From assembly GCF_018873765.1 (NCBI RefSeq), contig NC_057925.1, forward strand, positions 8,195,568 to 8,259,567: a stretch of DNA of 64,000 nt. The letters are read 5' to 3'. Below the pieces are notes generated by a model. It was given only the letters and a program-made list of their open reading frames with translations. It did no database searches and was not told the DNA's origin. Position 1 is the first letter of the stretch; every line of letters starts with the position of its first letter. Shown here in pieces: positions 1 to 64,000 of the stretch. The DNA is from Telopea speciosissima (Eukaryota; Streptophyta; Magnoliopsida; Proteales; Proteaceae). The translations under genes were made by a program, and so were the position numbers.

Positions 1-410
1 CCCAGGCCCGACCCAGCCCTGACTCGGGGTCAGAAAAATCCAACCCTGACCCGCCCTCAGGGTCGGGCCAGGCTGACCCTGATTGGTCCTGATCTGGAGG
101 GTAGGGAGATGCATGGGCTGGCCAATCTGGGAAAGGGAGATGAATGGGCTTTGGAAAGGGAGATGCATGGGCTGGCCAGGCTAGGAAAAAGAAGAAGAAA
201 AAATAAAGAAGAAAGAACATGAAGAAGACGACAGGGTCAGGTTGGGACAGGCCAAGCTCAGCCCAAGGCCTCAACCCTAACCCGGCCCGGTCCTGACTCA
301 GGTCCAGAAATTCCTGACCCTGACCCGCCCTTGGGGCCAAGGTATCTCAACCCAGACCCTGTTCGGGCTCAGGGCGGGCTCAGGCCATCAGGGTCAAACT
401 TGCACCCCTA
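1..410. repeat. hAT-like MITE, truncated by the window start
   Basis: GC-rich sequence full of GACCC/GGGTC words, ending in TTGCACCCCTA. The same end motif and composition recur at 32420-32944 and 37331-37732, where 8 bp target duplications are visible, so this is the right-hand part of a third family member. The left end lies outside the window. Confidence 0.7.
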
Positions 411-774
411 GTTGGAAGTTCAAGAGTCCTTTGGCTTTTGGATCATTGTTTCTTCTTGGTTCATGAGGTGTGTGTGAGCCATTCTCAAGTGAAGAAGAAT
501 CAGAACAGAAAAATAAAGAGAGAAAAAGAAAAAAAAGAAGGAAGAAGTAGAGCAAGGAGATTGAGATCGCTTTTGGAGCCTTGGTGCTTCTACTACAACT
601 TTGAGATCTCTTCAAAGCAAAAGATTTTGTGAGATTCATGGTGTTTGTGTTGAAAACTTGGTTTAGTTTCTTGTGAGGTAATCTTTTTTATATTGTCTCC
701 AATTGCTTGTAAATCTCAAGTTTGAGCAAAAACTTAAGAAAATCATTGTATTCCTATTTTCTCATAATTGATTG
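411..774. other. Intergenic, no gene recognised
   Basis: Purine-rich then AT-rich sequence. Two short opposing open frames near 394-639 show no family resemblance and look like chance frames in low-complexity DNA. Confidence 0.5.
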
Positions 775-1440
775 GTGCAAGATTTAGCCCTTTGGTAAAA
801 GGATCAGCTATCATATCATCAGTGCCAATATGTTCTATTGTTACATGATGATCTTGAACGTCTTCTTTAACAAAAAATATATATTTAATTTTGATTTGTC
901 GCATTGATTCACTGAGCATTTGTTGTTTGAAAAATATAGTATTGTAGTGTTAGCACAGAAAAACCTTATTGGTCTTTCAATGGAAGAGACTACTTTAAAG
1001 TCTGTGATGAACTGCCTTAACCATGATGCCTAAAAAACTACTTGATAACACACCATCACTTATGCTAGTGGAAGAGGCTATCTTTGGTTGCTTTATGTTA
1101 TGCCAAGACACTGCTTCTCCAACAAGCATTAAATGAAGCATGAAGTAGAATTCCTTGTATCTCCACATCCAACATAATCGGAATTTGAGTAGTTGACTAA
1201 CTCCAAGTTATCAACATGCCTAGATGTGATCATATGATCTTTGTTGCCCTGAAGGTACCTTAGCGCTTTCTTTGCCATTGTCCAGTACGGTAAAATAGGG
1301 CTCTTTTGGAACCAACTCAAAAATCTCATTGTGAAGGCAATATTAGGTCTTGTATAGATCTAAGTATACATAAGACTGCCTACTGTAGATACGTAAGAGA
1401 TATTTTGCATGACCGGTTGCTCCAGACTATTCTTCAAACC
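775..1440 (-). pseudogene. Ty1/copia remnant: end of reverse transcriptase and RNase H
   Basis: On the minus strand the frames spell copia polymerase landmarks in order: YVSTVGSLMY and RPNIAF near 1340-1410, KKALRYLQGNKD near 1240-1275, then NSDYVGC and RNSTS near 1140-1190 (copia usually has SDSDFAGC and RKSTS). Near 780-890 come IEHIGTDDMIADPFTKG and neighbouring residues, the usual C-terminal part of copia RNase H. The reading frame changes and stops occur between these blocks, and no LTRs are seen. It is a dead fragment of a copy-and-paste element. Confidence 0.85.
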
Positions 1441-1896
1441 TCCATACTAACAACTTTAACTACCGCTGCTACAATTGTTGAATATTGCTTCTTCTTGAAC
1501 CATCCAAAACTTTGTCAATCGTGATTATGTGTTAGACCAATTAGATTTCCTTTCAAGGAATTATCAATAAAGTTGGTTTACTGATTTGTTAGGGGACAAG
1601 TGTTAATACCTTACATAATGTGAGAAGGGCAAATCTTATTGTAACTATTGGTGAAAAAGAAATTGTAATATTACTTTTTGCTTTTTTATTATTACATGCT
1701 TCTTCTTTTACCTTCAATGGACTAGGAAAACCTTGACCCCCCTCTCCCCCCCCCCCCCCAAAAAAAAAAGAAAAAGAAAAAGGAAAGAGACTTGAAAAAC
1801 ATATAAAACAATGAGAGCTCTTGAAAATGATAAAATGATAAGTCATTTTCAAATTATTTTGAAAACCATTTTTTATCCTTAAAATTGATAACTTTT
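1441..1896. other. Intergenic, no gene recognised
   Basis: AT-rich sequence with a C-run followed by an A-run near 1740-1770. It may contain more of the eroded copia element, but I cannot follow homology past about 1440. Confidence 0.4.
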
Positions 1897-2068
1897 GGCT
1901 TTGTTTGGTTGTAAGGGAAGTGAAGGGAAATATTTGCATTTCCTATCAAATATATTTCACGTCCTTAGAAAATATTTGCATTTTCTTACAACCAAACACA
2001 ATAAATGACTTTTCATGTCAAATATATTTCACTTCCGAATTACATTTCCCTTGCAACCAAACAGAGCC
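1897..2068. repeat. MITE with about 23 bp terminal inverted repeats
   Basis: A 172 bp element. The left end begins GGCTTTGTTTGGTTG and the right end is its near-perfect reverse complement (CAACCAAACAGAGCC), with AAGGGAA continuing the match inward on the left. There is no coding capacity. Direct flanking repeats are unclear, so I do not assign a superfamily. Confidence 0.8.
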
Positions 2069-2269
2069 TTTTAGGAATAAAACAAGGGGCATTCAAAAGA
2101 AGGTTATAACTTTTGAATTCATCACTTTGGTGAAAACAAGAAACACTCATATGCAAATGTACAATCATGAAGTGCGTAGTATTACGAAACACCATAACTG
2201 AACACTATAAACTTCTATTTTTCACTATATAACCAAAGCTATAAGTCTATAAGTAATCATCTATTATTA

Positions 2270-2440
2270 TAAGGAGAAAAGATCTCCATGGGGGGGGAGG
2301 GGGGAGTGTACCGTCCATGCCCAGACAAAGAGGCGAAACGACTACCCTCCCCCCCCCCCCCCCCATGATGCCAACATGCATGCTCTCAGACCATTGCTCC
2401 CCCCCGCAAGCACTGTGGCCATAGAACGCCAACCCTTGTT
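2270..2440. repeat. GC-rich dispersed repeat with G and C homopolymer runs
   Basis: Contains long G-runs and C-runs and a segment resembling the inside of the foldback element at 19828-19947 (gcccag..., then a gaccaccctg-like word). It is probably a decayed member of that family. Homopolymer length may be unreliable in the assembly. Confidence 0.4.
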
Positions 2441-2467
2441 ATAATAATGATAGTATATGTACATTAA

Positions 2468-2640
2468 GGTTGTGTTTGGTATGCATTCTTAGAACGCGTT
2501 CGTGGTCTAGAATGCATTCTGGGACAACATAAACTTTGGCTACATTTGGTATGCATTCTAGGTCGATTCACATTCTTGGACAAAAAAAATAACTATTTTT
2601 CTCATCTGAGAATGCGAAGGAATGCATACCAAACACAGCC
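2468..2640. repeat. MITE, TTTGGTATGCATTC family
   Basis: A 173 bp element whose two ends (GTGTTTGGTATGCATTC and GAATGCATACCAAACAC) are inverted repeats. The same motif occurs at both outer ends of the interrupted element flanking the gypsy insertion. No open frame. Confidence 0.75.
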
Positions 2641-2944
2641 TTGTTTGGTACACATTCTAAATTCTTAGAATGGAATCAAGAATGGACCTTGTTCTAGAAT
2701 GGAAAAAAAAACCATTCCACATTCTTGTTCCGCTTATCCTACGTTACGACTCCTGACTTCGAACATGATTAGAGACTGTGCCTCTGCAACTCAAACATTA
2801 TGTCATTCCTCTGCTCGTTCTTCGTTTGCCCAATTATTCCTTCAAGGTCATGCAACTATAGATGTGAGGCTTTAAGGTTCGCCTGATTAGGGACTCTGAA
2901 TGAATGATAGAGATGCAAAGATAAAGACGACTTATGTAGGAAGT
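2641..2944. repeat. Left half of a MITE interrupted by the gypsy element
   Basis: Starts TTGTTTGGTACACATTCT. The sequence immediately right of the gypsy element ends at about 9844 with AGAATGCATACCAAACAT, its approximate inverted repeat. The two halves (about 300 and 285 bp) would rejoin into one element of about 0.6 kb once the gypsy insertion and its duplicated GAAGT are removed. The end match is imperfect, so this is a good but not certain reading. Confidence 0.5.
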
Positions 2945-3274
2945 TGTTATAATACTGGGTGACGTGGATGGCTAGGCCAACAAGACAGCCGATAGGGATG
3001 GAGTCACGCGAATAGCAACACTACGAAGGAGCATGCTCCAGAGAATGAAGCCTGTATTCTTAAGGGACTATGAGTGAAAACGGTTAGAGAGTGTGAGCTA
3101 TCACTAAAGGGGTTGAGCGTAGTAAATTGTTCTAACTAAATTGTAAGGCTCTTATATAAAGGAGTATGAATAGTAATGAAAGGCATGAGCCAATTCTCTG
3201 TCTTCTCTGATTCTCTTAAGGAGGTTACCACCCTCAAAGTAGTATTATCACCCATCTATTCCCAGATCCTAACA
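2945..3274 (+). repeat. 5' LTR of the gypsy element
   Basis: Starts TGTTATAATACTGGGTG and ends CCTAACA. It matches 9230-9559 over its full length with scattered substitutions and no length change, so the insertion is moderately old. It contains TATATAAAGG near 3152-3161, a likely promoter TATA. A primer-binding site should follow directly (CATTGGTGCTTTCATT); I do not assign its tRNA. Confidence 0.92.
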
Positions 3275-3311
3275 CATTGGTGCTTTCATTCCGCCTGAAA
3301 CTCCCTCCGCC

Positions 3312-4462
3312 ATGGCTGAAGGTACCCACCTCCGTCAACTCGACGATGCTATCAAGTCTCTGCGCGATTCCCTTTCCACTCAAGGCCAGCAACTCGACTT
3401 CCTTCAGAATAGTTTCACCCAACAGCAACAATCCATCTTTGATCTCATCACCAGCTTCACCGCCATGGATGGCGGTCTTGAACAGGCCCTCCATCTTCCC
3501 TCCCGCTCCCTTCCTGAATCTCCCCTGGGCCAATCTTCCAATTCCATTCCTCCACCACTTGTTTCCCTTCCCATCCAGATTCGTGCCGTTCGTCTCAAGT
3601 TCCCTCGTTTCGATGGCGTCAAACCTCTCGGCTGGATCTTTAAGGCTGAACATTTCTTCAACTACCATGGCACGATTGATGACCAACGCCTCATCGTCTC
3701 TTCCTTTCACATGGATGGACCGGCTTTGCAGTGGTTTCAATGGATGCATCGCAACATCCAATTTACTTCCTGGCATGCCTTCACCAGAGCCTTGGAAATT
3801 CACTTCGGCCCATCAAAATTTGACGATCCACAGCGCGCTTTGGCTAAGCTTACACAGACTGCCTCTGTTGCAGAGTACTAGACAAGCTTGAAACTCTAGC
3901 CAATCGCATCTACAATGTTTCACCCTCGTTCCTGCTCAGTTGTTTTATCTCAGGGTTGAAGACTGACATACGCAACGGTTTTGGGGTTTCGTCCTACGTT
4001 GATGGCGCAAGCGGTGGGACTAGCACGTCTACAGGAGTCTAAATTCAACGAGACTCTTCGCTTCCAGTCTAAATTCAACGAGACTCGTCGACTCCACGTG
4101 GCCCACTTTTATCTTTACCGGTACCACCGGCTAATTCGATCACTGCCTCTGCTCCTCCCCGTTTCCCGATAAAGCGCCTCTCACCTGTGGAAATGCAACA
4201 ACGTCGCGACCGGGGGCTTTGTTACAATTGCAATGAAAAGTATTCCCCGGGGCATCGCTGTAAGGCTCGGCAACTTTTTCTCCTGAAATACGATGAAGAC
4301 AAGGATCCTGCGCCTCCGACCATTGACGAAGTGGATCTCACTGTTCCAGACCCACCCCCTGAGAATCTCCCACAAACGGAAATATCCTTCCACACACTGA
4401 ATGGTCACTCCTCCCCCATGACACTGCGCTTCACCGGCGTCATTGCTGGAGTGCCTGTCTAG
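3312..4462 (+). pseudogene. gag remnant with zinc knuckle
   Basis: An open frame from 3312 gives a 189-residue Gag part: an N-terminal glutamine-rich helix region, then the retrotransposon Gag signature around FPRFDG, GWIFKAEHFF and DGPALQWFQW. It ends at a TAG at 3879-3881 (inference: a mutation, because gag homology should continue). A separate frame at 4187-4462 has the zinc knuckle CYNCNEKYSPGHRC (from about 4220), the form usual in plant chromoviruses. The stretch between the two is frameshifted and includes a short direct duplication (TCTAAATTCAACGAGACTC near 4038 and 4068). Confidence 0.85.
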
Positions 4463-7144
4463 GTGTTGGTCGACAGCGACAGCACCCATAATTTCCTGCA
4501 GTCCCACATGGCTCATCACCTCAGTCTTCCGATCGAAGAAACAACCCCCGTGAAGGTGTTAGTGGGGAATGGTGCTCGGCTAGCCACCGAAGGCATTGTA
4601 CGATAGTTGCAGGTCCTGCTTAATGGCCACCCTATCCTTATTGATGCGTTCATTTTGCCTTTGGCAGGTGCCGATGTCATCTTGGGTGTACAATGGCTCT
4701 CGCAGCTTGGTCCAGTGTTATTTGATTACGCCAAGCTGACACTGCAGTTCCACGATGGCGACAATACTGTTCTCCTTCAGGGGACAGCACCACCATCGCC
4801 ATCCCAGCTGCAGCTTCATCAACTCCATCGATTGGTTGAGACGGATGCCTTTGCTACATTCCTCCACCTGGAGCTTCTCACATCCACGGCTTCACCACCT
4901 ATACAACCTGTCAATGCAGATCTGGAAGCCCTTCTCAATTCTTATGCCTCAGTTTTTGAAGCTCCTAAGGAATTACCACCACATCGCCCACAGGATCATG
5001 CAATTCATCTATAACCAGGGACGGAGCCAGTCAATGTGCGGCCATACCGCTGTCCCCATTTCCAAAAGATCAAGATCGAACGATTGGTGGCTAAGATGTT
5101 ACAGTCCAGCATCATCCGTCCGAGTACCAGCCCATATTCCTCCCTAGTGTTACTAGTGCGTAAATGAGACGGGACCTAGAGATTTTGTGTAGATTACAGG
5201 GCTCTTAATGCCATGACCGTGAAAGATCGTTTTCCCATTCCCACTGTGGATGAATTGTTTGACGAGTTACACGGTGCTGTGTTCTTCTCTAAATTGGACC
5301 TTCAAGCAGGATATCATCAAATATGCGTCCATGCCGGTGACGGCCACAAAACAGCTTTCAGGACCCATGACGGCCACTATGAATTCCTTGTGATGCCATT
5401 TGGGCTCACAAATGCCCCCTCCACTTTTCAGGCCATGATGAATGACGTTTTTCGGCCGTTCTTGCGGAAGTTTGTTCTTATTTTTTTTGATGACCTGCTC
5501 ATATATAGCTCCACTTGGTCTCAACATCTAGAACATCTATGCACTGTTCTGCAGACCTTGGCTGCACACTCCCTGTTTGCCAAACGCTCAAAGTGTGAGT
5601 TTGGGCAACATTCTATCGAGTACCTGGGCCATATCGTCTCCTCCAAAGGGGTGGAAATGGATCGAGCGAAGATCGCAGCCATGCTTGATTGGCCGGTTCC
5701 AACTTGCCTTAAGGGATTACGAGGATTCCTCGATCTCACAGGGTATTACCGTCAATTCATTCAGGGTTATTCCAATATTGCCGCTCCCCTGACGGATTTG
5801 CTCAAAAAAGGGGGATTCGAATGGAACACTACAGCGCAGAGTGCCTTCAAGGCTTTACGCACTGCCATGACGATAGCGCCGGTTCTGGCTTTATCGGATT
5901 TTTTTACAACCTTCGTGGTCGAGACTGATGCGTCTGGCAGGGGTATAGGAGCAATATTGTCCCAGCATAATCATCCAGTTGCTTATTTCAGCAAGAAACT
6001 CTCGCCTCAAATGCAAGCCACCTCCACCTATGTTCGAGAGATGTACGCAATTACACAAGCTGTGATGCGTTGGCGGCAATTTTTGCTGGGCCAAAAATTT
6101 ATTATTCGTACTGATCAGCGCAGCTTGAAGGAATTAACAGCACAAACGATTCAGACCCCTGAACAACAACAATGGTTATCGAAACTTCTGGGATTTGTGT
6201 TCGAAATCTCATATCTTCCCGGCAAGGACAACGCGGCCGCTGATACCCTGTCCCGACCACCATCCACAGAAGGGTCCATCCTCGCCTTCACATATGGAAT
6301 TCCAGATTTTTTGCCTCAATTACGGCCTGAAGTTGCCACACTGCCAGAGCTCCAGGATATTTGTAATGGTCTCCAGACAAACCCATCAGCTTATATTGGT
6401 TATTCATTGAAAGATGGATTGCTCTTTTACAACAAGAGACTAGTTATTGGGTCGTCCTCCTCTCTCTGCTCCATGTTCCTAAGGGAGTTCCACTCTTCAC
6501 CCACGGGGGGGCACGCTGGGTTTCTGCGCACATATAATAGAATTGCTGCTAATCTCTATTGGAGGGGCATGCGCCAAACCATTAAATAGTTTGTGGCCAA
6601 ATGTCAAGTCTGCCAGCAAGTCAAGGCATCTACCACATCCCCAGCAGGACTCTTGCAACCCCTCCCCATACTTGAACAAGTTTGGGAAGACATGGCAATG
6701 GATTTCATTGCAGGGTTGCCTACTTTTCTGGGGAAATCAGCAATTCTATTGGTGGTTGACAGACTCACGAAATATGCCTACTTCTGCGCATTAGCCAGCG
6801 GTTTCACTAGTCATAAGGTCGCCGAGGTCTTTGCAACGTAAATCACCAGATTGCATGGCCTTCCAAGGACAATTGTGAGTGACCGCGACCCCCTATTTCT
6901 GAGTTCATTTTGGAAAGAACTGCTTCGATTACAGGGTACATCTCTAGCCATGAGTACAGCGTATCACCCGCAGTCGGATGGACAGACAGAAGCTTTGAAT
7001 CGTTGTCTTGAAATGTACCTCCGTAGTTTTGTCATGGATACTCCAAAGCAGTGGGTGAAATTCCTAGCTTGGGCTGAATATTGGTATAACACCTCCTACC
7101 ATCACTCCGCAGGGATAACCCCCTTCCAAGCTCTTTATGGTCGT
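4463..7144 (+). pseudogene. pol remnant: protease, reverse transcriptase, RNase H, integrase core
   Basis: The protease site at about 4469-4500 reads DSDSTHNF where DSGSTHNF is usual, so a conserved active-site residue is lost; a TAG precedes it. The reverse transcriptase runs open from 5213, with FFSKLDLQAGYHQ, MPFGLTNAP and the catalytic FFDD. RNase H follows (ETDASGRGIGA, then YLPGKDNAAADTLSR). The integrase zinc region (HSSPTGGH, then CQVCQQ) is split by a TAG at 6587-6589. The core keeps its DDE residues (MDF, SDRDP, GQTEALN) but has another stop at 6839-6841. The 458-residue frame at 5213-6589 is therefore a fragment of a dead polyprotein, not a cellular gene. The frame is broken at 7144 by the nested LTR. 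Confidence 0.9.
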
Positions 7145-8607
7145 TGTAGACACTGAATTTTGTCACCCCCCGGCGATGATGACAACAGGACACGGACAGA
7201 CATCGGTATCTCTCTCAAGAAGGACTCTTGTCCCTACATATAAACCAAATCACCCTAACATCCCTAAAATGACTTATAAGACCCTTTTATCAAATGCTGA
7301 AGGAGGTACTGCTCACCCTCCCCCACCACGGCGGTCCCGCTAGCCGGTTAGTGGGCCGTGGGGGTCTTGGGGGCAGGCAGCCCCCCTGTGGGGGGTGTAG
7401 GGGGGCTCCGCCCCCTGACAGGAAATTTCCTGAAGAGTCAGAAGGGAGCCAAAAATCCAAAAAATAAGGAAAAATGGCACTGCGCTCCTACGACGTCGTG
7501 GACTCTTCCCACGGCGCCGTGGACGCCTTCCCACGGCACCGTGGGCGCCTTCCCACGACACCGTGGGGATGTGTACCAGATTTCCACGGTACCATGAGGG
7601 GGTGTGACATCAGCCTGCTGATGTCACCCACGGCGCCGTGGAGGACTTAGCTGGCCAGGAGAGAGAGGGGACCCCTCCCTATAAATAGGAGGGTCTCCCC
7701 CCCTCATTTCTCAAGCTTTTCTCGGGTAAGGAGACCCTCCAGAGCTTGTTTTCCCCCCTTTCACCCTCTTTTCCTCCGTCTTTCCCTCTTGAGTATGTGA
7801 GTGAGTGGAGTTCTTCGACTTGGGTAGATCCTTCGGTTACCCATCCAAGCATAGAGCGATTCTGCTCTCAGGTATTTTTATCCCGTCAGTATACGGATAA
7901 CGAAAAACCCCCTTTACAGCCGTTATTCTGTCTGTATACAGATAACGAAAATCTCTTATATAGCCGTTACTCTGCCCGAAGTCTGAGTGACAAAACTCAT
8001 CTCGTATAACCTCATTCTGTCCGACAAGAGAGAGACAAGCCGATCGTCCGTCTCCACCTGAGTCGTGGGACATCACATATTTCGCCCTCGGTGCGCTTTC
8101 ATTCATTTCTTGCATTTCTAGACAGGTATCTGTCTCTTTCCCTTTCATTATTTTTGGCATAATGTAGACAATTAAAGCAACTCGTTTAGTGTACATAATA
8201 GATGATTTTCTCTTCCTTTGTCAAGATTAGTGTATCATAATTTAGCCTTACATATTAGTACAAGATATATTATCAAGGGAGAATATTCAAAAACAAGCAT
8301 CTAGTAGAAAGACCGGTTTATCTGGGCGAGGTGGGTGCCTAACACCTTCCCACCCTCGTAACCTGACTACTTACCTTGAATCTCTGACCAGACCATATGG
8401 AATCAAGTAACCCTTTCCGCTAACCCCGAATGGAGCTACACCCATTGGGTCCTAGGCCCTAATCCTAGGTGGCGACTCCATTTCTTTATAAAGCAGGATC
8501 CCAATCCCCATGATGATATATCGGAATGATACGCCGTTATTCATCGAAGCCAATCCTTGTCGCCATAAGGCTGAGGAACCCTCGTCCCGAGGACCACGGT
8601 ACTTACA
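7145..8607. mobile_element. Solo LTR (1463 bp) nested in the gypsy integrase
   Basis: Begins TGTAGACACTGAATTTTG and ends ACTTACA (TGTA...TACA ends). It splits the integrase frame exactly after LYGR; the gypsy frame resumes at 8613 with LAPTLIRYIPGTS. Flanks are GTCGT (7140-7144) and GTTAT (8608-8612); the CG to TA change is what methylated CpG decay would produce. It contains a promoter-like TATAAATAG at about 7680 and no internal coding region, so it is an LTR left after recombination of a different, larger gypsy element. Boundaries follow from the restored host frame. Confidence 0.8.
7500..7650. repeat. Array of CCACGGCGCCGTGG-like palindromes inside the solo LTR
   Basis: At least four spaced copies of a 14 bp perfect or near-perfect palindrome: CCACGGCGCCGTGG near 7517 and 7628, CCACGGCACCGTGG near 7540, CCACGACACCGTGG near 7554. 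A degenerate copy lies near 7582. They sit just upstream of the LTR TATA box (about 7680), where retrotransposon enhancers lie. Function is not known. Confidence 0.6.
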
Positions 8608-9229
8608 GTTATCTTGCCCCAACTCTCATTAGGTATATACCTGGAACTTCGGAGGTGGAGGCAGTGGATCAGAACTTAAAGGCTAGAGATGAAATTCTCC
8701 ATGTGCTCAAGACCAATCTTCACCGTGCCTAGGCGCATATGAAACAGCAGGCTGACAAAGGACGGCTTGATAAACAGTTTGAAGTTGGGGATTGGGTCTT
8801 TGTGAAGTTACAGCCATATCGATAGTAGTCGGTTGCCCTACGCCTCAATCAAAAGCTTGGCCGACGTTTCTTTGGACCATTTCCAGTAGTACGAAGGATT
8901 GGCAAGGTGGCTTATGAGTTGGAACTTCCCCAGGAGGCCAAGATACATCCTGTTTTTCACATCTCCCTTCTAAAGAAATGTCATGGGGATCCCACTTCTC
9001 AATCATTGCCAACTCCTCTTCAAGGTGCGAATGAGGTTGCTACACCCACGCCACTAGCAGTTCTCAACTTCAGGCGCATCAAACACCAGGGCCAGTGGGT
9101 GTCTTAGGCACTGGTTCAGTGGTAGGATCTTGCTTTGGAAGAAGCTACTTGGGAGGATGTCTCACAGCTTCAACACCTCTACCCATATTTGAACCTTGAG
9201 GACAAGGTTCCTTCCCAAGCAGGTGGCAA
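8608..9229 (+). pseudogene. Integrase C-terminus and chromodomain-like tail of the gypsy element
   Basis: Continues the polyprotein after the nested LTR: GTSEVEAVDQNL, then (after a TAG at about 8730) the GPFPV-like integrase tail (8877-8990, KVAYELELP and [11 protein letters not shown]). Then comes a chromodomain-like segment ([27 protein letters not shown]) typical of Reina and Tekay elements. A stop at about 9105 separates the two. The sequence directly before the 3' LTR is where the polypurine tract should be, but it is not a clean one. Confidence 0.8.
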
Positions 9230-9559
9230 TGTTACAATACTGGGTGACGTGGATGGCCAGGCCAACAAGATAGCTGATAGGGATGGAGTCACGCAAATAG
9301 CAACACTACGAAGGAGCATGCGCCAGAGAATGAAGCCTGTATTCTTAAGGGACTATGAGTGAAAACGGTTAGAGAGTGTGAGCTGTCACTAAAGGGGTTG
9401 AGCATATCAGATTGTTCTAACTAAATTGTAAGGCTCTTATATAAAGGAGTATGAATAGTAATGAAAGGCATGAGCCAATTTTCTGTCTTCTCTGTTTCTC
9501 TTAAGGAGGTTACTACCCTCGAAGTAGTATTATCACCCATCTGTTCCCAGATCCTAACA
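9230..9559 (+). repeat. 3' LTR of the gypsy element
   Basis: Pair of 2945-3274, same length, starts TGTTACAATACTGGG and ends CCTAACA, followed by the target duplication GAAGT. Confidence 0.92.
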
Positions 9560-9844
9560 GAAGTGAGCAATGACAACCATGCATATTTGATGTTCTTTTA
9601 TAATTTTATACAAAATGCAAGCTTTTTGTCGGTGTTCTAGTGTTAAATTGTCAAAATTTGGTAGTAATCCATGCAGTGTTCGACGAAATGCTTAAGTATT
9701 CTGAAAACTTTCTCCAAAATAAAATGCATTTTAAAACGAACGCATACCCAAACAATGTTCACATTCTCTCATTGGGAATGTATTCTATGTTTTTGAGAAT
9801 GGAAATGTGCATTCTCAGAATAAGAATGCATACCAAACATAGCC
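9560..9844. repeat. Right half of the MITE interrupted by the gypsy element
   Basis: Runs from the gypsy insertion point to AGAATGCATACCAAACATAGCC. Its end is an approximate inverted repeat of 2641-2680. Confidence 0.5.
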
Positions 9845-10198
9845 TAAAAGTGGGTCCATGGTTTTGGGAGAGGGGGCAAGTAATATCTTCGGAACCTGCC
9901 CCATGTCTCTTTAGCCCAGAGGGCTTGGGCCTTACCAGGTTCCAATCCAATGGCCCATTGGTTTCGGCAAATTCTCTACCCCTACGGCCCTACCGCAGAG
10001 AGATCCACGAAAAAGGTAAAACTGGGTAACAGGGCCAGTGCAGGCATTCAATAAAGAAGGTCAGAGTTTCAAAACAAACCCAACGAACTAACCACAACCA
10101 TTTGATTCCCCCACCGTCATCCTGACCCTTCATTTTCAAATGCCCCGCCCAATTCAAATTCAAAATATAAACAAATCGAGCCGTTAAGGGGGCCCTCC
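9845..10198. other. Upstream region of TOP2 copy 1
   Basis: Non-coding. On the reverse strand CCTTAACGGC (10181-10190) has the AACGG core of plant M-phase (MSA) elements, with about two mismatches to the YCYAACGGYYA consensus. Topoisomerase II is a G2/M gene in plants, so the site is plausible but weak. Confidence 0.35.
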
Positions 10199-10207
10199 TA
10201 TATAAAT
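10199..10207 (+). promoter_or_regulatory. TATA box of TOP2 copy 1
   Basis: TATATAAAT about 90 bp before the ATG at 10294, followed by a CT-rich leader (CTCTCTCGCTCTC), a usual plant core-promoter arrangement. In copy 2 the matching place (40821-40850) reads CCTTAATACCC and has no TATAAA. Confidence 0.65.
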
Positions 10208-10293
10208 CCCCTAAACCCTCTCCTGTTTGCTGCTCCTCTCTCGCTCTCTCTGACACAAACTCTGTGTCTCCCTGACCATCTCTCCTCACCGCT

Positions 10294-13200
10294 ATGGCCG
10301 GAGTCAAGAAGCTCCCATTGCAGACCAGCAACAACGCCAATGTTCCAAGCTCGCGTTCCCTGGCACCCTCTGGCAAGACCATCGAAGAAACCTACCAGAA
10401 GAAGACTCAGCTTGAACACATCCTTCTCCGACCTGACACCTACGTTGGATCGATCGAGAAGCACACTCAGACTCTCTGGGTCTACGAGGGCGGGGAAATG
10501 GTCCACCGTCCCGTCACCTTCGTCCCTGGCCTCTACAAGATATTCGATGAGATCCTCGTCAATGCGGCCGACAACAAGCAGCGTGACCCATCCATGGATT
10601 CCGTCAAGGTCGATATAGATGTTGAGCAGAACTGCATCAGTGTGTATAACAATGGCGATGGGGTTCCCATCGAGATCCATCAGGAGGAAGGGGTTTATGT
10701 GCCTGAATTGATCTTCGGGCATCTTTTGACTAGCAGTAATTACGATGATGCACAGAAGAAGACGACTGGTGGGAGGAATGGATATGGGGCGAAGCTCACC
10801 AACATCTTTTCTACTGAATTTGTTATCCAGACTGCCGATGGTAGGAGGCAGAAGAAGTATAAACAGGTAAGTAAATTCTTGTTTCTGTTTCCTCGAATTG
10901 AACCTTGACTATTGATTCTTGTTTCTGATCTGATTCTTTTAATTTACCCTAAAATTTTGGATTGCGGGATTGTTCATAAAAAATATTGCCTTAGGGTTTT
11001 ATCTGATGGTTCGGGACCTCTGCTTCATTTTTGTGGTGTTGAATATTGTCCATGGCATCTCCTGGTTTGGGAGCGTATGTTGCATTTCTTTGATTAATCC
11101 ATCGTTGCTATCTTGGGCGTCAGAAAGAATTTGTCGTCTGATGTTTCTTGGGTCTGGTGCTGGTATTCTTGTAGGTGGATTTTCTCTGGGTTTTGCTACT
11201 TGTAATATTTTCGGCTGTCTAGGATTAAATCTGGTTACAACTTCTTATTCTTTCTGTTATTATAGTGGTGTCTGTCCCTTAATTGTTGCTATCACAATTC
11301 TTATCTAGTCACTTGTAATTGGTCTTCCATCCTAGTACTAATGCATGATCTAGAATTTATCTTCTACAAAGTTTAATGAGTATCTTCATTATGAAGGTAT
11401 TTTCAAACAATATGGGGAAGAAATCGGAGCCTGCCATAAATAAGTGCAAGGAAGGAGAGAACTGGACTAGGGTTTCATTCAAGCCTGACTTGGCTAAATT
11501 CAACATGACTCACCTTGAGGATGATGTTGTTGCCTTAATGAAAAAGAGGGTGATTGATATAGCTGGATGCCTAGGTAAGACAGTCAAGGTTGAGTTGAAT
11601 GGGCAGCGGGTGCCTGTAAAGTCATTCGTTGATTATATCAATCTCTACCTTCAATCTGCCTCCAAAAACAGGCCGGATCCCCTCCCAAGGTATGCCCCTA
11701 TGAAGGCCCAAATTGCTAGCAAGTCCATTCTATGTTCTTTAATTCAGACAATCTAATCTGCCTAATTATTTTGTCAGAATGGGGGAGAAAGTTAATGAGA
11801 GGTGGGAAATATGCGTGAGTCTAAGTGAAGGGCAGTTTCAACAGGTATATCCCTAAATACTTTGATTGAAGTACAAGAAGAGCTGCAGACAAAATTATGG
11901 TTATGGTATTACATCCTTTAATTGCTTGGGTTGTTTTTCAGGTCAGCTTTGTGAATGGGATTGCCACCATCAAAGGTGGAACTCATGTTGACTATGTTAC
12001 TAACCAGATCACAAACCATGTGATGAGCATAGTAAACAAAAAGAACAAGAATGCCAACCTTAAGGCTCATGTAGCGAAGAACCATATATGGGTCTTTGTC
12101 AATTGTCTCGTTGACAACCCCGCCTTTGATTCTCAGACCAAAGAGACCTTGACTACTAAGCAAAGCAGTTTTGGATCGAAATGTGAACTCTCGCAGGAGT
12201 TCTTGAAAAAAGGTTTGTAGCCTCAGTTTTTGTGTAGTCTAAAAGGGAACGGATTGTGATGTTCAATGGCATCTTTGTATTGCAGTGGCTAAGTCTGGAG
12301 TGGTGGAAAGTCTGCTTTCTTGGGCAGATTTCAAGCAGAGCAAAGATCTTAAAAAAACTGATGGAGCAAAGAGACAAAGAATTACAGGTATTACCAAGCT
12401 TGAGGATGCTAATGATGCTGGAGGGAAGAACTCCGAAAAATGTACGTTGATCCTGACAGAAGGAGATTCGGCTAAGGCTCTTGCAGTAAGTAGTTGTGAT
12501 CCAGTTAGTCTCCTCCCTAAGCATATATAAAAACTGGTGTTTGTCTCCTAAATTAAATTTTTTGACCAAACTTGGGTGTCTACAGATGGCAGGCATATCT
12601 GTTGTAGGCCGCAACAACTATGGAGTGTTCCCATTGAGGGGTAAGCTACTCAATGTGAGGGAAGCAAATCACAAACAGATCATGGATAATGCCGAAATCC
12701 AGAACATCAAGAAGATTCTTGGTTTGCAGCAAGGAAAGGAGTATGACACTGTCAAAACACTGAGATATGGCCATTTAATGATAATGACTGATCAGGTTTG
12801 GATCCTTAGATCTTTTTTCTTTTTTCTGTAATATTGCTCTGAGGATTCCATATGTTTTCCCCCCCTTTTGACCAATGAATTATTTCCTTGCTGTTACAGG
12901 ATCATGATGGGTCTCATATCAAGGGATTACTGATTAATTTTATCCATTCATTCTGGCCCTCTCTGCTTAAAATTCCATCCTTTTTGGTGGAGTTTATAAC
13001 ACCCATTGTGAAGGTTGATATCAATCATTTAAGCAACTGTTAGCCATTTTATTTACTTGAGTTAGCAAAGACTTAATGCCTGTATTCGTAATCTTTTACA
13101 GGCAACTCACAAAAATGGAAAGGTCTTATCTTTCTATTCAATGCCTGAGTATGAATCATGGAAGGAAAGTTTGGAGGAAAAATCCAGTGGCTGGTCTATC

Positions 13201-16200
13201 AAGTACTATAAGGTTTGTGTTTGCAAAGTTCAAGGAAGGAGCCCAACTGTTGTCCTAACTTGAAAATGTCTGCTTAGGCTTTCCATTCTTCATTATAATA
13301 ACATTTGGCTCTCTTGGCAGGGGTTGGGTACTAGCACATCAAAAGAAGGCAAGGAGTATTTCAAAGATCTTCACAAGAACAAGAAAGATTTTTTGTGGGT
13401 AGATGAGCAAGACGGAGAAGCCATTGAGCTTGCATTCAGCAAGAAGAAGATTGAAGCAAGGAAGAACTGGCTCAGGCAATTTGAGGTTAAACATTTTAGT
13501 AATCAACATTGATAATTTTGAAAAAGAGATCTCAATGAACAACATTCGCAATTTTGAAATTGATACCCACCAAATTCTGATGAAGCTTTTTTTCTGGTTT
13601 TGCAGCCTGGTACTTATCTTGATCAGAAGGAGAAGCTCATAAAGTACAGTGACTTTGTCAACAAAGAGCTGATACTATTTTCCATGGCTGATCTGCAAAG
13701 ATCAATCCCGTCTATGGTGGATGGTCTGAAACCAGGCCAACGAAAGATTCTGTTCTGCTCTTTCAAGAGGGGTTTTGTGAAAGAAGCAAAGGTTGCCCAG
13801 TTTTCGGGTTATGTATCTGAGCATTCAGCTTACCACCATGGTGAGGCGAGTCTCCAAAGCACAATAATTGGAATGGCACAGGATTATATTGGAAGCAATA
13901 ACATAAATCTTATGAAACCAAATGGCCAATTTGGCACCAGGCACCAGGTGTGTGAAAAAATATTAGGCCTGTACTTGTTTAACATTAGCTCTTCCTTAAT
14001 TCTTCCCTCATCATAATTGGGTTTTGAAAAACGTTAATCAGCTGCAATTTCCCTGTTGTAGGGAGGCAAAGATCATGCGAGTGCAAGGTACGTTTACACT
14101 TGTCTATCTCCTATCACACGGTTCTTGTTCCCCAAGGAAGATGATATCCTACTTGACTATTTGAATGAAGATGGACAGTCTATTGAACCCACTTGGTAAG
14201 TTAAGCGCAGAGCAGGTTGGTAGAAAATTTTATGGGAAGCTGTCAAGAATATCTGTTGCTTACAGTTATGCATTGTGCAATTCAGGTACATGCCAATTGT
14301 CCCTACGGTTCTAATCAATGGAAGTGAAGGAATTGGGACAGGGTGGAGCTCTTACATTCCCAATTACAATCCAAGAGATATTATTGCAAATATCAGGCAC
14401 TTGTTGAATGATGAACCTATGGAACCCATGGATCCATGGTACAAGGGATTCAAGGGGTCAATTGAGAAAACAGCAACAAAGGAAACGGGGGTGAGCTACA
14501 CTGTCAGTGGGATCATAGAGGAAATCAATGAGACAACAATCAGAATCACAGAACTACCCATCCGGAGGTGGACCCAGGATTATAAGGAGTTCTTGGAGTC
14601 TATAATGACAGGAAATGACAAAATCAAGGACACATTCATCAAGGTATCTTTCTATCTAGATGTGGAAGTTCCATTGGGTTCCATTTTTTTATTCCATGGG
14701 CATGAGGCTTGTCAGAGAGAGAGAGTTCTCACATCTCTGTTGGTTGCAGGATTATAAGGAGCACAATGATGACACAACTGTTGATTTTGAAGTCATCATG
14801 TCTGAGGAAAACCTGATGGCAGCCAAGCAAGAGGGCCTGTTGAAAAAGTTTAAACTTACTACTACAATCAGCACAAGCAACATGCACCTTTTTGATGCAA
14901 AAGGTGTAATTAAGAAATATGACACCCCAGAGCAAAGTAAGAATTTTACACTTCTCTACATTGTGGAGCAATTACACTTTCATGTTTCCTTTTTACTATA
15001 ATTTTGTTTCTGTCAATGCAGTTCTTGAGGAATTCTTTCATTTAAGGATTGAAATCTATGAAAAAAGAAAGGTAATAACACTCACCATCTCCCCACCACC
15101 AAGTTAGCATCATATATATAATATGATAAATTATATAAACCATCTTTAATATTGCTTGCAGAAAGTACTGTTGGAAAATTTAGAAATGGAGCTGTTGAAA
15201 TTGGCCAACAAGGTCAGGTTCATACTTGGGGTTGTGAATGGGGAGATTATTGTTAGCAACAGGAAGAGAATTGATTTGTTCCAGGAGCTGCACAAGAAAG
15301 GTTTTACTCCATTCCCAAAGAAAGGCAAGACTAATGAAGTAGCAGTGGCTGGGGCAACTGAAGTTGGAGAAGAAAATGAAGAAAACTCAGAGATTGCCGG
15401 AAGCAAGGGAGTAAGAGCAACTGACTATGAGTATCTTCTGTCAATGGCTATTGGAACACTGACTCTGGAGAAGGTTCAGGAGCTCATTGCTAATAGGGAT
15501 CAGCTCGAAAGTCAAGTGGATGAGTTGAAGAAGGCTACTCCAAAGTCTTTGTGGTTGAAGGATCTTGAAGCACTTGAGAAGGAACTTGATGTATGCCTTC
15601 TAAGTTTAATTTTTTCCCCCAAAATTTTTAATCTATATTCTTTTATTATCTTTTGTTGGATCTAGATTCTTTTGCCTAATTTGTTCTTGTTATTTCAGGA
15701 GCAAGACAAGAATGATTACCGGACAGAGGAGACAAGAAAGGAGTTTAAAAGACAAGTGATGAAAGAAGCTGGTATGAAAGTACCAAGACATGCTCCGAAA
15801 AATCCACGGAAGAACAATACAAAGAAATCCAGTAATCTGGAGCTTATTGCAGAATCTGCTGCAGCATCCTCCGATAGTTCTGCAATAGACACTGGTGAGC
15901 TGAAAGATAGTTATTACTGTTTTTATACAAAGAATTCCGTAATCTCAGGCGTTCTCTAGTATTCACTATTTTTATACTCAATAGTTATTACTGTTACTGA
16001 TAAGGCATGCATCATTGTGATGGAAACATACACTATATTACGATGTCTCTGAACCTGGATTGGACTCTTTACTGACAGAGAATGTTCCTGAGGTGGTGAA
16101 ACCCAAAGGCAGAGCAGGAACAAGGAAAGCTCCTGCTAAAAAGGTTTGATTGCCTGGTTCTTATTAAATATTTCATTGAATGTTACTAATAATACTCATT

Positions 16201-16934
16201 TTTTGACTGTCAAGGAGTAATCTTATCCTTTGGTTTATCTTGTTTTGGCTCTGTTCTTTCTAGCAAGTAAAGGTCAAGTCAGTTGATAGTGATGAGGATG
16301 ATGAAGACATTCTCGAACTAAAAGACCGACTGGCAGCATATAATCTTGAATCTTCACCGGAACTATCAACAACAGGTGGGACCAAACATTGATCCTTCAA
16401 TTAATTCAGTTGAATAATTTTGCATTCCTCCCATGATCACACTGCAACTTCATCGTTCCTCTTTTCACAGCCATGGAAACTGAAGCAACCCAAGTACCAC
16501 CAGCAGGGGAGAAGAAAGAACCAGGCAAGAGGGGTGCCAGTAAAACCAATGCAGCCACGAAGAAGCGGGGACAGGCGAACAAGCAAGCACAGACTCTGTT
16601 GAATCAGAAGCTAATAACTGAGGTTCTGAAGCCTGCTGAAAATGCAGGGGTGTCACCTGAGAAGAAAGTGAGGAAGATGAGAGCTTCCCCATTCAACAAG
16701 AAGAGTGGTTCTGTGTCGGACAGGGTTGGAGGAACGAGCAGCAATATTGAGGAATTGAATTCTGATTCTGAAAATACCGATGGGGATAGTGATGTTGAGG
16801 TTGATGTTGTGCCGGCTCCAGCTAGGCCAAGACCGCAGAGGGCTAACCGAGGGCAGTCCAAGTATGTGATAAGTGATTCAGAGAGCGAAGAGGATCCTGC
16901 TGATGATTCTGATTTTGAAGAGGATGAAGATTGA
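10294..16934 (+). CDS. TOP2: DNA topoisomerase II, intact 19-exon gene
   Basis: Type IIA topoisomerase, a nuclear ATP-dependent enzyme that passes one duplex through another and untangles chromosomes. Exons: 10294-10866, 11397-11689, 11778-11844, 11942-12212, 12286-12485, 12586-12795, 12900-13013, 13102-13212, 13321-13485, 13606-13947, 14062-14195, 14286-14643, 14750-14936, 15022-15071, 15162-15590, 15699-15894, 16079-16143, 16264-16375, 16471-16934. All introns are GT-AG and all phases agree, giving 4341 bp and about 1446 aa (Arabidopsis TOP2 is about 1470). Visible motifs: GHKL ATPase FDEILVNAADN (residues 84-94) and GRNGYGAKL; TOPRIM EGDSAKALA (460-468) and DQDHDGSH with acidic residues 537, 539 and 541; active-site Tyr about 792 in ASARYVYT. 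The C-terminal tail is charged, with one METEATQVPPAGEKKEPGKR-type unit, then acidic DSESEED. No disabling change seen. The start is set by the conserved N-terminus and its match to copy 2. Confidence 0.96.
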
Positions 16935-17757
16935 TAAATTATCCTCAATTCTCAGGCCACCTAAGAAAACTGAAGTGTTGGATACTGAGTTTGTAATTTG
17001 CAATCTGATATCCCTCCATAGCCAAACACTTGTTCTAAATCTCAATTTAGATCATGCATTAAGTTGGTTCTATATGCTCTAATTTGTCATTGGCCTGCCA
17101 TCACTACTGAATCATAAACAAACTCTACATCAGATTGCAATATTTGTCATGATTGAAAGGAAAATTTCCAGATCAAGATGTACAGTGTACTTTATATTGG
17201 TTGAGTGGGACTGAGATTTGATGAAGCGAATCCAAGAGACACACTATTACTAGAATTTGCTTCCTATGAAATTAATCTCATTTTTAAATCACATGGAACT
17301 GAGAGAGAGAGAGAGAGAGAGATAGAGATGCATGAACTTAAATTAAATAGCAGTTTCAACAGTTGTGTAGCCATGAAAGTACATGAAGAGTTTTGCTTCT
17401 TACTGTTTTACTTGTTAGTGATGTGGTGGCTATGTGGCCCCATCCTTGTCCACAAAGAATGGGTGCAAGGACCAAAAAAATAATTGAAATTACTGAAGGT
17501 AAGTAGTACTATTCTGTGATTTTAATTGAGCTTGGACCGTTGGATGCGGCAATTGTTAGGTGTCAACATCTCTACCTAGCACTGCCCTGCCACACTTTAG
17601 GAATTGGAGAGGATAATTTTCCTTTAGGGTTGTTGTTTTTCTTTCTTTCTCTATGTTTCTTTAACCTGCAACAGGAAAGCATCTCGGTGGTGACTTCAGT
17701 ACGCATTCACAACTGCAGCTTGTCGGTGATCTTTGATCCTCACGGTCACTGAGATCC
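16935..17757. other. 3' flank of TOP2 copy 1
   Basis: Presumed 3' UTR and spacer. Contains a short (GA)n microsatellite near 17299-17322. No gene recognised. Confidence 0.5.
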
Positions 17758-18255
17758 AAAAATATTATGGTTGTGGAACATCATACATTATCTATTTGCA
17801 TATGCTGATCAATTTAGCTTTGTGAAAGGAATTGCTTCAATTACAGACCATGTAATGAACATAGTAAATAACACGACCAAGAATGCCAATCTTAAGATGC
17901 ATCTTGTGAAGAAACAACTTATACTGTTTGTGGATGCTTCAATTCTTAGACCACTAGCTAGAACAGTTTTTGATCAATGTGAACTCTCACATGAGTTCCT
18001 GGAAAAAGGTTTGTAGCTAGCCTTTATGTTGTTTCTTTTCATATGTGGGGATAGGTTGTGATGCTTAATGACATTTTTGTGTTGCAATGAGGTGGGTGGG
18101 AAGAACTCTAATGAATGCATAGAAATGTCAAAGCATAGTTGGGTGGGAAGAACTCTGAAAAATGCATAGTTGTCAAGGCGACAAGATGAGGCGTTGGAGG
18201 GACGTCTAGGCGACAAGATGCCCACCAATGTGTTGCCTAGGCATGCAATAAAAGC
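17758..18255 (+). pseudogene. Broken TOP2 fragment: intron 3, exon 4, start of exon 5
   Basis: 17814-18009 translates to a shortened exon 4: FSFVKGIASIT, NHVM-like DHVMNIVNN, KNANLKMHLVKK, CELSHEFLEK; compare copy 1 VSFVNGIATIK, KNANLKAHVAKN, CELSQEFLKK. Two internal deletions remove about 36 bp and about 55 bp. Sequence before it resembles intron 3, and after it intron 4 (TTGTGATGCTTAATGACAT near 18056). An exon-5-like piece follows, GGTGGGAAGAACTCTGAAAA (18142-18161), then about 90 bp of AAGGCG/GGCGTTGGAGG sequence absent from the exons. That hybrid is the same module that forms the five-unit array at 49723-50412. It lies same-strand, about 0.8 kb after TOP2 copy 1. Confidence 0.85.
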
Positions 18256-18745
18256 TATGTAATATATATAGCAATGAAAATTTAATATAAAGGTTGGCAT
18301 TCTCTGTGGGGAGTGTGGCCCATGCGCATGCATAGGGGCCAATGAGTGGGTTCACATTGGCATCATTACGGGGGGGAGAGGATTTCCGCCTTTCATGGGG
18401 GCGGGGCGGTTATGTTTCCCCCTCTGTGGTTGGGTGTTACTTATGCTTAGGGAAGAACGAACCTCATGACGCCAATGTATAGATTCTTGCACATGCCCTC
18501 TCACACCCCACCCTTGGACCCCACACCCGCTCTCATTAAATACCCACCCCTATTGGATAATTTGCTACCACATCTTAAAAAAACCAAGGGAGAAGGAAAG
18601 GGTAAGGGTAAAACAGTCATTTCATGTCCAGTTTAAAGCCTACAACATCACTTAACGTTTACTTGCTAACAGACTGTTAATTTTGTATTTTTTTGAAAAA
18701 TAGAGGGGGTATACAAGTGCGTTTTTTAAAACTTCGGGTTTATTA

Positions 18746-19225
18746 TTACTGTAGGCAAATTACAGTGGGTACCTGTACACGTAATTTTCCCAATTCTACT
18801 AGTAAACATTCATAACCAATAGAAACCCCTTCTAACAAAACTGAACGAATAGCCAAAGCCGCACCCACCATGATATTGTTGAAGACGAAAGGTATAGAAA
18901 CAGCAAGAAGAGAATGACCTTGATGATTCCTGAAAATTAAACCAAGCCCACCTTTATTTTCAGATGACAATAAATTGGCATCACAGTTCACTTTCACAAA
19001 ATCAGCAGGAGGATGTTCCCATCTCGATCTCTTGGCTAACCAAGTGATCCTCAAGTAAAGACTCATCACACCGTTTTAAAAGTGGTAATGCATTCAGAAA
19101 TTCCTCAAAGGCTTGTGTTGTGCAACGAATAACCTTGTCAAAAGAGTCTTTCCATGGCGACCAAAAACAAGATCACATCTAGCAAGCCAAATATACCATA
19201 AGATGAAAGAAGCAAGAGAGGACAT
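18746..19225 (-). pseudogene. LINE remnant: RNase H-like C-terminus
   Basis: Minus-strand frame with the plant non-LTR retrotransposon RNase H-like pattern: WEHPPADFVKVNCDAN, GGLGLIFRNHQGH and a GAALAIRSVLLEG helix segment. Upstream (19070-19225) is a frameshifted piece resembling the zinc-finger/RVT tail (ILWYIWLARC). There is no reverse transcriptase, so it is a truncated end. The SINE next to it inserted at its upstream side. Confidence 0.75.
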
Positions 19226-19240
19226 ATTGTAATATCCCAA

Positions 19241-19491
19241 TTTTTTATTTTTTATTTTATTATTATTTTTTTTTTAGACAGGAGGGATATCCGATTTTAG
19301 GCCGACTAAATACCCCCTAGGCTCGTACAGGACCCCCGCCCCACGCACGAACCGGGAGCTTCTGGGCCCTAGTGAGCCTCAGGCTAGTGGCCCCAAGAAA
19401 TTATGCAGCGGCGAAGGTTTGATCACGAGACCTTGCTTCCTGAGTCGGAGTCTCATGTCCCCTCCAAGCCAACTGCGCTAACCCCTTGAGG
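19241..19491 (-). mobile_element. tRNA-derived SINE with 14 bp target duplication
   Basis: Read on the minus strand it starts near CCTCAAGGGGTTAGCGCAGT, where TAGCGCAGTTGG is a good pol III box A. A box-B-like stretch (GATCAAACC) follows about 50 bp later, and it ends in an A-rich tail (the T-rich block 19241-19277 on the plus strand). It is flanked by a perfect 14 bp direct repeat TTGTAATATCCCAA (19227-19240 and 19492-19505). Confidence 0.85.
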
Positions 19492-19827
19492 TTGTAATAT
19501 CCCAAAATTCTAACCACGGAATTTTGATCGTATTATAGAAGTTGAGCATCTGGAGATTTTTTTTCTTTGCGACGACCGTATGAGATGTGAGAGATCTTGG
19601 AAGTCAAGGTATGTTATAATATAAAAGATAGTCATAACTCAAAATTTAAGTGTATTTGCATGTTTGGTGATTATTTTATTGATGTTTTATCCTAGATATC
19701 CTATGGGAATTTAATGTTATAGATGTTTGTAATGTTGCATTGATAATGGTAGTTTCATAATTTTGGGTATGACCATAGACTTGTTGATCATGCTCAGGTG
19801 TAAGTACTATTATTTTTATGGGGTGCT

Positions 19828-19947
19828 GTTCTCTGTGCCGCAGCGCAGCCTGTGCCTAGGCACAGGGTGGTAGGCGCAATGACCACCCTGCCCCCTGCAC
19901 AAGCTGCCCATGTGTCTGGGCGCAGGCTGCGCTGCGGCACAGAGAAC
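19828..19947. repeat. Foldback element with 25 bp perfect inverted repeats
   Basis: A 120 bp element. Arms 19828-19852 and 19923-19947 are perfect reverse complements beginning GTTCTCTGTGCCGCAGC. Inside is a second small palindrome TGTGCCTAGGCACA. The TGTGCC...GGCACA theme recurs in the insertion in TOP2 copy 2 at 46769-46851. Confidence 0.85.
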
Positions 19948-20463
19948 ATTCTTCTTATTTTTATATATATGATATAGACTTTGTCATTATTGGAGTTTAT
20001 TATGGTAACATACATTATGATGGTGAAATGTAGATAATGTATACATTGAATATGAACACTTTATATTATCACTTTCTTTATTAGACATGTGTATTAAGTA
20101 GGGTTGAGCTCAACGCTAGAAATAAACTTTTGGGCTGGAACAATAAACCCTAGTAGGGTACTATAGTGAGAAGCTAGTGTGATTAGCCCAATGAGAGCAA
20201 TCCGTGGATGTAGGTACACTATCGAACCACATAAATTTATTGTGTTTTGTGGATATCCATATATGCATAGAAGAGCTTTTGTCTACAGGATGGGTGAGCA
20301 CAACTGGTAGACTCCTTTCTTTGTCATGTTTATATTGTTGGAAGAGGAGTGAATGTGTTTGTGATTTATATTGTTAGCTAAGTGAAAAAGTTGTTTGGGT
20401 GTTTTGGGGAAGTAAATTTTTGGAGTGCACTCACCCCTCCCCTCTCAGTGCCTCGGAACTTCA
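19948..20463. other. Intergenic, no gene recognised
   Basis: AT-rich sequence; no feature supported. Confidence 0.4.
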
Positions 20464-20503
20464 CTTAGCAACTGCAATACGTTTCAGGCCTTCAGCCTTT
20501 CTG
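20464..20503 (-). pseudogene. Short OBERON coiled-coil gene fragment
   Basis: About 38 bp match the OBERON4-like exon 2 at about 54592-54630 with two mismatches, in the same orientation. On the minus strand it reads KAEGLKRIAVAK, then a stop; the intact gene has REAEGLKRIAVAK. The match is too long for chance and no further exon sequence is visible on either side. It is either the last scrap of a duplicated OBERON copy or a captured piece. Confidence 0.7.
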
Positions 20504-21218
20504 TTAATATGCAGATTTTGTGTCTTTGTTTTTACCCCTGTAATTATGTTATGAGGGGACTTGTAAAGGTCTTTGTTGTACCTTTGTGTAATATCATAAT
20601 AACTCGAGCACTTTGTGCTTTAATGTCCAAACAGTCCACAATAGTAACAAAAGTGTCGTAACCTCTCATAAAAAATAGAACTGGAAATTTCTGACAATTA
20701 CTCCTCTAATATAGACCATAGAGCGAAAAGGTCGATGAATATTCACAGACACGGCAACAATAGAACACAAAATGTTCCCCATTATTAGAACTATATGGTT
20801 GTGTAGGCCTTGGATCCGTAGACGTAGGGCTTATGGCCTGAACCACGTAAAACTTGTGTTCTTCTTTTACTTTCTTTCATTGTCTATGTTTGCAGTCCTA
20901 AATTTAACATATCACTGCCTGATGACGATATGGTTTCACAACCATTACCTTACCAACCAAGGTAATATCAAGGTCAATTTAGAGGCCTGCTTCTGTCTCT
21001 TCATCCAAAGCATAGGTATATCATCATCATTGGAGATGGGCGGTGATAAAGGTGGAGAAGAAGGAAAAGGTGGAAGTAGAACAGGTGAAGAAGAATTGTT
21101 TGAAGGTGGAAGTAGGTTATAGAAGGAGTAGGATATGGATAGATGGAGGAGAGGAAACGTGATCAGAAATATGTAGATGAGAGGAAGATGCCATGAATGC
21201 AACTGATAGAAAAAAAAC
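20504..21218. other. Intergenic, no gene recognised
   Basis: No supported gene; 20790-20870 has a phrase (GGCCTGAACCACGTAAA) common in plant retroelement debris. Confidence 0.35.
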
Positions 21219-21545
21219 CACTACAAGAAAAGGCGTCTTTTACGGCGTTTTTTAAGTGTCGCTATAGCTAAAAAAACGCTTCTATATGATTCAGCAGCGT
21301 TTGTAATAAACGTCGCACATATGTCGTCAAATGTACCGCCGAAAATGTATCACGGCTTTTATGCCATATGCCCGTGTAAGTATACTTTCACCGGCATTTG
21401 TTAAGCGTTGGTAAGCGTTGGTATAATTATGATTTATTTGTGGCATGTTTACATAAACGCCGGTAAAATATCCTATAGCGGCATTTCTTAAACGCCGGTA
21501 AAATATACACACTTAGCGGCATTTAGTAAGAAACGCCGCTACATA
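21219..21545. repeat. Left subterminal repeat block of the CACTA element
   Basis: Many direct and inverted copies of an AACGCCG/CGGCGTT core, often paired as CGGCATTT...AAACGCCG with 4-6 bp between, for example near 21478-21500 and 21518-21540. Confidence 0.85.
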
Positions 21546-21675
21546 TAATATTTAAAAAAAAAAAATTATTTACCTAATCCTTTAGCCTGTTATTTTTGTG
21601 GTGCAAATCCTTTAACCTATTCTGTTATCTTATCCTTTAACCTATTGATGTGAAGAGACATAAGACTTCCACACA

Positions 21676-21702
<27 letters not shown>
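21676..21702. repeat. Poly-A tract inside the CACTA element
   Basis: About 27 A, just inside the left subterminal block. No gene is linked to it. Confidence 0.5.
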
Positions 21703-21706
<4 letters not shown>

Positions 21707-21959
21707 CATTCATCCCTAAAAACAATGAAATAATGACAGGATCTAAAATAGTTTAAGTTTACCTGTACAAATGACTGTTTGAAACTTAATTACATTTAGT
21801 CTACCTTACCCCAAAAGACACTTACAACCTATGACAAATTATTAAAATTCAAAATCAAAATAAACAATGTAAGTACTTTGCTCTATGTCTTCAATCAATG
21901 AACACCTTAGACAAGGAGTGCTTTAAATCACCAAGCAACTCTAGTAAACACACAAAATT

Positions 21960-22150
21960 TAGCAATAACTCATTGACATCAGTATTCAAATGGACATTAC
22001 CTGCAGCAATATAACCATGTACCAATCTTTATTAGCTTGATCATGTCAAAAAAGTGTCTGGTTTGAAATCAAACTCGCAATAGGCAGTACCTGTAGCAAT
22101 ATAATCATGTACCAATTTTATCAGCTCATATCAGCATGAAGTATCATAGA
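21960..22150. repeat. Imperfect tandem duplication inside the CACTA element
   Basis: ACCTGCAGCAATATAACCAT near 22000 and ACCTGTAGCAATATAATCAT near 22090 begin two similar stretches of roughly 40 bp, about 90 bp apart. No coding content. Confidence 0.5.
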
Positions 22151-25100
22151 GAACAAAGAAGAAGAATCTACAATGATCGATACATCATCTCTATGTCACT
22201 GTATAGTTCAATCATATCTTCTAATGATATCCCCAAAAGAACAAAGTAAGAAAGAACTATTGCAGACACATTTTTGCTAACTTTCAGCTAAGAAACATGG
22301 CCAGATTTTCAGTACATCATCTATATCTAATTTCAACCAAAGAACATGCCTAAACTACCATGAAAAATACAATGCTAACAGTTATATCTTTAAGGTTGAA
22401 AATAGAGTTCCAAAAATACCCAAGTTTGAAAAGAGAACAAAGGAAATCCTAAACCAAATGGAGTAAGTTCCCTACTTGAGTTAGAAAAAGATAATAAAGT
22501 CAAAAAACCCAGAAAACTACTACTCCCTTGGCTGAAAATGCTCATTGTTTTTCTATTCTCCTTCTCTGACCTTCCTCTCTCTTGTCTCATATAACTCTGC
22601 AGCAATGTACATTGACCTAACAAGGAAAACATACAGACACATTTATTCGAAAGTGAAGAAAATAAATACAAAGCAACAATTAAAAATAATTAATGTGGAG
22701 AAGGAAGTCGTGTTTTTTACAAAATTTGTTCCATGAAACAACTTCTTCACGACTGAACTGCCATGCAAAGTTCCACACCACACCACAACACCTATCTTTG
22801 CTTATTTTTGGAGTTTCTAGAACATTATAAAAAAATAAAAATAAAAAACCGGTATGTATGAATCAAACAAATTTCCATGTACCCTAGAGTTGCATTGGGG
22901 AGCCAATAGCAATGGGGAGTGCAGTATACAAAATGGGAATTAGAATGAAAGGAAGAGTAATTATTGAGAAAGAACCATGAACAACTCTATGCCATCAAGT
23001 GAAGTTTGCTACACGGAAAGCTACTCATTTAAAAACATCTAGACCAATTTACAAAAGAAGAAAAGACTATCCATTACCTCATCAACATCTCCATTGTCGT
23101 TATAAGAATAATAAGTTAGTAGGCCAAGAGAAAAGTATGAAGTCAAATTCAGATTACCATAGATGTTGGAGCATAGGACATCATGTTTTCATCCCCAAGA
23201 AACTACATAGATGGTGTCCAATCATTACTCTTGTAACAGGAGGTGGGGGAGCAATCATCTATGCTGGAGATCTCAAATGGGTAGTTGAAGGTGGTGTTGG
23301 TGAGAAAGAGGAGAATTCTCAGCAGAAGTACGTAGTTATAATGCTACTGATCATCTGGGATTAAGAAGATTAAGAATATGCTAGGGCTGAACAGAAGAGA
23401 TTGTTTGGGATTACACCATTATCAGTTCTAACTACTCCAGTCACTCTCAATGTCTAGACTGAATTCTGAAGTGAATAATTTTCCAATCAGTGACTACATT
23501 AGACAGCTGGGTATAAAAAAGAAAAAAGCCCAAACAATGGACCACCCATCCAAGTGGGTCAATATGTGGCTATTAAGTACACTTTAATAGCCAATGTTAG
23601 GTAAGTGCGTTACCCAAAAAAAAGTTTAGTGCCGTCTCTTATCTAAATAGAACTGCACTGGTTTCGTTAGAGTATGTAGAACCCATGAAATCCGCCGTTG
23701 GGTATCTCCTTAGAGAGAGAAGTTGTGGCAGAGCAGGTCAATGCCATACTATTGTCAACGAATCCCAACATGAAAGACTCACCAAAGCACAATAAAACTG
23801 ATACCTCAAGAAGAGACAATACAATAGTGCAACACTGCAACCATTAAATTCAGAACAACAATAAAATAAAATAACCCAGGTAGTGTTCTAATCTATTAAA
23901 CTGTCACAACTCACAAGCAACACAAGAGCTGAAAAGAGAAGATATATAAGGGGGTTTCGGCTACACCGTCGTGTATTAGCAACCGAGAAGTCAGAGAACC
24001 AAGCCTGTTAGAGTAGTCGCAGCAGATCTACACTGCCAAAAAAATAAATAAATAGAGATTTTTATATGAAAGTCGAACAGGGCTTTACCAAAAAAAAAAA
24101 AAAACAGAACAGGGAGAAGAAACGAAACTTCTGATTCACAGACCACGTTTCCCATCTTAGAGAACCAGATATAAATTAAATGCAAAATAGAATGAAATGA
24201 AAGAGATTCTTACAGGAATGTAATTGCTGCAAGAGAAAGTTGGCGAGGGAGGGATCCTTAAGCAAACTGCCGCTGCAATCGAACGGATATGGAGAAGAAG
24301 AGGAGGAACCGAGTCGCGCTGCAACCGAACGGAGATGGAGAAGATGAGGACGAACAGATTCGTCGCTGCTGCAACCAGAGATGGAGATGGAGAAGAAGGA
24401 GAAGAATAAGAAGACGATTGGGGTTTGGGGGAAGGCTGCGGCTGTGCTAGGGTTCGAACAAAATGGGAAATTGGGAAAAGAAGAAGTTAGAGAATGAGCT
24501 ACTTTTTAAGTTTTAACTTTTAAAACTTTACTTGCTTAAGCCCAAAAAAAAAAAAAAAAAAGAATTTCACTTACAGCAGTATTTCAGAAGCATTAAGAGC
24601 TCATAGTTATGGGACTTACACCTAATAGTACAGCTTATGACGCATTCCTAGCTATTAACAAAAAGGAAGTATAAAAAAAATTCATAAATGCATAAAGATG
24701 TTGAAGTAAGCTCATGAGAAGTGGGGGGGGGGGGGACCCAAAACTTAATTAAAAGAACAAAAAAGAGAGAAAAATTGGTGAACAAATATGTCAAACTTAA
24801 AAGGAAAACAACATAAAAAATAATTAGAACAAATAAAAAGAATACGATCTGTCAAAGAATGAAGAAGGTTCCCAAAGTGTACACATGTTGAGAAGCCATG
24901 AAAACCCAACATAGTAGACGAAACAACAGTTCTCAGTCAAACAAAACTGGAACAAGAGCATTCATGCTCATGCCATTCAAGCTAATATCACTACAAAAAT
25001 AAATATGCACTAATGTATTCATAGTAGTAGAGGAAAATCTTAGACGATTAAATAGGAATACTAAGAGAAATACAAAATGACCACCCACAGGAAGAGATGA

Positions 25101-27279
25101 AAGAGTACTCAGAGCAAAGAGTCGAGAAACATAGGTAGAAGAAAAGTGCCTCTATTCTGTAATCAAGTAAATTAATATATGTAAAATTAGCCATCATAGG
25201 TTTGAACAGATTCAGAAAACGCAGAATCATTAAAATCCAAAATATTAAATAAAACAACGAAAAGAGAAGGAAAAATTATCAATGCCTTCAGGAATGTAAC
25301 AGTAACAAATTAACAACAAATAATTTAAAGAACATAACCTGTCAAACCAGAATCATATCCAATCCAAAATTGATTAATAACCATCTGAATCAAAACTGAA
25401 ACATAAGAGAGAGAAAGAGAGAGAGACCTAACCGAGCCAACATCAACATCCAAAAAGATAGAGGGGAAGGTGGGGCTATGTGCACCTTCAACGCCGGGAA
25501 ATTCAAACCACAAATCTGCAGAAGCACAATGAACATATATTGGAATGAGACAGATGCAAACCATGTTCAACATCCTATCCATTGCTATTCGTTAGGGAGA
25601 TGGATAAATTTAGCACTTAGATCTGTAAAGGTAATTTAATTAGGACAATTTGTATGGATTGAAAGATTTTTTTTTTTTTTTTGTGTGTGTGGAAATCAAT
25701 AAAGCATCTCTTTGGAGAGGAAGAGAGAGAGAAAGAGAGGATTGTTGCTGTTGTAGTTCTGAACTATAGTATTTGTTATTCATGATAGTCATCTAATACT
25801 TTCACTTGCAATCTAATAACGTTTATGCTTGTGATGTAAGATCTTTTCTTAGCTGGTCTCTCAATCTTACTGTCAATACCTAATTAGTAGCAGTTATCCA
25901 TGATTTTTAATGTCCACATGGTGTCTTCTCTACATGAATGCTAACTTGCTCTGAAATACACACATCATGCAACTATAATGGCTCTAGGAGAGGAAAGAAA
26001 ATAATATCTTATGAGACCCTAACAAATGTATAAACCTAAGTAACAATGATTTAACACAAATAGGATGATCAAAGAGCATCAATCAATAGTCCTTTATAAC
26101 TTTTTCAGTATTGGGCCCATGAAGCAAACAGTAATTCTTTCAGTCACTGCTCCATGAAACTATCTCTTTGCAAATTCTGTTATGTGAAGTTCGACACCAC
26201 ACCACATGCTGACTGTGGAGTATCCATGCGTGAATTGAACAAAAATTCCCTGACAGATTTGAAATTTACACAACATTTATCACAGGCATAGCATCAAACA
26301 TTCTAAGTGCAGTTAGATCTCCTTACACTTGGTTGAATATATTAGCTATTCACCCAAAAAAAAAAGAAAAAGAGCAACAGTCTATGATTCTTTCAATGAA
26401 ATTCAACCACATGAGATCCAAATGAAAAATAGATGTTAGAGATTATATATTGAAGAAATTTGTCAGATCTCATAAATAGAAACTGCTGATTGGTATGAGT
26501 TCCATTGAAAATCAAAAGCATATGTTCAATGGGCAGACACTTATCCACATATAGCCAACAAAACCCTATCCAACCTCAAAAAAGACGCAGGGAAAAAACG
26601 GATAAAAGAAGGGAAAAAATAATAATTTAACGGTTCACAGACGATTACATCTCCATTAATTCAAATATAGGAGATAATACTTCCACGCATAGAAACGATA
26701 GCACACACAAAAAATGTTAAAAAAAATATTAGTTAGATAATTAGGGATGTAGAACAACACCTGATTCCAAGAAGAGATAACTGTGTATTCTTCTCTGTTC
26801 TACAATGTAAGAAGCCAATGGAGGGATGTATCTCTGAAGCTAGGGAAATGAGAGAAGGACATTCGAGAAAGGGAAAGGAACAATAGAAACAAAGGAATAA
26901 GCAGTAATTAGAAATTCACCAAACAAACAAAAATTGCAGAGAGGAAGAAAGGGCAGTATGTAGCCTCAATCCTATTCGTACCAAACTTGAATTGCTTTTG
27001 CAATCCCCGCCTGATTCCTGGAGCAGCAAGAAAGGGCAGTATGTAGGAGAGAGGGATGGAATATGGAAGATATACTCATGTTGCATGCAGTGTGTCGATG
27101 GGAGGTGTCCATTCCCAGAGGTCAGCACTGTGGATGGACGACGGTTCAGAGGTGGAGGGGAGAGAGAGGAAGGTTTGCATCTGTTGGGTGAGGGAACGCT
27201 TTTTTGTCATTAATGAGAAATTAGTAGAAGCGCATTACCTCATAGAAGCAGCAAAGGGTTGTAAATAATTTAATCCTTC

Positions 27280-27314
<35 letters not shown>

Positions 27315-27671
27315 ACATTAAATTAAATGAAATGTTCATCTACTATTGAGCTGTAGAAGAAAATAACACCTATACATATATTACAATGAGTAAAAGCTTT
27401 CTCACATGAATACATAAATACATAATTAAATTAGAAGTTCACAAGTGCTCTTTTTCCATGTTATAAACCTAATAACAGAATAGGCTGCCAAGTTGGCAGA
27501 TGATTTTCAAAATGGGCATGCAGGAAGTTCAACATTTCATGGACACAAGTTTTTAAAGCTTATTAGGTGAAGTGCCATCATTAAACAACAATAAGGAAAA
27601 TAGATAATTTCCTCAACATGCTTCTATTTAGTTTAATGATCCCATCATGGTTTCTGTTAGCACTTTTATCA
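22151..27671. other. CACTA interior, mostly unassigned
   Basis: AT-rich sequence without a transposase-like or other recognised coding exon. Near-repeats exist (about 22740-22790 resembles 26140-26205; a 17 bp AAGAAAGGGCAGTATGT copy at about 26946 and 27029), and a (GA)n microsatellite at 27283-27310. 24200-24480, read on the minus strand, looks like a gene leader (CGAACCCTAGC, pyrimidine-rich, then CCTGTAAGA like a splice donor), possibly a captured 5' UTR exon of an unknown gene. Confidence 0.45.
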
Positions 27672-28831
27672 TTTTTCGAAAAAATCAACCCATATCTAGC
27701 GGCCATTGATCTCATAGCCTTGAAGATTGCGGCGAGCACTAAGAGCTATCTCTTCAGATTTGTACTCAAAGAACCCATAACCTTTTGATTTTCTCGTTTC
27801 TCTATCAATAACTAATCTGGAATAAACAAAGCAAATGAGGAACTGAAAGGAGGGCCATGCAAACATTTATAACAATGTAAAATATACCCTATGGACATAG
27901 AGGACTGCCAACTTGAAATTCATCCAGTTCATGGCAGAGTGGAAAGTCGAGCAGTTTATAGTTTCATTAGAAAGTAGAAAGTGATGCAACTGCTCATATA
28001 ATATATGATGGCATACCATTGTTTTCTTACAAAAGAGAATTCGTGTCACATCAATCAAATCAATTTACATTCATCAATCAATTAGAATACTCCCTAAAGT
28101 AGGCTAAAATAGGAATTGAATATAGATGGCTAACACACAGTTTCAGGAAAAAGAACACTGATTCATTCAGTTTAGAGTTAATATCTTGTGCATAAAACCA
28201 GTACAAATAGTTTCATCAGAATATTTCTCTCATGCTTAATCATAAGGGTTCACAACAGTTTCCAAAGCAACAATCTTGAAGTTGAAGTGGGTGCCCACTA
28301 TTTTGCTTGAAAGTGAACTGTTTTCTTATATATGGAGATACATGTGGTGATTGAACATAGAGGGCTTTTGGATATATATGAGTTTGTTTTAATATTGGCA
28401 TAGTACCTCTACTGCACAATTGGCATTTATAACCAATCCAGGCCTCCAAGTTAAATGTAAGGAGTTTACTTCCAATATGGATATACAGAAATATTCCCTC
28501 TTTTTTTACCAAAACAAATACAGAAAAGGAAAAGGTAGTAGGGGAAGGGGAGAGAGAGATACTGTCCAGTACCATAAGATAGGTCCAACCTATATACAAA
28601 TTTGTATTAGCTATTCTTTAGTCGCATCGTACGGTATGTTTCCAACAGCAATGATTCAAACGAAATCAATGGAATAGTTGAGCAAACCATCCAATTCAAT
28701 CCCAGAATTTCATGCCTATCACCCGAAATTCATCACTCAACAATGAAACCTAATTATATAATCAATAACTTAGACAGAGAGAGAGATGTTTATAACAAAC
28801 CAAATATGTGCCCGTGCTGAGAGCTAGCCAT
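27672..28831 (-). pseudogene. CSTF64: Captured 5' part of CstF64 (cleavage stimulation factor 64 kDa, RRM)
   Basis: Three exon remnants in the right order on the minus strand. Exon 1, 28831-28801: MASSQHGHIF, then a GT donor; CstF64 starts MASSQHRCVF. Exon 2, from 28645 down to about 28580: VGNIPYDATKE, stop, LIQIC, then VGP; the phase joins exon 1 exactly (TTTG + TTGGAAAC), and the acceptor AG has become TG. Exon 3, about 27816-27672, after a good CCAG acceptor: [39 protein letters not shown], stop, IWVDF. These are the RNP motifs of the CstF64 RRM, which binds GU-rich RNA downstream of poly(A) sites. In-frame stops and the lost acceptor make it a pseudogene. Its place inside CACTA ends indicates gene capture. 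Confidence 0.88.
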
Positions 28832-29619
28832 CTTTCATAAGAAGAAAGAGAAGCCATCTTAGAAGAAGATTATTAGATCGATCTTCTTCCTCAACATTCT
28901 GCTTTTCCAAAAACTACCTTCTTTTCTTCCTTGGGCTCTCTCTCTCACTTCTGCCTACGAAGCGGTAGATCTTCTCCCGATGATGACCAATATTCTGTCT
29001 TCTCTCTGCCCGTCGTTTCAACTATAGATCTGCTCATATAAACAGTCCAATAGAAAACCCCATTTCTCAACAAGCCCCTACCAAATTTATTCGGAACCCT
29101 AATGCAAAGAAGACGAAACCAAAATATTGTAGGGAAAGAAGCACCTTTGTCTTCCGACCACCAGGAGAAAAGTAACCTCAAGCAGAGAAGACAAGACAAA
29201 AATCTAGAAATCTAGAAAGGAGAGAGGCATAAACATGAGAAAAACGCAATCAGCGAGCATGGTTAAAAACCCAACTCTCGATTAGGCCGATGACGCAGAC
29301 TAAGAAGAAGAAGGAAACCCAAATTAAGAAGAAATCGATTGATCAAGTTGGGAAAAAAAGAGACCCCGATTAAGAAGAAGGAAACCGAAGAACAGAGGGT
29401 AACCAAAAAGCACAAGAAAAGTAGAAGAAGTGGGACGGTGAGAGATTGAGAGAGATTTGAGGGAGAATGCAAGAGATTGAGAGAGATTTGAGACATCATG
29501 ATAGATTGAGAGAGAAACGTGAGGGATTGTGATTTGAGACTTTAGAGAGGATATCGTTCGGGCGCGGCAAGAGGCGGGAAATGAATAATGCTTGGAGTTT
29601 TTTCGTGAAACTCCCCATA
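28832..29619. other. CACTA interior right of the CstF64 fragment
   Basis: Purine-rich sequence upstream of the captured first exon. Part may be the CstF64 5' UTR or promoter, but I cannot confirm that by reading. It contains repeated GATTGAGAGAGATTTGAG words (29444-29510). Confidence 0.4.
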
Positions 29620-30045
29620 TAACGGCATTTTTTTCTAAACGCCCTAAAATACATATGGCAGGCGATGAATATAGTATGATATTATGGCATTTACAAGTAA
29701 ACGCCCCCAACGATGTATGATACTACGACGTTTACAAATAAACGCCGTTGTATTTTTACATACCCCGACAATTCAAAACAAATGCCCCTAAAGATGTATG
29801 CTACTGTGGCGATTACAAATAAATGCCGTTGTATCGTTACATACCCCGGCAGTTCAAACCAAACGCCCCCAAAGATGTACTTGTAGCGGCAATTACATAT
29901 AAAAGCCACGATATCGACTTATTATTCTTTATATACCGACGTTTGTTAATAAACGCCCTCGAATGTTCCTATATGACTGCGTTTACTATAAAACACCGCT
30001 AAGGCCGGTCTAAAAATGCCGCGAAAAACCCTTTTTCTGGTAGTA
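29620..30045. repeat. Right subterminal repeat block of the CACTA element
   Basis: Repeated units of about 60-70 bp with ACGGC/AAACGCC cores (TTACAAATAAACGCCGTTGT and variants near 29728, 29813 and 29890) in the same style as the left block. Confidence 0.85.
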
Positions 30046-30243
30046 CACACAACGGACAAGGCCCTCCAAGCTAAGGAGTCAACCGAGCTGTTAATCTCGC
30101 ACATAGAGCCAACGCTTCTTCTCCCTGTAGCATTGAGAAGAAGTGAGAAGATCTGAAACTGCTGTTATGGGATCGCCCTCAGCATTTCCCCCCGGCCATG
30201 GCTGCATCAAAGTTAAGCTTGAAAAAGGGGGTGGTGGAGGAAC

Positions 30244-30412
30244 CATTATCGTCTACGGTTCCCTGACCAATGCGGTTCCCTAGTGCCTCTCACAAGAGGG
30301 GGGTGAGATCCATCCGGGACACCTGACCGAACACTCTGCCTGGGTGGGGTCCACCCTCCTCTTGTGAGAGGCAATAGGGAACCGCACCGGTCAGAGAACC
30401 GTATATGATAAA
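30244..30412. repeat. Foldback MITE with arms of about 45 bp
   Basis: Left arm from about 30244 (CTACGGTTCCCTGACC, then GCGGTTCCCTAGTGCCTCTC) and right arm to about 30412 are imperfect reverse complements. The centre is about 55 bp. No coding content. Long imperfect arms suggest a Mutator-like or foldback MITE; flanking repeats are unclear. Confidence 0.7.
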
Positions 30413-30450
30413 AATTAGGTGGTGGAGGGGCCCATGGGCTTGAGGGGGCC

Positions 30451-30830
30451 TGGGTTGATGTTCTGCTATTGGAAAGAGCTTTGTTGGAAAGAAGTTTGTT
30501 GGGGCTTATGGACGTATATGAGTATTCAACTCCCTAAGGATGTGATTGAAGACATATATAGAAACCCAGTGGAATTGATTGGAGACAAATTGAAGATTTG
30601 ATTGGAGACAAATTGAAGATCATTGGAGCTGTGATTGAATATATTTAAGGCAAGCTATGTGTGCAATATCTTTGTATAATATTCTATTATCACATGTGAT
30701 AATAGGTGTAAAGATTTGTAAAGATTTGTAGAGATCACCCAACCGATTGGGGTGCCCATGTATTATTTAAACCTCATGCAATACAAGATAATCTAAGAAA
30801 TTTCAACCCAATCATGTGTTAGTCTTAACA
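30451..30830. mobile_element. Putative solo LTR, 380 bp, target duplication GGGCC
   Basis: Begins TGGGTTGATGTTC and ends GTCTTAACA, flanked by GGGCC at 30446-30450 and 30831-30835. An internal short tandem repeat (TTGATTGGAGACAAATTGAA, near 30574 and 30598) and promoter-like AT-rich sequence fit a small copia-type LTR. Terminal bases are only partly inverted, so the call rests mainly on TG..CA and the duplication. Confidence 0.55.
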
Positions 30831-30835
30831 GGGCC

Positions 30836-31244
30836 GGGCCTTACAGAACTCCTCAAAGCTTGCATCTGCTTGGCAAGGCCAATTATCATTATGACCCTAT
30901 TTAAGATAGCTTCAGAGAATGTTGATGAAATCATTCTTACAATTTATCCTTGAAATATACGTATCAATTAACAAACCTCACCTTCAACCACTCATTCTCT
31001 CTTCTCGGGGGTATTCATGTCACACGTCAAAACCCCTCTCTCCAGGAATGCCTATTACGCGTCAGAACCCAGAAAAGCTTTTTTCTCCAATTGATAATCT
31101 CCTCTATACAGAGGGATACTTTCTTGAACGCCCTATCCAATAGATTTGAATAAATACGCTCCTCTAAAAAGACTTTTAAAGTCACATGTTTGGTCGGCTA
31201 TTTAAATCCCCTTCACATAAATGGCTGCAACAGGTATGGTGTAA
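30836..31244. other. Intergenic, no gene recognised
   Basis: Nothing supported. Confidence 0.4.
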
Positions 31245-31257
31245 CCCTCTCGCATGG

Positions 31258-31430
31258 TCAGTGGTTCAAGTCTCCTTAGCGACACCTAGTCCACATTTAA
31301 TTGCTTTCCAAGAAGTGGAGCCTTTGGGTACCATATTTGACCCCTTGTGGGTCTCCTCATTGCCTCCTTGTGGGGTCCTGTTGTGGTGGATGGCCGGTGG
31401 GGCCTTGAATTGTACCAAAAAAAAAAAACC
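31258..31430 (+). mobile_element. SINE-like retroposon with 13 bp target duplication
   Basis: Flanked by a perfect direct repeat CCCTCTCGCATGG (31245-31257 and 31431-31443) and ending in a 12-base A-tail. Near its left end GTGGTTCAAGTCTCC looks like a pol III box B, while no box A is visible, so it is probably a 5'-truncated tRNA-derived SINE. Confidence 0.75.
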
Positions 31431-31443
31431 CCCTCTCGCATGG

Positions 31444-32411
<968 letters not shown>

Positions 32412-32419
32412 ATTAAGAT

Positions 32420-32944
32420 TAGGGATGCAATAGGGTCGGGTTGGGTTGTGCTTTATAAAATCCTAGCGCAACCCTGAGTCTCCTTAGTTGGGTCCAGGCC
32501 CGACCCAACCCTGACACCCGCCCTCAGGGTCGGGCTGACCCTAATTGGTCTTGATCATGGGAGGGGGAAGGAAATGCATGGGTTGGAATGGGCAGGGGAG
32601 AAAATTATCAATTTTACGTAAAATAACATTATAATAAAATGTATTATATCACTTATTATCTTCATATATAATATATTATATAACAAAATATGGGTGGCTT
32701 TTAAAGTTTATAATATATATATTATATTAATATATATTTTATAGTATAACTTAAAACAGGGTCGGACCGGGCTGGGTCAGGCTTAGCTTGAGGCCTCAAT
32801 CCTGGCCTAGCCCGACCCTTACTCAGGGTCAAAATTTTCCAACGGTGACCCGCCCTCAGGGCTAAATATCTCAGCCCAAACCTTATTCGGACTCAAGGAG
32901 GGCCAAGGCTGGTTCGGGGTGACAGGGCCAAACTTGCACCCCTA
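32420..32944. repeat. hAT-like MITE, full length, 8 bp target duplication
   Basis: Terminal inverted repeats TAGGGATGCAA and TTGCACCCCTA, with a perfect 8 bp duplication ATTAAGAT (32412-32419 and 32945-32952), the length typical of hAT elements. The 525 bp body has GC-rich GACCC/GGGTC outer parts and an AT-rich middle (about 32600-32755). Confidence 0.85.
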
Positions 32945-32952
32945 ATTAAGAT

Positions 32953-34947
32953 ACATCAAATAGGGGAGATTTGTCTTTTCGACCCCTTCTTGTGAGCTGT
33001 ACACGGAATCTTTTGCCAAAATTAAATAAAAGCAAAAAAAAAAAAAAAGGTTGCCATTTGCTTGAAGTGGTGCCAGCTTCTTCTCTATTCTAGTCCCTAC
33101 CGTTTAGTTTTTTTTTTTGGCTTATTGGTTTCTACGTTGGGAAGTCAAACTGTGTTTCTTCTTTAAGCTTATATATAGACATATAGTATTACATTCACTT
33201 GTTTATCTCCCAGAAGCTAAGCTGGAAGGAGAGATCGAGTAGATATCCTGTTTTGAAGCATTTCTCTTTCTATGTGCTTTTTTCTACTTCCAAAATCCAA
33301 TCTGAGCTGCTCTACAACTGGTCTGCAAGAAGAGAAAGAAAAGGGCAGAGGTAAGCCCATTACTTATTTTCCCATTAAATACCAATTTTCTTCCTCTTTT
33401 TTATCTAATTAAGTTAAGGTTTCCAGGTATTGAACTAACCAAATTCATTCAGATTTTACCTCTTAGTTTCCTTGTTCTTTTAGTTCAATATCTGGTAACC
33501 TTAAGAGTCAGTCAATCCTACATATCAACAGTCAGGCTTGATCTCTCTTATCCACCAATCTCTGCCCATATTGAGAGCCAAATCTGACTATAAATCTGAA
33601 GATGTTCTGACAATTTTAAGCATTTTATCATGCACAATCCAACTGTTTTAGGGTAAGAAATCATATACATTCAAGATAACTGCCAATGTGATACAAGTTG
33701 AAACAACCCATTTATGAGAAAGACAAGATAGAGTTCCCTTAAGATCAAGAAAGGTAGTTCTAGGTAAAATTATATTTGTTGGATCAGTTTGAACATGTAT
33801 TCTGAAAATCCATTCCAGTTTTATCTGTAGTGGACAGTACAAAATCTCCTAATCTGTACAGGGCTTATGATATAGATCAGGATTAGCAATTATCAATTCA
33901 TGGAGTTCTTCTGCAACTTCATTTTGTCATCTGCTAAGCAGTGAGTACTTGAAAAGGATTAAAGAACATAGTTTTGTCTTCATTGTTGCATTGGTTCATC
34001 AAGTGTAAGAGTGTTTCCATTTGGGTCTTTTTTCTGGGTAAAATTTTCCATTTGGGTTTTTAATTACATAAGAATAAAAAAAATTAAGCCATCAAGTTCT
34101 ATAAATATATAGATATTTATAAATGTTTGAGGAGCTCCATGGTTATCTTAATTTGATTTTTGTAAGGACCAAAGATCAAAAGTCAAAACAAACAGAACGC
34201 CCAAAACTAGGTCTCTTTGCCTTGGTCAGTATTCATGTATAGAAAGTTTATTTACTTCAGCCATCATGGAAGCTTCCAAATGGTTGAGGCTTAATCACTT
34301 GAATTAAGTTGAATTCTTAGAGCGGTGACTTTTCGATGATCTTTTTCAATCTGAGCACAAATGAGGAAAATTATAACTGAATAATGCAAATACTACATTC
34401 TTCGAAAACAAAAGGCTGTATATTTTTCTAGAATTAAAGAAATGTATAACATTTTACCCAAAAAAATAAAAAGCTGAATTAAAATACCTTCTGTTAATTA
34501 TTTTTTACAGAGCAGAATAGTAAAATACAAGCATACCTTATATTTTCTGTGAAGGAGTAAATAATAAATTTAATTTCAGCTACTTAAGAATTTGTTCGCT
34601 GATGCTGTCTTTTTTATTCTTTGAGGGTGTCCTGGAAATATTATCAGTATTTTCCAGAATTATGCAAGTGATGTCTTCAAGTTTTTGTACTTCAAGAACA
34701 GTAATGAATTGGAAGCCCCTATTCATACTTTCTTCGCAAAAGATTTATCTAACAATAAGTTTTTCAATATTTCCTGTTTCAGGTGTCAGTTAGATAGACC
34801 ATATATAGGATTCTTCTACATCCCTTGCACATGCAAAAAACAAGTGACTGCTTACTAATTTGGTGAAGTTCTATTGGTCTTATACTCTTAGAGTTTCAAC
34901 TGTGAAGTGAATTTATAATGCAGAGTGTGCACAGTACTTCAGCAGAT
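32953..34947. other. Upstream region of the acyltransferase gene
   Basis: Possible untranslated first exon: TATATATAG near 33170, transcript-like CT-rich sequence to a donor CAGAG|GTAAGC near 33352, and an acceptor CTGTTTCAG near 34784. This is inference from splice-like signals only. No other gene is seen. Confidence 0.35.
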
Positions 34948-36357
34948 ATGGCTCATACTAATCCAGTGAAGGTACTGGAGCACTGCAATATCTCTCCACC
35001 ACCGGGATCTCTTGGAAACAAGATCCTTCCCCTCACCTTCTTCGACATTTTCTGGTTGCCTCCCTATCCCCTTGTGAAGGTCCTTTTCTTTTATGAATAT
35101 TCTTACTCTATGCACCACTTCAAAAATACCATATTTCCCAACCTTAAACACTCACTTTCCCTCACACTCCAGCACTTCTATCCTCTTTCTGGGCATTTAG
35201 TATGGTCTCAAGAATCATCCGAGCCCAAGTTCTGTTACATTGATGGAGACTCAGTCTGCCTAACCTTGGCAGAATCAGATGGTGATTTCCACCATATCTC
35301 AGGCAATCATGCAAGATATGTCAATCAATTCCATTGTCTTGTCCCTACACTTACCCCGTCATCCATGGTTGATCCTGAATTTTCAATTCCACTTTTGGGT
35401 TTGCAAGTAACAGTGTTTCCAAACTCCGGCATTTGCATCGGAGTAACTGCTAGTCATGTAGCCCTTGATGCTAGGACCCTTGTCCACTTCATGAAGTCAT
35501 GGGCATCAGTTTTTAGATCAGGAGTTGATTCATTGCCACTAGACTCTCTGCCATTACATAACAGGAATGTAATAAATGATCGGAAGGAGCTCAAGACGAA
35601 TTACTTGAATGAGATTAAAAAACTTAGAGGAACCATTGAACAAAAAAGCCTTAAGGTTTCAGACAACCATATAGTCCCATCGGACATTCTCCAGGCAACA
35701 TTTGTTGTGAACCAAAATGATGTCAAGCGACTGAGACAATGGATCTTGGCTAGACGCAAGAAGGATGAGGAACAGACATCAATTACCCCATCACATCTAT
35801 CAACATACTCTGTAATTTGTGCCCACACTTGGGTTTGCTCAATTAAATCAAGATCAATCGATGGTGCTGCTTCTAAGAGTCAAGATATGGAGGAGATCTT
35901 CGCCATTGCTATGGACTGCCGCATCAGGGATCGCCTGGATCCTCCAGTTCCAGAAACATATTTTGGAAATTGCTTTACAGTTTGTGTTGCAACAGTGAAA
36001 AGGAGTGACTTAATGGGAGAAGATGGGATCAGCATTGCAGCAGAAGCGATCACAAAGGCAATAAAGAAGCGATTGGATGATGGAGTGTTGAATGGGGCAG
36101 AGTACTGGATGTCTAAGGGGAGTGAAGCAGTAAAAAAGGAGCCTTTTGCAGTTGCAGGGTCACCTAGGTATAGAATATATGATACAGATTTTGGTTGGGG
36201 AAGGCCAAAGAAGTATGAATCACTCACACTTGGTGAGACAAGTATCTCCCTTTATGACTGCAAAGATGGAGAAGGCAGCCTGGAAGTTGGGGTGGCTTTA
36301 CCTAAGCTTCGGATGGATTATTTTTCTTCTATCTTTTATAAATTTCGAGAGACCTAG
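34948..36357 (+). CDS. BAHD acyltransferase, phenolic/flavonoid-glucoside malonyltransferase group
   Basis: Single-exon gene of 469 aa. It is expected to transfer an acyl group, probably malonyl from malonyl-CoA, to a sugar hydroxyl of a phenolic or flavonoid glucoside in the cytosol; the exact acceptor cannot be read from sequence. Motifs: catalytic HXXXD as HVALD (His about 170) in TASHVALDARTL; structural DFGWG at about 414 in DTDFGWGRPKKYE; and YFGNC in PETYFGNC, marking the anthocyanin/phenolic-glucoside malonyltransferase clade. The N-terminus MAHTNPVKVLEHCNISPPPG matches that clade, so I start at 34948. An in-frame ATG at 34918 would add ten residues. Length and motifs are normal, with no lesion. 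It stands alone between transposons; a spliced leader upstream is possible. Confidence 0.93.
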   Translation: MAHTNPVKVLEHCNISPPPGSLGNKILPLTFFDIFWLPPYPLVKVLFFYEYSYSMHHFKNTIFPNLKHSLSLTLQHFYPLSGHLVWSQESSEPKFCYIDGDSVCLTLAESDGDFHHISGNHARYVNQFHCLVPTLTPSSMVDPEFSIPLLGLQVTVFPNSGICIGVTASHVALDARTLVHFMKSWASVFRSGVDSLPLDSLPLHNRNVINDRKELKTNYLNEIKKLRGTIEQKSLKVSDNHIVPSDILQATFVVNQNDVKRLRQWILARRKKDEEQTSITPSHLSTYSVICAHTWVCSIKSRSIDGAASKSQDMEEIFAIAMDCRIRDRLDPPVPETYFGNCFTVCVATVKRSDLMGEDGISIAAEAITKAIKKRLDDGVLNGAEYWMSKGSEAVKKEPFAVAGSPRYRIYDTDFGWGRPKKYESLTLGETSISLYDCKDGEGSLEVGVALPKLRMDYFSSIFYKFRET

Positions 36358-37330
36358 TGCTGACTGAGATCGAGATTGTTATGTTTTGAATTAAGTACAT
36401 TCCCATTTCTGATTGGACTTTCTAATGGCATGTTTGGCCAAATTAATAATGTTATAAATAAAAAAATTAAAAAAAAACTGATGCATAGTTTGTTTTCCAT
36501 TTTTATTGCTTGCGAGTCTGAAAACATCTTAAGATATAATCAATTTATCTACACAGTTATATGAAACATTTTTTAGGAACACTGGCAACTCCAAATTGAT
36601 CTTTTGACCATCAATCTAATGGCACTTCTCTCTGCAGATAGAAATCCAAGATGAGTGGATAAAATGAGAACCTAATTGGATTATGGTAAATGTTTACTTG
36701 GAAAGAAATGCCACCAGAAGACTAAATTATGAGCTGCGGCCAAATGGTTTACCTAAAAAAGTAATCCAGTCAGGTTAATACTATCAAACAGAGCCCCCCT
36801 TTGGAACAGAAAGGCTCTATAATGTTTAATTTGATTGAGGGATAAGCTGAGCAACTTATCCTAGATTAAAATATTAATTAATAGGGATAAAAGTGGGTCT
36901 TTCAGGTTGTCTTCCCGACCCTCACCCCTCTCTTTTTTCCAAAATCATTCTTTCTAGTTTTGGTAACAAGGCCACACAAACAGAATGCAAGAGAGTGAAG
37001 GTTAGCAATTTCCTCTACTCAAAATAGATGGATCATATTGATTCCTAGAATGCAGCTGGTTTCATGAAAAAAAGTGAAGTGACATGAGAACAAGGCAAAC
37101 AAAACGCTCAGTTTGTAACTTTGTACACCAAGTTAGCATGATTGAAGACTAAACAAATGGCCAAGCCAAAGCAAGTAAACTGAGTACAGAGCGTAATTTT
37201 TTTTTTTTTTTTTTTCTGAAACCAACTGCCTCAAAGAGATGTAAGCATTCAATCAAGTGAGAGAACTTAGTAAATATCATAATTGGTTTTTTGAAACCAA
37301 CTGTGAAGACAAACCTCAAAGAGATGCAAG
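36358..37330. other. 3' flank of the acyltransferase gene
   Basis: AT-rich with a T-run near 37198-37216. No gene recognised. Confidence 0.45.
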
Positions 37331-37732
37331 TAGGGTTGCGAGTTTAGCCCTGTCGACCGAGCCCACCCAGACTCGCCCTAAGCTTGAATAGGGCCTGGGC
37401 TAAGATATTCTGGCGCTGAGGTATGGGTAAGGCCTGGGAATATTTGGCCATGAGTCAGGGTTGGGTTTGGGTCAGGGTTGAGGCTTTAGGTTGAGTTCGG
37501 TCTGGTCCAGCCCGACCCTATCTTCTTCCTCTTCTTCCTTCTTCTCCCCGGCCTGGCCCAGCCCCTTCTGGCCTCCCCATGATCAAGGCCAATCAGGGTC
37601 AGCCTAGCCCGGTCCTGAGAATAGGTCAGAATTGGGTTTTTCAGACTCTGAGTCTGGGCCGGGAGGCCTTGGCCCAACTAAGGGAAATCAGTGTTGGACT
37701 GGGGTTCTAAACTTGACCCTATTGCAGCCTTA
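37331..37732. repeat. hAT-like MITE, opposite orientation
   Basis: 402 bp, ends TAGGGTTGCGAGTTT and ATTGCAGCCTTA, flanked by GATGCAAG (37323-37330) and GATGTAAG (37733-37740), an 8 bp duplication with one change. The GC-rich body matches the elements at 1-410 and 32420-32944 but reversed and without the AT-rich middle. Confidence 0.8.
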
Positions 37733-37740
37733 GATGTAAG

Positions 37741-38152
37741 CATTCAATCAAGTGGGAGCCATTGTTCTTTATCTTGTTAACTCTTCATTTATGCTTAATA
37801 TCTTGGATTGAGTTATGCATCAGCGTCTTCTCACTGAAATGCTTGTACCTATCTCACGCTAGGTTCAACTCTTGGAAAAGCAGACCATTTGGTTTCTTAT
37901 GATACTGAATATAGGAAAAGGGTTCCTACACATCCGTTGTAGGAACTCATTCCCAAATGGTGACTACCCTTTCGCCACATGGATAAGGTGGCATGGCTAT
38001 GTTCAATGAAGGCCTTTGGGTGCTCCAGTGCAGAGGAATGATTTGATTCAGATTGAAGGAACTAAAAGAACTACGGGCAAACCTAAAATGACCTTAGGAG
38101 AAGTGCTGATGAAAAATATGCATAGCTTGGGCCTAGTATCAAGTATAACCTC
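37741..38152. other. Intergenic, no gene recognised
   Basis: Nothing supported. Confidence 0.4.
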
Positions 38153-38966
38153 TGATAAACCCAAAATCACCCCCAACCAATCAGAGATCGCCACGTGGCA
38201 TGACCCAGAAAAGTGGGCCAAGACAGAGTCAGTGAAGCACCATCCACCAACACCCATGGGCGCGGCCACCCTTGGGCGCCAACCTTGGGGGTGTGGACCT
38301 CCCTGGGCGCCAACCCCCTTGGACGAAGATCCCTTCTCCGAACATGTCATCCCCGGGCACGGCTTCCCCCAACACGTCATCTCCAAGCACAAGCTCCCTC
38401 GGATCGCCATCAACAAGACAACATCGCCAAGGACTCTAGGCCACCGCCTATCGAGTCACGTGGAGTGAATGGACTCATAACTTCATCTACCACGTAGATG
38501 AATCTATCCATCAAGATTACCAAGGCCACCAGGACACTACGCCCACAGGAAGACAACTTCCAAAGACACCACATCTCCAAGGAAGGCAACTACCAAGTCA
38601 ATCAAGGACACAACGTCTCTCAGGAAGACGACTCCCAGGTCTACCGTGACACCGCGTCTCACAGGAAGACAACCTATCAAGGATGAGCCCTGCTACCCAG
38701 GGACTCTATCACCTACGGCAAACATTCTACATCAACTAGGACTCTCCACACCGCCATACACTACTATAAAATGCAAGGTACATAGTCCCGTTAGGGGGAC
38801 ATCTAAACTCATCTTGAATACTACTATTCATCTATTTACTCAGAGAGATCTAACTTAGGCATCGGAGAATCCTAGGCCGAAACCACACCGGTTCTCCTTT
38901 GTCACCCCAGGGTCTTTTGCAGGTTACGACACTCGAAGGACCGCTGAGCTATTTCCTGACGCAACA
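38153..38966 (+). mobile_element. Solo LTR of a gypsy-type element, 814 bp
   Basis: Starts TGATAAACCCAAAATCACC and ends GACGCAACA, with a perfect 5 bp target duplication ACCTC (38148-38152 and 38967-38971). It has a TATAAAATG promoter near 38764 and the U5-like phrase TAGGCATCGGAGAATCC near 38857. A run of related AGGAAGAC-type segments spans 38550-38680. No internal region adjoins it, so it is a solo LTR. Confidence 0.88.
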
Positions 38967-38971
38967 ACCTC

Positions 38972-40820
38972 AAATAAAGTTTATTGGAGGGCAAGGATCC
39001 ATGTAGCCGACCCCATTTATTGGTCCGATGCTTTCTCCTCAGAGGAGTGGAGTTCAGATTTTTTTCAACTCATTGCACCTACAAGTAGGCATACCAAACT
39101 AAATTGAATGGAGCCCCAATTTGGTACAGTCTCTCCTACGCACAAGTCATTCACGTGCACCGAATTCGGGAACCATTAATTTCTAAGGGTTTAGGATGGT
39201 CTTCGCCTTCCATTTTTCAAGAATTAAGAATAAGATAATAGTTTTTCTCATATCTAAAAGTTCGTTGCATGTGTTTATTGCCACTTCCATAAGTTTAAAA
39301 CTTATTGAACTTAAGTTTTGAAGTAGAAAATTACAAATTTTATATCTTTAATTTATAAAAGGACAAGATGTTGTAGAAAAAAAACATGAACCTAAAATGA
39401 TGCAGAAAAGAATGGAATCGTAAACAAACAATCACACAATCGAACACAAGGATTTACGTGGTTAGGCAAAATTGCCTACATCCACGGTGGGATGAGATTT
39501 GTTTCACTATCAGTGGAGAATAGGGTTACAATCGCTCGTCCTCACACCTCTCTCAAATTAGTTACAGAGAAAGAACCATCACTAAAAATTTGTAGCAAAA
39601 CCCAATACAAGTTATTTACTGCTTCATCATATTGGCCTTTTCTGAGTAAAAAACATATAAAAGGCATAGGTACTTGTAGCAAACCACTGCAGGGAAATAA
39701 ATCAAAGTCAGTTCATGAAACAACAAACATAGTTGGTACCAAAAGAGCTAACTAGAACCTCTCTTTTAACCAGTAGAGTACCTAATTGATAAAACAACGA
39801 AGGTACCCTATGTTTAACTCTTTCTTATCCCTCAAGTATTATTTTTTAGAAAATAAATGGCGTCATCAACACTCGCAAAGACATTTATAGAAAGCCGCAA
39901 CAGATCCTTAAATAGTCAACTTCCATGGGGAGACAGATAGATATTGAAGCGCAAGCAATTGAGATTACCTTGGGGATGATGAACTTCTCAGTGAGAAAGC
40001 AGACAACACTAGTAAAGTACACTTCGCAGTTCGGGACTGAGAGTTCAACAATAGAAGATGTTAAATCAAACGGTGCTGAGCTCGAGAAGACCCAAGAAAA
40101 TCTGTACAGGTCAAAGAGCCCATGAAAAATCTGGTGCAAACAATCTGGAGCAGACCCCTATACAGTACACAAAGCGCCACTGGGAAAAAATTATTATAAT
40201 GAAAATTGAATAAAGTCTTGATTTATTGGTGAAAACTGAAGGAGGAACAAAAAAAGATTTGGACTTTACCAGAGCATTCATGGCCCCGACTTTTTTGTGA
40301 AGACCAAATCCCAGTTGCTTTTCTCAAGAAACATAAACCAAACATGGAAATTCATTTCCTATAGAAAACTACGCGGGATAAAGATTAATGGAGTTGGATA
40401 AGAATTCACTCACACATCATTGTGTATATCAGTTGTTGTATTTATATTGTATTCGAAATTTACACAAAATATTTGAAATTCAAAAAAAAAAGAGAGAGAG
40501 AAAGAGTTTGAGTATATCTAAACTACAAGTTGGGCTCTGAATGTAGTCGTTAAGATGAAATCCACTCCATGTGTGTCCCACTGAGTGAATTCCATCTGAA
40601 CAACCGTGGGCCGTTCTCGTACATTCACGTATGTGAAAGTGATCTTATCTCCTAAACTACTCTATACAATATCTTTTTTTTTTCCTTTTTTGGTAAGATA
40701 TTCAATACAATATCTTTTTGAGACGGTTAGAACCGTGCATGAGTTTGCATGCAATATAGATCACCATGCAATCCCGTTGCTTGTATTCAAATTTTAATTT
40801 GAATTTGAAATTTCGATCTC
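38972..40820. other. Intergenic, retroelement debris, no gene recognised
   Basis: 39420-39560 carries the phrase GGATTTACGTGGTTAGGCAA, common in plant retroelement and repeat sequence. The rest is AT-rich with no supported exon. Confidence 0.4.
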
Positions 40821-41680
40821 TTATCCTTAATACCCTCTTAAACCCTCACTTGCTTGCCGCTTCTCTCTCTCTATCGCTCTCTCCCTGACCATCTCTCCTC
40901 ACCGCCATGGCCGGAATCAAGAAGTTCCCATTACAGACCAGCAATAACGCCAATATCCCAAGCTGGAATTCCATGGCACCCTCTAGCAAGACCATCGAAG
41001 AAATCTACACAAAGAAGAATCCAATTGAACATATCCTTCTCCGACCTGACACCTACGTTGGATCGATCGGGAAACGCCCTCAGAATCTCTGGGTCTACGA
41101 AAGAGGGGAAATGGTCTACCGCAACGTCAATTACGTCCCTGGTCTCTACAAGATATTCGATGAAATCCTCGTCAATGCCGCCGACAACAAACAGCGTGAC
41201 CCATCCATGGATTCAATCAAGGTCGATATAAATGTTGAACAGAACTGTATCAGTGTATATAACAATGGCGAAGGTATTCCGATCGAGATCCACCAGAAGG
41301 AAGGGGTTTATGTGCCGGAATTGATTTTTGGGCATCTTTTGACTAGCAGTAATTACGATGATGCAATAAAGACGACGACTGGTGGGAGGAATGGATATGG
41401 GGCGAAGCTAACTAATATCTATTCTTTGGAATTTGTTATCGAGACTGCAGATGGTAAGAGGAAGAAGAAATATAAACAGGTAAGAAATATTGAATCTTTA
41501 CTATTGATTCTTGCTTCTTCTGATCTGATTCTTTCAATTTACTCTAAAATTTTGGATTTTGGGTTTGGGACCTCTGCTTCATTTCTGTGGTGTTCTATAT
41601 TGTCCAATGGCATCATCTCCTGGTTTGGGAGTGCAATTTTGTATTTCTTGGATTAATCCATCGTTGCTGTCTTAAAAAGA

Positions 41681-41850
41681 GGGTGGGCCTTGGTGCAACG
41701 GTAAGATTGCTCCATTGTGACCAAGTGGTCACAGGTTTAAGTCTAGAAATAGTCTCTCTGTGAAAACAAGGGTAAGGCTGCATACATCATGACCTTTCCT
41801 CCTCAGACCCCAGAGTTGCGGGAGCCTAATGCACTGGGTATGCCCTTTTT
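41681..41850 (+). mobile_element. Au-like SINE in intron 1 of TOP2 copy 2
   Basis: Begins GGGTGGGCCTTGGTGCAACG, has box A (TTGGTGCAACGG) and box B-like GGTTTAAGTC, contains the AGGGTAAGGCTGC phrase typical of Au SINEs, and ends CCCTTTTT. Copy 1 intron 1 has the uninterrupted site (TTGCTATCTTGGGC near 11105). The flanks TTGCTGTCTT and TTGCTTCCTT look like a decayed target duplication. Confidence 0.85.
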
Positions 41851-42054
41851 GCTTCCTTGGGGGCTTCAGAAAGAATTTTGTCTTCTAATGTTTCTTGGGT
41901 TTATGGGTGCTGGTATTCTTGTAGGTGGATTTTCTCTGGGTTTTGCTTCTTGTAATATTTCTGATGTGCATCTTGTTTCTTCTCATTAAGATTAGGATTA
42001 ATTCCGGTTATAACTATAGTATTAAATCTCGTTTTGGAAAGCCATTTCGGTCAA

Positions 42055-42415
42055 ATCGAAATTTCCGAGATACTAAAATTCCACCGAAATATTGTATTTT
42101 TTCTATGAGTTTGCTTAGCCATTTTTTGGTGTAAAATGCCAAAATGATCGAAATATCGAAACGAAATGACCAAAATTTCTGAATGAGATGGAAATTTTCG
42201 AAATGTTGCATTTTTTTTCTTTTTTGAATGGGATGGAAAAATTTCCGAGATTCTGAAATTTTGCCGAAATATTGTATTTTTTCTGAGTTTTGTTTGGCCA
42301 TTTTTTGGGTGTAAAATGCCAAAATGATCGAAATATCGAAACGAAATGACCAAAATTTCTGAATGAGATAGAAATTTTCAAAATATTGCATTTTTTTTTT
42401 CATTTCGACATAGCA
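42055..42415. repeat. Tandem duplication of about 180 bp in intron 1 of TOP2 copy 2
   Basis: Two units (about 42055-42235 and 42240-42415), each carrying AAATGATCGAAATATCGAAA and TTCTGAATGAGATAGAAATT-like sequence. Absent from copy 1. AT-rich with CGAAAT words; no coding meaning despite open frames on the reverse strand. Confidence 0.8.
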
Positions 42416-45400
42416 TCTCATTTCGTCCTAGCCAAAATATCCGAAATTTCAGCAAGATTTTGAACTATGGTTGAAACTTCTTATTCTTTCTGTTTTTATA
42501 GAGGTGTTTGTCTTCATTGTTGCATGATCTACAATTTAACTTCTACAAAGTTTAATAAGTATCTCCATTATGAAGGTATTTTCAAACAATATGGGGAATA
42601 AATCAGAGCCTGTCATAACCAAGTGCGAGGAAGGAGAGAACTGGACTAAGATTTCATTCAAGCCTGATTTGGCTAAATTCAACATGACTCACCTTGAGAA
42701 TGATGTTGTTGCCTTAATGAAAAAGAGGGTGATTGATTTAGCTGGATGCCTAGGTAAGACAGTTAAGGTTGAATTGAATGGGCAGCAGGTACCTGTAAAG
42801 TCATTCCTTGATTATGTCGATCTCTACCTTCAATCTGCCTCCAAAACCAGGCAAGATCCCCTCCCAAGGTTATAGTAAGTCAATTCTGTGTTTTTTTAGT
42901 TCATACAATCTCATCTGCCTGATTATTTTATCAGGATGGTGGAGAAAGTTAACGAGAGGTGGGAAATATGTGTGAGTCTAACTGAAAAACAGCAGTTTCA
43001 CTTCCAACAGGTAAATCCCTAAATACTCTAATTGAAATACATGAAGAGTTAAAATACAAAATTATAGTCTTGGAATTACAAACACATCCTTAAATTGCAT
43101 TGGTTGTTTTTCAGGTCAGCTTTGTGAATGGGATTGCCACCATCAGGGGTGGAACTCATGTTGAATATGTTACTAATCAGATCACAAACCATGTGATGAG
43201 CATAGTAAATAAGAAGAGAAAAAATGCCAACCTTAATGGTTTTGCAGTGAGGAACCATTTATGGGTCTTTGTCAATTGTCTCATTGAGAACCCCGCATTT
43301 GATTCTCAGACCAAAGAGTACTTGACTACTTGGCAAACTAGTTTTGGATCGAAATGTGAACTCTCACAGGAGTTCTTGAAAAAAGGTTTGTAGCCTCAGT
43401 TATTGTTTACTCTAAGAGGGAACGGATTGTGATGTTCAATGGCATCTTTGTGTTGCAGTGGCTAAATCTGGAGTGGTGGAAAGTTTGCTTTCTTCGGTAG
43501 ATAACCAGAGCCAATATCTTAAGAGAACTGACGGAGCAAAGAAACCAAGAATTACAGGTATTACCAAGCTTGAGGATGCTAATGATGCTGGAGGGTGGAA
43601 CTCTGAAAATTGTACGTTGATCCTGACAGAAGGAGATTCGGCTAAGGCTCTTGCAGTAAGTAGTTGTGATCCAGTTAGTCGCCCCCGTAAGTATATATAA
43701 AAACTGGTGTTAGTCTCTTCAAAGAAATTTTTTGATCAAACTTAAGTTTTTACAGATGGCGGGCATATCTATTATTGGCCGAAACCACTATGGAGTGTTT
43801 CCATTGAAGGGTAAGCTGCTCAATGTGAGGGAAGCAAACCCTAAACAGATCATGGATAATGCTGAAATCCAAAACATCAAGCAGATTCTTGGTTTGCAGC
43901 ATGGAATGGTGTATAACAGTGTCAAATCACTGAGATATGGCCATTTAATGATAATGGCTGATCAGGTTTGGATCCTTGGACCATCATTCTTTTTTCTGTA
44001 ATCCTGCTCTGAGGATTTCATATTTTTTTTATTTTTAATCCTTTTTTGGCCAACTAATTATTTCCTTGCTGTTTCAGGATCATGATGGATCTCATATCAA
44101 GGGGTTACTGATTAATTTTATCCATTCATTCTGGCCTATCTGCTTAAAATTCCATCCTTTTTGGTGGAGTTTGTACCACCCGTTGTGAAGGTTGATATCA
44201 ATCATTTAAGCAACTGTCAGCCATTTTATTTACTTGAGTTATCAAAGACAGAATGCATCTAATGCCTGTATTCGTAATCTTTTACAGGCAACTCACAGAA
44301 ATGGAAAGGTCTTATCCTTCTATTCAATGCCTGAGTATGAATCATGGAATGAAAGACTGAGGGGAAATACCATTGACTGGTCTATCAAGTACTATAAGGT
44401 TTGACTTTACAAATTTCAAGGAGCCCAACTGGATTCCTAACTTGGAAATGTCTGCTTAGGCTTTCCATTCTCATTATAATCATATTTGGCTCTCTGGGCA
44501 GGGGTTGGGTACTAGCACATCAAAAGAAGGCAAGGAGTATTTCAAAGACCTTCACAAGAACAAGAAAGATTTTTTGTGGGTAGATGAGCAAGATGGAGAA
44601 GCCATTGAGCTTGCATTCAGCAAGAAGAAGATTGAGGCAAGGAAGAACTGGATCAGGCAATTTAAGGTTAAACATCTTAGTAATCCACATTGATAATTTT
44701 GAAAAAGAGAAGATCTCAATAACAAAATTTGCAATTTTGAAATTTTATAACCTCTAAATTCTGATGAAGCTGTTATTTCTGGATTTGCAGCCTGGTACTT
44801 ATCTTGATCCAAAGGAGAAGCTCATAAAGTACAGTGACTTTGTTCACAAGGAGCTGAAACTGTTTTCCATGGCTGATCTGCAAAGATCAATCCCGTCTAT
44901 GGTGGATGGTCTGAAACCAGGCCAACGAAAGATTCTGTTCTGTTCTTTCAAGAGGGGTTTTGTTAAAGAAGCAAAGGTTGCCCAGTTTTCGGGTTATGTA
45001 TCTGAGCATTCAGCTTACCACCATGGTGAGGCGAGTCTCCAAAGCACAATAATTGGAATGGCACAGGATTATATTGGAAGCAATAACATAAATCTTATGA
45101 AACCAAATGGCCAATTTGGCACCAGGCACCAGGTGTGTGAAAAAATATTAGGCCTGTACTTGTTTAACATTAGCTCTTCCTTAATTCTTCCCTCATCATA
45201 ATTGGGTTTTGAAAAATGTTAATCAGCTGCAATTTCCCTGTTGTAGGGAGGCAAAGATCATGCGAGTGCAAGGTACATTTACACTTGTCTATCTCCTATC
45301 ACACGGTTCTTGTTCCCCAAGGAAGATGATGTCCTACTTGACTATTTGAATGAAGATGGACAGTCTATTGAACCCACTTGGTAAGTTAAGCGCAGAGCAG

Positions 45401-46768
45401 GTTGATAGAAAGTTTTATGGGAAGCTGTCAAGAATATCTGTTGCTTACAGTTATGCATTGTGCAATTCAGGTACATGCCAATTGTCCCTACGGTTCTAAT
45501 CAATGGAAGTGAAGGAATTGGGACTGGGTGGAGCTCTTTCATTCCCAATTACAATCCAAGAGAGATTATTGCAAATATCAGGAACTTGTTGAATGATGAA
45601 CCTATGGAACACATGGATCCATGGTACAAGGGATTCAAGGGGTCAATTGAGAAAACATCAACAAAGGAAACGGGGGTGAGCTACACTGTCAGTGGGATCA
45701 TAGAGGAAATCAAAAAGACAACTATCAGAATCACAGAACTACCCATCCGGAGGTGGACCCAGGATTATAAGGAGTTCTTGGAGTCTATAATGACAAGAAA
45801 TGACAAAATCAAGGACACATTCATCAAGGTATCTTTCTATCTAGACTTGAAAGTTCCATTGGGTCCCATTTTTTTATTCCATGGGCATGAGGCTTGTCAG
45901 AGAGAGAGTTCTCACATCTCTGTTGGTTGCAGGATTACAAGGAGAACAATGATGACATGACTGTTGATTTTGAAGTTAACATGTCCGAGGAAAACTTGAT
46001 GGCAGCCAAGCAAGAAGGCCTGTTGAAAAAGTTTAAACTCACAACTACAATCAGCACAAGCAATATGCACCTTTCTGATGCAAAAGGTGTAATTAAGAAA
46101 TATGACACCCCAGAGCAGAGTAAGAATTTTACACTTCATTTACATTGTGGAATATTACACTTCATGTTTCTTTTTTAGTATAATTTTTTTTCCCCCGTCA
46201 ATGCAGTTCTTGAGGAATTCTTTCATTTAAGGCTTGAAATCTATGAGAAAAGAACGGTAATAGCTATCTTCATCTCCCCCTCCTTTCCCCCCCCCCCCGG
46301 CGCCCCAAAGGTTATGATAAAATTATATAAACCAACTTTAATATTGCTTGCAGAAAGAATTGGTGAAAAATATTGAGATGGAGCAGTTGAAACTGGCCAA
46401 CAAGGTCAGGTTTATACTTGGGGTTGTAAATGGGGAGATCATTGTGAGCAACAGGAAGATAATTGATTTGTTCCAGGAGCTGCACAAGAAAGGTTTCACT
46501 CCATTACCAAAGAAAGGCAAGACTGTTGAAGCGGCAGGGGCAACTGAAGTTGGAGAAGAAAATGAAGAAAACTCAGAGATAGCCGGAAGCAAGGGAGTAC
46601 GAGCAAGTGACTATGATTATCTTCTATCAATGGCTATTGGAACACTGACCCTGGAGAGCGTTCAGGAGCTCATTGCTAACAAGCATCAGTTCGAAAGTAA
46701 AGTGGATGAGTTGAGGAAGGCTACTCCAAAGTCATTGTGGTTGAAGGATCTTGAAGCACTTGAGAAGG

Positions 46769-46851
46769 AACTGGTGCTGTGCCTGGCTTCAAAGGAACGC
46801 TAACTGGTGCTGTGCCTGGGCACAGGTACACGCCCAGGCACAGCACCAGTT
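46769..46851. mobile_element. Inverted-repeat insertion at the exon 15 splice donor of TOP2 copy 2
   Basis: Arms 46802-46821 and 46832-46851 are perfect 20 bp reverse complements (AACTGGTGCTGTGCCTGGGC) around a 10 bp loop. An 18 bp direct copy of the arm lies at 46769-46786. Copy 1 has AAGGAACTTGAT|GTATGCC at this point; copy 2 has the insertion instead, so the donor is gone. Confidence 0.8.
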
Positions 46852-47658
46852 AGAGTTCTTTCTCCCATTCTTTTATTATCTTTTGTTGGATCTAGTTTCT
46901 TTTGCCTAATTTGTTCTTGTTATTTCAGGTGAAAGACAAGAATTACCAGACACAGGAGACAAGGAAGGAGTTTAAAAGGCAAGTGATGAAAGAATCTGGC
47001 ATGAAAGTACCAAAACAAGCTCCAAAAAATCCATGGAAGAACAATACAAAGAAATCCAGTCCTACTGCCGAATCTGCTGCAGCATCCAATAGTTCTGCAA
47101 TAGACACTGGTGTGTTAAAAGAATCCCATCTCTCTCGTTCTCTAATATTCACTATTTTTATAGTCAATAGTTATTACTGTTACTAATAAGGCATGCATCT
47201 CTGTGATGGAAACATACACTGAATTATGATGTCTCTGAACCTGTATTGGATTCTTTACTGACAGAAAATGTTCCTGAGGTGGTGAAATCCAAAGGTAGAG
47301 CAGGAACAAGGAAAGCTCCTTCTAAAAAGGTTTGATTCCCTGGTTCTTATTAAATATTTTATTGGATGTTACCGATAATACTCATTTTTTGACTGTCAAG
47401 GAGTAATCTTATCCTTTGGTTTATTTTGTTTTGGCTCTGTTCTTTCTAGCAAGGAAATGTCCTGTCAGTTGATGATGATGAGGATAATGAAGATGTTATT
47501 GAACTAAAAGACCGACTGGGGGCATATAATCTCGAATCTTCACCGGAACTATCAACAACAGGTGGGACCAACATTGACACTTCAATTAATTCAGTTGAAT
47601 AATTTTCTCCTCCCATGATCACACTGCAACTTGTCCTATTATTCCTCTTTTCACAGCC

Positions 47659-49440
47659 ATGGAGACTGAAGCAACCCAAGCACCACCAGCAGGGGAGAAG
47701 AAAGAACCAGGCAAGAGGGGTGCCAGTAAAATCAATGCAGCCGCGGCGGCCATGGAGACTGAAGCAACCCTAGTACCACCAGCAGGGGAGAAGAAAGAAC
47801 CAGCAAAGAGGGGTTTCAGTAAAATCAATGCAGCCACGAGGTAGCCGGGACAGGCAGCCTTGGAGACTGAAGCAACCCAAGTACCACCAGCAGGGGAGAA
47901 TAACGAACCAGGCAAGAGGGGTGCCAGTAAAACCAATGCAGCCACGGCGGCCATGGAGACTGAAGCAACCCTAGTACCATCAGCAGGGGAGAAGAAAGAA
48001 GCAGGAAAGAGGGGTTCAAGTAAAATCAATGCAGCCACGAGGAAGCCGGGACAGGCGGCCATGGAGACTGAAGCAACCCAAGTACCACCAGCAGGGGAGA
48101 ATAAAGAACCAGGCAAGAGGGGTGCCAGTAAAATCAATGCAGCCACGGTGGCCATGGAGACTGAAGCAACCCAAGCACCACCAGCAGGGGGAAAGAAAGA
48201 ACCAGGCCATAGGGGACAGGCTGCCATGGAGACGGAAGCAACCCAAGCACCACCAGCAGGGGAGAACAAAAATAGGAGTGCCAGTAAAACCAATGCAGCC
48301 ACAAGGAAGTGGGGACAGGCAGCCATGGAGACTGAAGCAACTCAAGCAACACCAGCAGGGGAGAAGAAAGAACCAGGCAAGAGGGGTGCCAGTAAAACAA
48401 ATGCAGCCACAAGGAAGTGGGGACAGGAGGCCATGGAGACTGAAGCTACCCAAGCACCACCAGCAAGGGAGAAGAAAGAACCAGGCAATAGGGGTGCCAA
48501 TGAAACCAATGCAGCCACGTGGAAGTGGGGACAGGCGGCCATGGAGACTGAGGCTACCCAAGCACCACCAGCAGGGGAGAAGAAAGAACCAGGCAATAGG
48601 GGTGCCAATGAAACTAATGCAGCCACGTGGAAGTGGGGACAGGCGGCCATGGAAACTGAAGCTACCCAAGCATCACCAGCAGGGGAGAAGAAAGAACCAG
48701 GCAACAGGGGTGCCAATGAAACCAATGCAGCCACATGGAAGTGGGGACAGGCCGCTATGGAGACTGAAGCAACCCAAGCACCACCAGCAGGGGTGAAGAA
48801 AGAACCAGGCAAGAGTGGTGCCAGTAAAACCAATGCAGCCACGAGGAAGTGGGGACAGGCGGCCATGGAGACTGAAGCAACCCAAGCACCACCAGCAGGG
48901 GTGCAGAAAGAACCAGGCAAGAGTGGTGCCAGTAAAACCAATGCAGCAATGTGGAAGTGGGGACAGGAGGCCATGGAGACTGAAGCAACCCAAGCATCAC
49001 CAGCAGGGGAGAAGAAAGAACCAGGCAATAGGGGTGCCAATGAAACCAATGCAGCCACATGGAAGTGGGGACAGGCGGCCATGGAGACTGAAGCAACCCA
49101 AGCACCACCAGCAGGAGTGAAGAAAGAACCAGGCAAGAGTGGTGCCAGTAAAACCAATGTAGCCACGAGGAAGTGGGGACAGGCGGCCATGGAGACTGAA
49201 GCAACTCAAGCACCACCAGCAGGGATGAAGGAAGAACCAGGCAAAAGTGGTTCCAGTAAAACCAATGCAGCCACGAGGAAGTGGGGACAGGCGGCCATGG
49301 AGACTGAAGCAACCCAAGCACCACCAGCAGGGGAGAAGAAAGAACCAGGCAAGAGGGGTGCCAGTAAAACCAATACAGCCATGAGGAAGCGGGGACAGAC
49401 GGCCATGGAGACTGAAGCAACCCAAGCACCACCAACTCTG
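47659..49440 (+). repeat. Coding minisatellite: about 18 units of 72-108 bp in the last exon of TOP2 copy 2
   Basis: Units start at 47659, 47752, 47860, 47953, 48061, 48154, 48226, 48325, 48433 and then every 108 bp to 49405. The consensus starts METEATQAPPAGEKKEPG and continues KRGASKTNAATRKWGQAA. Early spacings are 93, 108, 93, 108, 93, 72, 99, 108 bp, all multiples of three. Copy 1 has one unit (16473-16570). Unit 3 starts TTG and is preceded by the TAG at 47842. Later units differ little from each other, so the right-hand ten arose most recently. Confidence 0.95.
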
Positions 49441-49722
49441 TTAGATCAGAAGCCTGCTGAAAATGCAGGGGTGTCACCTGAGAAGAAAGTGAGGAAGATG
49501 AGAGCCTCCCCATTCAACAAGAAGAGTGGTTCTGTGTTGGGCAGGGTTGGAGGAATGAGCAATATTGAAGAATTGAGTTCTGCTTCTGAAAGTTCCGATG
49601 GGGAGAGTGAGGTTGAGGTTGTTGATGTTGTGCCGGCTCCAGCTAGGCCAAGACCGCAAAGGGCTAACAGAGGGCAGATCCAGTATGTGATTAGTGATTC
49701 AGAGAGCGAAGAAGAAGCAGCA

Positions 49723-50412
49723 ATGAAACATCAAAGCATAGGTCTTACTAAGCTTGAGGATGCAAATCAGGTGGCTGGGAAGAACTCTGACAAATGCATA
49801 GTTACTAAGGCATTGGAGGGGCGCCTAGGCGAGAAAGCGCCCACCTATGCGTTACCTATAATGAATCGTCAAAGCATGGGTCTTACTAAGCTTGAGGATG
49901 CAAATCAGGTGGCTGGGAAGAACTCTGACAAATGCATAGTTACCAAAGTGTTGGAGGGGCGCCTAGTCGAGAAAACGCCCATCTATGCATTGTCTATGAT
50001 GAATAGTCAAAGCATGGGTCTTACTAGGCTTGAGGATGCAAATCAGATGGCTGGGAAGAACTCTGGCAAATGCATAATTACCAAGGCGTTGGAGGGGTGC
50101 CTAGTCGAGAAAACGCCCACCTATGCGTTGCCTATAATGAATCATCAAAGCATGGGTCTTACTAAGCTTGAGGATGCAAATCAGGTGGCTGGGAAGAACT
50201 CTGACAAATGCATAGTTACCAAGGCGTTGGAGGGGCGCCTAGTTGAGAAAACGCCCACCTATGCGTTGCCTATAATGAATCGTCAAAGCATGGGGCTTAC
50301 TAAGCTTGAAGATGCAAATCAGGTGGCTGTGAAGAAATCTGACAAATGCATAGTTAACAAGGCATTGGAGGGGCACCTAGGCGAGAAAACACCCACCTAT
50401 GAGTTGCCTATA
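49723..50412 (+). repeat. Five exact 138 bp tandem units derived partly from TOP2 exon 5
   Basis: Units start at 49723, 49861, 49999, 50137 and 50275 and encode MNRQSMGLTKLEDANQVAGK, NSDKCIVTKALEGRLVEKTP, TYALPI. The first half mirrors TOP2 exon 5 (GITKLEDANDAGGKNSEKC). The second half matches the AAGGCGTTGGAGGGGCGCC sequence seen beside the TOP2 fragment at about 18175-18250. They follow directly after SDSESEE and replace the normal acidic end of the protein. Confidence 0.9.
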
Positions 50413-50586
50413 CATGCAGACCTTATACGTGCAGAGCCGATACATGCAGTGCCTATACGTGCAGTATATGATGGATTTGGCTCCTCTTCAACTCTCACAT
50501 CTCCCAATTCTTGCCCAACCCTACCTGGGAACACAACACGTGGAGAGGAAGGATCCAATGGCTCTTACCATTTTCTTCCATTTTAG
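50413..50586 (+). other. Novel open tail after the arrays, partly from a local inverted repeat
   Basis: 50478-50545 (CTCCTCTTCAACTCTCACAT, then CTACCTGGGAACAC) is about 80 percent alike to the reverse complement of about 52783-52847. The last 58 codons of the open frame are thus non-TOP2 sequence ending by chance at TAG 50584. Confidence 0.6.
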
Positions 50587-53500
50587 CTGGTTTCCGCATT
50601 CAATCCGTATGGTCCCTAGCCCTTTAATGGCTTCCTGAAATAATTTATAACCTCATACTCACTCATACAGTCCCACTATGCTCTGCTACTGAAAACCAAA
50701 TGAATGAATTGGGACCTTCCCTCCATAGCAGTAGCAGTTAACACTGCCAATATAATCGCAAGAAAGGAAGCAGCATCTTGGCAACTATTTTAAACCTGAG
50801 CTGATCTGTAAGGGAACTCTCTAAAATTGATGTGTACAGATTTGGGGTATTCAATCTGTGTCTTCCATACCTGATCAAGATTTGGTTGAATGGGTAATTC
50901 AGACTATGCATACCTTGGTTGAATGGGTAATTCACACTCTGCATACCTTGCATACCATTTCTCTTATAATCTTGATTGTAGTAGTTGGCCTTATATGGAG
51001 AAATAGATATCCCTCTCCTTTATCTCAACTGGTTGATGCATCTCCTACAAAATCCTAACTATTCTTATAAGACTGCTGAAAAATGCCATTGCCGCATATG
51101 TAAAAAATTGAATTAACATTTTCAGGTCTCAGCTTAGTTGTAAGTTATTGATAGTAAAGTCATTTGTATGCCTTCTTGAAGGCACAAAATTATCAGGACT
51201 CAAGCAAAATATCCTCAATCATTGATCACAATAGATTAAATGGTTTGAAACATGTCAAATAATAAAAATGATTAAAAATATCGAATCAGTATTTATGTTA
51301 GTTGAATGGACATGAGTTAAAAGCACATTAGTAGGAGAAATCCAAAATAAAACTGGCATTTTCAATCAATGCATATGCCTGCAACTCAAACAAATGCCTG
51401 CAAAATACCTTGACTAATCAACTAAACTGTTTTTCAGATCAATCCAGATTCTTCCTATCCATGCAAGCAGTTTTGTGCATCAATTGGATAAAAATCAACC
51501 AAACCCTTGTTAGTTGTGAAACCAAATTATCCAATCCCCGAGTCCGGATTGTTGACTGTTTTGTAGGCTTAAGGAAGTGAGCTCAGGAAAGAATCCTACA
51601 TGACATTTTTCAAAGGAACAGAAAGGAAGAAAAATAAAGAAAAAATAATATCCATCAATGGGATACAAATCAACCAACTCCTTTTTCGCTCCTTCCTCTT
51701 AAAGTGAAAAAGGAGAAATATACAAAGGATTGAGAACTTAATACTCTTAACGGAAATCGCATGGTATCTACACTAGCTTCTGGGCCAACGGGGGAGCGCA
51801 CCTGGGTATCTACCTAGGGGGTAAGGGTGTCATTTCATGGTGCCCTGTACGAGGGTGTAGGGGAGCGCCACCAAGCAGGGTTTTTTTCCCTAAAATTCAA
51901 ATTTTAAAAAAAAAATAGAAAAAAGAAACTATGAACCATCAATTTTATTGGGTCACAATACATGAAACCAAACTGTACATGACAGACAACATTCAAGATA
52001 GCTAGTCATCAAAATGGAATCAAGACCTAAAAGTACATGGTTTATGTAGCTAGGTGCCTAGGTGAATCATTAGCTCAAAACCATGTTAGCTACTCAACCA
52101 TTTAATTTATTGGGCCTTACTATGGATTAATTCATGGGCGGTGGTGGAAAGCTCTTCACCGCTTAAATCGGTGCAAAACAGGTTACCTATGAATTTTTAT
52201 GGTGTTACTATCCCATCAACCAAATGTAATCAAATGGTCTGGGTTTATGTTTTGAGTTCAAAACTTTGGAATTTTTGGCCCAGTTATTGAGCATCTCTTC
52301 TGATACATTATTTCTCCATGTACAAGTATGGTAACAGAGCATGATGTACTGGATCTGGGTACCTTCTTCCTCACGGGAAAAGTTTGTTGTCGGGTCACTG
52401 GAACGTCATCAACATCTGTACTGGATCTGGCTGCGTTCTTCTTTACTAACGATTTGACGAGCTCCTGAATTGAATGTGGTATCTCAAACCAGAATTAACA
52501 CCTCCATTGATTGAACCTCTGTTTCCTGATGATTTCACCAAGTACAAAAGTATTAGAATATTCCAACAGAGCCGAAGAGGTGCCTGGATGAAATTTGCAG
52601 TAGAGACTTGCATTTTGCAGGGTTAGGGTGGGGGCAGAGTTCAAGGGGTGGCAGACGGAGGGGTGGACGTAGGAGTCAGGGAAGGGGAAGGCGGAGTTAC
52701 AGGGGAGGGAAATAAGGGGGCAGCGGACTCGGAAATAAGGGGAACGCGGAGTTGCAGGGGAGGAAAATAAGGGGGCAGCGGACTCTCCAAGTGTGTAGTC
52801 GCGTTCCCAGGTAAGGTATGGCAGATGTGAGAGTTGGAGAGGAGCCGAATAAGATTCTTCAAAGAAGTCTAGGGAATGGTATATACTCTTCTTGCCCTCA
52901 CTCTGCTATTGCAGAGGATTTACAAGTAGGAAAAGAATAAATTTTAAATCAAAATCTGAGCATTTACAAATAGGATAAGTTAAAAACTCCAGAGTTTGAA
53001 TCTTACTCACACCATTTATAAGATGCAATTTTTTTGTTTTGTCTTTTTGGGGTAAATTTATAAGATGCAATTTGAAAATGACAAAACTATCACACTAGAA
53101 TTTGATGGGCCATAGCATATACATTAAAAATCTAGAGGGGATCGGGATCGGAATCGGCCAGTTCTAATTTAATCCCGATTCTGATTGTATTGAGTTTGAT
53201 TGAGTCTGCTGATTATGGCCATGTCCATCCAAACTGATTCCAGCTGATTCTGAAATGATTCAAAAATCAGAATCAATGGAGACCAATCTCATGCCCGATT
53301 CCGAGTTTTTAAACCTTGAACTGAACCGAATAGTGCCCGCCCAGAGACTGCAAGATGACTACATTTAGGCACATTTGATTAGCAGTGAAGTACAATAAAA
53401 CTTTACTTGTAAAATTAAATAAAATGAAATACAAAGAAAGTATCAAAAACAAAAAATTCAATTGGAATGTTAGTTATATAACATGGTCTCGGTATTCATA

Positions 53501-54382
53501 TCGGTACGGTACAGATCGGGCCCCCCTATGATCTCAAAAAGTCAGTCTTCGGGTGTTTCAATGATCAGTCTGGTATCGAGATCTGATGCGGATAATACTA
53601 AAGTATCGCCCGATACAATACTGTGTTTTAGAATCAAGATTGGGATGTTTGGTTGAAAATAGAGTTGATGCAAAGTATGCTAAAACACATGATTCCTTTA
53701 ACACAGAGAAGGTGAGAGGAATTTTTTTTTTTTAAAAATCAAAATATGTATTGAAAAGTGAAGTAAAATTTAATAGAGAAAGTTGTGTGTCCGGGAGTAT
53801 TTTCTGTGCCAACACTCTCACAAGTCTATCTCTTTCTTTCCCATATGAAAAGACACCTCTGCCCTTTGTTTTGAGGAGGAGAGAGATAGACACATGGGAG
53901 TGCTTGCATAGACCACACTCCCGGACAGAAAACTATTCCCCAACATTTATTTATCATAAGAAAAGATTTTGATTGTCATTACTTCTTGGCACATGGTAGG
54001 TACAAAAGAATGAAATATAAGTATTCAAATAAAAATGGAAAATTGAGATTTCACATTTAATGCACAGAACAAAAGATAAAAAAAAATGGTTAGGGACAGC
54101 AATGGAGAGAATTCTATACTTCTTTTTCAAATCTCTTCCACACAGGAAGCCAATCATAACAAAGAGGTGGAGCCATTCTCTGTACAAACTCCAGTTAGTG
54201 GCCAAAAAGAGAAGGAACTAACCTGAGAAACTACTTGTACACCTATAGACCACATAAACGATAAGGGGAATGGAAGACTAAAAGCTACAATTAGGGTTAT
54301 ATAAACCTCAATACTATGGAGGTACAATTACCTGAGATTCGTAAGAAGAACCCCGTAAACACATGCATATCTATAAGCCACA
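50587..54382. other. Spacer between TOP2 copy 2 and the OBERON gene
   Basis: No recognised gene. 51780-51890 holds a GC-rich repeat like the 19828 family (GGGTGTCATTTCATGGTGCC). 52640-52790 has a tandem duplication of about 58 bp (AGGGGAGG, then AAATAAGGGGGCAGCGGACTC). 52340-52500 has a minus-strand stretch open over about 50 codons that I cannot identify. 53130-53330 is a dispersed GATCGGAATCGG-type repeat. Confidence 0.45.
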
Positions 54383-57300
54383 TTAAGTACTAAGGTTTCT
54401 TCTCGCAGTTTCCATTTTTAACAATAGATCTCTAATTTCCACTTCCATCCTCATCTTCATATTGAAGTACTCGAGGTGTGCTCTCTCTAGACTCTGTAGT
54501 TCTTCTAGCTTTTGTCTGCGCCTTGTCTCAGCCTCACCCAAACATAACTTTGTAATTCGACTTGCATACTCTTTTTCAATATTTTCATTCTTAGCAACTG
54601 CAATGCGTTTCAGGCCTTCAGCCTCTCTTCTTGCATCATCTGCGCGTGCTTGGAACATTTTTGCCTCTGCCTGTTTGATTCTCACAATGCTCTCCAACTC
54701 ATCTATGACAGGTCTCTTTTCAGCACTTTGCAGGAACTGCAAATCCTCATTCCGCCGATCTACCCGATCCCAATCCAAGCTAGGACCACCAATGCTGCCA
54801 TTTTCCAGTCGTGGAGTAGCCTTTTCAGTTGAAACAGACGTTAACCACATAGCTTCTTGGTTTGGTCCCAGAACCCTATTGCTTACCTCTGGGTTCCTAT
54901 GAGGTTGCTCCTTCCCAGATGTAGAGGTGTTGGCACACTTGGAATCACTATCTGCAATTAGAGAGGAAAGTAACAGACGTAAACAGCAATGTCTTGGTCT
55001 CAAACTACAAAGTAAATATAAACATTGCAAATGACGAAAAGACAGGTTTGTCTGCAGCTGCAAACACTTATTCAAACCTTGAGCAATGATGCCAGACAAG
55101 CAGGTACAAGATTGAAGACCACAGAATCCAGATCACAGCACAGTCCATGAAGAAGCATCTTTTTGGATGTTTTGCAGGTCAAAAGTTCTTTTGCGAACAC
55201 AGTGGTGGTTATGCAGTGGTTATCACCTAATGGTATAAGTTGTATTAAAATTCTTTTTTAAGTTAGAATTTTCTAGTCGAGGGATGAAAGTACGTTATTT
55301 TCTCATGCATTTCAAGGTTTTGAGGTGGATTCCTCATCAACATTTTTAGTGTATGCAATGTTTTTAATTAGCTGTGCTTGTACTATAGCCCAAAACCCAT
55401 AAAATCCTTCTATTCCAAGAGCATGAACCAAATAGATACTCCTGGCAGTCATCTATGAACATTGAGAAGTTGACAATCTAGTCAGAACATCATTATGTTG
55501 CGGTTGCCCTAGCAAGTGCTAAATTCTGTGTGGATATAGTGTATATATCACAATGATCTCATGAGAAGCCCTCATGTTGCACACCAGTTAAATTGTGTAG
55601 CTGATTTAGCACCTGATACAAATCTCCTGAAACATACCCAGAGATCTGTAGCCATGAAACTGATAGAACCTACCTGTATCTTTAAAAGCCCCTTTATTTA
55701 TAATAGAAGAGGGAGAGAAAAAATACAGAACTGCCCCTACATAGCCGACTCTATTTAATTAGAGTCGGTTATAGGGGAAAATAACCAGAAAGACTAAAAT
55801 ACCCCCCATGGCAATTAATACAATATTTTAACAGGTTTCATATTGGAATTTTGGAAGTCACAACAATTCCATTATGATAAGTAGTTGAAAGTGATAAACC
55901 CCCCCAAAAGCCAATTTATCCAGAATTCCAGATTCAGTTTTGATTCTGAATCAAAACCCTTTCATAACCTTTCCTGTTTAACTTCACTAGTAAAACCAGT
56001 AATCTGGTTATTTACAAGTTTTGCCAATACATTTAATTGTTGACCCACTTAATACTTGTGTGGGCCCATTAGTGAACCCAACAGGGTTTTCCAACCCCGG
56101 GATCACATCAAATGGTATCAGAACCGAACCTGAGGCTACATCAATGAGGTTGATCCATATGATTTACTACTTTCAATTAGAGTTGTTTCCGTACGCTGCA
56201 AACAGGACTTTGTGATCTCCAAACAAGGCTTCTTGATTTTAGGATAAGTTGTCAAAAGAATGTTGATAATATTATCCGCTTCTGTAATGAGATGTCGAAC
56301 ATTGTAGAAGCTTCAGAAAACAGATCAGAGGTGGCAGAAAAGATGGACATCGAAAGTGACGATCAAGCTGAAGTAAACGGTCTGATCAAGATTGAATCTG
56401 AGGAATTGATTGGCGGTCCGATTGCATATGTGAAACCTCATGATCATATTCCAATCAGAAAGATATTGTTTTCCAATGATCGCCTGGAGATCGTAGCGGT
56501 TGATCGTGAGATGCGCTGGATCATCACCCCATCAAAACCGAAGATTTTGGATCAAGTAACGATGGAAGCCAGTGAAGTGAAAGCCATTCCCCAACATGAG
56601 TTTGTTCTTCCACACAATTTTCCAGACATGGATGCAACCTAAAGCTTCATATTTTCGATTTTATTCGAGTTGCAAACAAGGAGCAGCTAGACCCCTTTCG
56701 AGTACTTTTATTAAAGCCCTTCAACAGAACTCAGGGTCGAATTTTTTTAACACTAGGGGAATTGATGCAGGAATAGTTCTTTGGACCCGGACGAACCTGT
56801 TTGAGAATTCCAGCCGAGAACCAGGTCCAAATTGGGATTTGGGTCTAGTAAGTATAATTAGATATTTATTTTCTTTAGGATGATTACATAATCTTCTTAT
56901 TTTTTAGAAGTTTAGCTATGTAGGATATTTGGTTTCCTAGGTTGAGCTGTTCTTAGTTTCCTAGTTAAGAGTTTCTAAATTTTAGTTAGTTGTCTTTCAT
57001 TATATGTATCCTTGGATTTACCAAAAATTGGAGATTTGATAATGGATTGAGTTTGAGATTGTAGTGGCGCACAAACAGCCACTCATGATTGAGGACTGTC
57101 TCTCTCATTTCCTCTTCTTTCTTCTTCATATTATGGGCATAAGATCACCACTCTGGGTGACCTGAACTCTAGAAGCTCTCCCAGAAATCTTGTTCTGTTG
57201 CGAGAACCTAAGTCTATGCAGAGACCTGGTCCTTCTTCTACCATTACATCTGGTTTCAGCAGTTCATTCTTCTCCTTCTTGGTTGCTGTTCGGGTGGGTA

Positions 57301-60300
57301 TTGGTAGCATTCACCCCAAAATCTCAGTTTCAGTAAAGCACCAACAAAGGAGATATCTCCAAACCAAGATCTGGTTTCCCACCTTTGGTTGCACCTGGAG
57401 GTAGAAGACGAGTTCTCCTCTTCAACAATTTGTTAGTTTCATAATTTTATCTCCTCAATTTCCACATTTGCCCCTCTACTTCTCTTATCCTCTTCAATCC
57501 ATATTTTAGCTTTGCAACCAAGTCTTAGTGATTTCAGAACAATATCATGCCGATAGAAGTTTTAGTGGATTCTGGATTGAGTCCACAGGCCTGATAGGAG
57601 AAGCCACTCACAATAGAGACCAAGGAGAAAATCCAAAGAGCTCTGAAAGATGCTGAATATCTTATTGAGGACAATGTCACATCATACATAGCTCATTTAA
57701 TGGAATATCAAGAACCCCCAATTTCCATCAGGTAACGCAAGGTAAGTCATAAGCCACCTAAAGTATTTCATGACTTCTAACGACATAACAGATGAGATTC
57801 ATAGAGCAAAAGGAGCACTCGTGTCACAAACAACTGGCCTTTGTAGGGACATAGAAGTGATGAGAACAGGAGTTGCATCTATACAGGCAAGGACCGATTA
57901 AAGGACATCATTCAGTTAACTTGAAGAATATCAGGAACCAACATTTTCCACAGGATAAAAAAGACAGGACAGAAAGAATCCAACAAGATATAATCCAATA
58001 TTTTTATGAGATAATAGCTATACTATAAAACTATGGGAAAAAATTGGCCCGTAAGTGGAAAGAAAACATGATGCATACAGGTAAAATCTATCACATAGTT
58101 CAATCCACCATAAAAGTCACAAAAAAAAAAGAAAAACAAGAAGGAAGCATTTGAAAGGAAGTAATGCACACAGAATCAATGCACACAGAATCACAAAGTT
58201 ATAAATATGTGCACAAAATAGTCAACTGTTCACAGAATGACAGAGAATACAACATACCAAATTTCAAACAATGAAATTCTTTGTTTGCAGAAGCTAGAGA
58301 ACTCACCAGTCAGGAACTCCATCATTTGATTATAAATGTCTGAGAGATTGGATTTATTTTTTTCTAGTCTTGCCTGCATCTTCCCAGCGACATCATGGAG
58401 TTGTTTTCCTCGCACATCATTACTTGCAGAAAAAATCCTCTTAACATATTCAAGTTCCTTGGAAAGAGTCTCAGCTTTCCATTCCTTTGCACAAGTCTTG
58501 AAAACTTCTTTCACAAAGCCAAACAGCTCAGAAGGGTGATCACAAGCAACACAGTGGAACCGCATCTCAGTTGTTCCTTGAGCCCCAGTGACACTACGCC
58601 CATTTTTTATATAAGATTCCCGTAACCCACAACTCGTATGGCACCAATGAAGGCAGAAGTCACACCCTACCCAACTACAGGTGTTGGATGCCATATCAAA
58701 TTTTGAACAAACAAGGCACATACAAGCACTACAGAAGCCACTTTTCTGTGCACAAATCTTGCAATCACATTCATCCACTGGCAGGGGATTCCTGCAAGCA
58801 AGATTTCTGCACTTCAAGTTAAGAAAGATCTCAGCTAAATCAGATGAAGGAATATCCTTAGCTTGGTAAAGAAAATCTTGAAGTCCAGTTTTAAGAGCCA
58901 CCAAGATCTCCAACTGAGCACGATGAGACTTTGATAGCATATCTAAAGTAAGGTCAGATCTACTCTGCAGTGCTTTCTGAAATGTACACAATTGCCCATG
59001 CTTATCTCCATTCACTATCATCTCACGAGCACCCTCCTTTAAACATGCTATGGACTGTTCTGTCATTTCATGAATTCTCCTGGCCATTACTTGTAGTGGC
59101 TCCGAAATTATCATGGCAATAATCCTCTCTACGAAACCAGTTCCACCTACAACAAGCTGTTCTATCTCCTTTTGACTACTACTACTACGAAATAAACTGC
59201 CGGAACCTTTCTCTCTCATTACCCGTTTCTTATCCTTACTGTATTCTGATCTAGCTTCAAGAGAACCAACACTATGTGTAGGGGACCTGATTTCATCTTG
59301 GTTCCTTGATGGTACACCTGGAAGCCGTCTTGGCAGACTTGACTGCCGATCCAAGGCAACAGGTACTCCAAAGGTTCCCTCAGAAATCTTAAGATGATTT
59401 TGTCCTTGCATGGTTTGATGATTTAAAGTGCCTTGTGATGACTGAGATGCATTGCCATTTAGTAAAATCCTTTCATACAACGGAACATCCTTGCGTCTAG
59501 GCTCATTTGACGGCTGTCCCTGCCAGGAGCCATGAGAAATTTGATCAATTCCCTTAAATATAGGATGACTGCCAACTGATTGTTCATAGTTGTCAAATGA
59601 ATTCTGTGTGAGAGAACAGCTGGGGTTATGAACGAATGGCTGGGAACCTGAAAATGAAATTGATGCAGCATATCCATCAGACCCTGTCCAAAATGTGGAA
59701 GGTACAGACTGAATGCCCCTTATATGACTGGGGGAACCAGGAGCTGACTTCGGATCATGGGAATCAAGTGCTAATGAAACATTTGGCAAGCCAAGAGAAA
59801 GCTCAAGTGGCTCCATTTTAAGCTTATTAACTGCAGAATTGTTTGTCTTCTCCTGTCTTGTTGCAGCAGGAATAGAGAACAACTCAAAACCCCTACAGCT
59901 TGGTCCTTCCATAGCATCTTCTCTTCTGGCCATTGTATCTGCTTCTATCCATCGACCATCTTCCATGGAATTGGCTTCGTCAGATGAGGAAACTGCTAGA
60001 CTTTTTCCTTTGTCCTTGGAATTTTGAGTTGGCTCATCAGTTATGAGGTTCAAAGTCACCTTAGGTGTTCCATTTTCCTTAGCAACTTCCTTATTCGAAT
60101 TAAGCCAATCAATGTCCTCCACCTCAGCTTCCAAATCTATTCCTTTGCCCGCTTTCCACTTCTCTTCCAGAGGCAATGGCTTCTCAGCATTATCATCCTT
60201 GATTGCTTCCTCTCTACCATGGTCATCTAGCATGTGGTGGGAGGGGCCAGCAGACTCAGGATCTTCCCTTGCACTTGCTTCTTCTCCACCCACATTACCT

Positions 60301-61400
60301 GCAGCTGTTGCCTCTTTGTTCACACCCAATTCATTATTAGAGTTTTTCTGACGTTCAGGAACCTCATCCATTTCCTTTACCACCTCTACCACAGCCCCTA
60401 CCACAGTCTCCCGTGTCCCATCCTCTGGTTCTCCATCACAAACATCTTCCTCATGGAGCTCCATCTTCTCTTCAGCTGATGATTTCTCTCCTTCCTCTAA
60501 ATCCATATCTGACTCAACCTGGTGCTCACTCTCCCCTTCCTTGTGATTCTCAGGGCTTGCTTCTCCTGAAGCTTCAGCATTTTGATTGGGTTCAGATTCA
60601 GGTCTGGCTTCAGGCTTAGGTTCAAGCTTAGGTTCAGGTTCAGGTTCAGGTTCTTCATGTTGGGGTTTGGGTTTAAGTTCAGCTTCAAGAGCTGGTATGG
60701 TTTCGGCTTCAGGTTGCAGTTCCCCTTCTTCAATCTCACTGCTGCTCCCATTCCCTCCTTGCACTTCTTTGTTCTTCTTCATATCAACACTCTTAGACTG
60801 TTCCCCACCAGAATCCTTCGACCAAGAAGGCGACTTCAGAACATCTCTGGAACCCTGCGGCGACCTTACATTCCCTCTTTCCTCAGAAGCAACTCTGCTC
60901 CCTCTACCAGAGTCGACATTAAACCTCGTATCTTCGTCAACATCTTTGCTTCCACTAAACCTCCGCCACGATGAAACACTGTCTTCTCGCCGTAAACGGT
61001 CCCTCTCCGACCTAAACCCTTTGGGAAACTCCCGCCTAGAGCCAGAGAAGCTTTCAGACCGGTGAATCCTGTCACCAACATAGGGATTCCGAGGTGAAGA
61101 AAATGACATATCCCTATCTCCACAATCCCGATAACGATCAAAGTTCTTTCTCCTCTCGAAGCCATCAGAATCAACATCCAAACGCTTCCGCAATGATCTC
61201 GAGATCTCACGATCATCGTCTATTGATCTGTCATACCCAGACGACGAAGATAAACCCTTACGTCCATTTTCAGCTTTTGAATAGAAACGCCGATGCGATG
61301 ACGAACGGTCTGGATCTTGATCTCTTCTCACCCAATCTTTGCAAACCCCTCTCTCCCCAACCGAATCGAGATCATCAACATAGGATCTCAATCTTTTCAT
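54383..61400 (-). CDS. OBE4: OBERON4/TITANIA-like PHD-finger protein
   Basis: Two coding exons on the minus strand: 61400-58307 and 54951-54383, joined in phase 1 (CTGACTG|GTGAGT ... TTGCAG|AT) over a 3355 bp intron, giving about 1220 aa. The N-terminus MKRLRSYVDDLDSVGERG, a long Arg/Ser/Asp-rich region, and an acidic EPEPEPEPKLEPKPE repeat (about residues 245-270) are as in OBERON4. The OBERON PHD block lies at about 855-990 (CRNLACRN, CDCKICAQKSGFCSACMCLVC, WVGCDFCLHWCHTSCG, HCVACDHPSELFGFV). The C-terminal 190 residues are the coiled coil for OBERON dimers (ARREAEGLKRIAVAKN, EKEYASRITKLCLGEAETRR). Family role: nuclear chromatin-associated protein needed with OBE1/2 to maintain root and shoot meristems. 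No lesion seen. The first ATG lies shortly after stops in a 61401-61600 leader that may contain an intron. Confidence 0.92.
54952..58306 (-). other. 3.4 kb intron of the OBERON4-like gene with retroelement debris
   Basis: 56113-56124 TGGTATCAGAAC resembles the initiator-tRNA-Met primer-binding site of LTR retrotransposons (usual TGGTATCAGAGC), and the sequence before it ends GGGATCACATCA like an LTR end. 56292-56642 is a plus-strand 116-codon frame (MSNIVEASENRSEVAEKMDI...) with no family I recognise. 56756 onward (AGGGGAATTGATGCAGG) resembles a polypurine tract and LTR start, and 56900-57200 has gypsy-LTR-like text (TTTCATTATATGTATCC). Not assembled into one element. Confidence 0.5.
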
Positions 61401-61640
61401 ATTTAATTACAGAAAAGTAACCAAAAAATCACAAAGAGGAGATTTAAACAGAACAGGAAACTAGATGTGAGCTTATAAAGTCTAGTTTCCAGAAACTCTA
61501 AGATTCCAGAACCCTAGCTCTCCATTGGAAAGCAATGAATCAAAAACCCTAACAAACGAAAGAACGAACGAACCAAGAGAAACAAAAGTGTTACCAGTCA
61601 TGGAGGTACAGTCGGCGAACGGAGAAGACTGGTAATTCGT
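61401..61640 (-). promoter_or_regulatory. Leader and proximal promoter of the OBERON4-like gene
   Basis: Contains the leader region (61500-61600, with AACCCTAG-type motifs typical of plant 5' ends on this strand: TAGGGTT, AGCTAGGGTT). A donor-like CTG|GTAACA near 61595 suggests a leader intron, but I see no convincing acceptor. Confidence 0.35.
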
Positions 61641-64000
61641 CGTTGGAACGTTTTCCGCCGACGATTTTCCGGCCAGAAAGAGCTAATCTAGTGGAGTTAA
61701 CCATGAAAATTGAAGGAAAAAAAAAAAAAAAGGAAGAACGAGGGAAGAAAGGGATCCCTCAGTCAACGTATTTAATTAGGGATGACGTAAGAAAGAGTAA
61801 AGGACGCAATGCTGGAGGGAGGATGATTCTAGAGTACGCAGCGTGCACCATACGCATACCTTGGCTCTTGCGGATTGCGAGTGTCGAGAATCCTAGGGCA
61901 CTAGGGCACCACATATTTGTAACCCGCTCCGATGTCCATCTAATCCATGATTTTAAAAATCAGGAATCGGATCGTTGAATCGGCCTGATTCGTATGGAAT
62001 CGGTTATGACTAATCTTGATTTCGATCAATCGGACACGGTCAATTCACACTCAAAACACTAGAAATTTCCTTGTTTTTGGATCTGATTCTAGGGTTCTTG
62101 AAGGTCAATTCTGGATTGGATCAGAATCGTCAAAAAAGGAGAGGGATTATGGTTGAGAGAGAAGCATCAATTTGAAGCCAGGTCCATTACATATGAGGAC
62201 AGTGGTCATCTAAACCTTTGTTAGTAAAAGCGTGTTTAAAATGGTATTTTCATTTTTTACCATTTTAAATGTAACATGGAGTCATGGAGGGGGAAAAAAG
62301 CAAACAACTAGCATTTCTGTTTAAATCACATTTAAAACACGTTTAAAACATGTTCCTATATTTTTGGTTTTTTTTTTAAGACCTTGGACTTGTTGACCAG
62401 CATGGCTTATTTAACCGATCATATCTTTATGTTAAACTCTAATCCATCTGATTCTTATACCGACGTAAAGTTGACTCAAAGGGCTACATTTCTCATGATA
62501 TCACCTTTAACTTAAGTTCAATGCACGGACTCCAAAATTGAGTTACAAACTGATACATCTGTTGAAAGGGATTTCTAAAGCGATAACTCCCAACTCCAAC
62601 TGAACATGCATCACTTTGAGAGTCAATGGGCCATGTTGACAATAATGAACAACACTATAACCAAACCACATTGCTCAACACGACTTTAGATATATATTCT
62701 TTGTTATGATGAATGAATTTGGAATTGATGCTGGATGATATCAATTGATATGTCTTAGAACTAATAATGGGTTATGGAATATATATGCATTAATGTTGGA
62801 TGTTATATTTGGTTAACCATTAGCTACAAGTATTCAAATTATAATTCCTCAATTTATGTGAATATACTGCCATTTTATCATGTTTTTTTTCAATCTACAC
62901 GTTAAGTATCCATACTATTTGTTTCTGTTTTTTGGCCTTTGTCTTTCTCTAATTTACCCTTTTCTAATCATATCTTTCGGAGTTTTGCACCATTTAAAAC
63001 CCACACTATCCATATCCCTTTTTGCCCTTTTGCTCACTAGGGTTTGAACCACCAAGACTGGAAGCCTGAATGACATTGATGCATAGTGGAAAAAGGGGGC
63101 CTAGAGGCATGTCCGAAATAATAGTAGACCAAAAAAAAAAACCCTAAAGTAAACATGGATTACAAGAAACAAAATAAATCTAAGTACCCTAGAACAATAA
63201 CTCTCTACATGGAGTAATGGAGGAGTATTCTACAATAGTAATGAGAACAAAGGGTGAAGCTTACTACAAAGATGTGGTTCCCTCTCACTCTCAAGTTCAG
63301 CATGTCTATCCTTGTGTGGAACCACATGGGCCTGATTTCGGAGTGCCATCTGTTCTTGGACCTCCTCCTCTCACCTCTAATTTGGTTGTTTATTCCCATG
63401 AGGCCATTAATCTGATTGTTTGATTTAAGCTAACCGACGAGTACTCCTTCCACCCTTCCCCTCCCATTAGTAATACTTTGTATGTGAATACTAATGGTCT
63501 ATTGATGGGCGGCTTTCCGGCAATGGTGGTGAACTGATGTCCATTATTTCCACACCGAAAACTCCCTCGGCCAAATCATGTAGTCGTTCTAGTTGAATTG
63601 GGCTCCCCCACTTCTTTAGGTACAAATCCTTAGCCCTCCCAGTGTAAAGGGAAAAGTTAAGAAAACTAAGGGTTTAAAGGGTGCTTCCAATCATGGTGGT
63701 TCTCCAATTTGGATTGCTTCTAATGATAGACAGGGGCTCAAAAGTTCTCGCCATCTTGCCAGTCGTGACTGACCAGGATGAGTTAGGCAAGTCTGATTTG
63801 ACTAATGAAGATGCATCATCATGTTCGAGGTTTAATAAGGAATTTTGATATTCTCGGAGTAGGCCTTAGTGTCTAATGGTTTAGAGTTCTCTCTTCCCTT
63901 GTATATCCTATTTGGATTTTCCTTACAGATGTTAGAATAGGAATTGTATAGATAGGACTATATTAAATATATCAAAGTATATACTCCTACGTTTCCAATG
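61641..64000. other. Intergenic, dispersed repeats, no gene recognised
   Basis: 61940-62130 carries an AATCGG/GATTC-rich dispersed repeat like that at 53130-53330. 62225-62350 has inverted GTTTAAAATGG and CCATTTTAAA words, probably a small MITE. 63217-63423 is a 68-codon plus frame (MEEYSTIVMRTKGEAYYKDV...) without a recognised family, possibly from a retroelement continuing beyond the window. Confidence 0.4.

Follow-up and report, generated by a model that had tools for sequence, protein, structure and literature searches.

An in-frame minisatellite in the last exon of a topoisomerase II duplicate of Telopea speciosissima, with the single-unit paralog preserved nearby

The last exon of one of two neighboring topoisomerase II (TOP2) genes of Telopea speciosissima contains 18 in-frame copies of a C-terminal unit that the other, intact gene has only once. 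The array is a coding minisatellite, a known kind of element, and the locus displays its growth with the starting state preserved. Both genes lie in the same orientation in the window, the 64-kb stretch analysed here (C10:8195568-8259567) out of a genome of 823 Mb. Copy 1 spans 10294-16934 and lies approximately 31 kb upstream of copy 2, which spans 40907-50586. We observe directly the anatomy of the locus, the lesions of copy 2, the likeness of both of its repeat units to TOP2 and the coding signature of its exons 1-18. Our best explanation, which we regard as probable, is that the array was born in frame in a TOP2 duplicate that was still coding, that the tail was fused with a TOP2 remnant, and that copy 2 was disabled late.

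We built the exon models of both copies from splice sites, giving 19 exons each. Copy 1, on the plus strand, is intact. Its spliced translation of 1446 aa has no internal stop; residues 27-1186 align with a TOP2-beta structure and residues 31-1168 with another TOP2 of known structure, which we take to be the human and the yeast enzyme, respectively. Five TOP2 domains exceed the Pfam cut-off (HATPase_c, DNA_gyraseB, Toprim, TOPRIM_C, DNA_topoisoIV), and the ATPase, transducer, TOPRIM, TOPRIM_C and DNA-cleavage domains of a type IIA topoisomerase are found in a single chain. Copy 2, also on the plus strand, keeps 19 of 19 exons according to the exon table and the alignment with copy 1, and has three lesions that are disabling or doubtful. 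Outside the array, aligned blocks of the two copies share about 85-91% identity. Exon 19 measures 2930 nt in copy 2, taken to the stop at 50586, versus 464 nt in copy 1. A processed pseudogene is ruled out by the 18 of 18 introns kept in copy 2.

The window holds several other features. Intron 1 of copy 2 has a 180-bp tandem duplication (42059-42398) with no counterpart in the copy 1 alignment. An open frame at 5213-6589 with reverse transcriptase, RNase H and integrase zinc-binding domains is part of a retrotransposon, and a plus-strand frame at 34918-36357 encodes a Transferase-family (PF02458) protein. On the minus strand, two frames within 54383-61400 carry an Oberon coiled-coil and an Oberon PHD, and are perhaps exons of one OBERON-type gene.

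The first array occupies 47657-49434 on the plus strand. The last exon opens with CC-ATG-GAR-ACT in both copies, and the unit-start pattern, ATGGARACKGARGC, gives 17 ATG starts in copy 2. The first nine are at 47659, 47752, 47953, 48061, 48154, 48226, 48325, 48433 and 48541; the other eight are at 48649, 48757, 48865, 48973, 49081, 49189, 49297 and 49405. A unit with a TTG start at 47860 brings the total to 18. Elsewhere in the window, the pattern matches once, at 16473 in the intact exon 19 of copy 1, whose single unit spans 16473-16580. The 17 spacings are 93, 108, 93, 108, 93, 72 and 99 bp, followed by ten of 108 bp, and 17 of 17 are divisible by three. Tandem Repeats Finder independently detects 108 bp x 10.8 at 48274-49434 (92% matches, score 1895), which excludes chance. 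Thus the original prediction was accurate in one unit for copy 1, about 18 for copy 2, ten spacings of exactly 108 bp among spacings that are all multiples of three, and an unexpanded paralog some 30 kb away. Head-to-tail units of minisatellite length lie within an exon with lengths divisible by three. Its proposal of minisatellite birth in a coding exon, with that paralog as the reference, is supported by the single unit in copy 1.

At its distal end, the last full unit retains the KRGQ 3' end of copy 1. Unit 18 is shortened to ten codons (METEATQAPP), followed by the ancestral exon-19 tail (TLLDQKPAEN...) at 49435-49721, on the plus strand. The tail is homologous to 16593-16891 of copy 1, with the blastn match stopping at 49712, and three of its three internal indels relative to copy 1 are multiples of three. 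The net charges of the first 17 units sum to +17 and range from -1 to +4 each, with +4 for the copy 1 unit; a strongly basic tail is unsupported by these values.

The array had been predicted to keep an open frame. This is inexact: there is an in-frame TAG in unit 2 (47842-47844, plus strand), where the equivalent codon of unit 4 is AAG. Because of this TAG, the long open frame, of 908 aa, does not begin until 47860; it ends at 50586. As a bypass, we considered splicing that would join exon 18 to the CAG ahead of unit 3, and rejected it on reading the sequence by eye, where the phases mismatch and no pyrimidine tract is visible. Judged from the sequence, the TAG and the upstream frameshift would argue against translation of the array. 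The only Pfam match in the array frame is SoPB_HTH, within the second array, with an E value of 6.5e-4 and a score of 20.2 bits, below the cut-off of 27; we take it as chance and not as a conserved domain.

The predicted extent of 47659-49440 captured the first array and missed a second one. Directly behind the tail, at 49722-50412 on the plus strand, Tandem Repeats Finder reports 138 bp x 5.0 in frame with the first array, and this frame continues to 50586. The 138-bp units differ from each other at 7-17 positions. In its first part, (I/L)TKLEDAN..GKNS.KC, the unit is similar to exon 5 of TOP2, which belongs to the TOPRIM region. This match is short: blastn gives 76% over 78 bases with an E value of 3e-11, in a comparison of the DNA downstream of copy 2 with exon 5 only, and at the protein level four stretches have E values of 7e-4 to 5e-3. 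For the second part, the match is to 18137-18247, downstream of copy 1 (70-74% over 103-111 bases).

The latter segment adjoins a decayed TOP2 exon 4-5 remnant, and we delimit the whole, which includes sequence similar to the 138-bp unit, at 17810-18247 on the plus strand. Positions 17810-18118 match the copy 1 protein in tblastn with 31% identity (E 1.8e-9), and two exon-5-like pieces can be distinguished by eye inside the remnant. In the alignment, copy 2 lacks an equivalent of the end of copy 1's exon 19 (DPADDSDFEEDED). In the simplest reading, an exon 4-5 remnant would once have been present downstream of both TOP2 copies, and a rearrangement in copy 2 would have fused it to exon 19.

Comparison of the units gives hints on how the first array grew. 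Leaving out the short U18, whose placement in the unit tree rests on 36 bases and is uninformative, the nearest units to that of copy 1 are U1, U3 and U5, each with 6 differences. A further pair is formed by U2 and U4 (7 differences), and U3 and U5 differ by 4. Among the distal units, the closest pairs are U12/U15 (2 differences), U9/U10 (3) and U9/U14 (4). In the unit tree, which carries no support values, U9, U10, U11 and U14 form one cluster, and U12, U13, U15 and U16 form a second. Such close pairs, some of them non-adjacent, fit repeated local duplication, as expected of unequal exchange. The array probably grew by an exchange mechanism of this kind.

The junctions of the first array show weak microhomology, which counts against our best explanation. 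At the distal junction, CAAGCAC precedes the tail in copy 2. Copy 1 has CAAGCAC immediately before the tail and CAAGTAC within the unit, so the homology at this junction is imperfect. At the proximal junction, GGGACAGGCG abuts the first bases of exon 19 with little homology.

The gene upstream of the array is broken, as had been claimed. Aligned to copy 1, copy 2 shows a 1-base deletion in exon 7 at 44134-44136 (plus strand; the exact base is ambiguous in a C run), and the resulting frameshift leaves copy 2 without an intact frame through the catalytic core. At this spot, a third TOP2 fragment, L009, is ungapped relative to copy 1, with poor alignment of L009 just upstream. A fold-back (inverted-repeat) insertion is located at the exon-15 donor (46774-46852, plus strand, left edge approximate in the alignment), with perfect 21-bp arms at 46801-46821 and 46832-46852. 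The stretch AACTGGTGCTGTGCCTGG of the fold-back occurs again just upstream, at the end of exon 15 of copy 2. On a small matrix made from copy 1's own 18 donors, the exon-15 donor scores -2.0 in copy 2 versus 3.3 in copy 1. The best GTs near this exon in copy 2, at 46826 and 46849 (score 4.0), both lie past an in-frame TAA at 46801-46803. With these lesions, copy 2 is probably non-functional at present.

Exons 1-18 of copy 2 carry signs of a coding history, which the original prediction did not mention. dN/dS between copy 1 and copy 2 is 0.37 (bootstrap 0.31-0.48) over 1282 of 1292 codons, the ten others being left out for a gap. Indels divisible by three make up 6 of 7 in exons 1-18 versus 10 of 38 in introns (Fisher p 0.005), a count that leaves aside the shifted end of exon 15 and in which the poorly aligned intron 1 makes for lower certainty of its indels. 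In the exon translations of exons 1-18, which do not display intron-split codons, we saw no nonsense substitution; the stop that closes exon 7 there is a product of the frameshift. With half of the copy 2 branch neutral, 5.3 would be expected; with a tenth, 1.1.

To this we add comparisons with outgroups. The two outgroup proteins have the same residue at 41 of the differing sites; they share it with copy 1 alone at 24, with copy 2 alone at 9 and with neither copy at 8. The outgroup alignment covers 109 of the 161 amino-acid differences between the copies, with 52 lying outside. With 24 changes on copy 2 versus 9 on copy 1 at the 33 sites where the outgroups side with one copy, copy 2 is the faster-evolving copy; a looser count assigns 47 and 23 changes, respectively. 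L009 (C10:49794000-49803900) contains, at 5365-6330 on the minus strand, parts of TOP2 exons 7-10 with introns present; it lies about 41 Mb away on the same contig and is about 85% identical to both copies. The genome-wide search used the Pfam cleavage domain as its query. Since L009 covers parts of exons 7-10 only, it is uninformative on exon 19. With L009 as an outgroup, copy 2 has 5 synonymous and 5 nonsynonymous codon changes of its own and copy 1 has 2 and 2, too few to demonstrate constraint on copy 2.

Along the gene, dS varies, with 0.22 in exons 1-6, 0.10 in exons 7-9, 0.047 in exons 10-12 and 0.21 in exons 13-18. We also notice 200 consecutive identical columns (13806-14005 versus 44991-45190), whereas many other stretches differ by about 10-20%. 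The low dS in exons 10-12 and these identical columns suggest gene conversion between the TOP2 copies around exons 10-12, which would lower averages such as dN/dS. We read copy 2 as a gene that coded through most of its history and was disabled late.

On this basis, we propose the following course of events. A plant TOP2 gene would have been duplicated, with about 31 kb between the copies. Within copy 2, a tandem duplication would have taken in the first ~107 bases of the last exon, which code for part of the C-terminal tail, and repeated unequal exchange or replication slippage may then have raised the number to 18 in-frame units while the copy was mostly coding. At the 3' end of exon 19, a rearrangement would have joined the tail to the nearby decayed TOP2 exon 4-5 fragment, and the fused piece would have been amplified in frame to 5 x 138 bp. 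Finally, the copy would have been disabled late by the deletion in exon 7, the TAG of unit 2 and the fold-back insertion at the donor of exon 15. We infer the fusion of the tail with the remnant and the order of these events. Taken as a whole, the original interpretation holds in the minisatellite birth, and lacks the signs of coding history and the second array partly derived from exon 5.

In the strongest alternative, copy 2 was already a pseudogene when the array expanded, and the multiples of three are an accident of one founding 108-bp unit and a few indels. Substitutions among the units are close to neutral. Among 60 variants relative to the consensus, counted over codons present in at least half of the units, there are 40 nonsynonymous and 19 synonymous changes and a single nonsense change; under random mutation with an assumed transition bias, fractions of 0.69, 0.27 and 0.04 are expected, and the excess of synonymous variants has a P of 0.26. 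Units 8-17 alone have 20 nonsynonymous, 12 synonymous and no nonsense variants. The array thus fits neutrality, or the loose constraint published for new protein repeats, and the caution that openness alone is no proof of selection was right. The unit substitutions reveal no purifying selection, so growth after loss of function is compatible with them; the stop in the second unit and the exon-7 frameshift also favor it. The tail behind the array has a dN/dS of 0.55 (21 differences, 93 codons). Against this alternative, the array lengths of 93, 108, 72 and 99 bp and the three tail indels are all multiples of three, although three or four events may suffice to explain these lengths. The array frame contains 1 stop (about 2.4 expected, P 0.30, not significant), compared with 7 and 41 in the remaining two frames, and the lesions in exons 1-18 are few for a long pseudogene phase. 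We therefore regard growth after loss of function as a minority reading, rather unlikely next to array birth in a still-coding duplicate.

It is also conceivable, but with a distinctly low probability, that copy 2 is a functional TOP2 paralog, now or until very recently, with an enlarged tail of about 18 METEATQ and 5 TOPRIM-exon peptides. If so, the tail could alter the recruitment of the enzyme to chromosomes, and its length could vary between individuals. The strict version of this idea, a copy 2 that still works with a greatly extended C-terminal tail and whose exon-7 deletion and TAG are assembly errors or private alleles, seems to us improbable. Only two frame lesions occur in about 6.8 kb of exon sequence with all 19 exons kept, the donor scores are near those of copy 1 for most introns, and dN/dS is below 1, as a working gene would have. 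However, the frameshift, the TAG and the replaced exon-15 donor must then all be wrong or bypassed, and residues shared by the outgroups are altered, for example by K449W in the TOPRIM exon, a change on copy 2 at a residue common to both outgroups. An assembly artefact is hardly credible, since the units differ by up to 20 bases and the array is shorter than 2 kb, which makes it unlikely that identical units were over-expanded or collapsed in the assembly.

Intragenic (coding) tandem repeats, or exonic minisatellites, are a known class, with FLO1, MUC1 and DRD4 as examples. Like them, the copy 2 array lies in frame within an exon, has a unit length that is a multiple of three and shows patterns of local duplication. 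Unlike them, the gene here is TOP2, an intact single-unit paralog is preserved, and the host copy looks disabled. Judged by title and the start of the abstract, none of the published matches listed describes a TOP2 array. The case is instructive in its specific gene, in the preserved single-unit reference and in the recycled piece of a TOPRIM exon, by which the last exon of copy 2 has apparently been extended with a part of its own catalytic region.

As for the enzyme, copy 1 resembles eukaryotic and plant TOP2 (type IIA) in its catalytic core and five Pfam domains, and copy 2 has the same 19 exons; it departs from plant TOP2 in the expanded last exon and the lesions. The role of the C-terminal exon in plants is partly understood: in the study of Arabidopsis topII-1, a last-exon insertion removes the last 82 residues, and the plants are viable with meiotic interlocks (PMC6279386). 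Given this effect of C-terminal loss, an intact copy 2 in some individual or species would permit a direct test of the effect of tail length. New copies of protein repeats diverge under strongly relaxed purifying selection, according to a further study (PMC5120217). That study concerns proteomes, whereas here the host copy itself seems to be dying.
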